Source: Thermincola carboxydiphila (GTDB lineage Bacteria > Bacillota > Thermincolia > Thermincolales > UBA2595). From it: a DNA stretch of 64,000 bases. The notes below the pieces were generated by a model. It saw only the letters and a list, made by a program, of their open reading frames with translations, had not been told where the DNA came from and ran no database searches. This document shows, in pieces, positions 1-64,000 of the stretch (the first letter of the stretch is position 1; every line of letters starts with the position of its first letter). Location of the stretch: NCBI GenBank assembly GCA_016841725.1, contig JAENYP010000003.1, positions 1-64,000 on the forward strand. The letters are read 5' to 3'. Made by a program: the position numbers and the translations under genes.

Positions 1-294
1 TTAAATATGCTAGAAGCAGATGTGCGAGGCATCAAGGAAGAACACGGGCAAAAATTACAGATATTAGAAGCAGATGTCCGAGTAATCAAGGGAAAACACG
101 GGCAAAAATTACAGATATTAGAAACGGGTGTCGGGGGAATCAAAGAAGAACACGGTCAAATGCTTCGAGCTATTCTTGAAAACAAAGAAATACAAAAAGC
201 AGAGATGGACAACCTTAAAATGGGTGTTACCAAAGTTACAGGTGTCCTCAAGGGATTTGACGACAGCCTGGACTTACTTAAAAAAGCTGAATAA
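1..294 (+). CDS. C-terminal part of a coiled-coil repeat protein (5' partial)
   Basis: The frame is open to the left edge, so the true start lies outside the window; the first internal ATG is at position 7. The visible 97 residues are almost entirely charged and helical, with three near-identical 18-residue units (ILEADVRxIKxxHGQKLQ) followed by a non-repeated helical tail ending in LKKAE. No enzymatic motif or membrane segment is visible. Such tails occur in Firmicute proteins of unknown function, sometimes behind a DNA-binding domain; I cannot assign a function. An intrinsic terminator follows directly, so this gene ends its transcript before the sporulation block. Confidence 0.6.
   Translation, partial: LNMLEADVRGIKEEHGQKLQILEADVRVIKGKHGQKLQILETGVGGIKEEHGQMLRAILENKEIQKAEMDNLKMGVTKVTGVLKGFDDSLDLLKKAE
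7..168 (+). repeat. Three tandem 54-bp coding repeats
   Basis: Units at 7-60, 61-114 and 115-168 are in register, each encoding 18 residues. The first two units are nearly identical at DNA level while the third has diverged, which suggests recent expansion. More units may lie left of the window. Confidence 0.8.
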
Positions 295-310
295 GACTGA
301 CCTAACCGAT

Positions 311-346
311 CCTCCCTTCTTTTCCGGAAGGGAGGTTGTTTTTTTT
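311..346 (+). terminator. Intrinsic terminator after the repeat protein
   Basis: A 9-bp GC-rich stem (CCTCCCTTC at 311-319 with GAAGGGAGG at 327-335), 7-base loop, then a T-rich tract at 336-346. Confidence 0.85.
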
Positions 347-473
347 ACAAAAACGGTATCATTTCTAGTTATCTACTGGCTAAAAAAGTAAAAAAATGGT
401 CTAGATTTGCCTTTTTTTAAATATTAATAATTGTAAAGGCCAATGGTTTTTGCCCGAAAATCGGAGGGGTTTG

Positions 474-1457
474 ATGAAAAAACTGCTTATTCTGCTCATG
501 GCTGCAGTTGTACTGCTGATAATGGGTGTGCCTGTCTGGGTAGTCGTCAGGTCTGTGGATAATGGAGAATTGGCCGGTGATGGCAGCAGCCAGCCGGAAG
601 TCAGGGTTCTCAATGCGAAAACAGGAAAGTTAATGAAACTGCCAGTGGAAGAGTATCTTATCGGAGTGGTGGCCGCTGAGATGCCGGCAGATTTTGAGTC
701 GGCAGCCCTGAAGGCACAGGCAATAGCTGCCAGGACGTATGCTGTCAGGAGGATGTACAGGTTTGGCGCTAAGCCCGGTGACAGGCACACTGAAGCGGAA
801 TTATGCACTGACCCGACACACTGCCAGGCATGGGAAAGTACTGATGAGCTGAAAAGCAAGTGGGGGAAACTTAAGTACTACGTTAACATAAACAAGATAA
901 AAGGGGCAGTAAGAGACACCAGGGGAGCAGTAATTACTTATGATAATGAGTTGATAGATCCGGTATACCATGGCTCCTGTGGCGGAAAAGGCACCGAAAA
1001 TTCGGAGGATGTTTGGACTAATATGGTCCCATATCTGAGAAGTGTTAACTGTGACACTGAATATAAGCAGTCAGAGTTTGTATATCAAAAGGAAATCTCC
1101 ATGGAGAATCTGGCGGCGGAACTGGGCGAACTGCTATCTGTCGCGGTGACGCTCCCCGCACAGAAAAGGCCGCCCATAGAAAGTATCGATACCAGTTCCA
1201 GGGGCAGACTGCAGGAAGTAAGCGTATTGGGGCAAAAGATTACCGGAGCCGAGTTGAGAACAATCCTTGGTCTGTCTTCTACATTGTTAAAGTGGGACCT
1301 TGACGGTGACAATATTATGTTTACTTCTGCCGGGAAGGGTCATGCAGTCGGGATGTGTCAATATGGGGCCAACGGGATGGCCCTGCAGGGGAACAACTGC
1401 GAAGAAATCATTAGCCACTATTACACAGGTGTCAAACTGAAAAAAATAGAGTACTGA
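474..1457 (+). CDS. spoIID: Stage II sporulation protein D (SpoIID/LytB family)
   Basis: SpoIID is the membrane-anchored lytic transglycosylase that, with SpoIIM and SpoIIP, remodels peptidoglycan during engulfment of the forespore. The 327-residue protein starts with a short basic stretch and one hydrophobic segment (about residues 3-25). The family core is visible: VEEYLIGVVAAEMP, then LKAQAIAARTYAV, a YHGSCGGKG segment, and the C-terminal GHAVGMCQYGANGMA followed by ISHYYTGVKL. The ATG at 474 is chosen over an upstream TTG at 450 because a GGAGGGG ribosome site sits 4-10 bases before it and the product then begins directly with the signal anchor. A terminator overlaps the stop codon, so it is a single-gene unit ahead of spoIIID. 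In relatives it is transcribed by sigma-E. Confidence 0.93.
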   Translation: MKKLLILLMAAVVLLIMGVPVWVVVRSVDNGELAGDGSSQPEVRVLNAKTGKLMKLPVEEYLIGVVAAEMPADFESAALKAQAIAARTYAVRRMYRFGAKPGDRHTEAELCTDPTHCQAWESTDELKSKWGKLKYYVNINKIKGAVRDTRGAVITYDNELIDPVYHGSCGGKGTENSEDVWTNMVPYLRSVNCDTEYKQSEFVYQKEISMENLAAELGELLSVAVTLPAQKRPPIESIDTSSRGRLQEVSVLGQKITGAELRTILGLSSTLLKWDLDGDNIMFTSAGKGHAVGMCQYGANGMALQGNNCEEIISHYYTGVKLKKIEY

Positions 1458-1482
1458 CAGGTTCTCCGGACCTGTTTTTTTT
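1457..1482 (+). terminator. Terminator after spoIID
   Basis: ACAGGT (1457-1462) pairs with ACCTGT (1470-1475), with a GC-containing extension around the loop, followed by eight T residues. Confidence 0.75.
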
Positions 1483-1483
1483 C

Positions 1484-1511
1484 GCATTTATTCACCTCAC
1501 CCGCATATATA
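1484..1511 (+). promoter_or_regulatory. Candidate sigma-E promoter of spoIIID
   Basis: GCATTTA (1484-1490), a 13-base spacer, and CATATATA (1504-1511) resemble the mother-cell sigma-E pattern. spoIIID is a sigma-E target in Bacillus subtilis. The match is by eye only and the elements are AT-rich, so chance similarity is possible. Confidence 0.35.
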
Positions 1512-1541
1512 TTTATTAGTAACCATGGGGGAGGTAAATAC

Positions 1542-1796
1542 ATGCAAGAATATATCAGGAAGCGCGTGTTAGACATCAGTTCCTATATACTTGAATCCAA
1601 GGCTACTGTACGGCAGGCAGCGGCGGTATTCGGAGTAAGCAAAAGCACTGTTCACAAGGATATGACGGAACGGCTGCCGGGTATAAATAAAAAACTGGCA
1701 ATCAAGATCAAGGATATCCTGGAATTCAATAAAGCGGAACGCCACCTCCGGGGTGGAGAGGCCACCCGAAAAAAATATCAGGATATGATGGAATAA
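1542..1796 (+). CDS. spoIIID: Sporulation transcription factor SpoIIID
   Basis: SpoIIID is a small DNA-binding regulator of mother-cell genes during sporulation, acting between sigma-E and sigma-K. The 84 residues match the family length and order: an N-terminal YIRKRVLDISSYILES segment, then a helix-turn-helix covering about residues 21-48 (ATVRQAAAVFGVSKSTVHKD), and the basic C-terminal region ending in RGGEATRKKYQ. A GGGGGAGGT ribosome site lies 6 bases before the ATG. The neighbours spoIID and mbl are the same as in other spore formers. Recognition is firm. Confidence 0.96.
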   Translation: MQEYIRKRVLDISSYILESKATVRQAAAVFGVSKSTVHKDMTERLPGINKKLAIKIKDILEFNKAERHLRGGEATRKKYQDMME

Positions 1797-1919
1797 TACA
1801 AAAAAAAGAGGAATTTCCCCTAAGGTGTAGAACTAATTAAGTTAGCAAAATCTGGGCACTTTGTGTGCTAAATTCCTATACAAGTATTTTCGATACATAC
1901 ACTGAAAGGGGAAAACTTA

Positions 1920-2945
1920 ATGTTCTGGTTTGGCAATGACATCGGGGTTGACCTGGGAACAGCCAGTGTGCTAGTGTTTGTTAAGGGTAAGGGCATTGTA
2001 TTAAAAGAGCCGTCCGTGGTGGCCATGGATAAGGATACGGGACAAATTATCGCTTTGGGGGAGGAAGCCAGGAGGATGCTGGGGCGTACCCCGGGCAATA
2101 TTGTGGCAACCCGCCCCCTTCGCGAAGGTGTGATCGCAGATTATGACGTAACCGAGAAAATGCTTCGTTATTTTATAACCAAGGCTTGTGGACGGAGCTT
2201 TTTTTTCCGGCCCAGGATAATGGTCTGTATTCCTTCAGGGGTGACCGGTGTTGAGGAACGTGCGGTCAGGCAGGCGGCTTTACAGGCCGGTGCCAGACAG
2301 GCTCACCTGATAGAAGAACCTTTGGCTGCTGCTCTTGGTGCGGGATTGGAGATTTCTGAACCAAGCGGCTGTATGGTAGTCGATATTGGCGGCGGTACCA
2401 CCGATGTAGCAGTGCTTTCCCTGGGAGGCATTGTTACCAGCGCTTCGCTGAGGGTCGGAGGGGACAAGTTCGATGAATCAATTGTCAGGTTTATCCGCCG
2501 GGAATTTAATCTGATGATTGGGGAGCGGACAGCTGAAGAACTCAAAATAAATATCGGGACAGCCTATCCCCAGGGAAGAACTGAGAACAATGAAATGGAT
2601 ATCAGGGGACGCGATCTCGTTAGCGGGCTTCCCAAAACTGTTAATGTTTCCAGCCAACAAACTTTTGAAGCCATGCAGGAGACGGTGGAAGCCGTGGTCA
2701 GCGCAGTCAAGGAGGTACTTGAAAAAACCCCTCCTGAGCTTTCGGCAGACATAATTAATAAAGGCATAGTCATGACCGGCGGCGGTTCCCTGTTGAACGG
2801 CCTGGATACCCTGATCAGCAAAGAGACCTCCCTTCCGGTTTATGTAGCTGATGATCCGCTTTCATGTGTCGCCCTGGGTACCGGAAAAGCGCTTTCCATG
2901 ATAGGTGTGCTGCCGGAAAACAAACTGGCAAGAAAAGTCATGTAA
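1920..2945 (+). CDS. mbl: Rod-shape protein, Mbl/MreB-type actin homologue
   Basis: Cytoplasmic actin-like ATPase that forms membrane-associated filaments and guides lateral wall synthesis. The 341 residues agree with the family. Nucleotide-site motifs are visible: phosphate-1 loop DIGVDLGTASVLVF (about 7-20), phosphate-2 VVDIGGGTTDVAV (about 153-165) and the adenosine motif VMTGGGSLLNGL (about 284-295). The position between spoIIID and flhO is the one held by mbl in Bacillus, which is why I use that symbol rather than mreB. The gap before it (1797-1919) holds inverted repeats (TTAGCA at 1842 with TGCTAA at 1866; AGGAATTT at 1809 with AAATTCCT at 1870) but no clear promoter or T-tract. Confidence 0.93.
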   Translation: MFWFGNDIGVDLGTASVLVFVKGKGIVLKEPSVVAMDKDTGQIIALGEEARRMLGRTPGNIVATRPLREGVIADYDVTEKMLRYFITKACGRSFFFRPRIMVCIPSGVTGVEERAVRQAALQAGARQAHLIEEPLAAALGAGLEISEPSGCMVVDIGGGTTDVAVLSLGGIVTSASLRVGGDKFDESIVRFIRREFNLMIGERTAEELKINIGTAYPQGRTENNEMDIRGRDLVSGLPKTVNVSSQQTFEAMQETVEAVVSAVKEVLEKTPPELSADIINKGIVMTGGGSLLNGLDTLISKETSLPVYVADDPLSCVALGTGKALSMIGVLPENKLARKVM

Positions 2946-3001
2946 AAAAGATTATCTAAAAATAAATTTCATTTCAGTTGTAAGGAGGTGAAACAGACGC
3001 T

Positions 3002-3757
3002 ATGATCAGAGGGCTTTATACTTCGGCTTCCGGGATGTTAACCGAACTGACCAGAAATGATGTAACCTCAAATAACCTGGCAAATGTAAATACAACAGGG
3101 TACAAAAAAGATATGGCAGTTAACAGCGCTTTTGCCCAGATGCTGATACAGAGGGTGGATGACCAGAAGCAGACTGACATTTCACCACAACCGGTAATAG
3201 GAGCGCTGGGTACGGGAGCGATTGTTGACGAAATTGTTACCATACATGAACAGGGCCAACTTCGTGAAAGCTCCAATCCCCTTGACCTGGCAATATCAGG
3301 TGAAGGATACTTTGTGGTTCAGAACGACAATGGGACATATTACACCAGGAACGGAAGTTTCACGGTTGACAGTCAGGGTTATCTGGTAACATCCCAGGGA
3401 GATATGGTACTTGGACAGGCAGGCCCCATCATACTGGGTGATGCCGGTAATGTGGCCGTGGATGGCTCGGGGAATATTTCGGTTAATGATGAAATTATCG
3501 GGACACTAAGCCTGGTGACAGTTGCTAACCCGCAGGAATTGGCAAAGGTCGGGGATTCGCTGTTTACCGGTGGACAGGCTGTTGACGGGATTAATGGACA
3601 GGTTAAACAGAGGTTTATTGAATCATCCAATGTCAATGTAATTACAGAAATGGTCAATATGATTGCAACAATGCGTGCATATGAGGCTAATCAGAAAATA
3701 ATTTCCGGACATGACAATAGCTTGAGCCAGGCAATGGATGTAGGCAGGTTAAGGTAA
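3002..3757 (+). CDS. flhO: Flagellar basal-body rod protein, FlhO (FlgF-like)
   Basis: A component of the axial rod of the flagellum, assembled outside the membrane by the flagellar type III exporter. The 251 residues show the N-terminal rod signature (SASGMLTELTRNDVTSNNLANVNTTGYKKD), the middle domain with NPLDLAISGEGYFVVQ and YYTRNGSFTVDSQGYLVTSQGD, and the C-terminal rod helix ending in NVITEMVNMIATMRAYEANQ. A GGAGGTGA ribosome site precedes the ATG. It is followed by a second rod gene and a rod-cap-like gene, so these three work in the same structure. Length is normal for the family. Confidence 0.93.
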   Translation: MIRGLYTSASGMLTELTRNDVTSNNLANVNTTGYKKDMAVNSAFAQMLIQRVDDQKQTDISPQPVIGALGTGAIVDEIVTIHEQGQLRESSNPLDLAISGEGYFVVQNDNGTYYTRNGSFTVDSQGYLVTSQGDMVLGQAGPIILGDAGNVAVDGSGNISVNDEIIGTLSLVTVANPQELAKVGDSLFTGGQAVDGINGQVKQRFIESSNVNVITEMVNMIATMRAYEANQKIISGHDNSLSQAMDVGRLR

Positions 3758-3768
3758 TCGAAAGGGCC

Positions 3769-3863
3769 GGACCGCATAGCGGAGGCCTCTCAGCCGCCGA
3801 ACGATTGAGGCGGTGTACTGTCAGTCAAGTTAACCTCGTCAGGACTTAGACCTGAAAGAGGTT
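3769..3863 (+). promoter_or_regulatory. Structured spacer between the two rod genes
   Basis: The 125-base gap between flhO and flhP contains three consecutive stem-loops: CCGC/GCGG (3772-3782), CCGCC/GGCGG (3794-3813), and a stronger one with AACCTC/GAGGTT flanking TCAGG/CCTGA (3832-3863). No T-tract follows, so it is not a simple terminator. It could act as an RNA processing or translation-control element ahead of the TTG-started flhP. It matches no riboswitch class I recognise. Confidence 0.4.
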
Positions 3864-3882
3864 TGCCAAAGGAGGGAGAGCC

Positions 3883-5058
3883 TTGTTACAGGCACTGTGG
3901 TCAGCAAGCTCAGGTATGCTTGCTCAGCAGATATCAATGGACAATGTTGCCAACAATGTTGCCAATGTGAATACAACAGGTTACAAGAAAAACCGTACCG
4001 AATTCCAGGATCTCCTGTACTCTCAGGTTAGGGAACCGGGAACAGAACTGCGCAACGGTCAGGTTATCGGAAACGGACTGCAGGTGGGTAGTGGTGTCAG
4101 GCCTGCCGCGACCCTGATGATGTTTGATCAGGGTGTGCTGCAGCAAACGGATAATCCCACCGATTTTGCCATTTCCGGAAACGGCTTTTTTGAAGTAATC
4201 ATGCCAGATGGGTCCCGGGCTTATACTCGGGATGGAGAATTCAAGATTGACGGGGACGGATACCTGGTTACCTCTCAGGGGTATATAATCAATATGGAAG
4301 CTGAAGACGGCGGACTGATGACCTTTACTGAGGGAACCGGTCAAGTCAATATTGGGTCCAATGGGGCTATCTATCAGGACAGGGAGCTTTTTCAGCTGGA
4401 GGCTTATACCTTTACCGGAAACGGGGCGCTGGAAAAACTGGAGTCAGGATTGATGCGGCCCACTGATGAATCAGGTGAGGCAGTGCTTCTATCTGAAATA
4501 GAATTTGAAGATGTGGAAGAACTTACTGATGAGGAAGGCAACCCGATAGCTTCCGCAGAGAAAGAAGTTTATCAGACCTATTATCAGGTAATTCTTCCAG
4601 ACGGGGAAACGGCTTATACTGCCCAGAACAGTTTCAAAATAGATGAAGAGGGCAGGCTGGTAACCATAGACGGGGGGTATCCCCTGGAGCCTGAGGTTTT
4701 TATTGATTTGGAAGCCGGGGAACTTCCGCTGCAGGCAGGGGATGTTGTTTCTGCCGACAGTGAGGGAATGGTCAGAATCCCCACTGAGATGGGGAGGTTG
4801 AACATTGTGCAGTTTGCCAACCCGGCAGGTCTTGAAAAGACAGGTTCCAATCTATATATTCAGACTGATAATTCAGGCGCTGCCCAGCAGGCAGCTGATT
4901 TTAAAGTGAGCCAGGGCTCTTTGGAAATGTCCAATGTACAGGTTGCCGAAGAAATGGTTAATATGATGATGGCCCAGAGGGCATATGAAATGAGTTCCCG
5001 CTCTATAAAGACAGCTGACGAAATGCTGGGAATGGCCAACACACTGTTCAGGAGATAA
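3883..5058 (+). CDS. flhP: Flagellar basal-body rod protein, FlhP (FlgG-like), enlarged
   Basis: Distal-rod protein paralogous to flhO. It has the N-terminal rod motif (SASSGMLAQQISMDNVANNVANVNTTGYKK), NPTDFAISGNGFFEV, and the C-terminal MSNVQVAEEMVNMMMAQRAYE helix. The start is TTG at 3883 with a GGAGGGAG site upstream. At 391 residues it is about 130 longer than a usual FlgG. The extra length is a second copy of the middle domain: AYTRDGEFKIDGDGYLVTSQG near residue 113 is echoed by AYTAQNSFKIDEEGRLVTIDG near residue 244, with an acidic linker (EFEDVEELTDEEGNP) between. The reading frame is intact and the ends are normal, so it is likely functional. Confidence 0.92.
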   Translation: MLQALWSASSGMLAQQISMDNVANNVANVNTTGYKKNRTEFQDLLYSQVREPGTELRNGQVIGNGLQVGSGVRPAATLMMFDQGVLQQTDNPTDFAISGNGFFEVIMPDGSRAYTRDGEFKIDGDGYLVTSQGYIINMEAEDGGLMTFTEGTGQVNIGSNGAIYQDRELFQLEAYTFTGNGALEKLESGLMRPTDESGEAVLLSEIEFEDVEELTDEEGNPIASAEKEVYQTYYQVILPDGETAYTAQNSFKIDEEGRLVTIDGGYPLEPEVFIDLEAGELPLQAGDVVSADSEGMVRIPTEMGRLNIVQFANPAGLEKTGSNLYIQTDNSGAAQQAADFKVSQGSLEMSNVQVAEEMVNMMMAQRAYEMSSRSIKTADEMLGMANTLFRR

Positions 5059-5086
5059 CCGGACAAACTGAAAGCAGGTGGTTTTG

Positions 5087-5422
5087 ATGAAGATTGACGG
5101 CCTGGGCGCAGTGCTGCCGCAAACAGTTCCGGTTGGGGGCGGCAGGCCTGTGGAAGAAGGTTTCAGGGATATTTTTGACAAGGCATTGGCATCCAAGGAA
5201 GATAAAGAATTGCAGGAAGCTGCCAAGCAGATGGAGGCCATGTTTATTTACCAGATGTATTCCCAGATGAGGAAGACGGTGGATAAAGGCGGCTTGTTTG
5301 AGCAGTCCATGGGAGAAGAGATTTTCACCGGGATGCTTGATTATGAGATAAGTTCCAAGGCTGCCGAGAGAGGTAAACTTGGCCTTGCTGAGATGATATA
5401 TCAGCAGTTTGCGAGGAAGTAG
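5087..5422 (+). CDS. flgJ: Rod-cap/rod-binding protein (FlgJ N-terminal type)
   Basis: A 111-residue protein matching only the N-terminal rod-binding region of FlgJ: KELQEAAKQMEAMFIYQMYSQMRKT, then GLFEQSMGEEIFTGMLDYEIS and GKLGLAEMIYQQF. There is no muramidase domain, as is common in Firmicutes. It would cap the growing rod. The ATG at 5087 is preferred to GTG at 5078 because AGGTGG lies at a normal distance before it. It follows flhP by 28 bases and probably shares its transcript. Confidence 0.85.
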   Translation: MKIDGLGAVLPQTVPVGGGRPVEEGFRDIFDKALASKEDKELQEAAKQMEAMFIYQMYSQMRKTVDKGGLFEQSMGEEIFTGMLDYEISSKAAERGKLGLAEMIYQQFARK

Positions 5423-5480
5423 AAAAATAAAATAATGGAAATGCTTGTTGATTGAATATCCTGCATCATTTTTCCTTCTG

Positions 5481-5506
5481 TGGTCAATAATAGTATTGTT
5501 TGACCA
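5481..5506 (+). promoter_or_regulatory. Inverted repeat upstream of the degenerate LCP gene
   Basis: TGGTCAA (5481-5487) and TTGACCA (5500-5506) form a perfect 7-bp inverted repeat ending 2 bases before the AGGAGG ribosome site of the next gene. It could be an operator or an RNA hairpin that hinders ribosome access. No T-tract follows. Confidence 0.4.
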
Positions 5507-5520
5507 AAGGAGGAATTTTT

Positions 5521-6558
5521 ATGAAAAGGATAAATCACAGGCTGCCCTTTATGGTTTCCGGGATATTTGTAAGTACATTAATGGCTGCCCTGGCGGTCTT
5601 TTTTTTACATAATGGCGGGATCGGGGCGGCCTTTGTAAAAGGGCCCGCAGAAGCAAAGCCTTTTTTTAAGGGGCCCGGAGAAGCGGCACCCGTAAGAGTA
5701 CCGCCAGAGGAAGGGCACTGGCTGAAGACGGCGGATGACGGCTGGTATGTTCCGGCGATACACGGGATAAAAGGCAGCAAGGGCAGCAATGGTTTCAAAG
5801 GAAATGCTGATCACAGTGGTCAGGAATTTAACAGCAGAAGTTCGGCGTTCCAATACAAAAGAGCCCCTGTAGTGCACCTGGAAGCGGCCCAAACAGCCCT
5901 TAATCGTTCTACCGATACCCTGAATATTATGTATATCTGGACTGATGAAGATATGCTAAAGGTAATTTCGGTGACGACTTTTAACAGGGAGACAAAACAG
6001 GCATCTATTGTGGTAATTCCGCTGTATACGGTAACCGATAATTCCGCGGTTGTGGAACTAAACGGGGAATACAGCACCATCAGGGATCTATACCGGGAGA
6101 AGGGGCGTGAGGGTGTCATACGGTTTTTGGAACAAAAACTGGACCTTGAGATAAAGAATTATGTCCATGTGAAACAAACAGCCCTGGAAAAACTGAGTGA
6201 CATCATCGGAATAATAGAAGTTAACGGACGCAGGTCAAGCATGCTGGAGGCATTTGAGCAGACTGCAGCAGGGGTCCGGACTGATGACAATGATATTGTC
6301 AGAGCAGTGGCGTGTGAGATTGTACAGCCCCGGATATTGACCAGAGTTCCCGAGCTCTTGGGGATTTTTAGCCGAGATATGACAACGAATTTTACCACGG
6401 GGGAAATGCTGGCGGTTTTTTACCTGAGCAGGCAGATGGAACTTCAGGAGATGCGTAAAACTGCCCTGGCGGGATATGAGTATAAATCTCCCGGGTCAAA
6501 ATACCTTTTTGTGTCGGAACAGACCTGGAAAAACATTATATATGAGATGACTCAGTGA
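5521..6558 (+). CDS. Divergent LytR-CpsA-Psr-like membrane protein, catalytic motifs lost
   Basis: The 345-residue protein has an N-terminal membrane segment (about 10-32), a low-complexity Gly/Lys/Pro stretch (about 38-105, with KGPAEAKPFFKGPGEA), and then a region that follows the LCP fold: TDTLNIMYIWTDED in place of the usual NVLLIGxDxR, IVVIPLYT in place of SIPRDT, and LEIKNYVHVKQTALEKLSDIIGIIEV matching the NYVxxxxxGFxxxIDxIGGVxV segment. LCP enzymes transfer lipid-linked polymers to peptidoglycan or protein; the arginines and aspartates that bind pyrophosphate and metal are missing here, and the YVRxR...RxxRQ block is not recognisable. It may be a non-catalytic partner of the canonical LCP at 7999. 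ATG at 5521 has a strong AAAGGAGG site. Confidence 0.6.
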   Translation: MKRINHRLPFMVSGIFVSTLMAALAVFFLHNGGIGAAFVKGPAEAKPFFKGPGEAAPVRVPPEEGHWLKTADDGWYVPAIHGIKGSKGSNGFKGNADHSGQEFNSRSSAFQYKRAPVVHLEAAQTALNRSTDTLNIMYIWTDEDMLKVISVTTFNRETKQASIVVIPLYTVTDNSAVVELNGEYSTIRDLYREKGREGVIRFLEQKLDLEIKNYVHVKQTALEKLSDIIGIIEVNGRRSSMLEAFEQTAAGVRTDDNDIVRAVACEIVQPRILTRVPELLGIFSRDMTTNFTTGEMLAVFYLSRQMELQEMRKTALAGYEYKSPGSKYLFVSEQTWKNIIYEMTQ

Positions 6559-6699
6559 AGCATCTGGAAACAGCAGAGCGCCAAATATATATTATTTTGC
6601 TGAAAAATGAAGCCGGCAGAAAAGGAAATAGGTGACCGTTTCTCGAAGTTATAAAGATAGTTTTGTGAGAGGTTTAGTACATAATGAGGAGGAACGGTT

Positions 6700-6948
6700 A
6701 TGTTTGGCAAAAAAGCGGTGATCATTGGAGCAGTATTGATCCTGACACTGGCGGGTTTTGTGCTGGGACAGGCTGTGAATGCAGCTATCGGCAGTCCGGG
6801 GGACCAGAATGACCCTTTGGTCACCAAAAGCTACGTAGATATAGAAGCAGGTAAGCTGCAGGTTCAGATTGATGAACTGACAGATGAGGCTGATACCCTT
6901 AGAGGTGAGATAGCGGGTTTGAGAAGTGAAATAGATAAGCTTAAATAG
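6700..6948 (+). CDS. Small exported coiled-coil protein with VTKSYVD module
   Basis: Eighty-two residues: a signal peptide (hydrophobic about 6-24, likely cleaved near VNA-A), the motif GSPGDQNDPLVTKSYVD, then a heptad-type helix (LQVQIDELTDEADTLRGEIAGLRSEIDKLK). The same signal-motif-coiled-coil order opens the next gene, which then continues into SLH domains, so this looks like a shortened paralogue without the wall-binding part. The GPGxxxDPLVTKSYVD motif recurs in exported Firmicute proteins that also carry SLH domains. GAGGAGG precedes the ATG. Function unknown; it may pair with the next protein through the coiled coil. Confidence 0.75.
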   Translation: MFGKKAVIIGAVLILTLAGFVLGQAVNAAIGSPGDQNDPLVTKSYVDIEAGKLQVQIDELTDEADTLRGEIAGLRSEIDKLK

Positions 6949-6967
6949 AAATTGCGGAGTGATATTA

Positions 6968-7747
6968 ATGCGAAATAAGTTAAGATACCTGATTCTGCTG
7001 CCTGTGTTACTGGGGTTTCTTGCTGCTCAGGCGGTAAGCGCAGGGTCAGGGCCGCCGGGAAGCAGTTCAAACCCGGTGATAACCAAGAGTTATGCTGATA
7101 AGGTATTAAAACCGGTGCAGGAACAGGTTTACGCATTAAAGACAGAGCTGCAGTCTCTCAGGGGTGAAGCCTCTGATTTGAGAACTGCATTGGCCCGTTT
7201 GAATGGACCCCTGTTTTCCGATGTGCCTGCTGAGCACTGGGCATTAAGTGACATAGAGTATATGGTGGACAGAGGCATAATCAACGGAATGGGTGACGGC
7301 ACCTTTGCCCCCGGCAGTCCGGCGCGCCGGTCTGAAGTTGCCGCGATGCTGGTCAAGGCCCTGGACCTGCCGGTGGCAGGGGCCGAGGTCAACTTTAAGG
7401 ATGTCAGCGCCGCACACTGGGCCTATGGATATATAGCGGCAGCCCAGAAAGCAGGCATTATCTCCGGGTTCCCCGGTGGAGAGTTTAAGCCTAATGATAA
7501 TGTGACCAGGGCCCAGATGGCTATAATGCTGGAAAGGGCATACGGGCTGGAGAAAAGCGGCGCTACCGCCGGTTTTAAGGATGTGCGGACTGATTACTGG
7601 GCATATAATGCGGTACTGACACTGGCTGATAACGGTATCAGCAGGGGGTATCCCGATGGAACATTCCGTCCCGCGATATCTGTAAGCAGGGCAGAAGTTG
7701 CCGCACTGCTGGCGAAGGCCATGGACCCGGCCCGGAGGGCGAAGTGA
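6968..7747 (+). CDS. S-layer homology (SLH) domain protein
   Basis: Exported 259-residue protein: signal peptide (about 1-25), the GSSSNPVITKSYAD module, a helical segment (QEQVYALKTELQSLRGEASDL in part), and three SLH domains (about 80-255) with the signatures INGMGDGTFAPGSPARRSEVAAML, ISGFPGGEFKPNDNVTRAQ and ISRGYPDGTFRPAISVSRAE. SLH domains bind pyruvylated secondary wall polymer; csaB, whose product makes that ketal, is two genes downstream. No catalytic domain is present, so it may be a structural or adaptor protein. The ATG at 6968 sits 8 bases after GGAG; a GTG at 6959 is in frame but too close to it. Confidence 0.88.
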   Translation: MRNKLRYLILLPVLLGFLAAQAVSAGSGPPGSSSNPVITKSYADKVLKPVQEQVYALKTELQSLRGEASDLRTALARLNGPLFSDVPAEHWALSDIEYMVDRGIINGMGDGTFAPGSPARRSEVAAMLVKALDLPVAGAEVNFKDVSAAHWAYGYIAAAQKAGIISGFPGGEFKPNDNVTRAQMAIMLERAYGLEKSGATAGFKDVRTDYWAYNAVLTLADNGISRGYPDGTFRPAISVSRAEVAALLAKAMDPARRAK

Positions 7748-7751
7748 AAAA

Positions 7752-7805
7752 GGAGACAGGAGTCAGGAGAACAGGAGTCAGGAGTCAGGAGTCAGGAGAC
7801 CAGGA
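7752..7805 (+). repeat. Imperfect CAGGAGT heptamer repeat
   Basis: Non-coding run of GGAGTCA-type units, tandem at the right end and interrupted by GGAGAAC and GAC variants. This kind of short direct repeat is dispersed in many bacterial genomes and is prone to slippage. It lies immediately behind the SLH gene. Confidence 0.7.
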
Positions 7806-7848
7806 AAAGGGACAATGAATAAGATAAAAGGCGGAAGATCGGTTGATG

Positions 7849-7878
7849 CCCTGGTGGTTCGTTGCTGCCGGGGTTTTT
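7849..7878 (+). terminator. Probable terminator after the SLH gene
   Basis: CCCTGG (7849-7854) pairs with CCGGGG (7868-7873, one G-T pair), followed by TTTTT. The stem is short. Confidence 0.5.
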
Positions 7879-7931
7879 CATACGCAATAAAAAAAGGAAA
7901 CAGGCGGATTTTGCCGAATACTGACTCTGGG

Positions 7932-7965
7932 AATCGGAATTGCGGGAATGAAATCAATTCGGATT
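7932..7965 (+). promoter_or_regulatory. Inverted repeat upstream of the LCP gene
   Basis: AATCGGAATTG (7932-7942) and CAATTCGGATT (7955-7965) are inverted copies with a single mismatch, 12 bases apart and about 33 bases before the next start codon. This could be an operator. The rest of the gap from 7748 to 7998 shows no convincing gene. Confidence 0.4.
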
Positions 7966-7998
7966 AATGGGAATGACATTTAGGAAGGACATCAGACT

Positions 7999-9036
7999 AT
8001 GCAGGATTTTCGCAGCTTTGATCAGGAATCTTATCCCGGGACTGCCAGGGTACGGCGCCTGAAACTCAGGAGAGTAAGAAAGCGCCGGTTATTTCTGACT
8101 ACTTTGCTATTAACAGCAGTTGTGATGCTGGCAGCATATGCTTATCAGGCGGACCTGTGGAGCGTGGCTGCAGAAATGTACTATAACAGCAGGACGGTTG
8201 CCGGGGGAGCCGAGATGCCGGTCACTGCAGAAACAAAATGGCTGAATGTACTGCTGATTGGTGTGGACCAGCGGAAAAACGAACCGGCCAGGTCTGACAC
8301 GCTTATGGCGGCACTGTTTAACATGAAGGAGAAGAAGGTTTACGTGGTATCCATTCCCCGTGATACCAGGGTTAAGATAGCGGGCCTGGAGCGCGCGACA
8401 CGGATTAACCATGCCCATTCCAACGGCGGAATTGAGCTGACCCGGAAGACGATGGAAGAGTTTCTGGGGATACCGGTACACAATTATGTGGAAACTAATT
8501 TTGACGGTTTTGAAAACATAATTGACATCATTGGCGGGGTAAACCTGGAGGTTGAAAAAAACATGTATTATCCACCCGAAGGAATTGATGTCAGTAAAGG
8601 TTACCAGCGTCTTGACGGACATGATGCCCTGGGATATGTCAGGTACAGGAGCGATGGTGGGGGGGATCTGCCCAGAATTGAGCGCCAGCACAAGTTTCTG
8701 GCGGCACTCACTGAGGAGGTTCTAAAACCGGGGACCCTGTTAAAAATACCTGATATTGCCGGTGAACTGCGCAGCAATGTGAAAACTGATCTCCCTATAA
8801 GGGAAATCATTATGCTGGCGGGGCGGTTTAAAAATACCGGTACGGAAAACATGAAATTTATAAATATACCGGGAAGCCCCAAATATATAAACGGAGCCAG
8901 TTACTACGTGGTCGATGAAGCAGAACTTCAGATTTTGATGGATGAAATTATTACCGGAGCTGCCGGCAAAAATAACGAGAATAATAACGTGAATAATAAT
9001 GAAGGAAAAGTTTTACCGGAAAGGGACCAAAACTGA
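7999..9036 (+). CDS. LytR-CpsA-Psr (LCP) family ligase
   Basis: Membrane-anchored phosphotransferase that attaches lipid-linked glycopolymers to peptidoglycan. The 345 residues have a basic cytoplasmic N-terminus, one membrane segment (about 33-50) and a complete extracellular LCP domain: WLNVLLIGVDQR, ARSDTLM, YVVSIPRDTRVKI, RINHAHSNGG, NYVETNFDGFENIIDIIGGV and the LDGHDALGYVRYRSD...RIERQ block. These include the conserved Arg and Asp residues that hold the polyprenyl pyrophosphate and Mg. The Asn-rich tail (NNENNNVNNNEG) is low complexity. The stop overlaps the csaB start (ATGA), so the two are translationally coupled; this suggests the polymer attached here is the one pyruvylated by CsaB. 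Confidence 0.92.
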   Translation: MQDFRSFDQESYPGTARVRRLKLRRVRKRRLFLTTLLLTAVVMLAAYAYQADLWSVAAEMYYNSRTVAGGAEMPVTAETKWLNVLLIGVDQRKNEPARSDTLMAALFNMKEKKVYVVSIPRDTRVKIAGLERATRINHAHSNGGIELTRKTMEEFLGIPVHNYVETNFDGFENIIDIIGGVNLEVEKNMYYPPEGIDVSKGYQRLDGHDALGYVRYRSDGGGDLPRIERQHKFLAALTEEVLKPGTLLKIPDIAGELRSNVKTDLPIREIIMLAGRFKNTGTENMKFINIPGSPKYINGASYYVVDEAELQILMDEIITGAAGKNNENNNVNNNEGKVLPERDQN

Positions 9037-10130
9037 TGAAAACTGTAGTGGTATCGGGTTATTACGGGTATGAAAACACAGGTGATGAAGCGCTCCTGGA
9101 TTCTATTATAAAGGCGCTCAAATCACAAATGCCGGGTATTCATATAATTGTATTATCAGTCAGGCCAGAAGAGACTACGCGGCGCTATGGCGTGGAGGCT
9201 GTTAACAGGCTGGGCCTGTCGCAGATTCTATCCGCCTTAAGGCGTGCCGACCTTCTCATAAGCGGAGGCGGCAGCCTGCTGCAGGATGTAACGGGGCCGC
9301 TGACCATACCGTATTACCTGGGTATTGTCGCTTTGGCCAAACTGATGGGAAAGCCGGTCATGTTTTATGCCCAGGGGATAGGTCCGGTCAATGGCAGTAT
9401 CGGTAAGCTGCTGATCAGGCTGATAGGCAGCAGGGTGGATATGATTACACTGCGGGATGAGACTTCGGCGAGCCTGCTGCGGCAGATCGGGGTGAGGCGG
9501 CCGCCGGTTGAGGTTACTGCTGACCCGGTGTTTGCCATGGAGCCGGAAGCGTGTGCCGCCAGTGAAGAAGTATTCAGGGCGCTGGGAATACCGGCGCCTG
9601 CCGGGCAGGTTGTGGGGATATTTATCCGGGAATGGCAGGGGCAGAAAGGGTACAAGGAGGCTGTGGCCGGGTTTGCCGACACCATGCTGGCAAAAGGGAG
9701 GCAGGTTATATTTGTGCCTATGCAGTACCCTGCTGATGCGGCCCCAGCAAGGGAAATTGCCGGGATGATGGACAATGACCCGGTACTGGTAGAAGAGGCC
9801 CTGGGCTTTTCCCGGATTACAGAGCTGGTAAGGGCAATGGATGTGGTTGTGGGGATGAGGCTCCATGCCCTGATAATTGCTGCTTCCTGTGCCGCGCCGA
9901 TGGCCGGGCTCAGTTATGACCCTAAGGTAACTGACTTCCTCAGGAGTATCGGGCAGCCGGTCCTGGAAGATCTGGAGAGTATTACTGCCAGACAGCTTGT
10001 GGAGGAAGTGGAGCAGGTATTTAATAACAGGGAAATTGTCAGGAAGAACCTGCAGGATATCAGGAAGGAACTGCGGCAAAAGGCGCTAAGGAACAGTGAG
10101 ATAGCAATACGGCTGATAGAGAATAGATAG
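9036..10130 (+). CDS. csaB: Polysaccharide pyruvyl transferase CsaB
   Basis: CsaB adds a pyruvate ketal to the secondary wall polymer, creating the ligand for SLH domains. The 364 residues fit the family: N-terminal VVSGYYGYENTGDEALLDSI, SGGGSLLQDVTGP near residue 74, YAQGIGPVNG near 111, a TADPVFAME segment near 163, and the C-terminal VVGMRLHALIIAASCAAPMAGLSYDPKV block with the conserved RLHA. Its start overlaps the LCP stop. The setting among SLH protein genes supports the assignment. Long antisense open frames across it are by-products of its codon composition. Confidence 0.93.
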   Translation: MKTVVVSGYYGYENTGDEALLDSIIKALKSQMPGIHIIVLSVRPEETTRRYGVEAVNRLGLSQILSALRRADLLISGGGSLLQDVTGPLTIPYYLGIVALAKLMGKPVMFYAQGIGPVNGSIGKLLIRLIGSRVDMITLRDETSASLLRQIGVRRPPVEVTADPVFAMEPEACAASEEVFRALGIPAPAGQVVGIFIREWQGQKGYKEAVAGFADTMLAKGRQVIFVPMQYPADAAPAREIAGMMDNDPVLVEEALGFSRITELVRAMDVVVGMRLHALIIAASCAAPMAGLSYDPKVTDFLRSIGQPVLEDLESITARQLVEEVEQVFNNREIVRKNLQDIRKELRQKALRNSEIAIRLIENR

Positions 10131-10161
10131 CAGAGGAGAAAAATTTTGCTTCGGAAGTAAA

Positions 10162-10211
10162 AGGCTGTAAACCTGCCGGGAACCAATCCTGGGTTGGGGT
10201 GCAGCTTTTTT
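10162..10211 (+). terminator. Imperfect terminator after csaB
   Basis: An extended, interrupted stem (GCTG/CAGC at the base, AACC/GGTT inside) followed by seven T residues at 10205-10211. The bulges lower confidence. Confidence 0.5.
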
Positions 10212-10351
10212 TACTGGCAAAAGTAAAAAATAATTAAAGAAAAAATTCTTTCCTACCCCATTAAACCGACACATACCCCCGAATAAATATGAATATAAAA
10301 AGAGAGGGAGATTACTGAAACATTCCCTAAATATTGGTTGTCCGAAAGCTG

Positions 10352-10381
10352 TTGACTAGTGGGTCGGGAATTAGGTATAAT
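10352..10381 (+). promoter_or_regulatory. Strong sigma-A-type promoter of the S-layer gene
   Basis: TTGACT (10352-10357), 18-base spacer, TATAAT (10376-10381). This is the best -35/-10 pair in this region and the first after the csaB terminator. It predicts a transcript start near 10388 and a leader of about 327 bases. Confidence 0.75.
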
Positions 10382-10387
10382 TAATTC

Positions 10388-10714
10388 AGATTTGTGGCAC
10401 AATAATCCTTTTGAGTTAATGTAGTCCCAGTGCAGGAAGGGAACAGCAGCAGGCCTAAATCAAACCAGAACAAATAGTGACAAAAAAATAAAAAAATTCC
10501 GCCTTGTTGAAGGAAAACTTATCCAGTATGTAGAATGAAAACGAATAGGCTAAAATTATGCGGCTTAAAATTTCTAAAGGTATAAACCTTTAGTATTATT
10601 GGTTCTAGATAAGTATCTCTTGAAGGGGGTGTTGCAACAAAAGATAGGTGAATAGGCGGATTTTTTATTGGTTTCAAAAGAAAGAGAAAATAAGCAAAGG
10701 GGGATTTTAGAAGA
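10388..10714 (+). promoter_or_regulatory. Long untranslated leader of the S-layer mRNA
   Basis: No gene is visible in this 327-base stretch. It contains a perfect 7-bp hairpin (CTAAAGG/CCTTTAG, 10574-10593) and ends in the AAAGGGGGAT ribosome site of the S-layer gene. Long stable leaders are typical of S-layer mRNAs. I saw no known riboswitch motif. A second weak promoter (TTGAAG ... TAGAAT near 10507-10536) is possible. Confidence 0.5.
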
Positions 10715-13432
10715 ATGAGAAAGTTTAAAAGAATGATTGCTCTCGTAACTGTAGCTCTGTTCGTTCTCGCATTCGCAGCTCCTGCCGGAGCAGCTGATAC
10801 AACTGTTGATAAAGCAGCTATCGGTAAAGATGTAAAAGGCACTAAGTATGAAATTGATTCTAAGAAAATGATTGCTCTTGGAATCATCGAAGGTTACCCC
10901 GATGGTACTGTAAAGCCAGAGAGTAACGTAACCCGGGCTGAATTTGCAGCAATTGTTGCCAGGGAACTGGATATTGCTGAAGGAGCCGGTCAGAGTACCA
11001 CCAAGTTTGCTGATGTTCCGGCAAGCCACTGGGCTAGCGGACTGGTTAATATTGCTGTAGGAAAAGGTATCATCCAGGGTTATCCTGATGGCACATTTAA
11101 GCCTGATGCACCTGTAACCTATGCAGAAGCATATGCTATGCTGGTAAGAATGCTTGGTTATGGCAAGACTGTTGAAGGCACTGTATGGCCAAGTGGAGTA
11201 ATGGCTAAGGCCGCTTCCATTGGTGTATCCAAGAAGGTAAGTGGTGGTGCTAATGAACCCATGCTTCGCGGTGATGTTATTATCGCTGCCGCTAACTCAT
11301 TAACCATTGATTTAATGGAGCAAGTTACATGGGGCAGCGATCAATACTGGCAAGAAGTTGACAAGACCATCCTTGAAGATTACCTCGATTACACAATTTA
11401 TGATGATGATGATACAAATGACGATGAGTATCCTGTAGTAGACGATGTTCCCAGATTCAACCTTTCTACTATGGATGCAGATGAAATTACTTTTAATAAT
11501 ATTGCAAGTACTACTTTCACGGTACCTGCTTATATTAATCCGGACGATTTTGCTGGTCAGTCGGTAGAATTCTGGGCTAATGATGATGACGAAATCGTTT
11601 ACATTGCCGCGAGCGGTGAAGAAGAAGTTTATACCGACAAGATTGAAAGTGCTACTGACAAGGCAACTGATGAGGTTAAACTGGATGACTCTAACAAGAC
11701 CTATAAGATTGCCTCAGGTGCTGAAGTATTCAAGAACATTGATGACACCGAGATCTATGGCGGCGATGCCAGTGTACTTAACGCTTTAGCAGGACGTAAC
11801 ATTAAAGTTGTACTTGATTCGGATGATCAGGTTAAATATGCAGTGGTCACTGAGTGGTACAATAATGATGGCGACACTCAACTGGGTATAGTAGATTCTG
11901 TTGATACATCAGATGAAATTATCGAGTTCCAAAATGACCTTTCTGACTTAGAACTTGAGGATTATGATTATGTTATCTACAAGGATGGCGCTCAGATTGA
12001 ACTGGGTGACATAAGTGCAGATGACGTTCTCAACATCCTGATTGACGACTCTGATGAAGAGGCTTACATCGTCGTTACCAGTGAAAAAGTTGAAGGCGAA
12101 GTTACCGATGTTCGCTACAATGATGCCAACAGGCCTGATTCCTTTGACATCTATGTTGATGGCACGAAATACGATGTTGCCGGATTCAATGGAATATATC
12201 CGGCGACTTACTCCGATGACGAAAATGATACCTTTAATGCATTAGATAAGAGTGGTTTAACTGACCTTAACGGCCAGGATGTAACTCTCTACCTGGATGC
12301 GGACGGTAAAGTAGTTCATGTTCTCAGCGGAGAGATTGATTCTGATTCCAACATCGGTGTGGTTTCCAGTGATGCCCAACCGGGTACGTATGGTGATGAA
12401 GTAAGGGTTAAAGTCACCAATATCAGTGGTACAGAGGTAACTTATACCTTTGATCCTGATGATGTGGAACTTTGGGTCAACGGAACAAAAACGACCGATC
12501 CGGATGCTACTGATTTCGTAAATACATTAGAAGCAAGTAACACAACCCTATATCCCGACAGCTTCCTGCCGGTAGATGTAACTCTTGACAGCAGCGGAAA
12601 GCTTAGTAAGATTGAAGTTGTTACTGATGATTATGATAATGATAGCGACGGTTCGACTATCGATAAGGATGATAACACTATTGAGCTTCCCAATGGTGAC
12701 TTCTACGTAACTGACAGCACTTACATCTTTGATATGACAGCAGGTTATGATGATGTTGATGTTGTTACCTGGAGTTCAATAAAGAACGGTTCTCTAAGCA
12801 ATATCTACTTCTCGACTGACGGTGATGAAGTTGAATATTTGTTCATCATGGGTGGCAGTGTTTCATCTGATAACTCTTACGGAGTAATCAAGGGCTTTAC
12901 TGTTGATTTAGATGGTGATGATGCAGTAGTTGTGGTACTGCCTGACGGAAGTGAAGAAACTATCAGGAGCGAAAATGCTAACTTTGTAGGCGAATACGTC
13001 TATAATTCACCAAGTGCATTGGCTAAGGGTCAATTCATCCAATACACCACCGATTCAGATGGTATTGATGACTTTACAATCCTTGCTACTTCGAAAGCAA
13101 TTTCCAATGCTACATTGAACCCGGCAGACATCGATTCCATGAAGTATGTAAGGGTAGACAGCGCTTCAAGCACTTCACTAAAAGGTTACCTGGTAGATGG
13201 TACGGGTTCCGGCAGCATAGCTAGTAGTACTTCATACTACACGGTAAACTCTAGTACCAAGTACTTCGAAATCTTTGATGGTGCAGCACTGAAAACCGTT
13301 TCCGGTGTTCATAAGAACGATTTGGTTCTGATGATCGACACCGATGATGACGGTGCAACTGCAGATTATGTAGTAGTAGTTGCAGAAGACTTCAAGCTTA
13401 CAAGTACCGACAGCTTTAAGTGGTTACAGTAA
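10715..13432 (+). CDS. Major S-layer protein candidate with SLH domains
   Basis: A 905-residue exported protein: signal peptide (about 1-26, cleavage near AGA-AD), then SLH repeats (about 48-195) with IIEGYPDGTVKPESNVTRAEFAAI and IIQGYPDGTFKPDAPVTYAEA; a third repeat is poorly conserved. The remaining 700 residues are very rich in Asp, Thr, Ser and Val, with many short beta-type segments and no enzyme motif, as expected of a surface-lattice protein. The isolated transcription unit, strong promoter, long leader, strong ribosome site and strong terminator all point to high expression. The abundant Ser/Thr could carry O-glycans made by the adjacent locus. Anchoring would depend on CsaB-modified polymer. 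Confidence 0.88.
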   Translation: MRKFKRMIALVTVALFVLAFAAPAGAADTTVDKAAIGKDVKGTKYEIDSKKMIALGIIEGYPDGTVKPESNVTRAEFAAIVARELDIAEGAGQSTTKFADVPASHWASGLVNIAVGKGIIQGYPDGTFKPDAPVTYAEAYAMLVRMLGYGKTVEGTVWPSGVMAKAASIGVSKKVSGGANEPMLRGDVIIAAANSLTIDLMEQVTWGSDQYWQEVDKTILEDYLDYTIYDDDDTNDDEYPVVDDVPRFNLSTMDADEITFNNIASTTFTVPAYINPDDFAGQSVEFWANDDDEIVYIAASGEEEVYTDKIESATDKATDEVKLDDSNKTYKIASGAEVFKNIDDTEIYGGDASVLNALAGRNIKVVLDSDDQVKYAVVTEWYNNDGDTQLGIVDSVDTSDEIIEFQNDLSDLELEDYDYVIYKDGAQIELGDISADDVLNILIDDSDEEAYIVVTSEKVEGEVTDVRYNDANRPDSFDIYVDGTKYDVAGFNGIYPATYSDDENDTFNALDKSGLTDLNGQDVTLYLDADGKVVHVLSGEIDSDSNIGVVSSDAQPGTYGDEVRVKVTNISGTEVTYTFDPDDVELWVNGTKTTDPDATDFVNTLEASNTTLYPDSFLPVDVTLDSSGKLSKIEVVTDDYDNDSDGSTIDKDDNTIELPNGDFYVTDSTYIFDMTAGYDDVDVVTWSSIKNGSLSNIYFSTDGDEVEYLFIMGGSVSSDNSYGVIKGFTVDLDGDDAVVVVLPDGSEETIRSENANFVGEYVYNSPSALAKGQFIQYTTDSDGIDDFTILATSKAISNATLNPADIDSMKYVRVDSASSTSLKGYLVDGTGSGSIASSTSYYTVNSSTKYFEIFDGAALKTVSGVHKNDLVLMIDTDDDGATADYVVVVAEDFKLTSTDSFKWLQ

Positions 13433-13443
13433 GCATTAAAAAT

Positions 13444-13478
13444 AAAGAGCACTCCGAAAGGGGTGCTCTTTATTTTTG
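13444..13478 (+). terminator. Strong terminator of the S-layer gene
   Basis: A perfect 12-bp stem (AAAGAGCACTCC with GGGGTGCTCTTT, G-T allowed) closed by a GAAA tetraloop, followed by a T-rich tract. Confidence 0.92.
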
Positions 13479-13615
13479 TGCAAAAGCAAAAAAATGTGCA
13501 GCGGGTCGAAATAGTGACCGCAATTATTAGTAGATTATTGAAGGAAATTGAAAATAGAGGTCGAAAAGGGATACTAATAAAAACACTAACTGAAACATAA
13601 TGAGGTGAAGACTGA

Positions 13616-15727
13616 TTGAGTAAGAAGAAGCAGAAACAGCATAAATTTAATAAGGTAACGGAGCCAGAATTATTGCTGGGGTTATTAATGGTATTCCTGT
13701 TTTGCCTTCCTTTTTTCAAAGGACTTTTTTTTGAAAAAGAGCTTTTGGCGGCCAACATAATTTCAGCGGTCATGATGATAATTTTATTATATAGAGACAG
13801 CCGAGAGAGAAAACTGGAACTATTCAAAAGTCCGGTTGACTATGCATGGATTGGATTTATCGTAATTTATATTGCTGCTACGATTGGTGCCGTTAATATT
13901 CGGGAGTCACTTGTTGAAACTTTAGGTATTATCAACTATTTTTTTATCTTTATTTTGATATCATATTATGCTTCTAAAGGGAAAATCAACATTTTACTAA
14001 AGAACTTATTCCTGAGTGGGACAATCGTTGCCTTAACAGGATTACTAAGTGCGAGCAACATAATCAGATTAGAATATGCTATTGTTGATGGCAGGATCAC
14101 TTCAACTTTACAGTATCCCAATACGCTGGCAGCATATCTTATGGCAATCATGGTAATCGGGATTGGTTTAATGGTTACAGAGCAGAGGTTTAAATACAGG
14201 CTGTTAATGGCTATGGGTAATTTTATCGTTATCCTAACTTTCATTGGGACCAAGTCAAGAGGAGGACTATTGGTCTTACCTCTTATATTATTGATTCTGA
14301 TAGTTGGGCCCCTGAAGGGTTACAGGATGAGGTTAATAGTAAAGAGTTTGCTTCTATTAATAGTCTCTGTGTTAATCTCACTAAAATATTATACAGATAA
14401 TATTTATCAACCAGATAGTATCATATGGGTATTGACAGGACTTTTTGCAGTTGCACTTATTGAAGTTATTTCATATAAGGTAATGGCAAAAAAACATGAG
14501 TTTAGCCAAAGAAAATATAAGTACGTGCCGGCAATCCTGATCTGTCTGGTAATTTCCGCTGGGCTTTTTTTCGTCATTCAAGGCGGTGGACATAACTTGA
14601 AATCGGGTGGCTTTGAAAGACTGGGTGATATAAGTCTTAGCAGTCGTAACGTACAGGAAAGGATAGTATTTGTCAAGGATGCAATTGAAATAGTAAAGGA
14701 AAACCCTTTGCTTGGTGTCGGCGGTGGGGGTTGGGAAATTCTTTACAGGCAGTACAGGAGCCACTTGTATATAGCCGCTTTGATCCACAACCATTTTGCA
14801 CAAATATGGGTAGAGGCTGGAACGCTAGGTCTGGCAGCTTTTTTGGCGTTATGGATTACAATGTTTTATATGGTCGCGAAACTGGTTCGAAGGATGGACA
14901 ACCCTGAAGAAAAGATGATTTTATGGGTATGTTTCTGTGCTGCTATTGCTCTTGGCATGCATAGTCTGATTGATTTTAACCTATCCTTTGGAGCAATTTC
15001 AATTATTTTGTGGAGTATGTTTGGAGTTGTTAGAGGTAATTATGAGTCCTATTTGAAAGGAACGAAGTTTGTTATTCCCATGAATTCCAAGGGGCTAGTT
15101 TATACACTGACAGGTATGATGGCTGTATATATATTGATTTCCGGGTCGTTTTTTATCAGTAACAGGTATGGGCAGTTAGGCATGGAGGAATTGGCCAAAG
15201 GTGGGAATGCTACCAGTACGTATTTTGAAAAGGCAATTATGTTTAATCCTCTGGCAGATAAGTACTATAATGGGGTGGCGGCCTATTGGTATGGTAAGGG
15301 AGCCGCTTCCAACAGCCGTACAGTGATAAAGAAGGGTTTGGAGTTTTCAGAACGGGCTGTTGCTCTTTCTCCAATGACACCTGAATATCATAAGCTATAT
15401 GGAATGATATTGTTGGCTGTAGGTGACCTTGATAAAGGCGTTACTGAAATAGAAAGGTCAGGTCAGTTAGCCAAGTATGACCAACAGTCTTATGACTCAT
15501 TGTCAAGTGCTTACCTGCTTGTAGCACAACATTACCTGGAAAAGGGAGAAGATGCGAAGGCAGAGCCATACCTGATTAAACTTCAGGAAATCCCGGATGC
15601 TATTAATAAGGAAATGGCTGCAGTGCCTGACCTGGGACGTAAATTGTGGAGACCGGGAGCAGATTTTCTAAAGGTAACCCCGATTATCGAAAAAAATATC
15701 AGTGAGGCGGAAAAAATTAACAGTTAA
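13616..15727 (+). CDS. O-antigen ligase/polymerase-like membrane protein with TPR tail (copy 1)
   Basis: A 703-residue protein with about a dozen hydrophobic segments (residues 15-500) and a periplasmic-type loop carrying the family signature ERIVFVKDAIEIVKENPLLGVGGGGW and HNHFAQIWVEAGTLGLAAF, as in WaaL/Wzy and the S-layer oligosaccharyltransferase WsaB. The C-terminal 190 residues form TPR-like helical repeats (YFEKAIMFNPLADKYY, KGLEFSERAVALSPMTPEYHKLYG). The start is TTG with GAGGTGA upstream. It lies directly behind the S-layer gene, so a role in moving glycan from lipid carrier to that protein is attractive but inferred; a chain polymerase is the alternative. A paralogue of identical architecture is at 43518. 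Confidence 0.8.
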   Translation: MSKKKQKQHKFNKVTEPELLLGLLMVFLFCLPFFKGLFFEKELLAANIISAVMMIILLYRDSRERKLELFKSPVDYAWIGFIVIYIAATIGAVNIRESLVETLGIINYFFIFILISYYASKGKINILLKNLFLSGTIVALTGLLSASNIIRLEYAIVDGRITSTLQYPNTLAAYLMAIMVIGIGLMVTEQRFKYRLLMAMGNFIVILTFIGTKSRGGLLVLPLILLILIVGPLKGYRMRLIVKSLLLLIVSVLISLKYYTDNIYQPDSIIWVLTGLFAVALIEVISYKVMAKKHEFSQRKYKYVPAILICLVISAGLFFVIQGGGHNLKSGGFERLGDISLSSRNVQERIVFVKDAIEIVKENPLLGVGGGGWEILYRQYRSHLYIAALIHNHFAQIWVEAGTLGLAAFLALWITMFYMVAKLVRRMDNPEEKMILWVCFCAAIALGMHSLIDFNLSFGAISIILWSMFGVVRGNYESYLKGTKFVIPMNSKGLVYTLTGMMAVYILISGSFFISNRYGQLGMEELAKGGNATSTYFEKAIMFNPLADKYYNGVAAYWYGKGAASNSRTVIKKGLEFSERAVALSPMTPEYHKLYGMILLAVGDLDKGVTEIERSGQLAKYDQQSYDSLSSAYLLVAQHYLEKGEDAKAEPYLIKLQEIPDAINKEMAAVPDLGRKLWRPGADFLKVTPIIEKNISEAEKINS

Positions 15728-15736
15728 AGAGGATTG

Positions 15737-15759
15737 ACACTGGGAAACCTGTGTTTTTT
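15737..15759 (+). terminator. Short terminator after ligase copy 1
   Basis: ACAC/GTGT with inner GG/CC and an intervening T-T mismatch (15737-15754), then six T residues. Weak stem, so read-through into the next gene is likely. Confidence 0.45.
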
Positions 15760-15918
15760 CTTGAGTGGTTTTAGTTTCAGGAAAACTTATCTCAAAAAGG
15801 GTAATTTTACTGTGATATAAAATAGCGATTAAGGAAGGAATTTTGGATATGAAGTAGAAAATTAACAAAGTTACCTGTAAATTAGCGGAAAAATACCCCT
15901 TTAGGGGAGGATTTGGCA

Positions 15919-17286
15919 ATGTGGCTTTCTGATAGAAAAACCGGACGTTCCATAATAATAATGCTTATGGATGTCCTGATTATAAATATCAGTATAATTC
16001 TGGCTTACCTGATAAGGTTTAATTGTACACTGCCATCCTATAACTTTGAGCCCTACTTGCAGTTGTTTTTATGGATATCACTGGGAAGCCTCTTTTTTCT
16101 TAATATGTATCAGTTATATTCGGTATCTCCCAGGACCAAGTGGGATAACCAGTTTTATTCAATCGTCCTGGCTGTGTCACTCACCTTAATGCTGAGCATA
16201 TCACTTACATATATCAGCGCCAATTATGCCTTTCCCCGTTCCGTATTTATTCTAAGCGGACTAATCCAGGTTATTTTGTTGACTGTGTGGCGTTACTTTT
16301 TATGGAGAGCGGCTAAAAAAGCTCTGGGGGTGCAGAAGGCAATAATAATTGGCAGTGGGCAGGAGACCCTGGAAATGGCTGAGCGGTTTGCCGAATTCTC
16401 CGAGAGTCATATTGAGATAATCGGGATAATATCAGAAGAAGCTTCCTTCTCGGGAGCAGGTAGTGAAAAGTTTAAAGTGCTGGGTAGTATAGATGAGTAT
16501 GATAAGATAATAAACAGTGTTGTCTGTGATGTTGTGATTATTATCCCGTCCCTTGATGCTGGATTAAAAGAACAAATAGTATGTCTCTGCTATTCATCTG
16601 GGAAAGAGGTCTTTTTAATCCCTGCTTTATATGAGGTTCTTCTTGTAAAAGCGGACTTAAATCTGATAGATGATATTCCGGTTTTCGGAGTAAAGAACAC
16701 CAATGGAGAAGGTAATTTTATAAAGAGATTTTTAGATTTATTTGTTGCAATTGCTGCTTTTGTTATTACTTTGCCAATAATGGCATTAATTGGGTTTATA
16801 ATTAAACTAGACTCTCCCGGGGCAATTATTTATAAACAGGAACGAGTTACCAAGGGTGGTAAACTATTCACTCTGTATAAATTCCGCACCATGGTGCAGG
16901 ACGCAGAGCAGGGTACGGGTCCGGTATTTGCGTGTGAAGATGACCAGCGGGCTACCAGGGTAGGCAGAATACTGCGGTTGTCCAGGTTGGATGAACTTCC
17001 CCAGTTGGTCAATGTAATCAGGGGCGATATGAGTATGGTTGGCCCCAGGCCGGAGCGGCCGTTTTTTGTGGAACAGTATGTAAAAGAAATCTATGGCTAT
17101 GAGAACAGGCATAGAATAAAACCAGGTATCACCGGGATAGCTCAGATAGCCGGCAAGTATAATACCGGCCCGCGGGAGAAGCTGGTTTTTGACCTGCTGT
17201 ATGCCAAGAGGAATAATATTTTGGTGGACCTGCAGATACTGCTGCAGACGGTGAAGGTTTTGTTTATGAGGGATAAGGCATCATAG
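15919..17286 (+). CDS. Polyprenyl-phosphate sugar-1-phosphate transferase (initiating enzyme 1)
   Basis: Transfers a sugar-1-phosphate from a nucleotide sugar to undecaprenyl phosphate, the first step of lipid-linked glycan assembly. The 455 residues have four N-terminal membrane segments (about 12-130), a Rossmann-like middle domain (KAIIIGSGQETLEMAERF, about 140), one further membrane helix and the catalytic Bac_transf domain: KQERVTKGGKLFTLYKFRTM, SRLDELPQLVNVIRGDMSMVGPRPERPFF and RHRIKPGITGIAQIAGKYNT. The ATG at 15919 is preferred over TTG at 15913 because GGGGAGG is then 9 bases away. It resembles WsaP/WbaP-type enzymes of S-layer glycan loci. The sugar cannot be read from sequence. Confidence 0.88.
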   Translation: MWLSDRKTGRSIIIMLMDVLIINISIILAYLIRFNCTLPSYNFEPYLQLFLWISLGSLFFLNMYQLYSVSPRTKWDNQFYSIVLAVSLTLMLSISLTYISANYAFPRSVFILSGLIQVILLTVWRYFLWRAAKKALGVQKAIIIGSGQETLEMAERFAEFSESHIEIIGIISEEASFSGAGSEKFKVLGSIDEYDKIINSVVCDVVIIIPSLDAGLKEQIVCLCYSSGKEVFLIPALYEVLLVKADLNLIDDIPVFGVKNTNGEGNFIKRFLDLFVAIAAFVITLPIMALIGFIIKLDSPGAIIYKQERVTKGGKLFTLYKFRTMVQDAEQGTGPVFACEDDQRATRVGRILRLSRLDELPQLVNVIRGDMSMVGPRPERPFFVEQYVKEIYGYENRHRIKPGITGIAQIAGKYNTGPREKLVFDLLYAKRNNILVDLQILLQTVKVLFMRDKAS

Positions 17287-17317
17287 TGAAGAAATTTCGA
17301 AACAGGGATAAGTTTTA

Positions 17318-19126
17318 ATGAGTAATGTACTTGAGAGGGTAACTGAATTAGGGAGAAAAGGCCTGCGGATTTTGCGGGCTTACGGAGTACTTTATTTCTT
17401 TCGGAGAACTGTGAAATATCTTAAAAGATATAAATGGCGCAGAATTTTGGCTCCGGATGATATGGATTCACAGTACCAAAAGTGGCTGAAGAAAAACGAG
17501 GCAACTATTGGAGAAAAGGGAGTGGCCAGGCATCAGGGAATTACCGAAGAAAAGGAACCTTTTCCATTGATAAGTATAATAATAGTGATTTCCAAGCCTT
17601 GTATTGATACCCTTAAACTTATGGTGGGCTCTATATTACTCCAGGATACAGACCAATGGGAGTTGGTTGTCCTTGAAAACGGGTCTTCTGCACATGCTGT
17701 GAAGGAATTTCTGGTACAACTAGTTAAAGGAGATAACCGTATTCTGACTGTAAAAAATGAGGAATGTGAGGAGTCAGGCCTTGTTCTTAATAAGGTTGTA
17801 AATAACTTAAAGTCCGAGTATGTCTTAGTGCTTGAAGAAACCGGTATTTTGAGGCCCTATGCGATTCGCTCATTTGCCGGGGAAGCACGGGAATCAAATT
17901 ATCCTGATGTGATATATGGTGATGAAGATACCCTGAATATTGAAACCCGCATACTCTCAAATCCTGTTTTTAAACCAGGCTGGTCCCCCAACCTGCTGTA
18001 TTCATTTAATTATGTCGGGTCACCGGTGATTATCAGGAAGCATTTGTTTGAGAAACTTGGGGGATTCCGGGAAGGTTACAGCAGGTGCATGAATTTTGAC
18101 ATGCTTCTGAGACTTACTGATTACAACTCAAGTATAAGAAGAATTCCTCAGGTATTATTCAGTAAAATAAGAAATGATAGTTGGAAGGATGAGTCAGAAA
18201 AAAAAGCAAGTCAAGAATCCCGGGCTATTCGGGAGTCTCTTCTCGGAAAAGGGTATGATTCCAGGGTTATCCATAGCAAGGTGACAGACACGTTTATTTA
18301 TCGCTTGAATATAAGGAAGGTAGAGCCGATCTCCATTATAATCCCGACAAAAAACAATGCAGAAGTGTTAAGGCGATGTTTGGAAAGCATTCGGGAGAAG
18401 TCTACCTACTGCAATTATGAAGTAATAGTTATAGATAACGGTACTACTGAGAAAAACACCTTGAATTACCTGGAATCACTGGAAGGTTTGAAAGGGTTTA
18501 GGGTATTAAGGTATCCTGGTGAATTCAACTATCCGGACATAAATAATTTTGGGGCAGCAGAAGCAAGGGGCAGTCACCTGGTATTTTTAAATGATGACAC
18601 TGAGGTTATCTCTTCCGATTGGCTGGAGGCTTTACTGGAACACAGCCAGATGCCTGAGGTTGGCGCTGTGGGAGCGTTGTTGCTTTTCCCCGGGGGATTG
18701 ATACAGCATGCAGGGGTGGTCATCGGTATGAGAGGCAGCGCTTCACATGCCTTCTATAAATGTAACGGGGATTCTCCCGGATATATGAATTTGGCGGCTT
18801 GTGTTAGAAATGTTTCTGCTGTAACGGCTGCATGTATGATGATAGAAAAAAACAAGTTTAACAGAGTTGGAGGGTTTAATACTACATTCAGGGTTGCCAT
18901 GAATGACATTGACCTGTGTATTCGACTGCTCAGGGTAGGATTATATAATATATATACCCCGCATGCCAGGCTGCTGCATCATGAATCCCTGACAAGGGGA
19001 GAATTCGTGAATGAAGAGGAAATTAACCTGTTCACATCTGTTCACAGAGAGTTTTTGGAAAGAGGCGACCCTTATTATCACCCGGCATTAAGCCTGGAGC
19101 GAAACGATTATTATCTGGCGGTGTAG
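17318..19126 (+). CDS. Two-domain GT2 glycosyltransferase
   Basis: A 602-residue cytoplasmic protein with two GT-A modules. The first (about 85-330) begins FPLISIIIVISKPCIDTLKLM and has a weak acidic motif (VIYGDEDTLN). The second (about 340-590) is canonical: PISIIIPTKNNAEVLRRCLESI, VIVIDNGTTEKNT, LVFLNDDTEVISSDWLEAL with the DxD-type metal site, and MNDIDLCIRLLRVG. Tandem GT2 proteins of this kind (with GGFNTTF and HARLLHHESLTRG) commonly make rhamnan or heteropolymer backbones, adding two linkages. The next gene starts 2 bases after its stop. Donor and acceptor are unknown. Confidence 0.82.
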   Translation: MSNVLERVTELGRKGLRILRAYGVLYFFRRTVKYLKRYKWRRILAPDDMDSQYQKWLKKNEATIGEKGVARHQGITEEKEPFPLISIIIVISKPCIDTLKLMVGSILLQDTDQWELVVLENGSSAHAVKEFLVQLVKGDNRILTVKNEECEESGLVLNKVVNNLKSEYVLVLEETGILRPYAIRSFAGEARESNYPDVIYGDEDTLNIETRILSNPVFKPGWSPNLLYSFNYVGSPVIIRKHLFEKLGGFREGYSRCMNFDMLLRLTDYNSSIRRIPQVLFSKIRNDSWKDESEKKASQESRAIRESLLGKGYDSRVIHSKVTDTFIYRLNIRKVEPISIIIPTKNNAEVLRRCLESIREKSTYCNYEVIVIDNGTTEKNTLNYLESLEGLKGFRVLRYPGEFNYPDINNFGAAEARGSHLVFLNDDTEVISSDWLEALLEHSQMPEVGAVGALLLFPGGLIQHAGVVIGMRGSASHAFYKCNGDSPGYMNLAACVRNVSAVTAACMMIEKNKFNRVGGFNTTFRVAMNDIDLCIRLLRVGLYNIYTPHARLLHHESLTRGEFVNEEEINLFTSVHREFLERGDPYYHPALSLERNDYYLAV

Positions 19127-19128
19127 TT

Positions 19129-20277
19129 ATGAAGATACTTGAAATCATAACTCTGGGTGAAATTGGTGGGGCTCAGAATGTTCTTGTTGATCTGGTTAAA
19201 GGATTTACAGAACGCTTTGATGCTGAGGTTGATGTGGTTTTTGGGGAAGGTAATTATTTAACCGAAGCCTTACCAAGTAACTTTAGAGGTGAAGTAATAC
19301 AGCTTCCTTATTTAAAAAGAAGTATTAATTTGAAAGATGACATTAAAGCATTCCTTTATATAAAAAGCTTATGTCAAAAAAATAAATACGATATAGTTCA
19401 CTGCCACAGTTCTAAGGCAGCCTGGTTGGGCAGATTGGCGGCACGAATAGCCGGTATCCAGAGGATTTGTGTTACAGTACACGGTCTTTCATATATATCC
19501 GGGGATTCATATGTCAGTGAACTGATATATAAAAATATTGAGAGAATGATGTTGCCATTAAAATACGAATACATTTTTGTTTCTCCTGATGATATGTTTG
19601 CCATGAATTCGCTTGGCCTGGACCGGGAGAAATGCAAAGTAATACCTAATGGGAGGGCGGTTCCCGGGAAACCGGATAAAGGACTTAGGAAGTTGCTGCA
19701 GATTGACTGTGCCGCACCCTTGGTATGCATGGTAGGGCGACTTTCATTTCAGAAGAATCCACTCTTATTTATCAGAATTGCAAAAAAGGTTTTGGATAGT
19801 TACCCAGGGGAACTGGCAACGCCACATTTTGTTCTGATTGGGGATGGGCCCTTGAGACAGGAATGCCAGGCTTATCTCAATGTAGGGGCAATAACTGGCA
19901 ATGTGCATTTAACAGGAGATTTGGAAAATGCCGGTCAGTACTTTTGGGATACTGACATTGCATTACTTACTTCAAATTACGAATCCTGTCCGCTGGTTAT
20001 TATAGAAGCAATGGCAACCGGAACTCCTGTGGTCGCAAGTAATGTAATAGGCACGCGACATATAATTAACCATGGGGAGGATGGCTATCTGTTTTCTCTT
20101 GATCAGGAAGGGAAAGCTGCTGAACATATAATGCAATTATTGCTAGACAGAGAGTTAGCAGAAAATATGGGTAATAAAGCTAAAGTCAGCTATAACAGAA
20201 GGTATGTGATTGATAGAATGGTAGATGATTATGCAGATTATTTCGGTCTAAAGCCGAAAACCGGAGAGGATATATGA
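19129..20277 (+). CDS. GT4-family glycosyltransferase
   Basis: A 382-residue retaining glycosyltransferase of GT-B fold. The N-terminal domain starts MKILEIITLGEIGGAQNVLVDL and includes DIVHCHSSKAAWLGRLAARIAG; the C-terminal nucleotide-sugar domain has MVGRLSFQKNPLLFIRIA, VLIGDGPLRQECQ and a complete EX7E motif (YESCPLVIIEAMATGTPVVAS, glutamates near 285 and 293). No membrane segment. The last codons overlap the start of the next gene (ATGATGA), so it is part of a coupled operon. Donor not predictable. Confidence 0.85.
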   Translation: MKILEIITLGEIGGAQNVLVDLVKGFTERFDAEVDVVFGEGNYLTEALPSNFRGEVIQLPYLKRSINLKDDIKAFLYIKSLCQKNKYDIVHCHSSKAAWLGRLAARIAGIQRICVTVHGLSYISGDSYVSELIYKNIERMMLPLKYEYIFVSPDDMFAMNSLGLDREKCKVIPNGRAVPGKPDKGLRKLLQIDCAAPLVCMVGRLSFQKNPLLFIRIAKKVLDSYPGELATPHFVLIGDGPLRQECQAYLNVGAITGNVHLTGDLENAGQYFWDTDIALLTSNYESCPLVIIEAMATGTPVVASNVIGTRHIINHGEDGYLFSLDQEGKAAEHIMQLLLDRELAENMGNKAKVSYNRRYVIDRMVDDYADYFGLKPKTGEDI

Positions 20278-21488
20278 TGACTTCCGGTGAGAAAAAATTT
20301 GATGCTATTGTCTGCCTGTCACAGATAGATTGGGATTTTCTATGGCAGCGGACTCAGGAAATAATGAGCCAGTTCGCGGCGATGGGGTATCCGGTGTTGT
20401 TTGTTGAGAATACAGGGGTACGCATTCCGAATATCAAAGATGCACCCCGGGTCTGGCAAAGGTTGAAAAAGATTATTCGGCCGGCCAAGGGAACTAATTT
20501 AACTGAAAGTCATAATAATATTAAGGTATTGAGTCCAATGGCCCTGCCTTTCCCATACTCCCGGTTAGCTTGGAAATTGAACAGTGCACTGATTCGCCGG
20601 GAAATTGATCACTTTAGCAGGAACACGGGAGTTCCAGTAAAAAGAATTTTGCTATGGTCATACATGACGACACCTCTGGCAGTGCATTTGGCTGAAAGTG
20701 TGTCATGGGCAGGTATTGTGGTTGATTTGGTCAGTGACCCCTGTAAGGTTCCGGGCGCTGAGCGCATTGTGCCTTATCACCGGAAGATGCTCCAAAAGGC
20801 AAACGTGATTTTCTGTGCATCGGTTCCTGTTGTGAATTCGACTAAACTGTATATTAATGACAAAAGCCTCGCTAAGCTGCATCTACTTGAGGATGGGTTT
20901 TCAACTAATTTATATAACATGGCTCAAAATCAAGTTGATTTAAAAGTACCGATAAATAATCCTGATAACCCGATTGTGGTTTACATAGGAGGGGTTAACA
21001 ATAAAATATGGTGGGATGCTGTTTCTGCTATGGCAGAGAGACTGCCTGAAGTGAATTTTGTTTTCGTAGGCCCTAAAGAATATGGAGAACTTCCCTGTAA
21101 AGGAGCAGGCCAAAATGTTACCTGGCTGCCGCCGTTTGAAAAGTATTCCCAACTGGGAGCTTTTTTGAAGAAATGTAGTGTCGGGCTTATACCATATATA
21201 TCTACACCTTATGTAAATGAAATGAGGCCTGCAAAAATCAATGAATATATGGTAATGGGGCTGCCTATAGTAGCAACGAATATGCCGGAACTAAAACGGC
21301 TTGGCAGTGAATATGGGCCAGGGATTGTGTATTTGTCAGAGAGTGCCGGGGATTTTGCAATAGCATTGAGAAAGGCGCTAAATGAAGATTGTAAGGAATA
21401 CTGGGAAAGACGCAGAAAGATAACTCGAAGCAAGTCATGGGAAGACGTTTGTAGGAAACTTGAAGAACATTTTCGAGTTAATTTTTGA
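20274..21488 (+). CDS. TuaH-like glycosyltransferase
   Basis: A 404-residue protein that opens FDAIVCLSQIDWDFLWQRTQEIM, then FAAMGYPVLFVENTGVRIPN, the typical start of TuaH-type transferases (teichuronic acid biosynthesis in Bacillus) and related capsule enzymes. The C-terminal half holds VYIGGVNNKIWWDAV, NFVFVGPKEYGELP and VSTPYVNEMRPAKINEYMVMGLPIVATN-like donor-site features, split here across about residues 300-345. It lacks the classical first glutamate of EX7E, as usual for this subfamily. It overlaps the preceding gene by 4 bases and the ABC exporter follows. Confidence 0.75.
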   Translation: MMTSGEKKFDAIVCLSQIDWDFLWQRTQEIMSQFAAMGYPVLFVENTGVRIPNIKDAPRVWQRLKKIIRPAKGTNLTESHNNIKVLSPMALPFPYSRLAWKLNSALIRREIDHFSRNTGVPVKRILLWSYMTTPLAVHLAESVSWAGIVVDLVSDPCKVPGAERIVPYHRKMLQKANVIFCASVPVVNSTKLYINDKSLAKLHLLEDGFSTNLYNMAQNQVDLKVPINNPDNPIVVYIGGVNNKIWWDAVSAMAERLPEVNFVFVGPKEYGELPCKGAGQNVTWLPPFEKYSQLGAFLKKCSVGLIPYISTPYVNEMRPAKINEYMVMGLPIVATNMPELKRLGSEYGPGIVYLSESAGDFAIALRKALNEDCKEYWERRRKITRSKSWEDVCRKLEEHFRVNF

Positions 21489-21508
21489 GAGGAGTAATTT
21501 TCGCGAAA

Positions 21509-22318
21509 ATGAGTTTGCTAAAGCAATTTTTTAATTTTTTCTCAGATACATTAAAAAGTAGAAAACTTATGTTTGAATTAGCAAAAAAGGATTTCCGGGC
21601 AAAGTATCTAGGGTCTTACCTAGGTATACTTTGGGCCTTTGTTCAACCGACAATTACGATACTAATTTTTTGGTTTGTATTTCAGGTAGGATTTAAATCT
21701 GTACCTGTGGATAATTTTCCTTTCATACTGTGGCTTTTATGTGGTATGGTGCCGTGGTTCTTCTTTTCGGAAGCCATAAACAGTGCCACCAATGCAGTAA
21801 TAGAAAATAGTTATTTGGTTAAAAAAGTTGTTTTCAGAGTTAGTATTTTGCCTATTATTAAGATAATCTCGTCGCTGTTTATTCATTTGTTTTTCATTGT
21901 TTTCTTATTTTTCATGTTTATTTTTTACGGTTACAAGCCTAGTATTTATAACTTTCAAGTAATATATTATTTAGCTGCTACGGTTATTTTAGTTTTGGGA
22001 ACTTCATGGTTAACATCATCTTTGGTAGTTTTTTTAAAAGATGTAGGTCAGATAGTTGGAATGTTATTACAATTTGGTTTCTGGATGACCCCAATTTTTT
22101 GGTCCCTAAAAATAGTACCCGAAAGGTATCAAAGTATCTTAAAACTTAACCCAGTATATTACTTAGTTGAGGGATACAGGGATAGCCTTATTTATCACAC
22201 TTGGTTTTGGGAACACAGGTATTTGACATTATATTTCTGGTTTATTGCTATTACCATGTTTATTACTGGAGCTATAGCTTTTAAACGATTGAGACCTCAC
22301 TTCGCAGATGTTTTATAA
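21509..22318 (+). CDS. ABC-2 type polysaccharide export permease (Wzm-like, module 1)
   Basis: Membrane subunit of a polysaccharide ABC exporter. The 269 residues have the TagG/Wzm layout: an amphipathic N-terminus with LMFELAKKDFRAKYLGSYLGILWAFVQP, six hydrophobic segments, and the family motif MTPIFWSLKIVPERYQSILKLNPVYYLVEGYR (split about residues 190-220). It is directly followed by its ATPase. The ATG at 21509 is chosen; an in-frame TTG at 21485 overlaps the previous stop but has no ribosome site. From here the sequence becomes markedly AT-rich compared with the envelope genes upstream. Confidence 0.88.
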   Translation: MSLLKQFFNFFSDTLKSRKLMFELAKKDFRAKYLGSYLGILWAFVQPTITILIFWFVFQVGFKSVPVDNFPFILWLLCGMVPWFFFSEAINSATNAVIENSYLVKKVVFRVSILPIIKIISSLFIHLFFIVFLFFMFIFYGYKPSIYNFQVIYYLAATVILVLGTSWLTSSLVVFLKDVGQIVGMLLQFGFWMTPIFWSLKIVPERYQSILKLNPVYYLVEGYRDSLIYHTWFWEHRYLTLYFWFIAITMFITGAIAFKRLRPHFADVL

Positions 22319-22327
22319 GGAGAAATT

Positions 22328-23599
22328 ATGGATAAAGATATAGATATAAAAGTAGAGAATGTATCGAAATTATATAAGCTATATGATAAACCCATAGATA
22401 GATTAAAGGAGGCAATCAACCCGTTTAGGAAGAAATACCATAAAGCCTTTTATGCTTTAAAAGATGTGTCTTTTAATATTAGAAAAGGAGAGGCGGTTGG
22501 TATTATAGGACAAAACGGGTCTGGAAAATCAACCTTGCTTCAGATAATAACTGGTGTTCTTTCACATACATCGGGTAATCTTGCTGTGAACGGGAAAATA
22601 TCTGCGCTTCTAGAGCTTGGAACCGGGTTTAATCCGGAATTGACAGGCATAGAAAACATTTATTTTTATGGAGCTATTATGGGAGTCAACAAAGGGGAGA
22701 TGGATAAGCGTATAGACGAAATAATTTCATTTGCGGATATAGGGGAATTTGTTCATCAACCAGTAAAAGTCTACTCTAGTGGTATGTTTGTTAAGTTGGC
22801 TTTTTCCGTAGCAATTAATGTTCAACCTGATATTCTAATAGTTGACGAAGCTCTAGCTGTTGGAGATATAAGGTTTCAACAGAAATGCTATAGAAAAATA
22901 AAGGAAATTAAGACTGACAAAACAATACTGTTTGTATCCCATGATTTAGGGGCAGTCACGAATTTTTGCGACAGAGTTATTTGGCTTAATGATGGTGAAA
23001 TAATCGAGGATGACACTCCGGCTAAGGTTATAAAGAATTATTACACTTATATGGTTTATAATTCCGAAAATGACATTATTGACTCTGAAATGGCCATAGA
23101 TGAAAACCACAGTTTGATGGATATTGACCCTCTGCCGGAGGGAGTAGCAAGCTTTGGAGAAGGGGCCGCAAAAATAATCGGTGCTAGTCTATTCAAGCAT
23201 AAACTTCAAAGTAAAATAAAAGTTCTTGAAGGTGGGGAAAAGGTTGACTTGGTAGCAAGAATTAAATTAAATGATTATATAGATAGTCCAATTATCGGAT
23301 TTACTATGAAAAACAAGATTGGTTTTACGATTTTATCAACTAATACGGCTGTTCTTAGACGAAATATCGAACCTCTACAAAAGGGAGATACTCTAATTGT
23401 TCGTTTTAGCTTTATGTTCCCAAATATAAAGAATGACTACTATATTTTTTCTCTAGCTATTGCCAATGGAACGCTGCACAATCACATTCAACATCATTGG
23501 GTTCACGATGTAATTATTGTAGAAGTTAGAAGAAATGACCAATTCGCTGAGTGTCACGGCTTATGCGTTTTCGATGATATTGATATAGAAGTGAGTTGA
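22328..23599 (+). CDS. Polysaccharide ABC exporter ATPase with C-terminal Wzt domain (module 1)
   Basis: A 423-residue ATPase partner of the permease above. Walker A GIIGQNGSGKST (about 58-69), signature YSSGM (about 148), Walker B ILIVDEALAVGD (about 168-179) and switch VSHD (about 203) are all present. After residue 250 there is an extra 170-residue beta-rich region (KIIGASLFKHKLQSKIKVLEGGEKVDL, split, through FMFPNIKNDYYIFSLAIANGT) that corresponds to the Wzt carbohydrate-binding domain, which in O-antigen systems recognises a modified chain end before export. TAAGGAG precedes the ATG. Methyltransferase genes immediately follow, consistent with recognition of a methyl-capped terminus. Confidence 0.9.
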   Translation: MDKDIDIKVENVSKLYKLYDKPIDRLKEAINPFRKKYHKAFYALKDVSFNIRKGEAVGIIGQNGSGKSTLLQIITGVLSHTSGNLAVNGKISALLELGTGFNPELTGIENIYFYGAIMGVNKGEMDKRIDEIISFADIGEFVHQPVKVYSSGMFVKLAFSVAINVQPDILIVDEALAVGDIRFQQKCYRKIKEIKTDKTILFVSHDLGAVTNFCDRVIWLNDGEIIEDDTPAKVIKNYYTYMVYNSENDIIDSEMAIDENHSLMDIDPLPEGVASFGEGAAKIIGASLFKHKLQSKIKVLEGGEKVDLVARIKLNDYIDSPIIGFTMKNKIGFTILSTNTAVLRRNIEPLQKGDTLIVRFSFMFPNIKNDYYIFSLAIANGTLHNHIQHHWVHDVIIVEVRRNDQFAECHGLCVFDDIDIEVS

Positions 23600-23603
23600 C
23601 AAT

Positions 23604-24218
23604 ATGCATAAAAGTTCCTTGGAAAAAATGAATAGTTTTAAAAAGAGATATCTCGAACGGTTTGGCAAGAAAGCGATTCGGATTTTAGACATTGGAAGTC
23701 AAAACGTGAGCAATGATGCCAACGGAAGCTACAAACAGATATTTAACAACGGTCTATGGATATATAAAGGAGCAGACATAGTACCTGCAAACAATGTAGA
23801 TATAGTATTGAATGATATATATAATTGGGAGGAAATTGCATCAAATTCTTATGACGTAGTGATAAGTGGACAAGCTTTTGAGCATATTGAATATTTTTGG
23901 GTAACAATGCTTGAGATTACAAGAGTACTTAAGCCCGGGGGCTTATGTTGCATTATCGCTCCTTCGGGGGGATATGAGCATAGATATCCCGTTGATTGCT
24001 GGAGATTCTATCCCGATGGATTTAAAAGTCTATGTAAGTTTTCTGGACTAAAAGAGCTTGAAATTTATACTGAGTGGGAACCCCAACATCATTATAATGA
24101 TGGCAGTGAATTGTGGAAAGACTCTGTTTTAATTTGTGAGAAGCCTCATTTTTCTTTTTATAAGAATTGTGTATTTTTGATAAAAAACTACCTATTAAAA
24201 AAGATCATGTTTATTTAA
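23604..24218 (+). CDS. Class I SAM-dependent methyltransferase
   Basis: A 204-residue enzyme with motif I RILDIGSQNVSND (about 23-35), the acidic pair INGADIVPANNVDIVLND-like region (as KGADIVPANNVDIVLND, about 55-71), VVISGQAFEHIEYFW (about 88-102) and RVLKPGGLCCIIAPSGGYEHRYPVDCWRFYPDG beyond it. The HRYPVDCWRFYPDG motif is typical of small methyltransferases in O-antigen and S-layer glycan loci. It starts 4 bases after the ATPase gene. The substrate is probably a sugar of the exported glycan. Confidence 0.8.
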   Translation: MHKSSLEKMNSFKKRYLERFGKKAIRILDIGSQNVSNDANGSYKQIFNNGLWIYKGADIVPANNVDIVLNDIYNWEEIASNSYDVVISGQAFEHIEYFWVTMLEITRVLKPGGLCCIIAPSGGYEHRYPVDCWRFYPDGFKSLCKFSGLKELEIYTEWEPQHHYNDGSELWKDSVLICEKPHFSFYKNCVFLIKNYLLKKIMFI

Positions 24219-24253
24219 ATAGTTTTTGCATGACTTAAGGAGTAGAAAGACTA

Positions 24254-27037
24254 ATGAAATATGACTGCGAAATTGATATGACAACAGATAATTCGTTTTC
24301 ACTTATATTACAACGGATCAAGCCAGGTTCCCGAATATTGGAATTTGGTCCGGCGACCGGGTATATGACAAAATATATGAAAGAAAAATTAGGGTGTAAG
24401 ATTTATTGTATAGAAATAGATACTGAAGCTGCAGAGATTGCCAATAAATATTGTGAAAAGATGATTGTAACAGATATAGACTGCTTACAATGGACAGAAG
24501 AATTACCTGAAAATTATTTTGATTACGTAATTTTTGCCGATGTACTGGAACACTTAAAAAATCCTTGGAAAGCACTTAAACGTGCGGCCGATTTTTTAAA
24601 AAAAGGTGGGACTGTAATAACTTCAATTCCCAATATAGGTCATAGTGCAATTATAATGGAACTTCTCCAAGGGAGATTTGATTACCAAAGGTCTGGACTG
24701 CTTGATGACACTCATATCCGATTTTTTACACGTAAAAGTATTTTAAATTTATTGGCAAGAGCAGAACTGTGTCCTGTAAAATGGTTAGCGGTTATTAATC
24801 GACCTGAAGATACTGAGTTCAAACAAAAATACTCCAATTTTCCTGAAACTGTTCAAGATTTTCTTAAAAATGTTGAGGATAATCACGTGTACCAGTATAT
24901 CACGGTGTCCAAGAGGCTAACTGATGTAAATGAAAAGAATTGCTGCATAGATCTCTCTACAAGGAACAATGGCGGCAGCTATTTACAGGTTTTCTGGAGT
25001 ACAAAAGCTAGTGATTTTCTGGAGGCAGATTCAGCAAAGGTTCCTTTACAATACGATGGTGGGATGGTAACTTACGAGGTGCCTTTACCCTCAAAGGTAA
25101 AGGGTTACTTAAGAATAGATCCGGGGAACGTTAATGCTTACGGGGAGATCAAAAATATCAGTATAAAGGCAATAAATTCGGATGCAGCCGGAGTTAAAGG
25201 CGTGATTGCGTATTCGAATTACGAAAATAATTTTATTGGCTTATCTCCAGGTGCTGGGTTGCTTTTCTTACATAGCGGCAAATACAAAAGGTATATTTGT
25301 ATTGGTAACGATCCACAAATGATCTTTTCCCTGCCCGAGGTTGATTATGGGCAACCACTAATTCTGGAAGTAACCATGAGAAATACTGAAAACATGCCTG
25401 TTAATGCTTTGCTTGAAGTTAGTTGTATGCAAAAGGAGCTTTTCAACAAAACTAGGCAATTGGAAAAACAGACAAATGAACTTGACAAAGCAACGCAACA
25501 ACTGGAGCAATTATTGCATGAATTAGATGAAACTAAGCATGAATTAGATGAAACAAATCTTGAGTTACACGAAACTACATTTAAATGGAGCGAAACAACA
25601 ACCAGCTTAAAGGAGAGAGAGTTGCAGGTGGTAGACCAGCAACAGCGACTGCAATCGCTAAATGATGAATTTTTGTCAGTGACGGTGAGCTTACAAGAAA
25701 GTCATGCGCAATTGTCGAGTGTTCTTCACTCGCATTCATGGAGAGTAACTGCACCAGTTCGTTGGGTGGCTGATAATCTTAAACTATTGATTTCCAAGGT
25801 TGTTTCTGAAAAGTTTAATTATAATTTTAGGCTTATTAAAACTAAATTAAAGTACATTAACGAAGTAAGCACCATACCTGTTTCGAACGGACGTGTTAAA
25901 AAGTGGCAGCTAAAGATTTCTAAAACAAAATGGCTTCACCAAGTATTTTGGTGGTTGCGGGCTAAAACGATGACTGCAAATCCGGTACTCTATGATGTGA
26001 GGGTAAAAAAACCGATTAATGTTACACGACCCAAAATCATTCATGCAATTCCGAATACCTTCGTCGGTGGCTCCACACAACTAATAATTGATTTAATAGA
26101 ATATTTAGGTCACAAGTACGATATGGAAATTATAACCTATGCTCTTCCGCCCATCGGTAAACATAAAGGACTTGTTATCCACGACTTGAGTGGAATTCAA
26201 TCTGGAGAAGAAGCGGCAGAGTTCCTGAAAAGCAAGAAGGCTGACCTTGTTCATATTCATTATTGGGGAGAAGGAGATACCCCTTGGTATCAAAAAATCT
26301 TCGAAGCTACAGAGACATATAGCTGCAAATTAGTTGAAAACATAAACACTCCTATTGAGGCTTATATTAACCCCCGGGTGAATCATTATGTATATGTAAG
26401 TGAATACGCTCAAAGGATGTTTGGCAAATGGCCTGAGAATTCTTCCGTCATTTACCCCGGGATAGATTTTACCCATTTTACCCCAAGCAATTCCGAAAAT
26501 AGACCGGACGCTGTAGGTATGGTATATAGACTTGAAGGGGACAAGCTCCGGGAAGACGCTATCCAGGTATTTATAGAATTAGCTAAAAGGCGGCCACAAA
26601 CTTTAATTTATATTGTAGGTTCAGGAACCTTTTTCAATAAGTATCTCGAACAGGTGTATCAGGCAAATGTCCGTAATAATTTCGTTTTCACCGGCTATGT
26701 GCCTTATGCCCAACTGCCGCAGATTTACGACAAATTTTCGGTATTTGTTGCTCCTGTTTGGAAAGAAAGCTTTGGTCAGGTTTCTCCTTTCGCAATGAAC
26801 AAGGAAATTGTAGTAGCTGGATACGATATCGGTGCTCTTTCCGAGATACTCAATGGAACAGACACTCTTGCCAGCAATATTGATGAGCTTGTAGATATAA
26901 TCATCAATTTACTCGATAACCCTGAGATATTAGAAAGAAAGGGAAAAGAAATGCGGCAACGGGCACAAGAAAATTTCTGTGTAAAAGTAATGGTTTCCAA
27001 ATATGAAGAGATATATGAAACATTATTATCACAATAA
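24254..27037 (+). CDS. Methyltransferase - coiled-coil - glycosyltransferase fusion (possible chain-length ruler)
   Basis: A 927-residue multidomain protein. Residues 1-225: class I methyltransferase (RILEFGPATGYMTKYM, DYVIFADVLEHLKNPW, GGTVITSIPNIGH). About 230-390: beta-rich domain with GYLRIDPGNVNAYGEIKNIS. About 394-492: coiled coil with clear heptads (HELDETK, HELDETN, LELHETT). About 495-590: basic linker. About 592-927: GT4 domain (HAIPNTFVGGSTQLIIDLI, VGMVYRLEGDKLRED, FVAPVWKESFGQVSPFAM), in which the second glutamate of EX7E is Phe. The order recalls WsaE of S-layer glycan loci and the coiled-coil ruler principle of WbdD in E. coli O9a. Adding a terminal methyl while the coil measures length is an inference. 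Confidence 0.82.
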   Translation: MKYDCEIDMTTDNSFSLILQRIKPGSRILEFGPATGYMTKYMKEKLGCKIYCIEIDTEAAEIANKYCEKMIVTDIDCLQWTEELPENYFDYVIFADVLEHLKNPWKALKRAADFLKKGGTVITSIPNIGHSAIIMELLQGRFDYQRSGLLDDTHIRFFTRKSILNLLARAELCPVKWLAVINRPEDTEFKQKYSNFPETVQDFLKNVEDNHVYQYITVSKRLTDVNEKNCCIDLSTRNNGGSYLQVFWSTKASDFLEADSAKVPLQYDGGMVTYEVPLPSKVKGYLRIDPGNVNAYGEIKNISIKAINSDAAGVKGVIAYSNYENNFIGLSPGAGLLFLHSGKYKRYICIGNDPQMIFSLPEVDYGQPLILEVTMRNTENMPVNALLEVSCMQKELFNKTRQLEKQTNELDKATQQLEQLLHELDETKHELDETNLELHETTFKWSETTTSLKERELQVVDQQQRLQSLNDEFLSVTVSLQESHAQLSSVLHSHSWRVTAPVRWVADNLKLLISKVVSEKFNYNFRLIKTKLKYINEVSTIPVSNGRVKKWQLKISKTKWLHQVFWWLRAKTMTANPVLYDVRVKKPINVTRPKIIHAIPNTFVGGSTQLIIDLIEYLGHKYDMEIITYALPPIGKHKGLVIHDLSGIQSGEEAAEFLKSKKADLVHIHYWGEGDTPWYQKIFEATETYSCKLVENINTPIEAYINPRVNHYVYVSEYAQRMFGKWPENSSVIYPGIDFTHFTPSNSENRPDAVGMVYRLEGDKLREDAIQVFIELAKRRPQTLIYIVGSGTFFNKYLEQVYQANVRNNFVFTGYVPYAQLPQIYDKFSVFVAPVWKESFGQVSPFAMNKEIVVAGYDIGALSEILNGTDTLASNIDELVDIIINLLDNPEILERKGKEMRQRAQENFCVKVMVSKYEEIYETLLSQ

Positions 27038-27070
27038 AAGAATAAAATTTTGTATTTTTAGGAGAAATCT

Positions 27071-28441
27071 ATGAGAATATTACTTACCGTTCATTGTTTT
27101 TATCCCAAGCATATTTTTGGTACTGAAACGTACACCCTTGAAATTGCCCGAACTTTACAGGCTTTAGGTCATAATGTGTGTGTTTTGACTACAAACTCAC
27201 ATACTGAACCGGCAGATGGCCGAGATTATATTCGTTATGAGTTTGACTCTGTTCCGGTAATAAGTTTGGACACTAGCAATTTTCCCAATACCAGCTTTAA
27301 AGATACCTATGTTAAAGATGGTATTAATAACGTAATAAAACAAATTGTAGCAGAGTTTCAGCCCGATATTGTTCACAGTTTGCATGTTATAAATTTAACC
27401 GTAACTTTTCTTAAGGATATTCAAGACATGGGAATTCCTGCTATGGCTACCTTAACAGATTTTTTTGGTGTTTGCTTGAATTGCAAATTACAAACGTTTA
27501 ACGGGAAATTTTGCACAGGACCTGATTGGCTTGCCTCTAATTGTTTGGAATGCTATTTTGCAGAAACAAGAAAATCGGATACAATTAAAAATAAGTCCGT
27601 GTTTTTGAGAAAATTATGTTCCCCTGTTCCTTTAGCTTTTGTGGCAAAAATTTTAAAATCAGGGCAAATACCCCTCATACAGGAAGTGAATTACATTACA
27701 GAACGAAAAGCAACCATTCAGAGACACTACGAAGTGTTCCAAAGGTTAATTGCCCCTACAAGCTTCCTAAGAACGGCTTACGTTAATAACGGATACCCCG
27801 GGGACAAGGTTCAAAAGATTACTTTTGGTCTAAATCGCCAGCCATTAGAGGGATACACGCATCCAAGAAACAGTTTCAAAAAAAAGCTAACGTTTGGATA
27901 TATTGGACAATTGTACTGGCACAAAGGTGTCGACTTATTGATGGAAGCCTTTAACAAGTTAAATGACCCTGAGCTTAAATTAATGATTTATGGTGATAAA
28001 AATCAAGATATTAATTACACGGAAAAACTAAACTTATTAAAGGGAGATAATCCTAATATTCAATTGCTTGGTACGTTCCCAAGGGAGAGACTGGGTGAGT
28101 TTTTACATAATATTGATGTTTTAGTTATACCTTCACTATGGTATGAGAATGCCCCTTTAGTGTTACTGAATGCTCTGGCTACCCGAACACCGGTCATAGC
28201 ATCTGATGTTGACGGAATGAACGAATTTATTAAACATGATTTCAATGGAATGCTTTTTGATCCCGGAGACATGCAAGATTTATATAGAAAGTTAAAGGAA
28301 TGTATTGATTACCCCGAAGATTTAATCCGTATATCCCACAATGCCAATTACGAAAAATCTATTAAAGATAATGTGGAGGAATTGTTGCAGATTTATAAAG
28401 AATGCATTTCAGAGAGACATCGGGTATCGAAAAGAACGTAA
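27071..28441 (+). CDS. GT4-type glycosyltransferase with Cys-rich insertion (paralogue A)
   Basis: A 456-residue GT-B protein: MRILLTVHCFYPKHIFGTETYTLEIARTL start, DIVHSLHVINLTVTFL, then a cysteine cluster (CLNCKLQTFNGKFCTGPDW ... NCLECYF, about 135-160), TFGYIGQLYWHKGVDLLMEA and PSLWYENAPLVLLNALATRTPVIASDVDG. The expected second glutamate of EX7E is Asn (ENAPLVLLN). It is a paralogue of the gene at 33792, and the two bracket the gene set at 28.5-33.7 kb. An AGGAGAAAT ribosome site precedes the ATG. Activity may be altered or the family may tolerate the change. Confidence 0.8.
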   Translation: MRILLTVHCFYPKHIFGTETYTLEIARTLQALGHNVCVLTTNSHTEPADGRDYIRYEFDSVPVISLDTSNFPNTSFKDTYVKDGINNVIKQIVAEFQPDIVHSLHVINLTVTFLKDIQDMGIPAMATLTDFFGVCLNCKLQTFNGKFCTGPDWLASNCLECYFAETRKSDTIKNKSVFLRKLCSPVPLAFVAKILKSGQIPLIQEVNYITERKATIQRHYEVFQRLIAPTSFLRTAYVNNGYPGDKVQKITFGLNRQPLEGYTHPRNSFKKKLTFGYIGQLYWHKGVDLLMEAFNKLNDPELKLMIYGDKNQDINYTEKLNLLKGDNPNIQLLGTFPRERLGEFLHNIDVLVIPSLWYENAPLVLLNALATRTPVIASDVDGMNEFIKHDFNGMLFDPGDMQDLYRKLKECIDYPEDLIRISHNANYEKSIKDNVEELLQIYKECISERHRVSKRT

Positions 28442-28510
28442 TATTTAAACAAATCAAAACAACCAATATGTGGGTTATTGAGCAAAAATTTATGAAAAAG
28501 GAGATTGAAT

Positions 28511-28747
28511 GTGGAAAAGAAATTGAATTCAAAAACGGGAATGGTTTTGGAAGCATTGGTTTGGATTGGTCTTATTCAGGTGATGGTTCCGATAAGAGCT
28601 TATGCTTATCTTGATCCTGGAACTGGCAGCTATATGCTGCAAGTTTTAATGGGTCTTTTGGTTGGCTTATTGTTTACAATCAAAACCTTTTGGAAAAACA
28701 TCAAGTCTTCGACTGCTAAACTTTTAAAAAGAAGGGGAAGAAATTGA
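28511..28747 (+). CDS. Small LDPGTGS membrane protein
   Basis: A 78-residue protein with a hydrophobic N-terminal segment (about 12-29), the motif AYLDPGTGSYMLQVLMG immediately after, a second membrane helix (VLMGLLVGLLFTIKTFW) and a short Lys/Arg-rich tail. The AYLDPGTGS motif marks a family of tiny membrane proteins that I recognise from polysaccharide and envelope loci of varied bacteria, with no established function. GTG at 28511 is preferred over TTG at 28505 because GGAG at 28500-28503 is then correctly spaced. Its stop overlaps the TTG start of the next gene, so the pair is coupled. Confidence 0.75.
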   Translation: MEKKLNSKTGMVLEALVWIGLIQVMVPIRAYAYLDPGTGSYMLQVLMGLLVGLLFTIKTFWKNIKSSTAKLLKRRGRN

Positions 28748-30123
28748 AAAATATTGAACACGAGCCAAGCTCGTTTCGGGACCCGAGTGGATTTATATTT
28801 TATTTGGATGGTCAAGTTTATCGCCAAATAAACAAGGTACATCAAGAACATTATGATTACTGTATTGATAGCGGCTTATACAAAGTTTTGACTGAAACCG
28901 GTCTTCTAATTTCCCATAGAGAAGTAGACATGCCTGGAATACAGAACAAAGCAGTTTACAAATTTATTCAACCGGACCTTATTCCATTCATTTCCTATCC
29001 GTATGAATGGTGCTTTAGCCAATTGAAACAGGCCGCTCTTGCCACACTAAAGATTATAAAAATTTCCCTTGAATATGGCATGATATTGAGCGATGCGAGC
29101 GCTTATAATATTCAATTTTATAAAGGTAAGCCGGTTTTCATTGATACACTTTCATTAAAAAAGTATATCAAGGGAGAGCCTTGGACTGCATATAAACAGT
29201 TTTGCCAGCATTTTCTTGCTCCGTTAGCCTTAATGAGTTATACGGATATCGGACTTAATCAATTGCTTAAAGTATATATAGACGGGATTCCATTGGATTT
29301 GGCTAGTGCTCTTCTGCCCTTTAAAACAAAAGTAAAACTGGGGTTACTATTGCATATTCATTTCCATGCAAAAAGCCAGAAGCATTACTCGACCAAAGTT
29401 GTAAAGGTCAAGGAACATAAGTTACCTCTCAAATCTTTACTGGGGTTAATAGACAATATCGAATCAACAGTAAACAGTCTAAAGTGGAGTCCCCAAGGAA
29501 CTGAGTGGGCAGATTACTATAGTTTTACTAATTACTCTTCTAATATGATGACGGAAAAAATGCATTATGTTGAGAAATTTATTAATCAGATTAATCCCAA
29601 AAGTGTTTGGGACTTAGGTGCCAACATTGGGATTTTTAGCAGGATTGCCAGCGACCAAGGAATACAAACCGTTTCTTTCGATATTGACCCGGCAGCTGTT
29701 GAAAAGAATTATCTTGAAAGTATCGAAAAAGGGGAGACTCAAATTATTCCTTTGTTGCTTGATTTAACAAATCCCAGCCCGGCGATAGGTTGGGAAAACA
29801 ATGAGCGAGCATCACTAATGGATCGGGGACCAGTTGACCTGGTATTAGCTTTAGCTCTAATTCATCATCTTGCTATCTCAAACAATGTTCCATTAGATAA
29901 GGTTGCCAACTTCTTTAGCAGGATATGTAACTTCCTAATAATTGAATTTGTGTCCAAAGAAGATACTCAGGTAAAAAAGCTGCTGGCGACAAGAGAAGAC
30001 ATCTTTTTGAAATACATACAACATGAGTTCGAAATAGAATTTAAAAATTACTTTGAAATCCTGGACATCATTTCAATTGATGATTCCCAGCGCACATTGT
30101 ATTTGATGCAAAGAAAGGGTTAG
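28744..30123 (+). CDS. NoeA-like methyltransferase with kinase-like N-terminal half
   Basis: A 459-residue protein. The N-terminal half carries a degenerate kinase-type catalytic loop, LSDASAYNIQFYKGKPVFIDTLS (about 115-137), where D...N and the later D match the HxDxxxxN...D layout, plus WTAYKQFCQHFLAPLALMSY. The C-terminal half is a class I methyltransferase: SVWDLGANIGIFSRIASDQG (about 285-304), VSFDIDPAAVEKN and LVLALALIHHLAISNNVPL. This combination is seen in NoeA-like proteins. A methyltransferase joined to a kinase-like domain is also the layout of the O9a chain terminator WbdD, though order and residues differ. TTG start overlaps the LDPGTGS gene. Confidence 0.75.
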   Translation: MKNIEHEPSSFRDPSGFIFYLDGQVYRQINKVHQEHYDYCIDSGLYKVLTETGLLISHREVDMPGIQNKAVYKFIQPDLIPFISYPYEWCFSQLKQAALATLKIIKISLEYGMILSDASAYNIQFYKGKPVFIDTLSLKKYIKGEPWTAYKQFCQHFLAPLALMSYTDIGLNQLLKVYIDGIPLDLASALLPFKTKVKLGLLLHIHFHAKSQKHYSTKVVKVKEHKLPLKSLLGLIDNIESTVNSLKWSPQGTEWADYYSFTNYSSNMMTEKMHYVEKFINQINPKSVWDLGANIGIFSRIASDQGIQTVSFDIDPAAVEKNYLESIEKGETQIIPLLLDLTNPSPAIGWENNERASLMDRGPVDLVLALALIHHLAISNNVPLDKVANFFSRICNFLIIEFVSKEDTQVKKLLATREDIFLKYIQHEFEIEFKNYFEILDIISIDDSQRTLYLMQRKG

Positions 30124-30125
30124 TA

Positions 30126-31568
30126 ATGAAGAATATTTTAAGATTTACTCCTGTTTTATTTGCCGTTTACCCGGTTGTATTTCTATATGCTCATAATGTT
30201 CAAGAAGTGAATATTGGCCAGATTTATTTTCCTCTAGGGGTATCGTTATTAAGCACATTAATAATATGGGGTCTTTTAAGTCTGGTAATAAAAGACAGAT
30301 TAAAAGCGGGATTGATTACGATTGTTTTTCTCATATTCTTTTTTTCTTATGGGTCTTTATTTGACAGTCTGTTAAGCCTAAAGTTGTTTAGTGTAAAGCA
30401 TCGGCATCTTTTTCCAATTGTATTGTTAATTGCAGGATATCTTTCATATTTTATCTTGATAATAAAAAGAAAAAACTTAGTAGATTGTATTTTTCGGATT
30501 TTGAGTGTAATTATTTCTGTGTTGATTGTTGTAAACATTGTTGTTTTAGTTCCAATTGAAGTAAAAAAGGTAAATTTTTCAAAGCCTACAACGGCGGATA
30601 GACAAGTAAAATCAATTGCTCCGGCAAATTCACCTGACATCTATTTCATAATTCTAGATGAATACGCGAATTCAAAAACTATCAAAGATATTTGGAATTA
30701 CAATAATAGTTGGTTTACAAATTCGTTAAAAGACAAGGGGTTTTATGTAGCTGAAAATAGTAAGACAAGATATAATCAGACATACCGATCTATTTCGAGT
30801 TATCTGAACATGCAGTATGTTGACGAGAATGCTAGTACTCTAACGTGTTATCAATTAATAAGTAATAACAAAGCAGCAAAATACTTAAAAGAGAAAGGTT
30901 ATAAGTATGTATATATAGGGAATTGGTACGATGCAAATAGGTATCAATTAAATGCGGATTACCAGTTTAATTATTTTTTAGATTCAGATAAAACTTATAT
31001 TGATGAATTTGCTCTCATGCTATTCAAGGGAACTATGGTTAGGCCCTTCACATACCTATTTGAGACGACAAGTAGTGGAGATAGTCTAGAGGGTAATGCA
31101 ATTGTTTATAGTTTTGAAAGGCTTAAACAGGTGTCTACTATGAATGTTGGTGGCCCTAAATTCGTTTTTGCCCATATTCTAAGCCCTCATGCTCCATTTG
31201 TATTTGATAAGGATGGAAACAAAATAGACCAAGCTGATTGGTACAATTGGAAAGAAAAAAAATACTATCTCGGCCAATACATCTATATCACTAAACAGGT
31301 GAACAATTTGGTTAGTGAGTTGTTAAAGGATAAAACAAATCCGCCAATTATAATAATTCAATCAGATCATGGACCTAGGCCAAATTACGGACCAAAACCA
31401 AATCAAAGAATGGTTATTCCAGAGAACTATATGTACGAAATTTTTTATTCGTACTATTTGCCAGGATTGGATAACAAAATTATTAGTCAAAACATGTCAC
31501 CAATTTATACGTTTAGGTTGATATTTGACAAGTACTTCAATGAAAAACTAGACTTACCGGAGGAGTGA
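30126..31568 (+). CDS. Membrane-anchored sulfatase/phosphatase-fold protein
   Basis: A 480-residue protein with about four N-terminal membrane segments (residues 5-150) and an extracytoplasmic alkaline-phosphatase-superfamily domain: DIYFIILDEYANSKT (metal Asp near 177), NQTYRSISSYLNM with the likely nucleophilic Thr near 217, FAHILSPHAPFVFD, and IIQSDHGPR (metal Asp-His near 412). The layout resembles lipoteichoic acid synthases and phosphoethanolamine transferases, but the motif spacing is of a separate uncharacterised branch. It may move a phospho- or sulfo-group onto the surface glycan. It starts 2 bases after the upstream stop and is followed 1 base later by the GWAF-repeat gene. Confidence 0.75.
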   Translation: MKNILRFTPVLFAVYPVVFLYAHNVQEVNIGQIYFPLGVSLLSTLIIWGLLSLVIKDRLKAGLITIVFLIFFFSYGSLFDSLLSLKLFSVKHRHLFPIVLLIAGYLSYFILIIKRKNLVDCIFRILSVIISVLIVVNIVVLVPIEVKKVNFSKPTTADRQVKSIAPANSPDIYFIILDEYANSKTIKDIWNYNNSWFTNSLKDKGFYVAENSKTRYNQTYRSISSYLNMQYVDENASTLTCYQLISNNKAAKYLKEKGYKYVYIGNWYDANRYQLNADYQFNYFLDSDKTYIDEFALMLFKGTMVRPFTYLFETTSSGDSLEGNAIVYSFERLKQVSTMNVGGPKFVFAHILSPHAPFVFDKDGNKIDQADWYNWKEKKYYLGQYIYITKQVNNLVSELLKDKTNPPIIIIQSDHGPRPNYGPKPNQRMVIPENYMYEIFYSYYLPGLDNKIISQNMSPIYTFRLIFDKYFNEKLDLPEE

Positions 31569-31569
31569 G

Positions 31570-32508
31570 ATGGCTAAAGAAAAGATAATTACTAGAAAAA
31601 ACTTTTTAATTCATATGTCAATCTTAATAAGCCTTTTAGTTTACTTAGGTTTTTCGGATTATATTTTCAATGACTTATTACTTATTAAAGGTGAAAGTAC
31701 CTTGCAGAAATCTGCATTACCTAAAATAACAAGTAAAATCTCTTGCGGCGTGGATGAAGTACGGCTTACGCAAATGAAATGGAAAAATTTGATTCAAATA
31801 AAAGGTTGGGCCTTTATCAATGGGGTCAGTGCGAAATCCAACAAAGTTTATGTGGTATTGAGTTCAAAAGACAAAAACTATATTTTAAGTACTTCTCAAG
31901 AGCTTAGAGGCGACATACCAGTAACGTTTAATATAAACAACCTGGATCTAGAATATTGCGGTTTTAGGGTACTTATTTCAGACGAGAAAATTAAAAATGG
32001 AGTTTACCAAATTGGTTTTTATATAAAGAATGGCACAAAGGAGTTTTATAGTTACAGCGATGAATATTTGGTGAAAAATCGTGATAGCGTTTCAAAGGGA
32101 TTTATTTCTGAACAACAAATAGTAAATTTGCCTAATGAATCCACGGATGTAATTTCTTCAATAGAAATGGTCAAATTAGAGCCTGAGAAAAAACAATTGA
32201 TAATTTCGGGATGGGCTTTTGTAAATGACCAGGATTCTAGTGATAGAAATGTTTTTGTTGTACTGAAATCGGAAAATAAGACGTATGTTTTTGACTCGGT
32301 TTTCGCAAAAAGGCCGGATGTTACAAAGCACTTTGAAAAATTAAACCTTGACTTAGATAATAGTGGCTTTAAGACGTTAATATTCCAAAATGCTGTCCCT
32401 GATGGAAAATATAACATTGGAATTTATATAGATAATGCTAAGGGTTCATTTTTTCAGACTACAGATTATTATGTCACTAAGGATGGAGATGAATTGTTAA
32501 GGGAATAA
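31570..32508 (+). CDS. Membrane-anchored protein with two GWAF repeats, unknown function
   Basis: A 312-residue protein with one N-terminal membrane helix (about 13-33) and two copies of a roughly 110-residue domain outside. Repeat 1 (about 58-170) has IQIKGWAFINGVSAKSNKVYVVLSS, RGDIPVTFN and CGFRVLISDEKIKNGVYQIGFYI; repeat 2 (about 193-308) has LIISGWAFVNDQDSSDRNVFVVLKS, KRPDVTKHF and SGFKTLIFQNAVPDGKYNIGIYI (quoted here in parts). The domain looks like a beta-sandwich and has no catalytic motif. I recognise similar repeats in membrane proteins from other Firmicute surface loci but know no function. Directly behind lie frameshifted remains of a further repeat. Confidence 0.7.
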   Translation: MAKEKIITRKNFLIHMSILISLLVYLGFSDYIFNDLLLIKGESTLQKSALPKITSKISCGVDEVRLTQMKWKNLIQIKGWAFINGVSAKSNKVYVVLSSKDKNYILSTSQELRGDIPVTFNINNLDLEYCGFRVLISDEKIKNGVYQIGFYIKNGTKEFYSYSDEYLVKNRDSVSKGFISEQQIVNLPNESTDVISSIEMVKLEPEKKQLIISGWAFVNDQDSSDRNVFVVLKSENKTYVFDSVFAKRPDVTKHFEKLNLDLDNSGFKTLIFQNAVPDGKYNIGIYIDNAKGSFFQTTDYYVTKDGDELLRE

Positions 32509-32566
32509 CCGCTATTGTGTATCAATGAATTTACCCCAGCGAAATAATTGGAAATAAAATACCCTT

Positions 32567-32827
32567 GGAGTTTTTCAAGAAGCAAACAATATCAATATTG
32601 AGGGATGGGCGTTCGTTGAGGGAGATATTTCTACTAAACAATATATTATATTGCTGAATTCAAAAGAGAAGACCTATGTTTTTGAGGCAATTACGGTTAG
32701 AAGACCTGATGTTACTAGTGCTTATGGTAAGGCGAGTGACTTAGACTACTCAGGCTTCAGAGCAGTTATACAAAAAATACACTTAAAAAGGGTAAATACG
32801 ACACTGAATTATTATCAAGATGCATAA
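32567..32827 (+). pseudogene. Decayed third GWAF domain
   Basis: Read from 32567 the + strand gives INIEGWAFVEGDISTKQYI, then KTYVFEAITVRRPDVTSAY and DLDYSGFRAVIQK, clearly the same domain as in the intact gene upstream. After that the homologous end (TLKKGKYDTELL) continues only in another frame, and there is no start codon or ribosome site at the front. Further matching scraps (KNTDYLIGYI) appear near 32850 in yet another frame. This is the broken end of a longer repeat protein or a lost neighbour gene, and it fills most of the gap from 32509 to 32902. Confidence 0.7.
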
Positions 32828-32902
32828 CGGTAAAGTATTACAATTTACTTTAAAAACACTGACTATTTAATAGGATATATTCTTTTGGAGGGGAGTAAAT
32901 CT

Positions 32903-33730
32903 ATGTCATTTAAAAACACGTTAAAACAAGCAGGCATTGATAATGGAATGATTACAGACTGGTTATGGCTAAATTTTGAGGGTATAAAAGAAAATCCTGA
33001 ATTAAAGAAATTAATTGCACCTTTTCCGCCGCAAGAATTAATGTATATAGTCTCTGGGTTAAGGAATGAGATTGATTTTGCTGCGCACGGGGTTCATATT
33101 TACAAGGCGCTAATGCAGGTATCACCGGTTGCTTGGTCGAGCTTTAAAACAGTATTAGATTTGGCTTGCGGGTGTGGAAGAATAGCAAGAATTTTTAAAG
33201 ACCATGATATAGAATTACATGGTCTCGATATTGATAATAAATTAATTAGCTGGATAATTGATAACCTCAAATTTGTTAAAGGCAAAATCACAAAGCCTGA
33301 TTTACCATTACCATACTCGAACAACTATTTTGACTGTGTATATTCAATTTCACTTTTTACACATGTAACACAAGAATATCAAGATTATTTATTAGGCGAG
33401 CTAATGAGAATAACTAAACCACAAGGCTATATATTTTTAACTATACACGGTAACCGCGCTCTAGACCGTGCTCTTAATGAAGAGGTAATTTTTAAAATGC
33501 TAAGCATTAGTCGAAAATCATTAAAACGAGCTTCTATTGAATTTAATGAAGGCAAGCATTCTTTTATACTACAACAGGGCCATTTGACTACTGAGAAATA
33601 CCAATACGGCATTACTTTCATTCCCGAAAAATATATAAATACAAATTGGTCTAAATGGTTTGAGGTTGTTAAAGTACATCCGGGAGCAATTCATGATTTC
33701 CAGGATATTGTAGTATTAAGAAGTCGCTAA
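32903..33730 (+). CDS. Class I SAM-dependent methyltransferase
   Basis: A 275-residue enzyme with VLDLACGCGRIARIFKDH (motif I, about 89-106), LHGLDIDNKLISWI, the segment DCVYSISLFTHVTQEYQDYLLGELMRITKPQGYIFLTIHG in parts (about 145-185), and a C-terminal half ending FQDIVVLRSR. This SLFTHV...LGEL pattern is common in methyltransferases of glycan and secondary-metabolite loci. The ATG at 32903 lies 9 bases after GGAGGGG; a TTG at 32885 is too close to that site. Likely acts on a sugar or lipid-linked intermediate. Confidence 0.78.
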   Translation: MSFKNTLKQAGIDNGMITDWLWLNFEGIKENPELKKLIAPFPPQELMYIVSGLRNEIDFAAHGVHIYKALMQVSPVAWSSFKTVLDLACGCGRIARIFKDHDIELHGLDIDNKLISWIIDNLKFVKGKITKPDLPLPYSNNYFDCVYSISLFTHVTQEYQDYLLGELMRITKPQGYIFLTIHGNRALDRALNEEVIFKMLSISRKSLKRASIEFNEGKHSFILQQGHLTTEKYQYGITFIPEKYINTNWSKWFEVVKVHPGAIHDFQDIVVLRSR

Positions 33731-33791
33731 CAAGACCAGAAGGCCTAAACGAATTGGTAAAAAGCTTAATTATTTAAATAGGAGAATAAAA

Positions 33792-35144
33792 TTGAGACTA
33801 GTATTGACAGTTCACCAATTTCTGCCGGATTATTCTGCTGGAACTGAAATTCTAACATTCGAGACAGCCAAAGAACTTCAAAAAAGAGGACACGATGTAG
33901 TAGTATGGACCGGAAATCCTACCAAAGCCAACAGTTTCATTGATCAATATATATACCAAGGCATTCCAGTTCGGAGATACAACCTAAATGTTACTGATAC
34001 TGCGGCGTTAAGCAACAAGGTGGAAGTAGGATATAAAAACCGTCAATTTGCACAAACATTCGGCGATTTTTTAAAAGAGTATCAACCGGATATAATTCAC
34101 TTTTTTCACCTTAACGGGTTATCTGTTGACATAATACACTCTGGTTGGGAACTTGGACTTCCAATGGTTTATACTGCTACAGACTTCTGGATGATTTGTC
34201 CCACTGCCCAGCTAAGAATGCCTGATAATGCTGATTGTCTAGGTCCCGACCGCCACTCGGTGAATTGCTTACGCCATATTGTTGCTAATTCTCAACCCCA
34301 AGCGGTTAATAATATATTGAACTGTTTACCTAATTGGGTTTTAACATTCATATGCCGAGGATCGAGAAATAATTGGTGGTCGGAAAGAAAATACTCCCCA
34401 ATGATAGCTTCTCTTGTTAGCCGAAAAGATTATTTACGTAATGCTTTGAATCAAGTGGACCGAGTTTTAGTGCCAACAAGATTTATGAATGATATTTTAG
34501 TAAGTAATGGTATACGCCAGAACCGTATTCTTATACAATCTTTTGGGATTAATTTGGGGCAAAAAAAAGCATTAGCTAAAACCCTTAATATGAAACTGCG
34601 AATTGGCTTCATTGGCACTCTAAGCGAACATAAGGGAGTGCATGTTTTATTAGATGCTATTAATTACTTGGATAAATGTACTCCAATAGAGGTGAAAATT
34701 TACGGAGAGGGAAAAGAGTTCCCCGAGTATTTTGCGCGATTAAAAGGGATGGCAGAGAAAGACCCCCGTGTGAAATTCTGTGGTACCTTTCCGAATTCTG
34801 AGATAGGCCGAATATTTTCCGGTCTGGACGTTTTGGTTGTTCCTTCATTATGGTACGAAAATACTCCCTTGGTTATTTACTCTGCCCAGGCTGAAAGAAT
34901 ACCGGTTATTGCCAGCAATCTTCCGGGAATAGCTGACGTGATAGAACATGAAAGAAATGGTTTGTTTTTTGACAAAGGGGATGCCCGCGGTCTTGCCGCA
35001 CAGATTAAACGACTAATTAATGACAGGGCGCTGTTAACCCAGTTTTCGAAGCAAGCTAAGCAACCAAAGACTTTATGCACTTATGTTGATGAATTGGAAG
35101 GTATATACAAAAACATTTTATCTGAGAGGGGAAAATCAAAATGA
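33792..35144 (+). CDS. GT4-type glycosyltransferase with Cys-rich insertion (paralogue B)
   Basis: A 450-residue GT-B protein, paralogous to the gene at 27071: MRLVLTVHQFLPDYSAGTEILTFETAKEL start, DIIHFFHLNGLSVDII, cysteine segment (CPTAQLRMPDNADCLGPDR ... NCLRH), IGFIGTLSEHKGVHVLLDA and PSLWYENTPLVIYSAQAERIPVIAS. The second glutamate of EX7E is Ser (ENTPLVIYS). The start is TTG at 33792 with TAGGAGAA upstream. It overlaps the epimerase gene by 4 bases. Both paralogues carry a substitution at the same catalytic position, a point raised separately. Confidence 0.8.
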   Translation: MRLVLTVHQFLPDYSAGTEILTFETAKELQKRGHDVVVWTGNPTKANSFIDQYIYQGIPVRRYNLNVTDTAALSNKVEVGYKNRQFAQTFGDFLKEYQPDIIHFFHLNGLSVDIIHSGWELGLPMVYTATDFWMICPTAQLRMPDNADCLGPDRHSVNCLRHIVANSQPQAVNNILNCLPNWVLTFICRGSRNNWWSERKYSPMIASLVSRKDYLRNALNQVDRVLVPTRFMNDILVSNGIRQNRILIQSFGINLGQKKALAKTLNMKLRIGFIGTLSEHKGVHVLLDAINYLDKCTPIEVKIYGEGKEFPEYFARLKGMAEKDPRVKFCGTFPNSEIGRIFSGLDVLVVPSLWYENTPLVIYSAQAERIPVIASNLPGIADVIEHERNGLFFDKGDARGLAAQIKRLINDRALLTQFSKQAKQPKTLCTYVDELEGIYKNILSERGKSK

Positions 35145-36088
35145 AGTGTCTGGTGTTAGGGGGAGGGGGGTTTATAGGTTCCCATTTGTGTGAAGGACTA
35201 ATACATAATGGTCACCACGTGCGTGTTTTTGAAAAAGAAGGTCGTAGCAAAGTCAATTTAAGTCATTTGGAGAAAGAGGTTGATTGGTTTGAAGGAGATT
35301 TCCTTAACCCGGAACATTTAAAAGATGCAGTTGACAACATGGAAGTAATATTTCATTTAATTAGCACGACGTTGCCAAAGAGTTCTAACGAAAGCCCTGT
35401 TTATGACATTTCTTCTAATGTTATTTCAACTCTTCATCTATTGGATGCTGCAAAAGCCGCGGATGTTCGTAAAATAGTATTTTTCTCTTCCGGAGGTACA
35501 GTATATGGCGTACCTCAGATCATTCCAATTCCTGAAGACCATCCTACTAATCCTACTTGCTCTTATGGTATTCATAAGTTGACAATTGAGAAGTATTTGG
35601 CATTAAATTATTATTTACATGGTTTGGATTATACGATTATGCGCGTTTCCAATCCGTACGGTGAACGCCAGAGGCCAACAGGTAGTCAGGGTGCTATAGC
35701 TGTATTCATATACAAAGCTTTAAAAGGAGATAAAATCGAAATCTGGGGTGATGGTTCTGCTGTTCGCGATTTTATACATGTTTCCGATGTTGTTACAGCA
35801 GCATTGAAGTTAACTCAAAATAATGTTTCGGAAAAAATTATCAATATAGGCAGCGGGGTTGGTCTTTCGTTAAATGAAATAATCGGTGAAATAGAAAAAG
35901 TAGTTGGGTATAAGCTAAACGTTTATTACTGTAAATCTCGGGGTTTTGACGTTCCCTCTAATATTTTGGATATCTCTCGTGCAAATGGAGTGCTTGGATG
36001 GAGTCCTTGTGTAGACTTTTTCGAAGGTATTATTAAAGCTGTCGATTATTATAAATCAAATTTCATTCAAATCTCTCATCAATTTTAA
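35141..36088 (+). CDS. NAD-dependent sugar epimerase/dehydratase
   Basis: A 315-residue short-chain dehydrogenase of extended type. It has the NAD motif GGGGFIGSHL (about 7-16), DxxxxV-type segment WFEGDFLNPE, the catalytic Ser region FFSSGGTVYG (about 110-119) and SYGIHK with Tyr and Lys (about 141-146), then RVSNPYGERQRPTG and the sugar-binding WGDGSAVRDFIHV. It is closest to UDP-glucose 4-epimerase-like enzymes; the product sugar cannot be fixed. It is the last gene of the AT-rich block and an IS remnant begins about 7 bases after its stop. Confidence 0.82.
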   Translation: MKCLVLGGGGFIGSHLCEGLIHNGHHVRVFEKEGRSKVNLSHLEKEVDWFEGDFLNPEHLKDAVDNMEVIFHLISTTLPKSSNESPVYDISSNVISTLHLLDAAKAADVRKIVFFSSGGTVYGVPQIIPIPEDHPTNPTCSYGIHKLTIEKYLALNYYLHGLDYTIMRVSNPYGERQRPTGSQGAIAVFIYKALKGDKIEIWGDGSAVRDFIHVSDVVTAALKLTQNNVSEKIINIGSGVGLSLNEIIGEIEKVVGYKLNVYYCKSRGFDVPSNILDISRANGVLGWSPCVDFFEGIIKAVDYYKSNFIQISHQF

Positions 36089-36094
36089 GAAAAT

Positions 36095-36417
36095 TGACCT
36101 TGCCCAGATAAAATGGACACTCCAGAGTTAGGTTTTCTCTTGATTTCACAGAATATCACTATTTTCATAGGGTGGCATCTATTCAATGTTTGAGCCGTAC
36201 CGTTTTTAATAGTGCTAAGAAAGGTTTCGGCGCAGGCATTATCCCAGCAATTTCCTTTAAGGCTCATATTGCATACTTGAATGATGTATTGATCTCTTAG
36301 GCGGTCGATGCTTAATAACTGCATTGTCCAATACCCTACATAAAGCCCTGTTCTCATGTGTTTTGCTACGGCCCACCCAACTACTTCAAAATCTTGATTG
36401 AGCAGGTTAACGGGAGA
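36095..36417 (-). mobile_element. Remnant of an IS3-family insertion sequence (orfB end)
   Basis: On the - strand an open stretch reads FEVVGWAVAKHMRTGL, then after a shortened middle MSLKGNCWDNACAETFLSTIKN, both hallmarks of IS3-type transposase OrfB. About 20 residues that should lie between them are missing (including the HSDRG region), and the usual YNxxRxHxxLGY end is lost through a frameshift. The sequence TGACCTTGCCCAG at 36095-36107, followed by AAATGGACAC, looks like an IS terminal repeat. No second end was found. The element is inactive. The rest of the gap to 36686 holds no confident gene. Confidence 0.7.
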
Positions 36418-36686
36418 TTATGATTAGAATTTGTGGTATAGACTTTGAATTTGCTGTACAGTCCATGGTCTGTTTTGAGGCTTGAAGGTACGTTTTCGGC
36501 TGCATTGGGGATGCTTTTCCCTTATGTCACTGATTTTATCCAAGCCGCAGATACCGCCTCCTATAGGATTTTTTTGCCCTAATTATCCTATGTTTGGCAA
36601 ATAGGGCATGGGTTAACTTTTAGTTTTTTTACCTTTATTGAAAGTGAATCGAAACTACAGTATGGGTTTTTAAACCTTATCGATAA

Positions 36687-36715
36687 TTGATTTAAAAAAG
36701 ACTTAAAAGTATAAT
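36687..36715 (+). promoter_or_regulatory. Promoter of the dTDP-rhamnose operon
   Basis: TTGATT (36687-36692), 17-base spacer, TATAAT (36710-36715), predicted start near 36722 and about 32 bases of leader to rfbD. Confidence 0.7.
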
Positions 36716-36753
36716 GTAATTGGTATAGGTATTTATAAAAGTTGATATAAGGA

Positions 36754-37620
36754 ATGAGAGTATTGCATATCATAATCACCGGGTCCAATGGCATGCTCGG
36801 CCATGCCCTGACAGCCGTTTTATCAAAACAGCATAAACTGACAGGCTTTGACCTGCCTGATTTGGATATTACCAACTTGTCTGCACTAAAAACAAGTTTG
36901 GCGTTAGAAAAGCTTGACCTCATCATCAACGCAGCCGCCTATACCGATGTCGACGGCTGTGAATCCAACGCAGACCTTGCCTTCGCCGTAAACGCAACAG
37001 GTCCCCGAAATTTGGCTGTTGTGGCTAATGAACTCAACATTCCCCTCGTTCACATCAGCACAGATTACGTTTTTGACGGCATGAGCACGGTTCCCTATAA
37101 AGAATCAGATATACCCAATCCCCAAAGTGTATACGGTAAATCAAAATTATCAGGCGAACAGCATGTCCGGGAATTGTACAGCAAACACTACATAATTCGT
37201 ACCTCGTGGCTTTACGGTGAGCATGGCAAAAACTTTGTTGCTACCATGCTGCGCCTGGCACAGGAACGCGACGAACTTGGCGTAGTCGATGATCAGACAG
37301 GCTCTCCAACATATACTCTAGATTTAGCTAGAGCAATCGCTGAATTAATCACCGAACCAGCATATGGAACCTACCACATTACCAACAGCGGCACCTGCAC
37401 CTGGTATGAATTCACCCTTGAAATCTTTAGGAAGGCCGGCATCGGAGGGGTAAGGGTTAACCCCATCACCACAGAGGAAATAAACAGGCCGGCACCAAGG
37501 CCCAGGAACTCTGTTCTCGATAACTACAACTGGCGGATGCAGGGGCATCATCCTCTCCGCCATTATAAAGAGGCTTTGGCTGATTACCTCAAATCACTCA
37601 CCAAGGAGGACATAAAATGA
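36754..37620 (+). CDS. rfbD: dTDP-4-dehydrorhamnose reductase
   Basis: Final step of dTDP-L-rhamnose synthesis: NAD(P)H reduction of dTDP-4-keto-L-rhamnose. The 288 residues show IIITGSNGMLGHAL (about 6-19), DLIINAAAYTDVDGCE (about 54-69), HISTDYVFDG (about 96-105), SVYGKSKLSGE with catalytic Tyr/Lys (about 128-138), RTSWLYGEHGKNF and DQTGSPTYTLDLA. The start could instead be the TTG at 36763, because the upstream AAGGA is very close to the ATG. Stop overlaps rfbA (ATGA). Codon use is more GC-rich than in the block before the IS remnant. Confidence 0.93.
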   Translation: MRVLHIIITGSNGMLGHALTAVLSKQHKLTGFDLPDLDITNLSALKTSLALEKLDLIINAAAYTDVDGCESNADLAFAVNATGPRNLAVVANELNIPLVHISTDYVFDGMSTVPYKESDIPNPQSVYGKSKLSGEQHVRELYSKHYIIRTSWLYGEHGKNFVATMLRLAQERDELGVVDDQTGSPTYTLDLARAIAELITEPAYGTYHITNSGTCTWYEFTLEIFRKAGIGGVRVNPITTEEINRPAPRPRNSVLDNYNWRMQGHHPLRHYKEALADYLKSLTKEDIK

Positions 37621-38357
37621 AAGGCATAGTACTTGCGGGTGGGACAGGCTCAAGGCTCTTCCCGCTGACAAAAGTAACCAACAAACACCTTCTTCCCGTC
37701 GGCCAGTATCCCATGATTTATCATCCAATATTTAAAATGAAAAATGCAGGTATCAGGGAAATACTGATAGTCACAGGGAAAGATCACATGGGAGATGTGG
37801 TCAACCTGCTGGGCAGCGGGTACGACTTCGGCATGGAGTTTACCTACCGTGTCCAAGACCAACCCGGGGGGATTGCCCAGGCCCTGGGATTGGCAGAACA
37901 GTTTGTCGGGAGTAATCTGTGTACCGTTATTCTGGGGGATAATATTTTCGATGATGAGATAACAGACAGCGTCAAGGATTTTATTGCTCAGGGAAAAGGG
38001 GCGAAAATACTCCTGAAACAGGTCGAAGACCCCCAGCGATACGGGGTAGCGGAACTGCAGGGCTCCAACATTCTGTCAATTGAGGAAAAACCACAGGCGC
38101 CCAAAAGCAATTACTGTGTAACCGGAATATATATGTACGATTCCAGGGTTTTTAACATTATTAAGACACTCAAGCCTTCCGGACGCGGCGAAATGGAGAT
38201 TACTGATGTCAACAATGCATATATTGCAGAAGGAAGCCTTACTTACGGTATTCTAAACGGCTGGTGGACCGATGCCGGTACTTTTGAGTCACTGCTGAAG
38301 GCCAATGAACTTGCCAATGGGGTCAGACTGGATAACGGTGAAAAAATAGCCGGCTAA
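37617..38357 (+). CDS. rfbA: Glucose-1-phosphate thymidylyltransferase
   Basis: First step of the dTDP-rhamnose pathway: glucose-1-phosphate + dTTP to dTDP-glucose. The 246 residues carry the nucleotidyltransferase signature GIVLAGGTGSRLFPLTKVTNKHLLPVGQYPM (in parts, about 3-33), GGIAQALGLAEQF, VILGDNIFDDE (about 104-114), YGVAELQG, IEEKPQAPKSNYCVTGIYMYD and NGWWTDAGTFESLLKAN. This is the short form without the C-terminal extension of the E. coli enzyme. It overlaps rfbD by 4 bases. Confidence 0.93.
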   Translation: MKGIVLAGGTGSRLFPLTKVTNKHLLPVGQYPMIYHPIFKMKNAGIREILIVTGKDHMGDVVNLLGSGYDFGMEFTYRVQDQPGGIAQALGLAEQFVGSNLCTVILGDNIFDDEITDSVKDFIAQGKGAKILLKQVEDPQRYGVAELQGSNILSIEEKPQAPKSNYCVTGIYMYDSRVFNIIKTLKPSGRGEMEITDVNNAYIAEGSLTYGILNGWWTDAGTFESLLKANELANGVRLDNGEKIAG

Positions 38358-38443
38358 CACGGCGTGATCGTGGATAACCAGATTGTTCTGGGTGAACCAT
38401 CTGGCTGATGAAGAAGAGAGGATTATTTAAAGGAGTGAAAGTT

Positions 38444-38905
38444 TTGAACCTTATAGATGGTGTAAAAACAAAAAAACTCAGGGTCATCCCTGATGAGCGC
38501 GGTCGCCTTATGGAAATGCTGCGCTGTGATGACGAACTGTTTGCCGGATTTGGCCAGGCCTATATGACTACTGCTTATCCCGGTGTTGTCAAGGGGTGGC
38601 ATTACCATAAGAAGCAGTTGGACAACTTTGTTGTCGTCAAAGGGATGATGAAGGTTGTCCTTTATGACAGCAGGGAGGATTCGCCCACCAAAGGCGAAGT
38701 TAACGAATTCTTTATGGGTGTGCATAACCCCATCCTGCTGCAGATCCCCACTTATGTGTATCACGGTTTTAAATGTATCAGTGATGAGGAGGCCATGGTG
38801 GTCAATTTCCCCACTGAACCGTACAATTACAATGAGCCGGATGAATTCCGCGTGCATCCCCACGATAACGATATTCCCTATGACTGGACCAGAAAGGACG
38901 GGTAA
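38444..38905 (+). CDS. rfbC: dTDP-4-dehydrorhamnose 3,5-epimerase family protein
   Basis: A 153-residue cupin-fold enzyme expected to epimerise dTDP-4-keto-6-deoxyglucose at C3 and C5. It shows VIPDERGRLMEML, the VVKGWHYHKKQLDNFVVVKG segment (in which His of GWHYH is the likely base), VVLYDSRED, LLQIPTYVYHGFKCIS and a C-terminal YNEPDEFRVHPHDNDIPYDW. The DERGRL/GWHYHKKQ form belongs to the RfbC-like branch rather than the classic RGLHxQ form. TTG at 38444 is chosen since AAAGGAG is 9 bases before it; an ATG at 38408 is in frame but lacks a site. Gene order D-A-C-B supports the role. Confidence 0.85.
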   Translation: MNLIDGVKTKKLRVIPDERGRLMEMLRCDDELFAGFGQAYMTTAYPGVVKGWHYHKKQLDNFVVVKGMMKVVLYDSREDSPTKGEVNEFFMGVHNPILLQIPTYVYHGFKCISDEEAMVVNFPTEPYNYNEPDEFRVHPHDNDIPYDWTRKDG

Positions 38906-38906
38906 A

Positions 38907-39875
38907 ATGAACGGCAAAACACTTCTGGTCACCGGAGGGGCCGGATTTATCGGGTCAAATTTTATTCTGTATATGTTTGACAAATACCCTGATGTTAAAA
39001 TCATTAATCTCGATCTCCTCACTTATGCTGGCAATCTGGAGAACCTTAAAGATATTGCTGATAACCCCAATTACACCTTTGTCAAAGGTGATATTGCCGA
39101 TCCAAGGATTGTCAACAGGGTTGTACCGGGTGTTGATTATATTGTTAATTTCGCTGCCGAATCCCATGTGGACCGCAGTATAGAGGACCCGCTGTTATTC
39201 ATTAAGACAAATGTGATGGGGACCCAGGTTCTGCTTGATGCTGCTAGAAAGCACGGTGTGGAGCGCTATCTGCAGGTTTCCACCGATGAGGTTTACGGGT
39301 CCCTGGGACCAACCGGATATTTTACCGAAGAAACCCCAATTGCCCCAAACAGCCCGTATTCTGCTAGCAAAGCAGGTGCAGATATGCTGGTCAGGGCTTA
39401 TTATGAGACTTATGGCCTGCCGGTACTTATCACCCGCTGCTCAAATAATTATGGTCCATACCAGTTTCCCGAGAAGCTGATCCCGTTTTTCATCAAGAAA
39501 CTGCTGAACGGCCAAAAGGTGCCCGTATATGGTGACGGGTTAAATGTCCGGGACTGGCTGTATGTTGAGGACCACTGTGCTGCAATTGATATGGTCCTGC
39601 AAAAGGGCATGGTTGGTGAGGTATATAATATTGGCGGTAATAATGAAAAGACCAATATGGAGATAACGAAACTCATCTTACAAGGCCTTAAGAAACCCGA
39701 GACTATGATACAATATGTCAAAGACAGACTAGGCCATGACCGCAGGTATGCCATTGATTCAGGAAAGATTCAAAGTAAACTGGGGTGGCAGCCGGCAACA
39801 TCTTTTGAGGATGGCATAGAAATGACAATAAAGTGGTATCTCGATAACAGGGACTGGTGGGCGAAAATAAGTTAA
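38907..39875 (+). CDS. rfbB: dTDP-glucose 4,6-dehydratase
   Basis: Second step of the rhamnose pathway, NAD-dependent conversion of dTDP-glucose to the 4-keto-6-deoxy sugar. The 322 residues have LLVTGGAGFIGSNF (about 5-18), FAAESHVDRSIEDP (about 79-92), VSTDEVYGSLG (about 124-134), SPYSASKAGADMLV with catalytic Tyr/Lys (about 150-163), RCSNNYGPYQFPEKLIP and YGDGLNVRDWLYVEDH. ATG at 38907 follows the rfbC stop at once and begins at the NAD fold; the longer open frame upstream only overlaps rfbC. Last gene of the operon. Confidence 0.94.
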   Translation: MNGKTLLVTGGAGFIGSNFILYMFDKYPDVKIINLDLLTYAGNLENLKDIADNPNYTFVKGDIADPRIVNRVVPGVDYIVNFAAESHVDRSIEDPLLFIKTNVMGTQVLLDAARKHGVERYLQVSTDEVYGSLGPTGYFTEETPIAPNSPYSASKAGADMLVRAYYETYGLPVLITRCSNNYGPYQFPEKLIPFFIKKLLNGQKVPVYGDGLNVRDWLYVEDHCAAIDMVLQKGMVGEVYNIGGNNEKTNMEITKLILQGLKKPETMIQYVKDRLGHDRRYAIDSGKIQSKLGWQPATSFEDGIEMTIKWYLDNRDWWAKIS

Positions 39876-39878
39876 CCG

Positions 39879-40073
39879 ATGTATATACTTGTTATACTGA
39901 ATTCAAAGGGGTGTGTCCGGGTGGAGATTACGGCAGAACACGATTGTATTATCATCAGGCGGGCCAAGAAAAAGCATTTAACAATAGAGGAACGATTCGA
40001 AGGATATTCAGGTGATTATCAATGTAAAGAACTGGATACCGGCAAACCGGTTGGAAATGAGGCGCTTGCTTAA
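39879..40073 (+). pseudogene. Truncated MazE-type antitoxin
   Basis: Sixty-four codons whose C-terminal part (VEITAEHDCIIIRRAKK, then LTIEERFEGYSGDYQC and ELDTGKPVGNEA) matches the end of MazE/AbrB antitoxins, where the tail binds the MazF toxin. The N-terminal half of the DNA-binding swapped-hairpin is missing and replaced by a short unrelated start (MYILVILNSKGC). No toxin gene follows; a terminator overlaps the end. It is best read as a leftover of a type II toxin-antitoxin pair. It starts 3 bases after rfbB. Confidence 0.55.
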
Positions 40074-40089
40074 ACGGCAGGCGCTTTTT
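40062..40089 (+). terminator. Terminator of the rhamnose operon
   Basis: GCGCTTGC (40062-40069) pairs with GCAGGCGC (40077-40084, one G-T pair), 7-base loop, then TTTTT. It overlaps the last codons of the antitoxin remnant. Confidence 0.8.
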
Positions 40090-40136
40090 GCTGCCCGATT
40101 TCTCCAAAACACTACAAATTTCCCCTTTCTTTTTGT

Positions 40137-40166
40137 TTGCTTTCCTATAATCGATATAGATATAAT
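40137..40166 (+). promoter_or_regulatory. Candidate promoter of the Fn3-SLH gene
   Basis: TTGCTT (40137-40142), 18-base spacer, TATAAT (40161-40166), leaving a leader of roughly 110 bases. Confidence 0.5.
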
Positions 40167-40282
40167 TTTGCTAGGAATATAATGGAAGGGAGGGAAATAA
40201 TAGTAATAGTAAGTTGTTGGGGCAGATTAAATTTTGACACAATGCGGGTCGGCATATGTGTTACAAAGTGGAGGCGGTCTGC

Positions 40283-42760
40283 TTGTTTATTAAATTCACA
40301 GAGAAAAGGTTAACCCAAAAGTTTTATACCGGTACATTGCTGATGCTGTTTATAATGTGTGTTGGCATGCTTTTTCCGGCAGCGGCGCTGGCAGCCATAG
40401 CGGTGCCGGCTGATGTGGATGCAGATGTGACCGGCGATACCTCAGTCCGGTTGAGTTGGAGCTCTGTCAGCGGGGCTACAGGTTACAAGATTTATAAAAG
40501 TGAAAATGGGACGACATTTTCTGAGGCCGGAGAAGTCTCAGGAACCACTACTTCTTATACTGCCGAAAATCTGGTACGTTACCGGACCTATTATTTTGCG
40601 GTCACAGCCCTGAAAGACCAGGAAGAGTCAACCCGGACCACAGTCAAGGTTCTTTTGGATGCCGGACGGCCAACAGATCCGGCAGACTTAAGGCTTAACG
40701 GTTCACAGACGGCAGCTTCTATTCCGCTGATTTGGACCGGGTCGCGAGATGACAGTAATATCATAAAATACAAGTTGTATTCTAAAAAGCAAAATGAAAC
40801 CGAATACAAACTCCTGACAACTACAGATTCCAACCAGTATACGGTACAAAACCTTCTTCCCAAAACCTCGTATTTCTTTTATGTTTATGCTGTTGACGGG
40901 GCCGGAAACACTTCGGCTAATCCTACGAATACCCTCATAGTTGATACCCTTGCCGCAGTTGCTGATACCCAAAAGCCGGCTGCTCCTAAGATATGGGTTG
41001 CTGCTGTGAGTACCAGTAAGGTAAAAATCATCTGGTCAGGAGCAACGGACAATATTGGTGTTACCGGGTATGACCTGTACCGGGCTGTGGGGAGCGGAGG
41101 CTTTTCCCGGATTGCCGGGCCGGATTCCTCACCCTATTATGACAGCGGCCTGAGTTCCAATAAGACCTACAAATATTATATCAGGGCAAAGGATGCGGCT
41201 GGAAATACGTCGGACGTCAGCAACATCGTAACCGTCATTACTAATGGTGATACAACAAAACCCACTGTACCCAAGAATTTCAGCTATTCAGTTATCAGTG
41301 ATTCGGAAGTCAAACTGTCATGGGGGGCTGCCACAGACAATAGAGGAGTAAGCGGCTATAAGATTTACAGGGCCGTGGACTCAGGCAGTTATGCCTTTTT
41401 AGCTGCAACTTCCGGGACATCTTACAATAATAAGGGATTAAATGATAACAGAGAATACAAATATTACGTAACTGCATATGATGCCGCAGGCAATGAATCG
41501 GACCGTACCGGCATTATCACTGTAAACGGAGATACTGAAGCAGTAGAAAAGACTATTGATGAAGACAGGGACAGTTATGTGATTCTGGAAGATATTATGA
41601 GAATTGATGTACCTTCTGAGGCGATAACCAAAGATACCACTTTCAGGCTGGAAACAGGCAGTTTCGGTGAACATTCCAATTCCGGATACAAGACGATAGG
41701 CTTACCGGTGAAGGTTACGGCAAAGGCAAGTGGGTCGAAAGTTACCAGCTTCCGGGATGAAATAAAAATTACCATGTATTATACCACATCACAGTTAGGG
41801 AGCACCAAAAGCAGCAAGCTCTGTATTTATTACTGGGATGAGGCCAATGATGTCTGGGCTCCCCTGGAGACCACGGTATCTTCTTCTTCCAAAAAGGCGA
41901 CAGCCATGACTGATCACCTGACGGTTTTTGCCCTCCTCGCCGATACCACGGAACCGGATAAACCAACCCTGAAAAATTCCTCTTCCACTGACAGGAGAGT
42001 TATTACTCTGTCAGGGAACGCTGAGGAATACACTGAAGTGGAAATAGAGTTAAACGGAGACGAATATGAGACTACTGCCAATGGGAAAGGCTCCTTCAGT
42101 CTTGAAGTAATGCTAAAAAAGGGGACCAATACAATTCAGCTACGGTCAGAGGATGCAGTCGGCAACCGGAGCAGTTGGTCCAAAGAATACACTATTCGCT
42201 GTTCGCCTGATTACAGCGTTAAAGACATCTCAGGCCACTGGGCCGAGTTTAATATTCAAAAGGGCTTAGAGAAGGGTATCACTAATGGATACAGGGATGG
42301 CACTTTCAAGCCGGATCGGACTGTAACCAGGTCGGAATTCTGCAAATTGGTGGTTCTGGCCCTTGGGTACAAACCGGTTAGCAGCCCGCATCTGTCCTTT
42401 AAAGACAGGGGGTCAATCCCTGACTGGGCAGAGGGGTATATTGCCAGGGCTGTGGATAAGGGGCTGATTGACGGGTACACTGACGACACTTTCCGACCCA
42501 ACCGTCAGATTACCAGAGAGGAAATGGCGGTTATCCTGATCCGGGCAGCCGGACTTGAGGATGAGGCGGATGATGCCCGGAACGACGGGCTTGATTTCCG
42601 TGATGCGGCACAGGTACAGAAATGGGCCCGGGGCGCTGTTGTGATTGCTGTGGAAAAGGAGATTATCAGCGGGTATCCCAATGATAATTTTGGTCCCGGA
42701 AGGCACGCCAGCAGGGCCGAAGCTGTGACTATGCTGCTTAAGGCAGAGAAAATACTGTAA
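40283..42760 (+). CDS. Cell-surface protein with fibronectin type III and SLH domains
   Basis: An 825-residue exported protein. A signal peptide (about 1-38, ending AAALAA-IA) is followed by four fibronectin-III-like modules (about 40-420; repeated phrases such as GYKIYKSENG, YKLYSKKQN, GYDLYRAVGSGG, GYKIYRAVDSGSY and YYxxAxDxAGNxS), a beta-rich region (about 425-560), an Ig-like module (about 565-650) and three SLH domains (about 655-825; GITNGYRDGTFKPDRTVTRSE, LIDGYTDDTFRPNRQITREE, IISGYPNDNFGPGRHASRAE in parts). It is wall-anchored by SLH and may be a structural or adhesion protein. TTG at 40283 follows GGAGG by 8 bases, better than the ATG at 40256. Confidence 0.88.
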   Translation: MFIKFTEKRLTQKFYTGTLLMLFIMCVGMLFPAAALAAIAVPADVDADVTGDTSVRLSWSSVSGATGYKIYKSENGTTFSEAGEVSGTTTSYTAENLVRYRTYYFAVTALKDQEESTRTTVKVLLDAGRPTDPADLRLNGSQTAASIPLIWTGSRDDSNIIKYKLYSKKQNETEYKLLTTTDSNQYTVQNLLPKTSYFFYVYAVDGAGNTSANPTNTLIVDTLAAVADTQKPAAPKIWVAAVSTSKVKIIWSGATDNIGVTGYDLYRAVGSGGFSRIAGPDSSPYYDSGLSSNKTYKYYIRAKDAAGNTSDVSNIVTVITNGDTTKPTVPKNFSYSVISDSEVKLSWGAATDNRGVSGYKIYRAVDSGSYAFLAATSGTSYNNKGLNDNREYKYYVTAYDAAGNESDRTGIITVNGDTEAVEKTIDEDRDSYVILEDIMRIDVPSEAITKDTTFRLETGSFGEHSNSGYKTIGLPVKVTAKASGSKVTSFRDEIKITMYYTTSQLGSTKSSKLCIYYWDEANDVWAPLETTVSSSSKKATAMTDHLTVFALLADTTEPDKPTLKNSSSTDRRVITLSGNAEEYTEVEIELNGDEYETTANGKGSFSLEVMLKKGTNTIQLRSEDAVGNRSSWSKEYTIRCSPDYSVKDISGHWAEFNIQKGLEKGITNGYRDGTFKPDRTVTRSEFCKLVVLALGYKPVSSPHLSFKDRGSIPDWAEGYIARAVDKGLIDGYTDDTFRPNRQITREEMAVILIRAAGLEDEADDARNDGLDFRDAAQVQKWARGAVVIAVEKEIISGYPNDNFGPGRHASRAEAVTMLLKAEKIL

Positions 42761-42806
42761 ATAATTTTCTGTTGATTTTAAAGAAGGTCTCTCAAGGTAG
42801 TATAAT

Positions 42807-42880
42807 CCCCTTATAATAGACACACAAAAAAAGAGAACCTTATAATTGGTTCTAAAGTGTGTCTCTGTAAGGGGGTTTTT
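42807..42880 (+). repeat. Long composite hairpin with terminator-like T-tract
   Basis: Three nested stems: CCCCTTA/TAAGGGG (42807-42813 with 42868-42874), AGACACAC/GTGTGTCT (42818-42825 with 42857-42864) and AGAACC/GGTTCT (42834-42839 with 42848-42853), then TTTTT at 42876-42880. It could terminate the Fn3-SLH transcript and also looks like the end of an insertion sequence, because a transposase-like start codon follows 2 bases later. Confidence 0.7.
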
Positions 42881-42882
42881 GT

Positions 42883-42966
42883 ATGGCAAGAAAGAATAAC
42901 GAGTATAGTAAAGAACTTAAGGTTAGCGTAAATAATAATCTTACTATGAAAGCAGCACAAATTTAA
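42883..42966 (+). pseudogene. Remnant of an IS3-type transposase orfA
   Basis: Twenty-seven codons beginning MARKNNEYSKELKVSV and ending early at TAA after LTMKAAQI. The start resembles the N-terminus of helix-turn-helix OrfA proteins of IS3-type elements (M-x-R-K...YSKEFK). The helix-turn-helix itself is missing. With the hairpin before it this marks a largely deleted insertion sequence. Confidence 0.5.
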
Positions 42967-42982
42967 TTAATACAATAGGTAT

Positions 42983-43011
42983 TTGTCGATATTATGTTTT
43001 TATGGTAAAAT
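42983..43011 (+). promoter_or_regulatory. Promoter of the type I toxin mRNA
   Basis: TTGTCG (42983-42988), 17-base spacer, TAAAAT (43006-43011); predicted start near 43018. A perfect 12-bp palindrome AGTTGTACAACT (43014-43025) overlaps the predicted start and could be an operator. Confidence 0.55.
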
Positions 43012-43075
43012 TTAGTTGTACAACTGCATAAGTGCGGGTGGGCGGCCAATCCCTCATAGAAAGGGGGTGAGGCCA

Positions 43076-43189
43076 GTGACAATTTTCGAGGCAATATATC
43101 TAATGCTATCCTTTGGGATGTATACTCTGGGTGTTGCGTCACTGATCATTTCACTGATTGTCTTAGTATACTACATAAGAAAAAAGTAG
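43076..43189 (+). CDS. Putative holin-like type I toxin (BsrG/TxpA type)
   Basis: A 37-residue peptide read from GTG at 43076: MTIFEAIYLMLSFGMYTLGV, then one hydrophobic helix and a YYIRKK tail. The layout (short polar start with [F/Y]E, LMLSFG, a single membrane helix, two or three terminal lysines) fits the small membrane toxins BsrG (MTVYESLMIMINFG...) and the putative holin-like toxin family. AAGGGGG lies 8 bases before GTG, and GGCC at 43044 and 43071 plus CCC/GGG can fold to mask it, as is typical for toxin mRNAs. A convergent antisense RNA overlaps its 3' part. The product would depolarise the membrane if not repressed; that is inferred from the family. Confidence 0.75.
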   Translation: MTIFEAIYLMLSFGMYTLGVASLIISLIVLVYYIRKK

Positions 43190-43213
43190 TCCCACCTGCA
43201 AAGTGTACTACTT
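43178..43213 (-). terminator. Terminator of the antisense RNA
   Basis: On the - strand AAGTAGT (43213-43207) pairs with ACTACTT (43190-43184), with an inner CAC/GTG, followed by a run of six T residues (43185-43180). On the + strand the same stem contains the toxin stop codon. Confidence 0.7.
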
Positions 43214-43257
43214 CTTTCTTATGCTAACCGACCGCTCACTTGCGGTAGTTGTACGTG

Positions 43258-43287
43258 CTAGGGTGCTGGTAACACCCTAGTTAATTT
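43258..43287 (+). terminator. Terminator of the toxin mRNA
   Basis: A perfect 8-bp stem CTAGGGTG/CACCCTAG (43258-43265 with 43273-43280) with a 7-base loop and a short T-rich tail (TTAATTT). The tail is weak. Confidence 0.6.
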
Positions 43288-43306
43288 ATGCTCAATTTGT
43301 ACCCTT

Positions 43307-43336
43307 ATTATACAACGGGTACACGATAAATTACAA
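43307..43336 (-). promoter_or_regulatory. Promoter of the antisense RNA
   Basis: On the - strand TTGTAA (43336-43331), 18-base spacer, TATAAT (43312-43307). The -10 is perfect. An inverted repeat TGTACCC (43298-43304) / GGGTACA (43317-43323) flanks the -10 and may be a regulator site. The remaining gap to 43517 shows no gene. Confidence 0.65.
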
Positions 43337-43517
43337 TACTTCCCTTTTAAAATTATTATCTGAAATTAATAGTATCATTCAGCAGCCGGTCTACTTTTTT
43401 ACACGGTTCTTCTTCAGTTGTGAGAAGTCTATAGGGCAGGGAGGATTTTACGGGAATTAGTCGAACCATATAGATAAACTTATTATACCAAAACATTTCT
43501 TATTCAGGAGGACAAGC

Positions 43518-45641
43518 ATGGCTGCAAAGAAGAAACTCATCACTGCTAACAACAATAGACAATTCGTGACTGATGATAATCTAAAGATTATATTCTACCT
43601 GGTCCTGCCCTTGCTGCTGCTGCCCCCGCGGTTCAGGGGACTTTTTTTCGATTACGAGGCAGACATTGCCCACATATATGCTGCTTTGATCCTTGGAGCA
43701 TATGTAATAGTTCGCAGGGATTATATCCGACTGCCGCGGAACCTAATGGATTACGCCTGGATTGGACTTGTAGCTGCATACATAATTTCCAACTTTGTTG
43801 CCTTTAACCAGAGGGCTGCACTGGAAAGCGCCCTGAGAGTATTTAATTTCTTTGTTATTTACTGGGTCCTTGCCTATGCGGTGACCAATATCAAGGAAAT
43901 AAAAATCGCCCTGTCGGTGCTTTTTGCTGCCGGTGTTGGGGTGGCCCTTGCCGGACTGGGTACGGCCTATGGAACTTTTTGGTTTAATGGGGCTTATGAC
44001 AAAGGCCTGATACTTTCCACACTTCAGTATCACAATGCGGCTGCCATTTTTCTGATAGGATGCGGGATAATCGGATTTTACCTGGCAGCCACACTTAATA
44101 AGGTATGGATGCGGGTCCTGGCAGGCGGCCTGAATTATATTATAATTGCCACTGCATATGGCGCCGGGTCTAGAGGGGCTATGCTGGTGGCTCCGATAGG
44201 GCTCGTACTTCTGGTAATTGGGATGCCAAAGAAGTACCGTTTTAGGACTTTCCTGGGATTTGTTGCAGTATTAATTCCGTTTGTGATCACTGCAAAGCAG
44301 GTATTGAGTTTCGAAACCCACAGTGAGGCCTATTACTGGTTATGGTTGTTGGGTGGATTTATTATCGGATGCTGTTGCCAGTACCTTATAGAGAAGTTTT
44401 CAAACTTTTCTGCTGCCACACGAAAGAAAATGATTGCTGTTACGGGCATAGGAATAACCGTGGTTTCGGTAGGGTTGATACTGTTTATGGGGCATAAAAT
44501 TATGCCTGCTTCCATTGCCAACAGGCTTTCCAATTTCAGCCTGCAGGATCTGAGCGTTATTGAGAGGTTTTATTTTTACCGTGATGCCTTTGAAGTTGTC
44601 AAGGACTATCCGGTCTTTGGTGTCGGGGGCGGTGGCTGGAATTCAGCATATACCGGTTACCAGTCTCTGCTTTACTATACTACCGAAGTACACAGTCATC
44701 CGCTGCAGGTTTGGGTGGAGACAGGGACAGTGGGTTTTCTGTTTTATGTATTAATCTGGATTGGCCTTATGATAACATTATACAGGATTATGAGAAAGGT
44801 GGAGTCACCCGAATACCGTGCCGCTGCATGGGTTTCAGGGGTGGCAGCTTTGACGGTGTCCATGCACAGTGTAATTGATTTCTCGCTCTCTCTTGGGGCT
44901 GTAGCTATCCTGATGTGGGCTCTGGTTGGTCTGACAAGGGGAGTTGAGCGGTTGGGAACCAGAGAGGGAATTAACGGAAACACAATAGCCGGGCCAACAG
45001 TCAGAAAAGCTGTTGGAATTATATTGGCAGGGATTTTCCTGGTAATATCCTGCAGCTTGTCCATTGCAGCGTACACGGAAAGACAGGCAGGCGCTGCTTA
45101 TAATTCGGGAAATGTGCAGCAGGCCATAGACCTGTTTGAAAAAGCTAAAAAATATGACCCGCTGAACTATAATTACCCCATGTACCTGGCGCAAATATAT
45201 AATTATCAGGCCTACCAGCAGAAGAACATCTTGCTGACCAGGACGGCGGTGGAGAATGCCAAAAAGGCAGCAGAGCTTAACGAAAAGGCCGCCCAGCCAT
45301 TATGGGCGCTGGCTGAGACCTACCTGGGCGCCCAGATGCCTATTGAAGCTGCGGCGGCTGCGGAAGAGGCTGTTCAGGCAGTGCCGTGGCGGCAGGATGC
45401 TTACAATAACCTGGCACGGGTTTATTTATCTTCCGGAAATTACCTGATTCAGATGGGGCAGCAGGGTAATGCCCGGACAGTTCTGGAAAAGGTCATGGCA
45501 ATACCGGAAATGATTGACAGGCAGGTAGCCAAGCTTGGTCCGGATGAGCGCAAGGTCTGGAGACACGGCCCGGTTCCCAGTGTGGATAAGAATATCACTG
45601 AGGCCATGGAACAGGCGAAACAGATGATAAGCGGAATATAG
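43518..45641 (+). CDS. O-antigen ligase/polymerase-like membrane protein with TPR tail (copy 2)
   Basis: A 707-residue paralogue of the protein at 13616. It has about 12 membrane segments (residues 22-520) with the loop signature ERFYFYRDAFEVVKDYPVFGVGGGGW and HSHPLQVWVETGTVGFLFYVLIW in the same positions, and a C-terminal TPR region (about 530-680) including AIDLFEKAKKYDPLNYNYPMYLA, AAELNEKAAQPLWALAETYL and AVQAVPWRQDAYNNLARVYL. The extreme C-terminus (DERKVWRHGP...VDKNITEA) matches copy 1 (GRKLWRPGA...IEKNISEA), so the two arose by duplication. CAGGAGGA precedes the ATG. It may ligate the second glycan, perhaps to the Fn3-SLH protein; polymerase activity is the alternative. Confidence 0.8.
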   Translation: MAAKKKLITANNNRQFVTDDNLKIIFYLVLPLLLLPPRFRGLFFDYEADIAHIYAALILGAYVIVRRDYIRLPRNLMDYAWIGLVAAYIISNFVAFNQRAALESALRVFNFFVIYWVLAYAVTNIKEIKIALSVLFAAGVGVALAGLGTAYGTFWFNGAYDKGLILSTLQYHNAAAIFLIGCGIIGFYLAATLNKVWMRVLAGGLNYIIIATAYGAGSRGAMLVAPIGLVLLVIGMPKKYRFRTFLGFVAVLIPFVITAKQVLSFETHSEAYYWLWLLGGFIIGCCCQYLIEKFSNFSAATRKKMIAVTGIGITVVSVGLILFMGHKIMPASIANRLSNFSLQDLSVIERFYFYRDAFEVVKDYPVFGVGGGGWNSAYTGYQSLLYYTTEVHSHPLQVWVETGTVGFLFYVLIWIGLMITLYRIMRKVESPEYRAAAWVSGVAALTVSMHSVIDFSLSLGAVAILMWALVGLTRGVERLGTREGINGNTIAGPTVRKAVGIILAGIFLVISCSLSIAAYTERQAGAAYNSGNVQQAIDLFEKAKKYDPLNYNYPMYLAQIYNYQAYQQKNILLTRTAVENAKKAAELNEKAAQPLWALAETYLGAQMPIEAAAAAEEAVQAVPWRQDAYNNLARVYLSSGNYLIQMGQQGNARTVLEKVMAIPEMIDRQVAKLGPDERKVWRHGPVPSVDKNITEAMEQAKQMISGI

Positions 45642-45686
45642 TTCAGTGTAAATCAGGATACAATAAAGTCTATCATAATAACTAGG

Positions 45687-45713
45687 CCCCGTTTTAATTA
45701 CGGGGTTTTATTA
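45687..45713 (+). terminator. Terminator after ligase copy 2
   Basis: CCCCG (45687-45691) pairs with CGGGG (45701-45705), 9-base loop, then TTTTATT. Confidence 0.75.
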
Positions 45714-45774
45714 TTAATTATAATAATATCATATAGGTAAATATTGTCGAAAGCCACGAAAAGAAGGAATTATT

Positions 45775-45822
45775 ATGAGGTTTCTAGAAGTTTTTAAGTT
45801 GGTGTATGAAAATTTGTACTGA
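45775..45822 (+). other. Possible 15-codon leader peptide
   Basis: ATG at 45775 with AGAAGGA upstream opens MRFLEVFKLVYENLY and stops at 45822. It overlaps the candidate promoter of the next gene, so both cannot be used in the same transcript. It could be a leader peptide or the decayed N-terminus of a permease-type protein. Low confidence. Confidence 0.25.
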
Positions 45823-45843
45823 TTAAGAGTGAGCTATTATAAT
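45814..45843 (+). promoter_or_regulatory. Candidate promoter of the second export operon
   Basis: TTGTAC (45814-45819), 18-base spacer, TATAAT (45838-45843). The predicted start near 45850 leaves only the GGAGAG ribosome site before the TTG start codon at 45868, so the leader would be very short. Confidence 0.5.
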
Positions 45844-45867
45844 AAATAAAAACTGGAGAGATTTAGT

Positions 45868-46701
45868 TTGAAAGGCATATCCAAACATGAAATCTTAATC
45901 AAGCCTGGCGGAGGTTTCGAACAATACTGGAAGGACTTATGGAATTATCGGGAATTGTTTTATTTCCTTGCCTGGCGTGACATACTTGTTAGGTATAAGC
46001 AGACTGCTATAGGTATTGCCTGGAGTGTTGTTAGGCCGTTGCTGACAATGATTGTATTTACCATTGTTTTTGGCAAACTAGCAAAATTGCCTTCAGGGGG
46101 GGCACCTTATCCGATATTAGTTTATGCCGCAATGCTTCCCTGGCAGTTTTTTGCAAACTCATTGACAGAGAGCAGTAACTCACTTATCAGTAATGCCGGG
46201 ATGCTCTCCAAAATTTATTTTCCTCGCTTAATCGTACCGACAAGCACAGTGATAGTTAGTTTGGTGGATTTTATAATTTCGTTTTGCATTTTGGTTTTAT
46301 TAATGATATGGTATAAATTTGTTCCGGACTGGAGAATGGTTACACTTCCTTTATTTCTAATGCTTGCCTTATTTGCGGCTTTGGGATTTGGGCTATGGCT
46401 CTCAGCTTTGAACGTTAAATACCGTGATTTCCGTTATATCGTTCCCTTTATTGTTCAGTTCGGTCTTTACATTTCTCCAGTGGGGTTTAGCAGTGATGTG
46501 GTGCCTGAAAAATGGAGGCTGCTATATTCACTTAATCCGATGGTTGGTGTTATTGATGGTTTCCGCTGGGCTATTCTTGGCGGTGAAACCAGCATTTACT
46601 GGCCTGGATTTATGATTTCAATAAGTCTAACATTGTTGATTTTTATATTTGGATTAAGATATTTTCGGAAAACAGAGCGATCTTTTGCAGATATTATTTA
46701 A
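45868..46701 (+). CDS. ABC-2 type polysaccharide export permease (Wzm-like, module 2)
   Basis: A 277-residue membrane subunit with the Wzm/RfbA-type N-terminus YWKDLWNYRELFYFLAWRDILVRYKQTAIG, six hydrophobic segments, LPSGGAPYPILVYAAMLPWQFF and the ISPVGFSSDVVPEKWRLLYSLNPMVGVIDGFRWAI segment (cited in parts). It is more like lipopolysaccharide O-antigen exporters than the module-1 permease, so the two export systems are not recent copies of one another. The start is TTG with GGAGAG upstream. The ATPase follows 26 bases later. Confidence 0.9.
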   Translation: MKGISKHEILIKPGGGFEQYWKDLWNYRELFYFLAWRDILVRYKQTAIGIAWSVVRPLLTMIVFTIVFGKLAKLPSGGAPYPILVYAAMLPWQFFANSLTESSNSLISNAGMLSKIYFPRLIVPTSTVIVSLVDFIISFCILVLLMIWYKFVPDWRMVTLPLFLMLALFAALGFGLWLSALNVKYRDFRYIVPFIVQFGLYISPVGFSSDVVPEKWRLLYSLNPMVGVIDGFRWAILGGETSIYWPGFMISISLTLLIFIFGLRYFRKTERSFADII

Positions 46702-46727
46702 GGTTATAAAAAGTGGGGAAAATCACT

Positions 46728-47984
46728 ATGACTACGGCAATTATCGTTGAAAATCTAGGAAAGAAATATATTTTAAGCCATCAGAAGAGAGAACGCTATA
46801 CAGCTTTAAGAGATGTGATGGCAGAGTCAGTTAAAAAGCTGGGGAAACGCATTATTCACCCTTTTTCAGGTGGGGGTCTTCAAGCCCACCAGGAGGAGTT
46901 TTGGGCTTTGAAAGGTGTTTCCTTTGATGTAAAGCAGGGTGACAGGGTAGGAATAATAGGCCGTAATGGTGCCGGAAAATCCACGCTTTTGAAGGTTCTC
47001 AGCAGAATAACTGAGCCAACAGAAGGCAGTGCACGAATAAAGGGTCGTGTTTCCAGTCTGCTGGAAGTAGGTACTGGCTTCCACCCTGAACTGACCGGAC
47101 GAGAAAATATTTTTTTAAATGGCGCTATACTTGGAATGAGCAAGGCTGAAATAAAAAAGAAGTTTGATGAGATTGTAGAGTTTGCAGAAGTTGAAAAGTT
47201 TCTAGATACTCCTGTTAAGCGATATTCTTCTGGTATGTATGTAAGGCTGGCTTTTGCGGTTGCAGCTCACTTAGAGCCGGAAATCCTAATCGTTGACGAG
47301 GTTTTGGCAGTTGGTGATGCCCAGTTTCAGAAGAAGTGCCTGGGCAAGATGCAGGATGTGGGAAAAGAGGGCAGGACTGTTTTGTTTGTCAGCCATAATA
47401 TGGCGGCGATTGAACAGTTATGTAGTTATGCGATATGTATAAATTCGGGAAAAGTAATAAGTAACGGAAAGGCAAGTGACGTCATAGTTCAATACTTATC
47501 TCATAATAATTCAGGTGAAACTGATTTAAAAAACAGAAAAGATAGAATAGGAAATGGTCAGATTAAAACGACAAAGGTGTTATTGAGAAATAGTGTAGGC
47601 GATAAAACTGATTCAATCAAAATGGGAGAGCCATTTAGTGTAGAGGTTTGTTATGAGGGTTCTTTAAATAATGCAGTGGTGGGAGTAATTGTGTCTAATG
47701 GTTGGATAGAACAGTTAATAAGAGCTTACTCATATGAAAGTTATCCGGAAATTATAAATCTTAATTTGTCGAAGTTCACCTGTCATTTCTCAAATAACTG
47801 TTTAAATTCCGGGGAGTACAGCCTTTCGATTTGGTTGGGCCAAATAGGTGAATGTATGGATTATATCACTGATTGTAAAAAATTCTACATTGAGTCGACA
47901 GATGTTTATGGAACGGGTAAAGAACCATCACCTAAAGGAGGAGTAGTTTTTACAGAACATAACTGGGATTTTGGGGGAGGCTAA
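46728..47984 (+). CDS. Polysaccharide ABC exporter ATPase with C-terminal Wzt domain (module 2)
   Basis: A 418-residue ATPase with Walker A GIIGRNGAGKST (about 75-86), signature YSSGM, Walker B ILIVDEVLAVGD and VSHNMAAIEQLC. The C-terminal 150 residues (from about 265) form a separate beta-rich domain including SIKMGEPFSVEVCYEG, typical of Wzt glycan recognition, but it shares little with the module-1 domain, which suggests recognition of a different chain end. ATG at 46728 lies after GGGGAA at a normal distance; a GTG at 46713 is part of that site. From about 47.5 kb the sequence becomes AT-rich. Confidence 0.9.
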   Translation: MTTAIIVENLGKKYILSHQKRERYTALRDVMAESVKKLGKRIIHPFSGGGLQAHQEEFWALKGVSFDVKQGDRVGIIGRNGAGKSTLLKVLSRITEPTEGSARIKGRVSSLLEVGTGFHPELTGRENIFLNGAILGMSKAEIKKKFDEIVEFAEVEKFLDTPVKRYSSGMYVRLAFAVAAHLEPEILIVDEVLAVGDAQFQKKCLGKMQDVGKEGRTVLFVSHNMAAIEQLCSYAICINSGKVISNGKASDVIVQYLSHNNSGETDLKNRKDRIGNGQIKTTKVLLRNSVGDKTDSIKMGEPFSVEVCYEGSLNNAVVGVIVSNGWIEQLIRAYSYESYPEIINLNLSKFTCHFSNNCLNSGEYSLSIWLGQIGECMDYITDCKKFYIESTDVYGTGKEPSPKGGVVFTEHNWDFGGG

Positions 47985-47988
47985 CCTC

Positions 47989-48639
47989 GTGGTTGAATTA
48001 AAGGCTTTATTAAAAAAAATTGTTAAAAAGAATCTTGGCTTTAATTATAAAGATTATTGGGAAGACAGGTACTCTGTGGGAGGAACTTCTGGGGCGGGTT
48101 CATACGGGATTTTAGCAGAATATAAAGCAAATGTGGTTAATGAATATTTAGAGCAATGGAACATCAATTCAGTAATAGAGTTTGGCTGTGGTGATGGGAA
48201 CCAATTAAAATTTATGAATTATCCAAAATATTTAGGATTAGACATTGCAAATTCTGCAATTGACAAATGTGGGTCTATTTTTAAAGATGACATGAATAAA
48301 AGTTTTTTATTATATCACCCGCGTCATTTCTTGAATAAAGGTTTTTTTTGTGCTGATTTAGTCGTTTGTATGGACGTTTTATATCATATAACTGACGAAA
48401 AAGATCTTCTAAAAACACTTCAAGACATTTTTTCTTGTTCTTCTAGGCACGTAATCTTGTATACGAATATAGTAGAGTTGAAAACGGAACCAAATTCGCA
48501 TATAAAGTGTTGGGATACTTTACAATATCTAAAAAAGGGATTTCCTAATTTTAAAATAGAAGAAATTGTGGAACAGAGGTATAAAGAGTTATCAGGTGCG
48601 AGTTTTATCTTTCTCAGGAAAAAAGTGAGGTCAACATGA
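47989..48639 (+). CDS. Class I SAM-dependent methyltransferase
   Basis: A 216-residue enzyme: N-terminal YWEDRYSVGGTSGAGSYG, motif I SVIEFGCGDGNQLKF (about 58-72), YLGLDIANSAIDKC, and LVVCMDVLYHITDEKDL (about 123-139). The YWExRYxxGGxSGxGSYG opening is common in methyltransferases of surface-glycan loci. GTG at 47989 is spaced well after GGGGGAGG, whereas a TTG at 47971 lies inside the previous gene. It is coupled to the next methyltransferase (ATGA). Substrate unknown. Confidence 0.78.
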   Translation: MVELKALLKKIVKKNLGFNYKDYWEDRYSVGGTSGAGSYGILAEYKANVVNEYLEQWNINSVIEFGCGDGNQLKFMNYPKYLGLDIANSAIDKCGSIFKDDMNKSFLLYHPRHFLNKGFFCADLVVCMDVLYHITDEKDLLKTLQDIFSCSSRHVILYTNIVELKTEPNSHIKCWDTLQYLKKGFPNFKIEEIVEQRYKELSGASFIFLRKKVRST

Positions 48640-49343
48640 ACAAAAGCACTTCAAGATTTTTTAATACTGATGATCACAGGATTGATAAGCTAATTTTTGA
48701 TTTGCCAGTAACTTGGTGGAGTCGTCCCTATGAATATGCATGGGCTTCAGAATTTGCCGAAGCTCATGATATAGCATTAGATGCAGCTAGCGGCATTTGC
48801 CATCCATTTAAATTTTATTTAAGTGACCATTGTCAAGAGGTATATGCTTGTGATATTGATGATAGGATAACTTCACCCCTCAAAATATTAGAAGAAGTTA
48901 CTGATATTTTTGGACAAGAGGCTGCGAATACTCTACCTGAGAGATATCTTAAACAAATCTGTTATTCAAAAGCATCCCTAGTCAATCTACCTTATAAGAA
49001 CAACACATTTAATAAAATATATTGTATCTCCGTGATTGAGCATCTAGATGATTGTTTAAATAAGTATCCGATTTTAAATAAGTTGGGGTTAGCAAATAAG
49101 CTATGTAAGCGCGATATATATTATGTTCTTAGAGAATTTAAAAGAGTTTTAAGTGATGATGGTCTAGTGATATTGACGATGGATTATCCAACCATAAATA
49201 TAAATTATCTGTGCAAAATATTGGAAGAAGTGGGATTGGAGTTTTTGATGGGTGCCGATTTAGATATTCCTAAAAATGCTATTTATTCAGTAGAGAACAA
49301 TTTATATTGTTTTAGAGCTGTCCTCAAAAAGAAAGTTTTTTAA
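48636..49343 (+). CDS. Methyltransferase-like protein
   Basis: A 235-residue protein with a class I methyltransferase outline: IALDAASGICHPFKFYL in motif I position (about 46-62), VYACDIDDRITSPLKIL, a YSKASLVNLPYKNNTFNKIYCISVIEHLDDCL stretch cited in parts (about 108-139), and YVLREFKRVLSDDGLVILTMDYP. Motif I lacks the usual GxGxG but retains DAASG. It overlaps the preceding gene by 4 bases. Sequence is AT-rich like its neighbours. Confidence 0.7.
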   Translation: MNKSTSRFFNTDDHRIDKLIFDLPVTWWSRPYEYAWASEFAEAHDIALDAASGICHPFKFYLSDHCQEVYACDIDDRITSPLKILEEVTDIFGQEAANTLPERYLKQICYSKASLVNLPYKNNTFNKIYCISVIEHLDDCLNKYPILNKLGLANKLCKRDIYYVLREFKRVLSDDGLVILTMDYPTININYLCKILEEVGLEFLMGADLDIPKNAIYSVENNLYCFRAVLKKKVF

Positions 49344-49425
49344 TTTAATAAACTATTTGTGTTTTATCTAAATGTCAATTGATTAAAATGATTTTCTATT
49401 TTGGTTTATTGGGGGCAAATGATAA

Positions 49426-50208
49426 GTGTCAAAGGCACAAGTGATTAATACAATTATTAATAAATATGGAATCTTGATTGAAGAGTTTTTTTCTAAACAA
49501 ATGAGTAAAAAACACTCACAATGGGCGAACCATATTGAAGATGCTTTAAATAATGTAGAAAAGATTGACGGTGGCTACAGGGGCTGGGCTTTATCAAAAA
49601 GTGCAATTAGGTCTTTTTGTGTTAATTTGCTGAATTATAACTCTGCTCCATATGTGATCGAATTAGGAGGAGGACAGTCGACACTTTTTTGGGAAGAGCT
49701 TATAAATAATAGTAATCTAGATTTAAAAGTGATTACACTTGAACATAATCTAAAATGGATAGATCAATTGAAACAAAAAATAAGTTTAGAAAAAATAGAA
49801 ATTCATTATGAACCATTATATCAAATTGACAATGAAGGAAAACAATTGATGTTCTCAAATCCTGCGGAGGCTAACAAAGTATGGAAATCCAAAGCAGTAT
49901 CAGTTCCTGACTGCGAGATTGAGAATACTCGAATACATAATGCTTTTTATGAATTAGACCACGATTATATACAAGATGATTATTCCTTAGATGGAATGAT
50001 TGTTGATGGGCCCCACGGCGATGGACGGTCTTTGGCTTTTCCTCTATTTTATAAATACCTTAAGCCGGATGCATGGATACTAATTGATGATTTTGACCAC
50101 TATACGTTTTTAGAAGACCTTTCTTATATCTACACATTTGATATAAAGATGAAATATACGCAATTTGGCAAAAGGTGGGTATTGTTGCAGCTAAAAGGCA
50201 CTTTGTAG
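49426..50208 (+). CDS. Class I methyltransferase-like protein
   Basis: A 260-residue protein with VIELGGGQSTLFWEEL (about 84-99), VITLEHNLKWIDQLK, and LDGMIVDGPHGDGRSLAFPLFYKYLKPDAWILIDDFD in parts (about 185-221). The arrangement (GGGxST, then an acidic VDGPxGxGR) resembles a methyltransferase branch found in glycan clusters. The start is GTG at 49426 with GGGGG ten bases before it. An 82-base AT-rich gap precedes it. Function uncertain; it might lack activity. Confidence 0.65.
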   Translation: MSKAQVINTIINKYGILIEEFFSKQMSKKHSQWANHIEDALNNVEKIDGGYRGWALSKSAIRSFCVNLLNYNSAPYVIELGGGQSTLFWEELINNSNLDLKVITLEHNLKWIDQLKQKISLEKIEIHYEPLYQIDNEGKQLMFSNPAEANKVWKSKAVSVPDCEIENTRIHNAFYELDHDYIQDDYSLDGMIVDGPHGDGRSLAFPLFYKYLKPDAWILIDDFDHYTFLEDLSYIYTFDIKMKYTQFGKRWVLLQLKGTL

Positions 50209-50269
50209 GGTTCCGATATATTTGTAGGTTTTAAAATATAAACATGAGATAAAACTGAGGGATTACTAT

Positions 50270-51295
50270 ATGAAAGTGCTTCATGCAGGTATTTTTAAGG
50301 ACCACGAACTTGGTGGAGACATAATTTTCGAAAAAGGGTTAAAGCAAAACGGTTGTGATGTGGAGCGTTTTGATTACCGTTCTGTTGCCTTAGAATATGG
50401 CACCAAGTATATGTTACAACAGCTTGTCGAAAAAATTGATAATAAGGATATTTTATTCATTGGAAAGGGAGAACAGTTTAATCCTCAAACCTTAAGGACC
50501 GTCAGGAATCGTGGTGTCGAGGTTGTTTTATGGTATGGCGATATGCTTCCTGAACCTGCTCCCTGGTTAATCAATTTGCTGCCTGAAGTTGATTTCTTTT
50601 TCATGTCTTCTGGTGGAGATGCGCTACGTGAATACTTTGTGAAAGGCAGTCCCCGAATGGCAGCTTATTATTTTAACCCCTCTGATCCCGAACTTAGTGA
50701 TAAATACAGCAGCATACCCCGTTGCACACGCGACGTGGTTTTTACGGGGACAAGCCACGGATTGGTTGGTACTGAGCGGCTTCAAACCGTCAACTATCTT
50801 AAAACAAGGACTGATGTCACATTCTTCGGAGGGGCGGAACGAACCACAGATAATTCAAGGAACAGGATTATACGGTTCCTGGGAAGGTATTTTAAGAGTA
50901 AATCCGATTGGGTCAGAGGTCAGGAGTATATTGCTGCTATAAAAAGCGCCAGTATCGGTGTCGGTGTAAATGCTTTTCAGAATATACCTCGGTATACCAG
51001 TGACCGTTTGTCTCATTACCTGACTTTTGGCACCTTTTATTTACCATGGAGGTTTCCGGGAATTGAAGAGCTTTTTGAGGTAGGAAAAGAAATCGTGTCC
51101 TTTACAGGTATAGAGGACCTGGATTCCAAATTAACATACTATCTTAATGAACAAGGGGAGCGGGAAGCCATAGCTGCGGCAGGTCAGCAAAAAATGCTGC
51201 ATCAATACAACTGTAAGAATATAGTTGGGATGATGCTTGATATAGTAAAAACAGGCACTTCAGATCGCTTTTCCTGGGTGGAGATATTATCATGA
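50270..51295 (+). CDS. CgeB-like glycosyltransferase
   Basis: A 341-residue GT-B-like protein: LHAGIFKDHELGGDIIFEKGLKQNG start, DILFIGKGEQFNPQTL, VVLWYGDMLPEP, VVFTGTSHGLVGTERLQTVNYL and a C-terminal SIGVGVNAFQNIPRYTSDRLSHYLTFGTFYL with IEELFEVGKEIVSF. The SIGVGVN...TSDRLxxYLxxG pattern marks CgeB/DUF3880-type transferases, which decorate spore or cell-surface glycans. It overlaps the following GT4 gene (ATGA). Donor unknown. Confidence 0.75.
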   Translation: MKVLHAGIFKDHELGGDIIFEKGLKQNGCDVERFDYRSVALEYGTKYMLQQLVEKIDNKDILFIGKGEQFNPQTLRTVRNRGVEVVLWYGDMLPEPAPWLINLLPEVDFFFMSSGGDALREYFVKGSPRMAAYYFNPSDPELSDKYSSIPRCTRDVVFTGTSHGLVGTERLQTVNYLKTRTDVTFFGGAERTTDNSRNRIIRFLGRYFKSKSDWVRGQEYIAAIKSASIGVGVNAFQNIPRYTSDRLSHYLTFGTFYLPWRFPGIEELFEVGKEIVSFTGIEDLDSKLTYYLNEQGEREAIAAAGQQKMLHQYNCKNIVGMMLDIVKTGTSDRFSWVEILS

Positions 51296-52512
51296 GAATA
51301 GGAATAGTAACTGTCTGGTTCGAGCGAGGAGCGGCCTACGTTTCCAGACAGTATTGCAACAGTCTTTCCCAAAAACATGATGTTTTCATATATGCCAGGG
51401 GTGGAGAATCATATGCCACAGGTGACCCCGTATGGGATAACGACAGGGTTACCTGGGGACGTCCTTCGGTTATCCCTATTCATTCAGCAATTGATCTTAA
51501 AGATTTTAAAAAATGGTTAGAAAGAGAAAAAATAGATATAGTCTTTTTTAATGAACAGCGCTGGTGGGATCCGGTTATTCTCTGTAATCAGATGGGATTG
51601 CTTACGGGCGCTTATGTTGACTATTATACCGAAGAAACAGCGCCTCTCTTCAACAATTATGATTTCCTGATTTGTAACACAAAGAGGCACCATTCAGTGT
51701 TCAGGTGGCATCCACAGTGTTTTTACATACCCTGGGGTACTGAACCGGAAATTTTCAAATCTCGTACCTTTGATGCGGTATCTCCTGAAATGATTACGTT
51801 TTTTCACTCTGCCGGCATGAATCCTAAGAGAAAAGGGACAGGCCCGGTTTTAGAGGCTTTTTCCGAAATTAAAGATAAGGCCAGACTTGTTATTCATTCC
51901 CAAAAAAAAATCAGAGAAGAGTTCCCGGATTTTAAACCGAAAATAGATTCAATGGAACAAAGCGGTCGGCTAAAATGTTATGAAAATACTGTTCCAGCAC
52001 CGGGTTTATATCATATGGGAGATGTTTATTTATATCCTTCGACTTTAGAGGGAATCGGACTGACCATAGCAGAGGCAATGGCCTGTGGACTGCCCGTTAT
52101 TACAAGTGATAACCCGCCTATGAATGAATTTGTGCAACACGGAGAAAACGGTCGTTTGGTTAAGATTGACAGCTTTGTCTCCAGGGCTGACGGTTATTAT
52201 TGGCCCCAGTGTCTGGTAAACCGGAATGATCTAAGATTTCATATGGAATGGTATGTGGAAAACTTCTACCGGATTCCTGAACTGAAGCGGCAGGCCAGGG
52301 AGTATGCCGAACAAAATCTCAGTTGGACATCTAATTCCGGCTCATTGGCGGAATTGTTTTCCTCAGTTAGAAAGAGGCCACAGACAGATTTGACTGTTGC
52401 GGCGCGAAAAGCTATGGAATTTGAACAGAAGCGACAGCCGGAATTTGCCCGATTAGTAAAACCAGCCAGATACCTGATTAACTATCTGAAAAAACTGAAG
52501 CCCAAGAACTGA
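51292..52512 (+). CDS. GT4-family glycosyltransferase
   Basis: A 406-residue protein: MRIGIVTVWFERGAAYVSRQYCNSLSQKHDVFIYARGG start, IDIVFFNEQRWWDP, CFYIPWGTEPEIFK, then FHSAGMNPKRKGTGPVLEAF and a complete EX7E motif in YPSTLEGIGLTIAEAMACGLPVITSDNPP (about 243-271). A basic C-terminal tail follows, possibly for membrane contact. Start overlaps the previous stop. Acts in the second glycan module; linkage unknown. Confidence 0.82.
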   Translation: MRIGIVTVWFERGAAYVSRQYCNSLSQKHDVFIYARGGESYATGDPVWDNDRVTWGRPSVIPIHSAIDLKDFKKWLEREKIDIVFFNEQRWWDPVILCNQMGLLTGAYVDYYTEETAPLFNNYDFLICNTKRHHSVFRWHPQCFYIPWGTEPEIFKSRTFDAVSPEMITFFHSAGMNPKRKGTGPVLEAFSEIKDKARLVIHSQKKIREEFPDFKPKIDSMEQSGRLKCYENTVPAPGLYHMGDVYLYPSTLEGIGLTIAEAMACGLPVITSDNPPMNEFVQHGENGRLVKIDSFVSRADGYYWPQCLVNRNDLRFHMEWYVENFYRIPELKRQAREYAEQNLSWTSNSGSLAELFSSVRKRPQTDLTVAARKAMEFEQKRQPEFARLVKPARYLINYLKKLKPKN

Positions 52513-52527
52513 CAATTAAGGATAAGG

Positions 52528-53865
52528 ATGATATATTTGGCATCTAACAAAGTCTTAATAATCGTTTACGATTTCCCTCCTTTTATCGGTGGCGGTGGAG
52601 TTATGCGGACAGTTAAATATACCAGGTATCTCAGGGAGTATGGATGGGAACCGGTGATCTTGACGGTCGGCCGCAGGGACTATTATATGCCTGATGAAGA
52701 CCTCAGCCGGGAATTGGAGGGTATTACAGTATACCGGAGTAAAGATTTTATGCGGTATATACGATATAAAGACCAGCCCACTCAGTTTACCGGTCCGGCA
52801 GAGATGTCACAAAGGCCTCTTAAGGCAAGGATAAAAAAATACCTGAAAAAGACTTTTATTAAAGATATCAAAAAGGGACTGAATTTTTTAAGAGATGAGT
52901 TTTTGTTTTTACCTGATGAGTCTTTTGCCTGGGCATTGACAGCCCTGCCGAAAGCTCTGAGCATAATTAACAAGGAACAAATAGATGTTATCTATAGTAC
53001 TTCACCGCCTCATACCCCTCATGTCATTGCAGGCATTGCGGCTTTCATGACCTCTAAACCGCATGTGATGGACTTTCGTGATGGTTGGAGCGATAACCCT
53101 ATTTTTAACGGCAAAACACCTTTTAGAAGGGGCATCAACAGGTATTTGGAAAAAAAGACAGTTCTGAAGGCTGCTGCAGTTATAACTACTACAAAGAGTC
53201 TTTCGGAAAATATCGCTGAAAAGTACAGTTTAGACCACAAGGTAACCACAATATTTAACGGATATGATGAAAATTCTTTTACCGGCATAAATACAGCAGT
53301 AGAGCCTGATTTCCTCACATTCAGCTATGTTGGGGGTATCGGACGGTCCAGGCCTTTGGGGTTTCTGCTCAAAGCATTGGAAGGTGCCACTCTGCCCAAA
53401 GATAAAGTCAGGTTTAACTTTGTCGGTTTTGTTGATGAAGATGAAACCGAAAAAGTGTTTTTATCTCCGTTAAAGTCGGTATTTAGTATAAGCGGTCCGG
53501 TTTCTCACCACAGGGCACTTGGTTACATGACGGCATCAGATATACTGATGGTCATTCTATATCCTGAAGAAGATGGGTTAAAGGTTATACCGGGTAAGGT
53601 TTTCGAATATATCAGGGCAGGCAGGCCGATTCTTGCTCTGGCACCTCCTGAAGGAGAACTTGGGAAGATGATTGTAAAGTACCGGTTGGGTTTTGTTGTC
53701 CCACCCAGGGATATTACAAAAATAAAGGAAACTCTGGAAAAAATATATACATTGTGGCGGGACGGTCAGTTGGATACCTGTGTTTCAGATAAAATCAGAT
53801 TTGGTTTTGACCGGAGGAGACTTACCGGGGACCTTGCCCGGGTGTTTGACAAGGTGAACGGTTGA
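52528..53865 (+). CDS. GT4-like glycosyltransferase
   Basis: A 445-residue GT-B protein that opens KVLIIVYDFPPFIGGGGVMRTVKYTRYL with DVIYSTSPPHTPHVIAGIAA and VMDFRDGWSDNPIF, features of the group of transferases using a glycine-rich PPxxGGGG loop. The C-terminal half has SYVGGIGRSRPLGFLLKAL, FNFVGFVDEDE and KVIPGKVFEYIRAGRPILAL, where a KxFEY motif replaces the standard EX7E. The start is ATG at 52528 with AAGGA upstream; a TTG at 52537 is also possible. Confidence 0.78.
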   Translation: MIYLASNKVLIIVYDFPPFIGGGGVMRTVKYTRYLREYGWEPVILTVGRRDYYMPDEDLSRELEGITVYRSKDFMRYIRYKDQPTQFTGPAEMSQRPLKARIKKYLKKTFIKDIKKGLNFLRDEFLFLPDESFAWALTALPKALSIINKEQIDVIYSTSPPHTPHVIAGIAAFMTSKPHVMDFRDGWSDNPIFNGKTPFRRGINRYLEKKTVLKAAAVITTTKSLSENIAEKYSLDHKVTTIFNGYDENSFTGINTAVEPDFLTFSYVGGIGRSRPLGFLLKALEGATLPKDKVRFNFVGFVDEDETEKVFLSPLKSVFSISGPVSHHRALGYMTASDILMVILYPEEDGLKVIPGKVFEYIRAGRPILALAPPEGELGKMIVKYRLGFVVPPRDITKIKETLEKIYTLWRDGQLDTCVSDKIRFGFDRRRLTGDLARVFDKVNG

Positions 53866-53909
53866 AACAGGGAATGTTTTTATTGTTATATTGTTAAGAG
53901 GTGAACGGG

Positions 53910-54809
53910 GTGAATGCTAACCGGTCTTTAGTATATGTCATAATTCTTAACTGGAATGGCTGGCGGGATACCCTGGAATGTCTTACTTCCTGCCAAAAGA
54001 TAATTTACCCCAATTATCGTGTCCTGGTAGTTGATAATGGCTCCACTGACGGTTCTGAAGCAGTTATCCGTGAGAGGTTTCCGGATGTTGAAATGCTGCA
54101 GACAGGTGAAAACCTGGGATTTGCCGGTGGATGTAATTCCGGCATCAGATATGCCCTTGACAGACAGGCCAGGTATATATGGCTGCTTAACAATGATACC
54201 GTTGTTGAACCAAATGCACTTCAGGCTCTAGTAAGTATTATGGAAGCAGATGAATCGATAGGCATGACAGGATCCAAAATTCTTTATCATGACAGTCCTG
54301 AGGTAATCTGGTTTGCCGGTGGGATTATTGACTGGCAGAAGGGTGATACCGGACATACCGGTCAGGGAGAAACTGACAGAGGTCAATACGATCATGTCAG
54401 GGAGGTTGACTATATTACCGGATGCAGTCTGATGGCAGGCAGGGGAATGATAGAGGAAGTTGGATTGATGGATGAGCAGTTTTTCCTTTACTTTGAGGAA
54501 ACCGATTGGTGCTTAAGGGCAGGAAAGCTGGGTTATAAATCTGTTTATGTACCAGAGTCGGTTATATATCATAAGGAGTCGGCCACAACCGGCTCAAGGT
54601 CCCCTTTATACTACTATTATTTTGTACGTAACCGGCTAGTGTTTTTAAAGATGCATAAAATGTTTCGGAACTGGCCGCTGCGGATTATTAAAGACCTGAA
54701 ACTGGTTTTGCGGATTTGTTTGCTGGAGGACAGGAAAAGACGTAAGCTTTCTGCATTAGTTAAAGCCTACAGCCATTTCCTCAAGTCTCAGACGGGAAAA
54801 CGGTTTTAA
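53910..54809 (+). CDS. GT2-family (rhamnosyltransferase-like) glycosyltransferase
   Basis: A 299-residue GT-A enzyme: YVIILNWNGWRDTLECLTSC start, VLVVDNGSTDGSEAVI, LGFAGGCNSGIRYALD, YIWLLNNDTVVEPNAL with the DxD-type site (about 92-107), ITGCSLMAGRGMIEEVGLMDE and YFEETDWCLRAGKLGYKSVY. This is the common rhamnosyl/galactosyl GT2 layout, and dTDP-rhamnose is made nearby, so rhamnosyl transfer is likely but inferred. GTG at 53910 fits the AGGTG ribosome site better than GTG at 53901. Confidence 0.83.
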   Translation: MNANRSLVYVIILNWNGWRDTLECLTSCQKIIYPNYRVLVVDNGSTDGSEAVIRERFPDVEMLQTGENLGFAGGCNSGIRYALDRQARYIWLLNNDTVVEPNALQALVSIMEADESIGMTGSKILYHDSPEVIWFAGGIIDWQKGDTGHTGQGETDRGQYDHVREVDYITGCSLMAGRGMIEEVGLMDEQFFLYFEETDWCLRAGKLGYKSVYVPESVIYHKESATTGSRSPLYYYYFVRNRLVFLKMHKMFRNWPLRIIKDLKLVLRICLLEDRKRRKLSALVKAYSHFLKSQTGKRF

Positions 54810-54825
54810 ACGGAGTGGAAACTAA

Positions 54826-56070
54826 TTGGACATATTAATTCTTATTCAGAATATACCTTATCCCGTCCACAGGGACGGAGCCAGCCTGCCCAACTATTAT
54901 CTGTTAAAGTCATTTAAAGATGCAGGATACCGGGTGACCCTTCTTGTGGTTGAAAAAAAGGAAAAAAACGCTGCCGTGCCTGAGGAAATCCGCAGGCTTT
55001 GTCACCGGGTGATTTCTCTGCCTTATTCTCCGGGCGGGGTTGGGGGATGGATTAAAAGGTTTATCGCGGCGGTGTTATTCAGGACTGAAGGCCCTATAAA
55101 ACAAAAGCTCATTAATAAACTGGTCTTTTTGTGGCACGGGACCGAAGAGGTGCAGTCAACTGTTGCACGAATCTTAGATGAAAATGATTATGACCTGATT
55201 CTGAATGAACTTTTTTACTGTATCTATGCTTACAGCTTTAGAATTCCTAAGGTTATTATCTGCAGGGACAACCTAACCCTGCTTTTTACCCGAATTGGAG
55301 CTGCAGAAAAAAGTCTCAGGGGGAATTTTTATCATTTTCTAAAAAAAATCCTGGCACGAAATTATGAAAAGTTTTATTACCCCAAGTATGACCGGTGTGT
55401 TTTTGTTTCAGAGAATGATGCGGCATTTGCCCGTCAGCTTACGGGAGGAAACAATTTTACCGTGATTACCAACGGGGTTGATTTGACAAAATTTACCCCA
55501 AACAGGTCAAAAATAAATCCCTTCGACATTGTTTTTACCGGAGTTATGGACTATCCCCCCAACATCGATGCTGCCCGGTATTTTGCCGGGGAGATTCTGC
55601 CAAGGGTGAAAAAGGCGATACCACGGGCGCGGTTTTTGATTGTAGGCCGGAATCCGGTCCGGGCGGTTCGCGAACTGGCTGACGGAGATAACGTAATTGT
55701 AACCGGTGAAGTAGAAGACATCAGGGAATTTGTCTGGCAGGCCGCTGTTTACGCCTGCCCGCTGAGGACGGGTACAGGGGTGAAAAATAAGATTCTGGAA
55801 GCCATGGCAATGGGTAAGGCAATAGTCACAACGAGTATTGGCATAGAGGGGATTAATGTTATCCCTGAGGAACATGTTCTGCTGGCAGATACTCCTGCTG
55901 AATTTGCCTGCCACATAATAAACTTGTTTGGCAATTATGAAGAGAGAGAACGGCTTGAGGATGCCGCTTACAAGCAGGTAACCGGCATGTATAGCTGGGA
56001 AAATAACGGAAGACAGTACACTGAACTTATAGAGGACCTGGTGGAGTCGGCCAAGAAGTATAAGATATAA
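54826..56070 (+). CDS. GT4-family glycosyltransferase
   Basis: A 414-residue GT-B protein: ILILIQNIPYPVHRDGASLPNYYLLKSF start, DLILNELFYCIYAYSF, CVFVSENDAAFARQL, VITNGVDLTKFTP, DIVFTGVMDYPPNIDAARYFAGEILP and CPLRTGTGVKNKILEAMAMGKAIVTTSIGIEGI. The RTGTGVKNKILEAMA motif is characteristic of a GT4 branch that lacks the first glutamate of EX7E. Start TTG at 54826 with GGAG upstream. Downstream is a membrane ligase/polymerase gene. Confidence 0.82.
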   Translation: MDILILIQNIPYPVHRDGASLPNYYLLKSFKDAGYRVTLLVVEKKEKNAAVPEEIRRLCHRVISLPYSPGGVGGWIKRFIAAVLFRTEGPIKQKLINKLVFLWHGTEEVQSTVARILDENDYDLILNELFYCIYAYSFRIPKVIICRDNLTLLFTRIGAAEKSLRGNFYHFLKKILARNYEKFYYPKYDRCVFVSENDAAFARQLTGGNNFTVITNGVDLTKFTPNRSKINPFDIVFTGVMDYPPNIDAARYFAGEILPRVKKAIPRARFLIVGRNPVRAVRELADGDNVIVTGEVEDIREFVWQAAVYACPLRTGTGVKNKILEAMAMGKAIVTTSIGIEGINVIPEEHVLLADTPAEFACHIINLFGNYEERERLEDAAYKQVTGMYSWENNGRQYTELIEDLVESAKKYKI

Positions 56071-56114
56071 AGTATGAAGAAACAGATACTTTGACGGGAG
56101 TTTAGACTACAATT

Positions 56115-57398
56115 ATGTTTATTGTTTACTTTATCATTTTAGGGATGTCATTTATCATACCGAGAGCCGGGACCAAGATATCCGGTGTTCCGTTAACTGT
56201 GCCCAATATTTTATTTGGCATGCTGCTTCTGTGGTGGTTAGTTAGTTCGGTACGCCGCCACAAGCCGCTTATTACCCGGTTTGAATCCGTTTATTTATTG
56301 TATCTGGCAGCAGTAATCCCTCTGCTGTGGCTGATTAATTTCGAGGGCCAGTGGGTGGCTGCCTTCAAGATGACTGTGCCGGTATTTGTACCTTTTGCCG
56401 TATATTTTTGGATGTTTCCGGTGACCAGGGCCCTGGTAAACAGTGAGGAAAAGCTGGATAACCTGATGTGGCTGATAATTGTTTCAACCATAGCAGTTTG
56501 TTTTTATGGACTGCTGCAGAAGTTTTTTGGACATTACAGGGTGATGATTCCCGGCATAACCATATCATATGCCGATTCATTGATACCTAATGTGTTTTCC
56601 TTTAAAAGCAATAGCTGGGGAAGCCTTCTCAAAATAACTTCAACCTTCCAGAATGGCAATATTTTTGGCACATTCCTGACCATGGTTACTCCCATAATTT
56701 GGGCGGCAACTTTTTTTGGCAGAACCCGAAAGATGAAATTTGCCGGTATCATTGCGGCAGTATCAATTTTTACTATTATGCCTTTCACCCTTGCCCGCAG
56801 TGTGTTTTTTGGCACTTTTCTGGGCAGCGGGCTGATGATTCTGGTTCTCCGTTCCTGGTCCCAGCGTTTCCTGGTTGCCGGCTGTCTCCTGTACAGTTTT
56901 CTCCTGACTTTTTTGGACAAGTTTATTTTTGCCCGGATGATTCTCAGCTTTTTCGACCCAAGCCTGGGGGGCCGTACTGAGGGTTTCGAACGGCTCATTC
57001 CGATGCTGTCAGGTAAGGGAATTCTCTTTGGTGTCGGGGCCTGGCAACACTGGCAGGAAGTTAAGGAATTCTGGTTATTTGCCTCGGAAAACTTTTATCT
57101 GACCCTTTATACATGGTCAGGAGCGATTGGTTTAATACTCTTTTTTGCCATTATAAGCCCGGTTTTATTCAAACTGGGTCATACACTGCTAAACGCCTGG
57201 CACCGGTATGAACTGCCTCTCCATGGGTATGGCAAAGGAATTTTCATTTCGCTTGCTGCATACCTGATTCAGGGGCTGATAGAAGGAGCCATGAGCAGCC
57301 CGCCCACAGGGATGAATTTCTGGTTTTTGGTGGGGTTGGCGGCAGCAGTTCAGAAGATGCTGGAAGGTGAGCGAGTGCTGTATAGGTATCGTTATTAA
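56115..57398 (+). CDS. O-antigen ligase/polymerase-like membrane protein (third, no TPR)
   Basis: A 427-residue integral membrane protein with about ten hydrophobic segments and the WaaL/Wzy-type loop: SWGSLLKITSTFQNGNIFGTFLTM, LARSVFFGTFLG, ARMILSFFDPSLGGRTEGFERLIPML and GVGAWQHWQEVKEFWLFASENFYLTLYTWSGAIGL (in parts). It lacks the C-terminal TPR region of the two larger relatives. It may be a polymerase (Wzy) for a repeat-unit glycan, which would then need a Wzx flippase not visible in this window, or another ligase. Confidence 0.75.
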   Translation: MFIVYFIILGMSFIIPRAGTKISGVPLTVPNILFGMLLLWWLVSSVRRHKPLITRFESVYLLYLAAVIPLLWLINFEGQWVAAFKMTVPVFVPFAVYFWMFPVTRALVNSEEKLDNLMWLIIVSTIAVCFYGLLQKFFGHYRVMIPGITISYADSLIPNVFSFKSNSWGSLLKITSTFQNGNIFGTFLTMVTPIIWAATFFGRTRKMKFAGIIAAVSIFTIMPFTLARSVFFGTFLGSGLMILVLRSWSQRFLVAGCLLYSFLLTFLDKFIFARMILSFFDPSLGGRTEGFERLIPMLSGKGILFGVGAWQHWQEVKEFWLFASENFYLTLYTWSGAIGLILFFAIISPVLFKLGHTLLNAWHRYELPLHGYGKGIFISLAAYLIQGLIEGAMSSPPTGMNFWFLVGLAAAVQKMLEGERVLYRYRY

Positions 57399-57419
57399 AA
57401 GATCCACGGAGGATTATAT

Positions 57420-58190
57420 ATGACCAGACTTCCAAGGCGCCTATTTCACTTGTATAAGAACAGAAGGTTCCATCTACGGGGGACTTGTCCTGTATGCGGG
57501 AGATACTCTGCTTTTATCTGTAAAGACCCTCAAAGCCTAAGGGGAGATTTATTCTGTTTTTTTTGCAGAAGTTCCTCCAGAAACCGTCATATTGCTAAAA
57601 TACTTGCCCAATCTATCCTTCCGGGAGCTAAATCAATTAAAGAGGCAGTTAAAGATTCGGGTGTCCGTATATACAATACAAATGCCTGTGGCAGTATTCA
57701 CCGGGCTTTAGCTGATAGTGGTTATTATTTATGCTCTGAATATCTTCCTGAAATCCCTTTTGGGACTATTGATGAAAGGGGAATCTGGTCCGAGGACTTG
57801 CAAAACCTGTCTTTTGGGAGTGATAATTTTGACTATATAATTACTGAGGACGTCTTGGAACATGTTAGGGATTACCGAAAGGCATTTACTGAAATAAAGC
57901 GTGTCCTGAAATCAGGTGGTAAGCATGTCTTTACCCTGCCATTGAATATTTGTAAGAATACTGCACGGAGGGTTGACATATCGCGGGGAAATGACATTCA
58001 TGTTTTGCCGCCGGTTTATCATGAAGACCCACTAAATGATGAAGGGGCGCTAGTTTACACTGACTTTGGCCGTGACATGCTGGATGAACTTGAAGGCATG
58101 AAAATGCCGACCCAAATACGTTTTTCCGAATATGAGGACAAATTCAGTGGAATTTTTAACAGCATGGTGCTGATATCAACGAAACAATAA
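57420..58190 (+). CDS. Methyltransferase with N-terminal zinc-finger-like motif
   Basis: A 256-residue protein. Residues 23-49 hold a four-cysteine cluster (C23-x2-C26 and C46-x2-C49, in GTCPVCGRYS and FCFFCRSSSRNRH), likely binding zinc. The rest is a class I methyltransferase: VRIYNTNACGSIHRALAD in motif I position, YLCSEYLPEIPFG, DNFDYIITEDVLEHVRDYRKAF and KRVLKSGGKHVFTLPL. Similar zinc-finger methyltransferases occur with glycosyltransferases. GGAGG precedes the ATG. Substrate unknown. Confidence 0.75.
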   Translation: MTRLPRRLFHLYKNRRFHLRGTCPVCGRYSAFICKDPQSLRGDLFCFFCRSSSRNRHIAKILAQSILPGAKSIKEAVKDSGVRIYNTNACGSIHRALADSGYYLCSEYLPEIPFGTIDERGIWSEDLQNLSFGSDNFDYIITEDVLEHVRDYRKAFTEIKRVLKSGGKHVFTLPLNICKNTARRVDISRGNDIHVLPPVYHEDPLNDEGALVYTDFGRDMLDELEGMKMPTQIRFSEYEDKFSGIFNSMVLISTKQ

Positions 58191-58243
58191 TGCTATATAT
58201 AGTCAAACACGAATTATAAAACCTTTAGTAGCAAGAGGTAAAA

Positions 58244-59431
58244 ATGAACATTCTTTTTTTGGAACAATACAGTAAAATAAGCGGGGGCCAATTATGCCTG
58301 CTGGAACTGATTGAAAGGCTAGACCGGCAGGAATTCAATCCGGTTGTGGCTGTCCCGGAGAAAGGTGAATTAACGGAGCGGCTTCACAGCATAGGAGTGG
58401 AAAACCTGGAGGTGCCTGTGGGAGGCTATTCCTCAGGGAAGAAAAGCCTTTGGGATATGCTGAATTACTTTCTTAGGAGTATAATCCTGGTGCCTCTGAT
58501 TTTACGGATAGTCAAGGCTCATAATATTGACCTGGTTTATGCCAATGCTCCCAGGACTTTCCCATGGGGTACTGCTGCTGCCCGGTTGGCTGGTGTTCCC
58601 GTGGTCTGGCATGTGCACAGTATGTTGGGGCGCAGGCTCGAAAAAAGGCTTACCCGTTCCCTGCTGAGACTTAAACCGGCGCGGATTATTACAGTTTCCC
58701 GGGCTGTAGCCGCATCATTCCTGGACAGAGAGTCAGACCCGGAAGCAGATATTGTATATAACGGGGCAGATCTCGCCAGGTTTAATCCGGAGCGGGACGG
58801 GACTGAGTTCAGGAAGGAATTTCCCGTAGCCCCAGACATGCCGTTGATAGGGATCATCGGCCAGGTATCTGAGTGGAAAGGACATGAAACCTTTATCAGG
58901 GCCGCCGGTGAAGTTGTAAAAAAGTTTCCCGGGGCCAGGTTCATGATTATAGGAGCCCCTTTGTACGACGGTGTAAAAGGGGAGCGGTTTATTGACTATC
59001 TGAAAAGCCTGATTGGGGAACTGGGTCTTGAAAACAATGTCATTTTCACTGGGCCGCGGCAGGATATCCCACAGATAATGAATGCCTTGAATATCATAGT
59101 CCTGGCGTCAAAGGAGCCTGACCCGTGCCCGAGAGTTGTCATGGAAGGGCTGGCCTCAGGCAGGCCGGTAATTGCCACTGCCCATGGGGGCGCCCCGGAG
59201 ATAATTAATCCCGGTATTGACGGGCTGTTGTTTGCCCCTGGGGACTATCAAGAACTTGCCAATAAAATAGTTCAATTAATCGAGCAGCCGGACATGGCGG
59301 AGTCAATTGGGAAAAAGGCCAGAGAAAAGGCTGAGAACAGATTCAATATTGAAAACTACTCAGGGCAGCTGATAAAGATTTTACGGGAAGCAGCCAGTCC
59401 TGGTGTCAGGGGAGGGAAGCATCAGCTATGA
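58244..59431 (+). CDS. GT4-family glycosyltransferase
   Basis: A 395-residue GT-B protein: ILFLEQYSKISGGQLCLLELIERL start, DLVYANAPRTFPWGTAAARLAG, VVWHVHSMLGRRLEKR, ITVSRAVAASFL, IGIIGQVSEWKGHETFIRAAGEV, FMIIGAPLYDG and LASKEPDPCPRVVMEGLASGRPVIAT. The donor site and the EX7E-type glutamates are intact. It overlaps the next glycosyltransferase gene (ATGA). This part of the module is clearly more GC-rich than the methyltransferase block at 47.5-50.2 kb. Confidence 0.85.
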   Translation: MNILFLEQYSKISGGQLCLLELIERLDRQEFNPVVAVPEKGELTERLHSIGVENLEVPVGGYSSGKKSLWDMLNYFLRSIILVPLILRIVKAHNIDLVYANAPRTFPWGTAAARLAGVPVVWHVHSMLGRRLEKRLTRSLLRLKPARIITVSRAVAASFLDRESDPEADIVYNGADLARFNPERDGTEFRKEFPVAPDMPLIGIIGQVSEWKGHETFIRAAGEVVKKFPGARFMIIGAPLYDGVKGERFIDYLKSLIGELGLENNVIFTGPRQDIPQIMNALNIIVLASKEPDPCPRVVMEGLASGRPVIATAHGGAPEIINPGIDGLLFAPGDYQELANKIVQLIEQPDMAESIGKKAREKAENRFNIENYSGQLIKILREAASPGVRGGKHQL

Positions 59432-60534
59432 AAGTTGCCATAGTCCACGAATGGCTGGCCAACATGGGCGGTTCCGAAAAAGTTGTCCTGGCCTTTAAGG
59501 AGATATTCCCCGATGCCCCTATATATACCACTGTGTACAATCCGGATAAGGTTGACCCGGCCTTTCATAACATGGATATTCGGACCTCCTTTATCCAGAA
59601 ACTGCCGCGGGGCAGGACTGCCTACCAGTCTTACCTGCCGCTGATGCCTACTGCAGTTGAACAGTTTGACCTCAGCGGCTATGATGTGGTCCTCAGCAGC
59701 AGCCATGCAGTGGCTAAAGGTGTGCTTACAGGGGCCAATACCCTGCACATCACTTACTGCCATACACCCATGCGTTATGCCTGGGATTTCTACCATGAGT
59801 ACCTGAACGGGCCGGGGGTGGGCCGGGTCAAGAGAATGCTGATCCCCTGGCTGATGAACTATATCCGCATGTGGGACAGGCTTTCTGCTGACCGGGTTGA
59901 CTATTTCATTGCCAACTCCGGCAATGTGGCCGGGCGGATCAGGAAGCATTACCGCAGGGAAGCAGCGGTAATTTACCCGCCTGTGGATACTGAGTATTTT
60001 ACTCCTGCTGATGAAATCGGAGATTACTATTTCATTGTTTCCCGTTTGATACCTTACAAGAGGATTGACCTTGCCGTTGCAGCCTTCACCCGTTTGGGGT
60101 TACCCCTCAAAATAGCTGGAGACGGCCCGGAGCGGAAGAGGCTGGAGGAGATAGCCGGACCCAGTGTGGAGTTTCTGGGCCGGGTTTCTGATGCCGAAAT
60201 GAAGAAACTATATGCGGAGTGCAAGGCCTTCATTTTTCCCGGGGAAGAGGATTTTGGCATCACTCCGGTTGAGGCCCAGGCTGCCGGCCGGCCCGTGATT
60301 GCCTATGGCGCCGGCGGATGTCTGGAAACTGTCGTTTCCGGAGTAACCGGAGAGTTTTTTCAGTCCCAGACGGCAGATGCCCTGGCTGAGGTTGTCGCCG
60401 GGTTTGACCCGGGCAGATACCAAACCGGGTTAATCCGTCAGCATGCTCTCAGTTTTGACCGGGAATTATTTAAAAAACGCATTTATATTTTTGTTGAAAA
60501 TAGATACAGGGATTTCAAAAAGAATGGCAGATAG
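59428..60534 (+). CDS. GT4-family mannosyl/rhamnosyltransferase (WbaZ-like)
   Basis: A 368-residue GT-B protein: VAIVHEWLANMGGSEKVVLAFKEIFPDAPIYT start, DVVLSSSHAVAKGVL, ITYCHTPMRYAWDFYHEYL, YFIANSGNVAGRIRKHY, YPPVDTEYFTP, YFIVSRLIPYKRIDLAVAAF and FPGEEDFGITPVEAQAAGRPVIAYGAGG with intact EX7E. This outline, with HTPMRYAWD, matches WbaZ/WcaC-type mannosyltransferases. Start overlaps the previous stop and the initiating transferase follows, so it may add the second sugar. Confidence 0.85.
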   Translation: MKVAIVHEWLANMGGSEKVVLAFKEIFPDAPIYTTVYNPDKVDPAFHNMDIRTSFIQKLPRGRTAYQSYLPLMPTAVEQFDLSGYDVVLSSSHAVAKGVLTGANTLHITYCHTPMRYAWDFYHEYLNGPGVGRVKRMLIPWLMNYIRMWDRLSADRVDYFIANSGNVAGRIRKHYRREAAVIYPPVDTEYFTPADEIGDYYFIVSRLIPYKRIDLAVAAFTRLGLPLKIAGDGPERKRLEEIAGPSVEFLGRVSDAEMKKLYAECKAFIFPGEEDFGITPVEAQAAGRPVIAYGAGGCLETVVSGVTGEFFQSQTADALAEVVAGFDPGRYQTGLIRQHALSFDRELFKKRIYIFVENRYRDFKKNGR

Positions 60535-60555
60535 TTGTTTTTGGGGGAGATAGCT

Positions 60556-61947
60556 TTGCTTAAAAAGTACCAGCGGTTTTTCAACCTGATAATATTTGCC
60601 CTTGACGGGCTTGTGCTGACAATATCATATTTTGCCGCTTATGTCTTTAAGTGGGGATTTTACCCGATCAGCCAGATGGACTACCTGTACCTTAAAGCTC
60701 CCTTGTGGATGATTCCCCTGGTGCTCACCGTATACTTCTTTATGGAAGTATATTCACCCATGCGGAGCCGGATGCTCCGTAAGGAAATGCTGCTGGTCAT
60801 GCGGTCTCATGCAGTAGGGATGATACTTATTTATGGCCTGCTTTACCTGACCAAAATGTACATTTACTCCCGGGTAGTGCTGTTTACCTTTGGGGTTATT
60901 TCACTGGCGCTGATACTCATGGACCGTTTCATCATGCGCCGGGTGCTCCGTTACCTGCGTTCCATCGGCTATAACCAGAAACATTTGCTGATTGTGGGAG
61001 CAGGCACGGTGGGGCTGGAATTTGCCCAAAAGGCCATGGTCAACAAAGAATTTGGCTACAATGTAGTGGGGTTTTTGGATGACGATAGGGATAAGAAGGG
61101 CAGTGAGGTCCTCAACCGAAAGGTTTTGGGGGACTGCACCATACTGCCGGAACTGCTTGCTTCCAAGAGCGTGGATGAGGTTATTATTGCTTTGCCCCTG
61201 AGCGCTTATCAAAAATACCATGGCATTGTGAATGTGTGTGAAAAAGCAGGAGTAAGGGTGCGCATTATCCCGGACTACTTCGACTATCTCCCGGGGCGGC
61301 CCAAGGTGGAGGAATTTGATGAAATCCCCCTGCTCAATATCCGCCATGTCCCCCTGGATGACCCCTTTAACAGGTTTATTAAAAGACTGTTTGATGTTGT
61401 GGTTTCTCTGACGGCAACAATAATTACCCTGCCGCTGATGGTTATCATAACAGCCGGGGTTACCCTGACCTCCCGCGGTCCTATCCTTTTTAAACAGGAA
61501 CGGGTTGGGCTGAACAACAGGCCCTTCAATATGTACAAATTTCGCTCCATGCGTGTTGCTGGGGATTCATCCTCAGATACCGGATGGACGACTGCAGATG
61601 ACCCGCGCAAGACCTGGTTCGGGGCCTTCATCCGGAAAACCAGCCTTGATGAACTGCCACAGTTTTTTAATGTCCTGCTGGGTGACATGAGTGTGGTCGG
61701 GCCAAGGCCTGAACGCCCGTTTTTCGTGGAACAGTTCAAAGAGGAAATTCCCAAATACATGGTTAAACACCAGGTCAAGCCGGGTATCACCGGATGGGCC
61801 CAGGTCAATGGCTGGCGGGGGGATACCTCGATAGAAAAACGCATTGAGTGTGATATCTATTACATCGAAAACTGGGACTTATTGTTTGATGTAAAGATAA
61901 TGCTGTTAACTATTATAAAGGGCCTGATAAACAGAAATGCATACTAG
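60556..61947 (+). CDS. Undecaprenyl-phosphate sugar-1-phosphate transferase (initiating enzyme 2)
   Basis: A 463-residue WcaJ-type enzyme: four N-terminal membrane segments (about 10-125), a Rossmann-like middle domain (HLLIVGAGTVGLEFAQKAM, about 148-166), a fifth membrane helix and the catalytic domain with FKQERVGLNNRPFNMYKFRSM, KTSLDELPQFFNVLLGDMSVVGPRPERPFF and VKPGITGWAQVNGWRGDTS. The GWAQVNGWRGDT form is common in glucose- or galactose-1-phosphate transferases. TTG at 60556 follows GGGGGAGA at normal spacing. It would start the second glycan, separate from the one begun by the enzyme at 15919. Confidence 0.88.
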   Translation: MLKKYQRFFNLIIFALDGLVLTISYFAAYVFKWGFYPISQMDYLYLKAPLWMIPLVLTVYFFMEVYSPMRSRMLRKEMLLVMRSHAVGMILIYGLLYLTKMYIYSRVVLFTFGVISLALILMDRFIMRRVLRYLRSIGYNQKHLLIVGAGTVGLEFAQKAMVNKEFGYNVVGFLDDDRDKKGSEVLNRKVLGDCTILPELLASKSVDEVIIALPLSAYQKYHGIVNVCEKAGVRVRIIPDYFDYLPGRPKVEEFDEIPLLNIRHVPLDDPFNRFIKRLFDVVVSLTATIITLPLMVIITAGVTLTSRGPILFKQERVGLNNRPFNMYKFRSMRVAGDSSSDTGWTTADDPRKTWFGAFIRKTSLDELPQFFNVLLGDMSVVGPRPERPFFVEQFKEEIPKYMVKHQVKPGITGWAQVNGWRGDTSIEKRIECDIYYIENWDLLFDVKIMLLTIIKGLINRNAY

Positions 61948-61963
61948 AGCCCTGCAAACCACC

Positions 61964-62480
61964 ATGACAATTAAAACCATGCGCCCGGTACAGTGGACCA
62001 AGAACCTGATTATATTTGCCGGGGTCCTCTGGCAGCAGGTATGCTGAGCACCGGTTTTGGGGCGGTTTCTGCTTGTATAATTGCAGTGACGGCTATTTCG
62101 GGAGCTTTTTGGTATGTACCTTTCTCCTGGCGCTGTTCCTGGCATTGGCTAAGCGCAGGCATGAATTGCTTTATGACAATGTTTCCCGGCTGTGCCGGCA
62201 GAGCCTTTACCAATACCGGCCCGGGATGCTTGACGGATTGATCCATGCTGCTGCTTTGGCCGCCGTTATCGGCTATTCGCTGTATACAGTCAGCCAGAAT
62301 CACTCTGTATATTTTGTGGGAACCGTACCTCTGGTAGCCTTCGGCATTTTCAGATACCGGTATCTGATATACCATAGGCGCCTGGGGGGCAGCCCGGAAA
62401 CCGCTCTGCTGGGGGACAGGCCTCTGTATTTAACGGTGTTATGCTGGGTTCTCAGTTCACTTATAATTATTTATACATAA
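61964..62480 (+). pseudogene. Deleted UbiA-type (decaprenyl-phosphate phosphoribosyltransferase-like) gene
   Basis: From ATG at 61964 the frame reads KTMRPVQWTKNLIIFAGVLW and stops at 62043-62045; from about 62100 another frame gives the C-terminal half of the same family (FLALAKRRHELL, QYRPGMLDGLIHAAALAAVIGYSLYT, IFRYRYLIYHRRLGGSPE, LLGDRP). The middle, including the catalytic NDxxDxxxD and second Asp-rich site, is missing and the two halves are out of frame. The intact protein would make decaprenylphosphoryl-5-phosphoribose, a precursor for arabinose or related donor sugars. The next gene is DUF362, a frequent neighbour in such loci. Confidence 0.75.
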
Positions 62481-62510
62481 GAATCATTTATAAATAAGGG
62501 CGGGAGACCG

Positions 62511-63593
62511 ATGAGCAGGGTTTATGTATTAAAAACCAATCCGGAAACAGTGCTTGACGACTATGCCAGGTTGTTAAAAATGGCCGGGGTCAGCCACTCT
62601 CTTGACCCCGGGAGAACAACAATCCTCAAAGACAATATTTCCTGGCATTTTCCCTGCCTCGGCGCCAATACCACACCGTGGCAGTTGGAAGGGGTTATTA
62701 AGGGACTCCGGGAACAGGGCTTTTCCCGGATTACCTGTGTTCGCAACAAAACAGTGGTTACCAACCCCTTTAAGGGGGAAAAATTGAACAAGTACCAGCC
62801 TGTACTGCAGAAGTACGGCATCCCTGTCCTGTATAATTTCAGGGATGCGGATATGAAATGGGTGAGGTATGAACCAAAGGGCGAAATGCTTGCTCTGGAC
62901 AGGATATTTCCCGAAGGCATCTTTATTCCTGATTACTTTATGGGCAAAAACATAGTGCATCTGCCCACTGTCAAGTGCCATGTTTATACCACGACTACGG
63001 GGGCCATGAAAAATGCCTTTGGAGGACTGCTGAATACTAAAAGGTATTACGCCCACAGTGATATCCATAAAGCCCTGGTTGATCTCCTGATGATTCAGCA
63101 GGAGATACACTCCGGGATATTTGCGGTGATGGATGGCACTGTCTGCGGCAGCGGTTCGGGGCCGCGCACCATGACACCGGTTGAGAAGGATTATATCCTG
63201 GCCGGAGATGACCAGGTGGCTATAGATGCCATAGCGGCCAAAATGATGGGGTTTGACCCGATGACAATTCCATATATCAGGATGGCCCATGAACGTGGTC
63301 TGGGGGTTGGCGCCCCTAAAAATATTGAAGTAATCGGGGCAGATATCAGAGGGGTGAATTTTGGATTCAGAGTCGGCGTCAATCCGGCATCCGGGGTGGG
63401 CAGGCTGCTCTGGTTTGGGCCGCTGCGCCGGCTGCAGCATATTTTTTTCCATACACCCCTGGTGTATTTGTTCATTTTGGGGTCGTTTTTATATCATGAT
63501 TACTTCTGGTGGCCTGTGAAGGGCAGAAAAAGGATGGAGCATTTGCGGACACAGGGCCGCTGGGGTAAGCTTTTTGAAGATTACTCTGAGTAA
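62511..63593 (+). CDS. DUF362 domain protein
   Basis: A 360-residue protein with the DUF362 outline: TTILKDNISWHFPCLGANTTPWQLEGVI, VTNPFKGEKLNKYQPVL, NIVHLPTVKCHVYTTTTGAMKNAFGGLL (about 153-180), DLLMIQQEIHSGIFAVMDGTVCGSGSGP and LAGDDQVAIDAIAAKMMGFDP. It has no ferredoxin Cys clusters, which some DUF362 proteins have, and has a hydrophobic stretch near the C-terminus (HTPLVYLFILGSFLYHDYFW). Its biochemical role is not established. GGGCGGGAG lies before the ATG. Long - strand open frames over it are composition artefacts. Confidence 0.8.
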   Translation: MSRVYVLKTNPETVLDDYARLLKMAGVSHSLDPGRTTILKDNISWHFPCLGANTTPWQLEGVIKGLREQGFSRITCVRNKTVVTNPFKGEKLNKYQPVLQKYGIPVLYNFRDADMKWVRYEPKGEMLALDRIFPEGIFIPDYFMGKNIVHLPTVKCHVYTTTTGAMKNAFGGLLNTKRYYAHSDIHKALVDLLMIQQEIHSGIFAVMDGTVCGSGSGPRTMTPVEKDYILAGDDQVAIDAIAAKMMGFDPMTIPYIRMAHERGLGVGAPKNIEVIGADIRGVNFGFRVGVNPASGVGRLLWFGPLRRLQHIFFHTPLVYLFILGSFLYHDYFWWPVKGRKRMEHLRTQGRWGKLFEDYSE

Positions 63594-63633
63594 GGGAGCG
63601 TTCCACTTATTCTTGTCAAAGGAGGTTTTTACC

Positions 63634-64000
63634 TTGCGCGTACTTGTTACCGGCGGCGCCGGATATATAGGCAGCCATACAGTGAGGGAACTGATGCGGA
63701 ATAAACATGAGGTTGTTATTTTGGACAACTTATGCAAGGGACACATTGGCGCGGTGCCTGCAGGAATTTCTTTTGAACAGGGGGATATTGCCGACCGGGC
63801 GCTGGTGGATGATATCCTGCGGCGTTACGGTATCGAGGCGGTCATACATTTTGCCGCCTTCAGCCTGGTGGGGGAGTCGATGGTTGACCCGGCGCCGTAT
63901 TTCAGGAACAATGTGGCCGGAAGCCTGGCGCTCTTTGAGACCCTGCTGGAAAATAAAATTAATAAGGTTATTTTTTCATCAACCGCTGCCGTTTATGGCG
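63634..64000 (+). CDS. galE: UDP-glucose 4-epimerase (3' partial)
   Basis: Translation from TTG at 63634 (AAAGGAGG 8 bases upstream) gives MRVLVTGGAGYIGSHTVREL, VVILDNLCKGHIGAVP, FEQGDIADRALVDDIL, VIHFAAFSLVGESMVDPAPYF and VIFSSTAAVYG, then runs off the window. These are the NAD-binding and catalytic Ser segments of GalE, which interconverts UDP-glucose and UDP-galactose. About 122 of the expected 330 residues are visible. It would supply UDP-galactose for the glycan locus. Confidence 0.9.
   Translation, partial: MRVLVTGGAGYIGSHTVRELMRNKHEVVILDNLCKGHIGAVPAGISFEQGDIADRALVDDILRRYGIEAVIHFAAFSLVGESMVDPAPYFRNNVAGSLALFETLLENKINKVIFSSTAAVYG

Follow-up and report, generated by a model that had tools for sequence, protein, structure and literature searches.

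A DPGTGS membrane peptide accompanies a NoeA-type kinase-methyltransferase and an alkaline phosphatase-superfamily enzyme in a gene cassette widely shared among bacteria

The genes noeA and noeB have reportedly been known as host-range genes since 1995. The modification of the Nod factor has been proposed as the role of these nodulation genes (PMC9758233, main text; PMC9048898). A neighborhood in which a kinase-methyltransferase gene lies beside an alkaline phosphatase (AP)-fold gene was described in 2022 and called a likely functional unit; in Legionella anisa, it corresponds to the conserved neighborhood Lani_1193-1194-1195 (65% and 38% of 816; PMC9758233, main text). WbdD of Escherichia coli O9a also combines a kinase and a class I methyltransferase in one polypeptide. 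It phosphorylates and then methylates a terminal mannose, and its methyltransferase (residues 1 to 210) is followed by the kinase (residues 211 to 459) and a coiled coil (PMC3482155). The transferases LtaS, EptA, and OpgB share N-terminal transmembrane (TM) helices, an extracytoplasmic AP domain, and a conserved Thr in the nucleophile region with the AP-superfamily enzyme (AP enzyme) described below.

We analyzed a 64,000-nucleotide stretch of Thermincola carboxydiphila DNA (referred to here as the window), whose contig (C11) belongs to a 3.88-Mb genome. By its gene content, the window appears to be a polysaccharide locus; it has two pairs of ABC exporter genes and many glycosyltransferase and methyltransferase genes. 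An earlier interpretation made from the letters alone (the sequence-only reading) had proposed that four tightly packed genes in this locus form one unit ending at 32827. All four genes were confirmed on the + strand (28511 to 32508), and the tight packing held (intergenic spacing of -4, +2, and +1 nt). The two flanking glycosyltransferases are paralogous, as had been claimed (31% identity over 464 alignment columns; E 2e-74). The features are as follows.

27071 to 28441, + strand: GT4 glycosyltransferase, upstream flank (context; outside the conserved unit)
28511 to 28747, + strand: DPGTGS peptide, 78 aa (GTG start; Shine-Dalgarno GGAG at 28500 to 28503)
28744 to 30123, + strand: NoeA-type kinase-methyltransferase, 459 aa (TTG start; 4-nt overlap, TTGA, with the peptide stop)
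30126 to 31568, + strand: membrane AP-superfamily (sulfatase/LtaS/NoeB-like) enzyme, 480 aa (PF00884, E 3e-7)
31570 to 32508, + strand: GWAF protein, 312 aa (N-terminal TM helix and two Ig-like repeats)
32525 to 32827, + strand: decayed third GWAF repeat (out of frame, with stops; outside the functional protein)
33792 to 35144, + strand: GT4 glycosyltransferase, downstream flank (context; paralogue of 27071 to 28441)

Decayed, with internal stops and in a different frame from the GWAF gene, the third repeat (E 2.7e-18) lies outside the intact unit, whose end was corrected from 32827 to 32508. The flanking glycosyltransferases were rejected as unit members because they are not conserved together with the cassette. 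An Rfam scan of the region gave no RNA family match, a terminator scan of the region gave matches at chance level, and a PHROGs search detected no phage families.

Judged by its sequence, the 459-aa protein is of the full-length NoeA type: its N-terminal half is kinase-like, and a class I methyltransferase follows toward the C terminus. NoeA of Sinorhizobium meliloti pSymA aligned with it by tblastn over 98% coverage (~35% identity; E 8e-68) and all catalytic residues are kept, so the NoeA-like identity given earlier was right. The protein has no TM segment. R27, D117, N122, and D134, as well as D290, G292, and D313 of the S-adenosylmethionine site, were invariant across 26 aligned sequences including NoeA. 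The kinase equivalences (R for K72, then D166, N171, and D184) follow the analysis of Lani_1194 in the main text of PMC9758233. The N-terminal half is thus a putative kinase, an assignment that rests on motif conservation, a weak match to RIO1 (E 0.069), and the published family analysis. The AlphaFold2 model (pLDDT, 87.1; pTM, 0.88) had WbdD (4azs; E 1.6e-8; ~220 columns) as its best PDB fold match; the remaining listed matches were methyltransferases, and the aligned length of WbdD fits the methyltransferase half.

WbdD is itself a kinase-methyltransferase acting on terminal mannose (PMC3482155), and its place as best fold match, together with the ABC exporter pairs of the window, brings up an alternative in which the kinase-methyltransferase caps the nonreducing end of a polysaccharide with methyl-phosphate, setting the chain length for ABC export, and in which this cap is trimmed or remodeled by the AP enzyme. 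We consider this unlikely, given that the fold match is limited to ~220 columns, that the domain order is reversed, and that unrelated genes surround most of the homologous cassettes. Moreover, we know of no DPGTG peptide or AP enzyme partners of WbdD. Membership of the WbdD family was rejected on the opposite domain order and on the lack of residues left for a coiled coil.

The AP enzyme, encoded directly after the kinase-methyltransferase, has several N-terminal TM segments followed by an extracytoplasmic PF00884 domain, which supports the membrane enzyme of AP fold that had been claimed. D178, T219, H355, and D414-H415 are conserved in an alignment that includes NoeB and were assigned, by analogy, as putative metal and nucleophile residues; certain members have DEG in place of DHG. 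T219 lies in an NYxxTxxS context, and the formylglycine-type Cys/Ser-x-Pro-x-Arg motif is absent. A formylglycine-type sulfatase was rejected as a candidate, since the Thr is conserved and no CxPxR is present. Although the architecture resembles that of LtaS, EptA, and OpgB, sequence similarity to these transferases is very weak (hhalign, E 0.04 to 0.06) and confined to co-linear motifs (OpgB, E 0.036; EptA, E 0.056). EptA can be aligned at the SDHG motif and at the His upstream of it, and this motif-level alignment suggests an enzyme of the transferase type.

The gene ahead of the kinase-methyltransferase encodes YLDPGTGSYMLQ, and the tiny membrane protein noted previously was confirmed (78 aa, two hydrophobic segments). 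It consists of a signal-peptide-like helix, AYA followed by YLDPGTGS, a single TM helix, and a basic C-terminal tail. It thereby belongs to the DPGTG peptide family, which we define here by Y-[LI]-D-P-G-[TS]-G-S-x3-Q, a TM helix, and a basic tail. Among 111 distinct peptide sequences, the Tyr and Asp are invariant (111/111), the second Gly occurs in 110, and the Gln occurs in 109. A signal-peptidase-like site immediately precedes the Tyr in 81 of the 111, with the hydrophobic helix and basic tail following; on the basis of this layout, YLDPGTGS is predicted to lie outside and the tail inside. Certain family members lack a signal peptide, their first residues being MYLDPGTGS or close to it. When the literature was searched for the DPGTGS motif, the single hit was unrelated, and no paper in the searched library prints the motif in such a context.

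The same peptide gene is part of the rhizobial nodulation operon, which on S. meliloti pSymA runs in the order nodL, peptide (5715 to 5963 of L091), noeA, and noeB; the small open reading frame (ORF) between nodL and noeA begins MPIIMSVVGFLILSIVPAHAYLDPGTGS. S. medicae has the same nodL-peptide-noeA-noeB order, with the peptide annotated as a hypothetical protein. The operon thus carries the peptide, kinase-methyltransferase, and AP-fold genes in the order seen in the window, with catalytic residues kept. It differs in its ~35% identity, in having nodL upstream where the window has a glycosyltransferase, in that no GWAF gene was seen, and in its host-range role on Medicago. The sequence-only reading had stated that no system of this composition was described. 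This does not hold for the NoeA/AP pairing, which has been in print since 2022 and is the NoeA-NoeB arrangement (PMC9758233, main text). It may still hold for the peptide, which appears to be a new part of an otherwise partly described system: the main text of PMC9758233 describes no DPGTGS peptide and mentions no GWAF protein, although Lani_1193, present in 65% of the neighborhoods, may be such a peptide. No cassette member was recognizable in the text of a paper on Actinoplanes exopolysaccharide (PMC13390465).

A gene-neighborhood survey for DPGTGS proteins, which had been suggested as a check, showed that the kinase-methyltransferase and AP partners recur. From one contig scan, we obtained 80 loci from many phyla; these were chosen by similarity to the window kinase-methyltransferase and therefore describe its closer relatives. 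The peptide gene adjoined the kinase-methyltransferase gene in 72 of the 73 cross-phylum loci with room for it, usually with a slight overlap, and the genome of the lone exception also has a peptide match. At least 55 of the 73 loci had an AP gene directly next on the same strand; this count is a minimum, as AP-type genes of great length (e.g., that for the 825-aa PF00884 protein of L133) were partly missed. The peptide was present in all 36 kinase-methyltransferase genomes tested. In three genomes of ~2 Mb (G578, G569, and G706), the cassette AP gene was the sole PF00884 match.

Phylum-level samples offer a less biased test than the 80 loci, with the center genome included in each. Among 300 genomes of the window's own phylum, a full-length kinase-methyltransferase was found in four (G000, G009, G098, and G106), and a free-standing peptide was found in exactly the same four. 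The chance of four random genomes falling among the five peptide-bearing ones is ~1.5e-8 if phylogeny is ignored. The kinase-methyltransferase also accompanied most peptide places in three further phylum samples. Over 52 peptide places, mostly from the four phylum samples, a kinase-methyltransferase was present at 37 and an AP-superfamily gene was nearby at 40 or more. Sources of homologues include Chloroflexota, candidate phyla, and archaeal metagenome-assembled genomes (MAGs). Most of the loci are from MAGs, and single taxon labels (above all archaeal and candidate-phylum ones) may be wrong; the pattern is independent of any one of them.

The cassette is a genuine unit that is widely shared among bacteria, far beyond chance. 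Since the genes recur together across genomes and phyla, the outcome that would have counted against a single unit, their failure to recur, was not observed, and the claim of one unit is borne out. The competing view, that the genes are independent and are merely neighbors within a polysaccharide island, draws on the size of the island, which is rich in glycosyltransferases and methyltransferases, and on the absence of the cassette from the other same-family genomes sampled. We regard it as hardly credible. The order is identical in many phyla, with many cassettes located among unrelated genes and often at a distance from glycan loci; the genes co-occur one-to-one in the own phylum; and fusions exist (see below). 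For the three-gene core, order, co-occurrence, and fusions already refute independence.

The GWAF protein is an optional, lineage-specific member outside the core. Its homologues lie directly 3' of the AP gene in L084 (G009), L025, L040, L019/L133, and L129, and the full four-gene order was found in the window and the first three of these loci; outside the window, it occurs in another family of the same taxonomic order and in two Chloroflexota loci. The four-gene order is therefore real yet lineage specific. The structure prediction proposed for this protein gave one TM helix (residues 9 to 36) and two Ig-like beta-sandwich repeats (pLDDT, 71.6), with fold matches that were generic Ig/FnIII at low TM-score. 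The receptor role that had been put forward is unsupported by this generic Ig/FnIII-type beta-sandwich and was rejected. Neither the GWAF profile nor single-sequence searches matched the PDB, and the protein had no match to Pfam PF17957 (Big_7); by hhalign, it was weakly similar to Big_7 repeats found in a subtilase (E 0.053). Two Pfam matches below cutoff were discarded as chance: PBECR3 (E 0.089) for the protein and Herpes_UL42 (E 0.067) for the decayed repeat.

The peptide is also found with AP-superfamily enzymes where the kinase-methyltransferase is missing. Six loci have such peptide-AP pairs (L127 in G306, L129 in G313, L215, L216, L233, and L234), and the pair of L129 includes the GWAF gene noted above. 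L185, L230, and L232 encode the peptide and an AP-superfamily phosphodiesterase (PF01663) as a single fusion protein. In L130, and similarly in L131, the fusion partner of the peptide is a Glyphos_transf domain (PF04464), and the fusion adjoins a protein that combines YidC and a sulfatase. These two loci resemble the cassette in having a YIDPGTGS membrane element with an adjacent AP-superfamily enzyme, but they carry a CDP-glycerol glycerophosphotransferase-like domain where the cassette has the kinase-methyltransferase.

The fusions bear on whether the peptide could instead be a substrate or carrier, whose exposed Tyr or Ser/Thr is modified or bears a glycan transferred by the AP enzyme, in the manner of a membrane anchor for a surface polymer. 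The invariant Tyr and Asp, the loop predicted to face outward behind a signal-peptidase-like site, and the retention of at least one loop Ser/Thr by each variant checked in the 80-locus set agree with such a role. Even so, it seems improbable: no single Ser/Thr position is invariant among the 111 peptides, and because some enzymes carry the peptide fused at their N terminus, a subunit fits better than a consumed substrate.

Our main reading, to which we give roughly even odds (about 0.5), is a surface-decoration cassette of the NoeA-NoeB type in which the peptide couples a cytosolic enzyme to the AP enzyme. The kinase-methyltransferase would phosphorylate and then methylate a glycan or glycolipid precursor in the cytosol. 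The AP enzyme, judging by its topology and by the conservation of its active site, would transfer or hydrolyze a phospho-group on the exported product outside the membrane. The peptide would be a small single-pass membrane subunit, with the YLDPGTGS loop predicted outside beside the AP enzyme and the basic tail inside beside the cytosolic enzyme; its gene is linked to theirs, and contact with both would couple the two activities. The GWAF protein, linked to the short AP enzyme, may serve as its lineage-specific extracytoplasmic Ig-like partner in binding or as a scaffold. The target would be an exported glycan or lipid-linked precursor that becomes phospho/methyl decorated. A glycan or lipid-linked glycan is favored because of the locus, the resemblance to WbdD, and the Glyphos_transf substitution; the frequent location of the cassette far from glycan loci makes this substrate tentative. 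The phospho/methyl modification of an exported glycan suggested earlier remains the best reading, with its architecture observed and its chemistry and substrate presumed.

A different target, a specific signal molecule rather than a cell-surface glycan, is what has been proposed for NoeA/NoeB and Nod factors (PMC9758233, main text; PMC9048898), and the peptide gene lies within that same nodulation operon. Applied to the cassette as a whole, this is quite improbable in view of the homologues in Chloroflexota, candidate phyla, and archaeal MAGs. To our knowledge, these groups do not make lipochitooligosaccharides, so a more general substrate is likelier.

Returning to the decoration cassette, we tentatively extend it, at somewhat less than even odds, to the peptide as a small subunit used generally by AP-superfamily surface enzymes, which it would connect through the membrane with interchangeable cytosolic glycan-phosphate enzymes (kinase-methyltransferase or Glyphos_transf); in the nodL-noeA-noeB operon, it would be an overlooked fourth gene needed for function. 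NoeA and NoeB are thus placed in a self-contained multiphylum cassette with a tiny membrane peptide as a constant third part, which makes a general substrate likelier than a rhizobial signal. The peptide family, unnamed in the searched library, links AP-fold surface enzymes with cytosolic partners, and the presence of its gene inside a well-known rhizobial nodulation operon makes its function testable.

Several further observations were made. The proteins that join a YidC-like domain (60KD_IMP) to a sulfatase fold lie at 5623 to 8361 in L130 and at 5269 to 8016 in L131. L127 contains tandem pairs of a DPNTGG peptide gene and a long AP-type gene (3049 to 11835) on the strand opposite the kinase-methyltransferase. 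Peptides with AYVGPGLGLG (L188 to L190) were left out of the family on their weak match to the peptide profile; in L189, a sulfotransferase gene (PF13469) comes next, and peptide and enzyme may be paired there in an analogous way.

Within the window, the two Wzm/Wzt-like ABC exporter pairs (21485 to 23599 and 45868 to 47984) are accompanied by two sugar-phosphate transferase genes (15913 to 17286 and 60535 to 61947) and two ligase/TPR-like paralogues (13616 to 15727 and 43518 to 45641), and this island possibly holds two glycan systems. Upstream of the cassette, 24254 to 27037 encodes a methyltransferase-glycosyltransferase fusion. Its homologue in G009 (1824 to 4715 of L084) keeps the N-terminal half, and its C-terminal half resembles another glycosyltransferase type, which suggests a domain exchange. 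Beside nucleotide-sugar genes, an ORF on the - strand (36085 to 36357) contains SLKGNCWDNACAETFLSTIKN and is apparently the remnant of an IS3-type transposase.

What the first reader, a model, noticed from the sequence alone, without database searches (positions are those of the whole stretch)
42983..43336. Probable type I toxin-antitoxin module between the two glycan modules
A 37-codon gene (43076-43189) encodes a BsrG/holin-like membrane peptide. It has its own promoter, a Shine-Dalgarno that can be folded away, and a 3' terminator. On the opposite strand a promoter with perfect TATAAT and an intrinsic terminator define an antisense RNA of about 123 nt that overlaps the toxin 3' region. The layout equals TxpA/RatA and BsrG/SR4. 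The location, beside an IS remnant and between two surface-glycan modules, suggests a role in stabilising this locus. Inverted repeats at 43014-43025 and around the antisense -10 are additional possible control sites.
Basis: partly seen in the sequence, partly recalled or inferred. Interest (0 to 1): 0.75.

Follow-up and report, generated by a model that had tools for sequence, protein, structure and literature searches.

The report
BsrG-type RNA-controlled toxin module
The stretch holds a real, ordinary type I toxin-antitoxin module of the BsrG family (a small membrane peptide silenced by an overlapping antisense RNA) in a Thermincola-like bacterium; its closest relatives, but not this copy, carry a DNA-damage (LexA) switch in the toxin promoter that I did not find reported for this family.

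Summary
The finding is confirmed and can be named. Window 43019-43280(+) matches the Rfam family BsrG (RF01412) end to end, above its gathering score. The 37-residue peptide passes Pfam's Hol_Tox cut-off. Both predicted RNAs fold far better than shuffles. Across 17 related copies the two terminators, the 5'-3' closing helix and the SD hairpin keep their pairing, 14 pairs with compensatory changes. With the antisense-bound part blocked, the predicted SD hairpin grows from 5 to 10 bp, as in BsrG/SR4.

The module is single-copy here. It is present at the same place in one congener and cleanly absent in another. It sits in a conserved segment between two variable glycan gene blocks, so 'stabilising this locus' is not supported. 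The 'IS remnant' could not be confirmed. The two extra inverted repeats are not conserved.

One unexpected result concerns the relatives. In 9 of 12 BsrG-type copies of this class a LexA/SOS box overlaps the toxin -35 region at a fixed distance. The same box lies by lexA in all nine class genomes where lexA was found. The window copy and its ortholog lack it. SOS control is known for E. coli tisB, symE and dinQ; I found no report for BsrG/TxpA.

Verdict: new member of a known kind.

The parts
42983..43011 (+). toxin promoter (TTGTCG-17-TAAAAT, extended TG -10)
   Evidence: consensus scan; -10 with TATGGTAtAAT conserved in relatives
43018..43287 (+). predicted toxin mRNA, Rfam BsrG match 43019-43280
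   Evidence: RF01412 64.1 bits, gathering 55; fold z -5.7
43018..43027 (+). 5' strand of the mRNA closing helix (GUACAACUGC), pairs with the 3' strand round 43242-43254
   Evidence: fold; 7 bp paired in 100% of cells in 17 copies
43033..43045 (+). second half of the closing helix (GCGGGUGGGCGG), pairs with 43230-43239 and beyond
   Evidence: fold; 93.5% of cells paired
43044..43074 (+). Shine-Dalgarno hairpin: CCCUC 43051-43055 with GGGGG 43063-43067 in the free mRNA; extended by GGCC 43044-43047 with GGCC 43071-43074 when the antisense-bound part is blocked
   Evidence: U-A/C-G exchange in the SD helix; the extension has no covariation support
43076..43189 (+). toxin ORF, 37 aa, GTG start: VTIFEAIYLMLSFGMYTLGVASLIISLIVLVYYIRKK
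   Evidence: Pfam Hol_Tox 27.2 bits, cut-off 23.3
43257..43281 (+). intrinsic terminator of the toxin mRNA
   Evidence: 6 of 8 pairs with compensatory changes
43307..43336 (-). antisense promoter (TTGTAA-18-TATAAT)
   Evidence: -10 TATAAT conserved in relatives on the minus strand
43178..43300 (-). predicted antitoxin antisense RNA, about 123 nt, overlapping the toxin mRNA 3' half
   Evidence: fold z -5.8; promoter and terminator conserved
43176..43221 (-). intrinsic terminator of the antisense RNA, reaching into the last toxin codons
   Evidence: 6 of 11 pairs with compensatory changes

Best explanation
A chromosomal type I toxin-antitoxin module of the BsrG/TxpA kind. A sigma-70-type promoter makes a ~270-nt mRNA for a 37-aa single-pass membrane peptide. 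The mRNA closes on itself (5' end with 3' part) and keeps its Shine-Dalgarno in a short hairpin. A convergent promoter makes a ~123-nt antisense RNA that covers the 3' half of the mRNA. Binding frees the 5' strand, which lets the SD hairpin lengthen and shuts off translation, and the duplex is a substrate for RNase III. Shown here by sequence: family membership by RNA and protein profile, conserved paired elements. Inferred: transcription, toxicity, the binding-induced switch, RNase III decay.
For: Rfam BsrG full length over gathering and Pfam Hol_Tox over cut-off. Full-length BsrG matches in 6 of 9 family genomes and 45 of 399 phylum genomes, with B. subtilis as the only control genome that rings. 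Sense and antisense RNA z-scores -5.7 and -5.8. Over 17 copies 94.3% of cells pair, 14 pairs carry changes on both sides and no shuffle of 500 reaches this; slid versions fall to 39-54%. With the antisense-covered part blocked the SD hairpin grows from 5 to 10 bp in the window copy and grows in 11 of 17 copies, reaching at least 9 bp in all. Same switch, 4 to 8 bp, is measured for bsrG/SR4 (PMC6562991). ORF and both RNAs are kept in the G004 ortholog with 2 substitutions and one gap in 355 columns while neighbouring CDS differ by 12%.
Against: No transcript or toxicity data. The Rfam score, 64 bits, is well below B. subtilis-type members (133-161 bits). The extended SD helix has no covariation support on this alignment, and 6 of 17 copies are predicted to have it already in the free mRNA. 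The G004 ortholog has lost one C in the sense terminator stem.
Confidence: 0.9

Rival explanations
1. The module is an addiction cassette that holds the surface-glycan locus in place.
For: It lies between two glycan gene blocks with O-antigen ligase and ABC-2/Wzt genes.
Against: It sits in the segment shared with G004, outside the two stretches that have no counterpart there; G005 keeps the neighbouring SLH protein and ligase genes without it; in relatives the modules lie next to varied non-glycan genes such as smpB, msrAB and an AsnC regulator.
Confidence: 0.06
2. A decayed, silent relic of a BsrG module.
For: Toxin -10 is TAAAAT rather than TATAAT; low Rfam score; GTG start; an insertion of 7 residues in the peptide compared with relatives.
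Against: ORF, SD, both promoters and terminators are intact and nearly unchanged between two species whose neighbouring genes differ by 12% and at 29% of fourfold sites; one substitution in the ORF, synonymous.
Confidence: 0.05
3. A small secreted or holin-like peptide gene without antitoxin; the antisense promoter is a chance match.
For: Pfam calls the family 'putative holin-like toxin'; promoter matches of this quality occur by chance.
Against: The antisense -10 and terminator are conserved in copies that share little else; 6 of 11 antisense-terminator pairs show compensatory changes.
Confidence: 0.03

Closest known systems
bsrG/SR4 of Bacillus subtilis prophage SPbeta (Rfam RF01412)
   Same: Full-length RNA profile match; convergent antisense RNA over the 3' half; 5'-3' closing helix; SD hairpin predicted to lengthen on antisense binding.
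   Different: Chromosomal, no phage match found; peptide and RNA sequence strongly diverged (64 against 133-161 bits for Bacillus-type copies); heat-shock behaviour untested.
txpA/RatA of Bacillus subtilis (skin element)
   Same: Small membrane toxin, antisense RNA over the mRNA 3' end.
   Different: The profile that matches is BsrG; the predicted SD switch is a bsrG/SR4 trait not seen for txpA/RatA (PMC6562991).
tisB/IstR-1, symE/SymR, dinQ/AgrB of E. coli
   Same: LexA box at the toxin promoter, but only in the Thermincolia relatives, not in the window copy.
   Different: Unrelated toxins and RNA layout.
PepG1 (NCBIfam NF041589)
   Same: Weak profile similarity, 21.8 bits.
   Different: Far below the family cut-off of 70 bits.

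Membership tests
BsrG RNA family (Rfam RF01412) | covariance-model score at or above gathering (55) | tested here: met
   64.1 bits, positions 1-259 of 259
Hol_Tox toxins (PF16935) | profile score at or above 23.3 | tested here: met
   27.2 bits for the 37-aa peptide
BsrG/TxpA type I TA | convergent antisense RNA overlapping the toxin mRNA 3' half | tested here: inconclusive
   promoter and terminator present, conserved and covarying; transcription not shown
BsrG/TxpA type I TA | mRNA 5' end pairs with its 3' part | tested here: met
   predicted fold; 100% and 93.5% of cells paired in the two helices over 17 copies
bsrG/SR4 | antisense binding lengthens the SD hairpin | tested here: inconclusive
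   predicted 5 to 10 bp in the window copy; no covariation support for the added pairs
BsrG/TxpA type I TA | peptide is toxic when the antisense RNA is absent | not testable with these tools
   needs an expression assay
BsrG/TxpA type I TA | RNase III-dependent decay of the RNA duplex | not testable with these tools
   needs an rnc mutant
SOS-controlled type I toxin (tisB-like control) | LexA box overlapping the toxin promoter | tested here: not met
   best site in the window copy scores at background (8 of 11, locus background p about 0.5); present in 9 of 12 copies of the class
PepG1 (NF041589) | score at or above 70 bits | tested here: not met
   21.8 bits

The most novel reading that the evidence does not exclude
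In the class that holds the window (Thermincola and kin), BsrG-type toxins have come under direct LexA control: a LexA box covers the toxin -35 region at a fixed distance in 9 of 12 copies, so DNA damage would induce the toxin over its antisense RNA, a Gram-positive counterpart of tisB/IstR-1 built from an unrelated toxin. The window copy is a diverged lineage outside this control.
Probability: 0.75. Interest if true: 0.6.

Novelty: new member of a known kind. Interest (0 to 1): 0.4.

Why it matters
It places a complete BsrG-type module, with covariation support for its working parts, in metal-reducing and anaerobic Thermincola-like bacteria, outside Bacillus and outside prophages. The comparison also gives 17 diverged copies that test the SR4-type switch, and exposes a LexA box on the toxin promoter of the sister copies: if real, SOS control of type I toxins arose independently in Gram-positive bacteria, which bears on whether damage-induced membrane peptides are a convergent strategy.

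Tried and rejected
Weak second BsrG match in the own genome (C18, 20 bits) is part of a longer unrelated frame, the same in G004. Transfer from Desulfitobacterium kin, suggested by the similar 5' leader: the tree puts the window pair on its own long branch beside the other class copies and not with Paradesulfitobacterium, but support is modest. IS remnant: no support. First alignment A1 had minus-strand loci in the wrong orientation and was replaced by A2. Covariation of the extended SD helix: not supported; the register shifts by one between copies.

Full report
WHAT IS THERE. GTG 43076 opens a 37-codon frame behind AAAGGGGGTG. A promoter with an extended -10 ends at 43011, a terminator lies at 43257-43281, and on the minus strand TTGTAA-18-TATAAT lies at 43336-43307. 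Taken singly such strings are cheap (9 promoter-like sites against 3.5 expected). Taken together they are not: cmscan of the whole 64-kb window at gathering thresholds returns one match only, Rfam BsrG at 43019-43280(+), end to end, 64.1 bits against 55. The peptide passes Pfam Hol_Tox, 27.2 against 23.3; PepG1 and ComI are far below their cut-offs.

WHERE IT IS. The genome is G000 (3.88 Mb, 40 contigs). The module is the only one in the genome over the cut-off. Upstream is an SLH/fn3 protein, downstream an O-antigen ligase and a Wzm/Wzt-type exporter; a second ligase and exporter lie at 13.6 and 21.5 kb.

RELATIVES. BsrG matches over or near the cut-off occur in 6 of 9 family genomes, one or two full-length copies each, and in 45 of 399 genomes of the phylum. 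The named kin found with a leader-plus-SD pattern are Thermincola, HGW-Firmicutes-14, SKS1.bin35, Desulfosporosinus, Paradesulfitobacterium and Peptococcaceae CEB3. The congener G004 has the window copy at the same place; G005 has the flanking genes at 83-84% identity with a clean empty site, 88 bp instead of 657.

DIVERGENCE. Between the window and G004 the module proper (42982-43336) differs by 2 substitutions in 354 (0.6%) and one gap, its outer edges by 3%, the spacer after it by 11%, the ligase CDS by 12% and fourfold sites by 29%. Other intergenic spacers of the region differ by 2.9 to 16.7%. Strong constraint, or recent exchange of the block between the species, or both, would explain this; I cannot separate them. 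Exchange is plausible because other genes of the region differ by only 2.5-4.7%.

STRUCTURE. The mRNA folds at -101.8 kcal/mol (z -5.7, no shuffle as good), the antisense RNA at -45 (z -5.8). On an alignment of 17 copies (A3) the named structure pairs in 94.3% of cells, against 39-54% when slid, with 14 pairs changed on both sides and 0 of 500 shuffles reaching this. The sense terminator has such changes in 6 of 8 pairs, the antisense terminator in 6 of 11, the SD helix and the closing helix in one each. MAFFT made the alignment without structure, and the structure was written by me from the folds and motifs, so the percentage leans towards it; the compensatory counts do so less.

HOW IT WORKS. 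In the free mRNA the 5' strand GCGGGUGGGCGG is held by the 3' part, and CCCUC/GGGGG (5 bp) covers the SD. If everything under the antisense RNA is made unavailable, the freed GGCC at 43044-43047 pairs with GGCC at 43071-43074 and the SD hairpin has 10 bp. The hairpin grows in 11 of 17 copies and has at least 9 bp in all. This is what was measured for bsrG/SR4, where the SD-sequestering stem goes from 4 to 8 bp (PMC6562991). The added pairs have no covariation support, so the switch is a prediction that rests on folding and on that precedent. Toxicity at the membrane and RNase III decay are inferred from the family.

A module that secures a glycan locus should lie in it. This one lies in the segment shared with G004, between two stretches (about 21.4-36.7 and 47.4-59.4 kb) for which no long alignment to G004's contig was found, and G005 does without it. 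Neighbours of kin modules are housekeeping genes. The most that can be said is that it is a free-standing chromosomal module whose trigger is unknown.

THE LEXA BOX. The alignment showed CGAACAAATGTTTG and variants before the toxin -10 in the sister copies. This is the Gram-positive LexA/DinR box (own knowledge: CGAACRNRYGTTY). Tests: GAACRNRYGTTYG occurs 109 times in the ten class genomes and its reversed control 22 times; it lies by lexA in all nine genomes where lexA was found. At the toxin promoter it lies 44-48 bases before the mRNA end in nine of twelve class copies, six of them exact. The sequence between box and -10 is not conserved, so the box is kept on its own account. The nine copies form one weakly supported group (66/92), so they count as few independent events. 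Desulfosporosinus, Paradesulfitobacterium and CEB3 copies have no box. A few copies in other families of the phylum do (L037 CGAACACATGTTCT, L044, L054, L125); with about 60 upstream stretches tested and single p-values of 0.02-0.09, these may be chance. The window copy and its ortholog score at background. A review states SOS control for E. coli symE, tisB and dinQ and post-transcriptional control for the B. subtilis toxins (PMC6562991); searches of the held papers gave no SOS-controlled BsrG or TxpA. Subscription papers were not searched.

VERDICT. Observation confirmed; family assignment firm; proposed role not supported; new member of a known kind. Interest is moderate, mostly for the promoter of its relatives.

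Noticed in passing
L010, L008, L013, L009, L015, L012, L016, L011, L049, upstream of the toxin -10: LexA/SOS box at a fixed distance before the BsrG-type toxin promoter in nine class copies; absent in the window copy.
   Followed up: yes
window 10131-10714: Intergenic stretch of 584 bases differs by only 2.9% from G004 while neighbouring genes differ by 6-23%; no Rfam match at gathering. Possible unannotated RNA or regulatory element.
   Followed up: no
window 42805-42877: Strong hairpin with weak similarity to Listeria rli53 (22.5 bits, E 0.04, far below gathering); absent from G004 and single in the genome; it interrupts the terminator-like repeat behind the SLH gene.
   Followed up: partly
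window 59428-61947: Two genes only 2.5-4.7% diverged from G004 in a region that otherwise differs by about 12%; suggests recent recombination.
   Followed up: no
L037, L044, L054, L125: LexA-like boxes before BsrG matches in other families of the phylum; singly not significant after the number of tests.
   Followed up: partly
L104 (Peptococcaceae CEB3): A BsrG-type copy whose toxin frame is cut short, apparently decayed.
   Followed up: no
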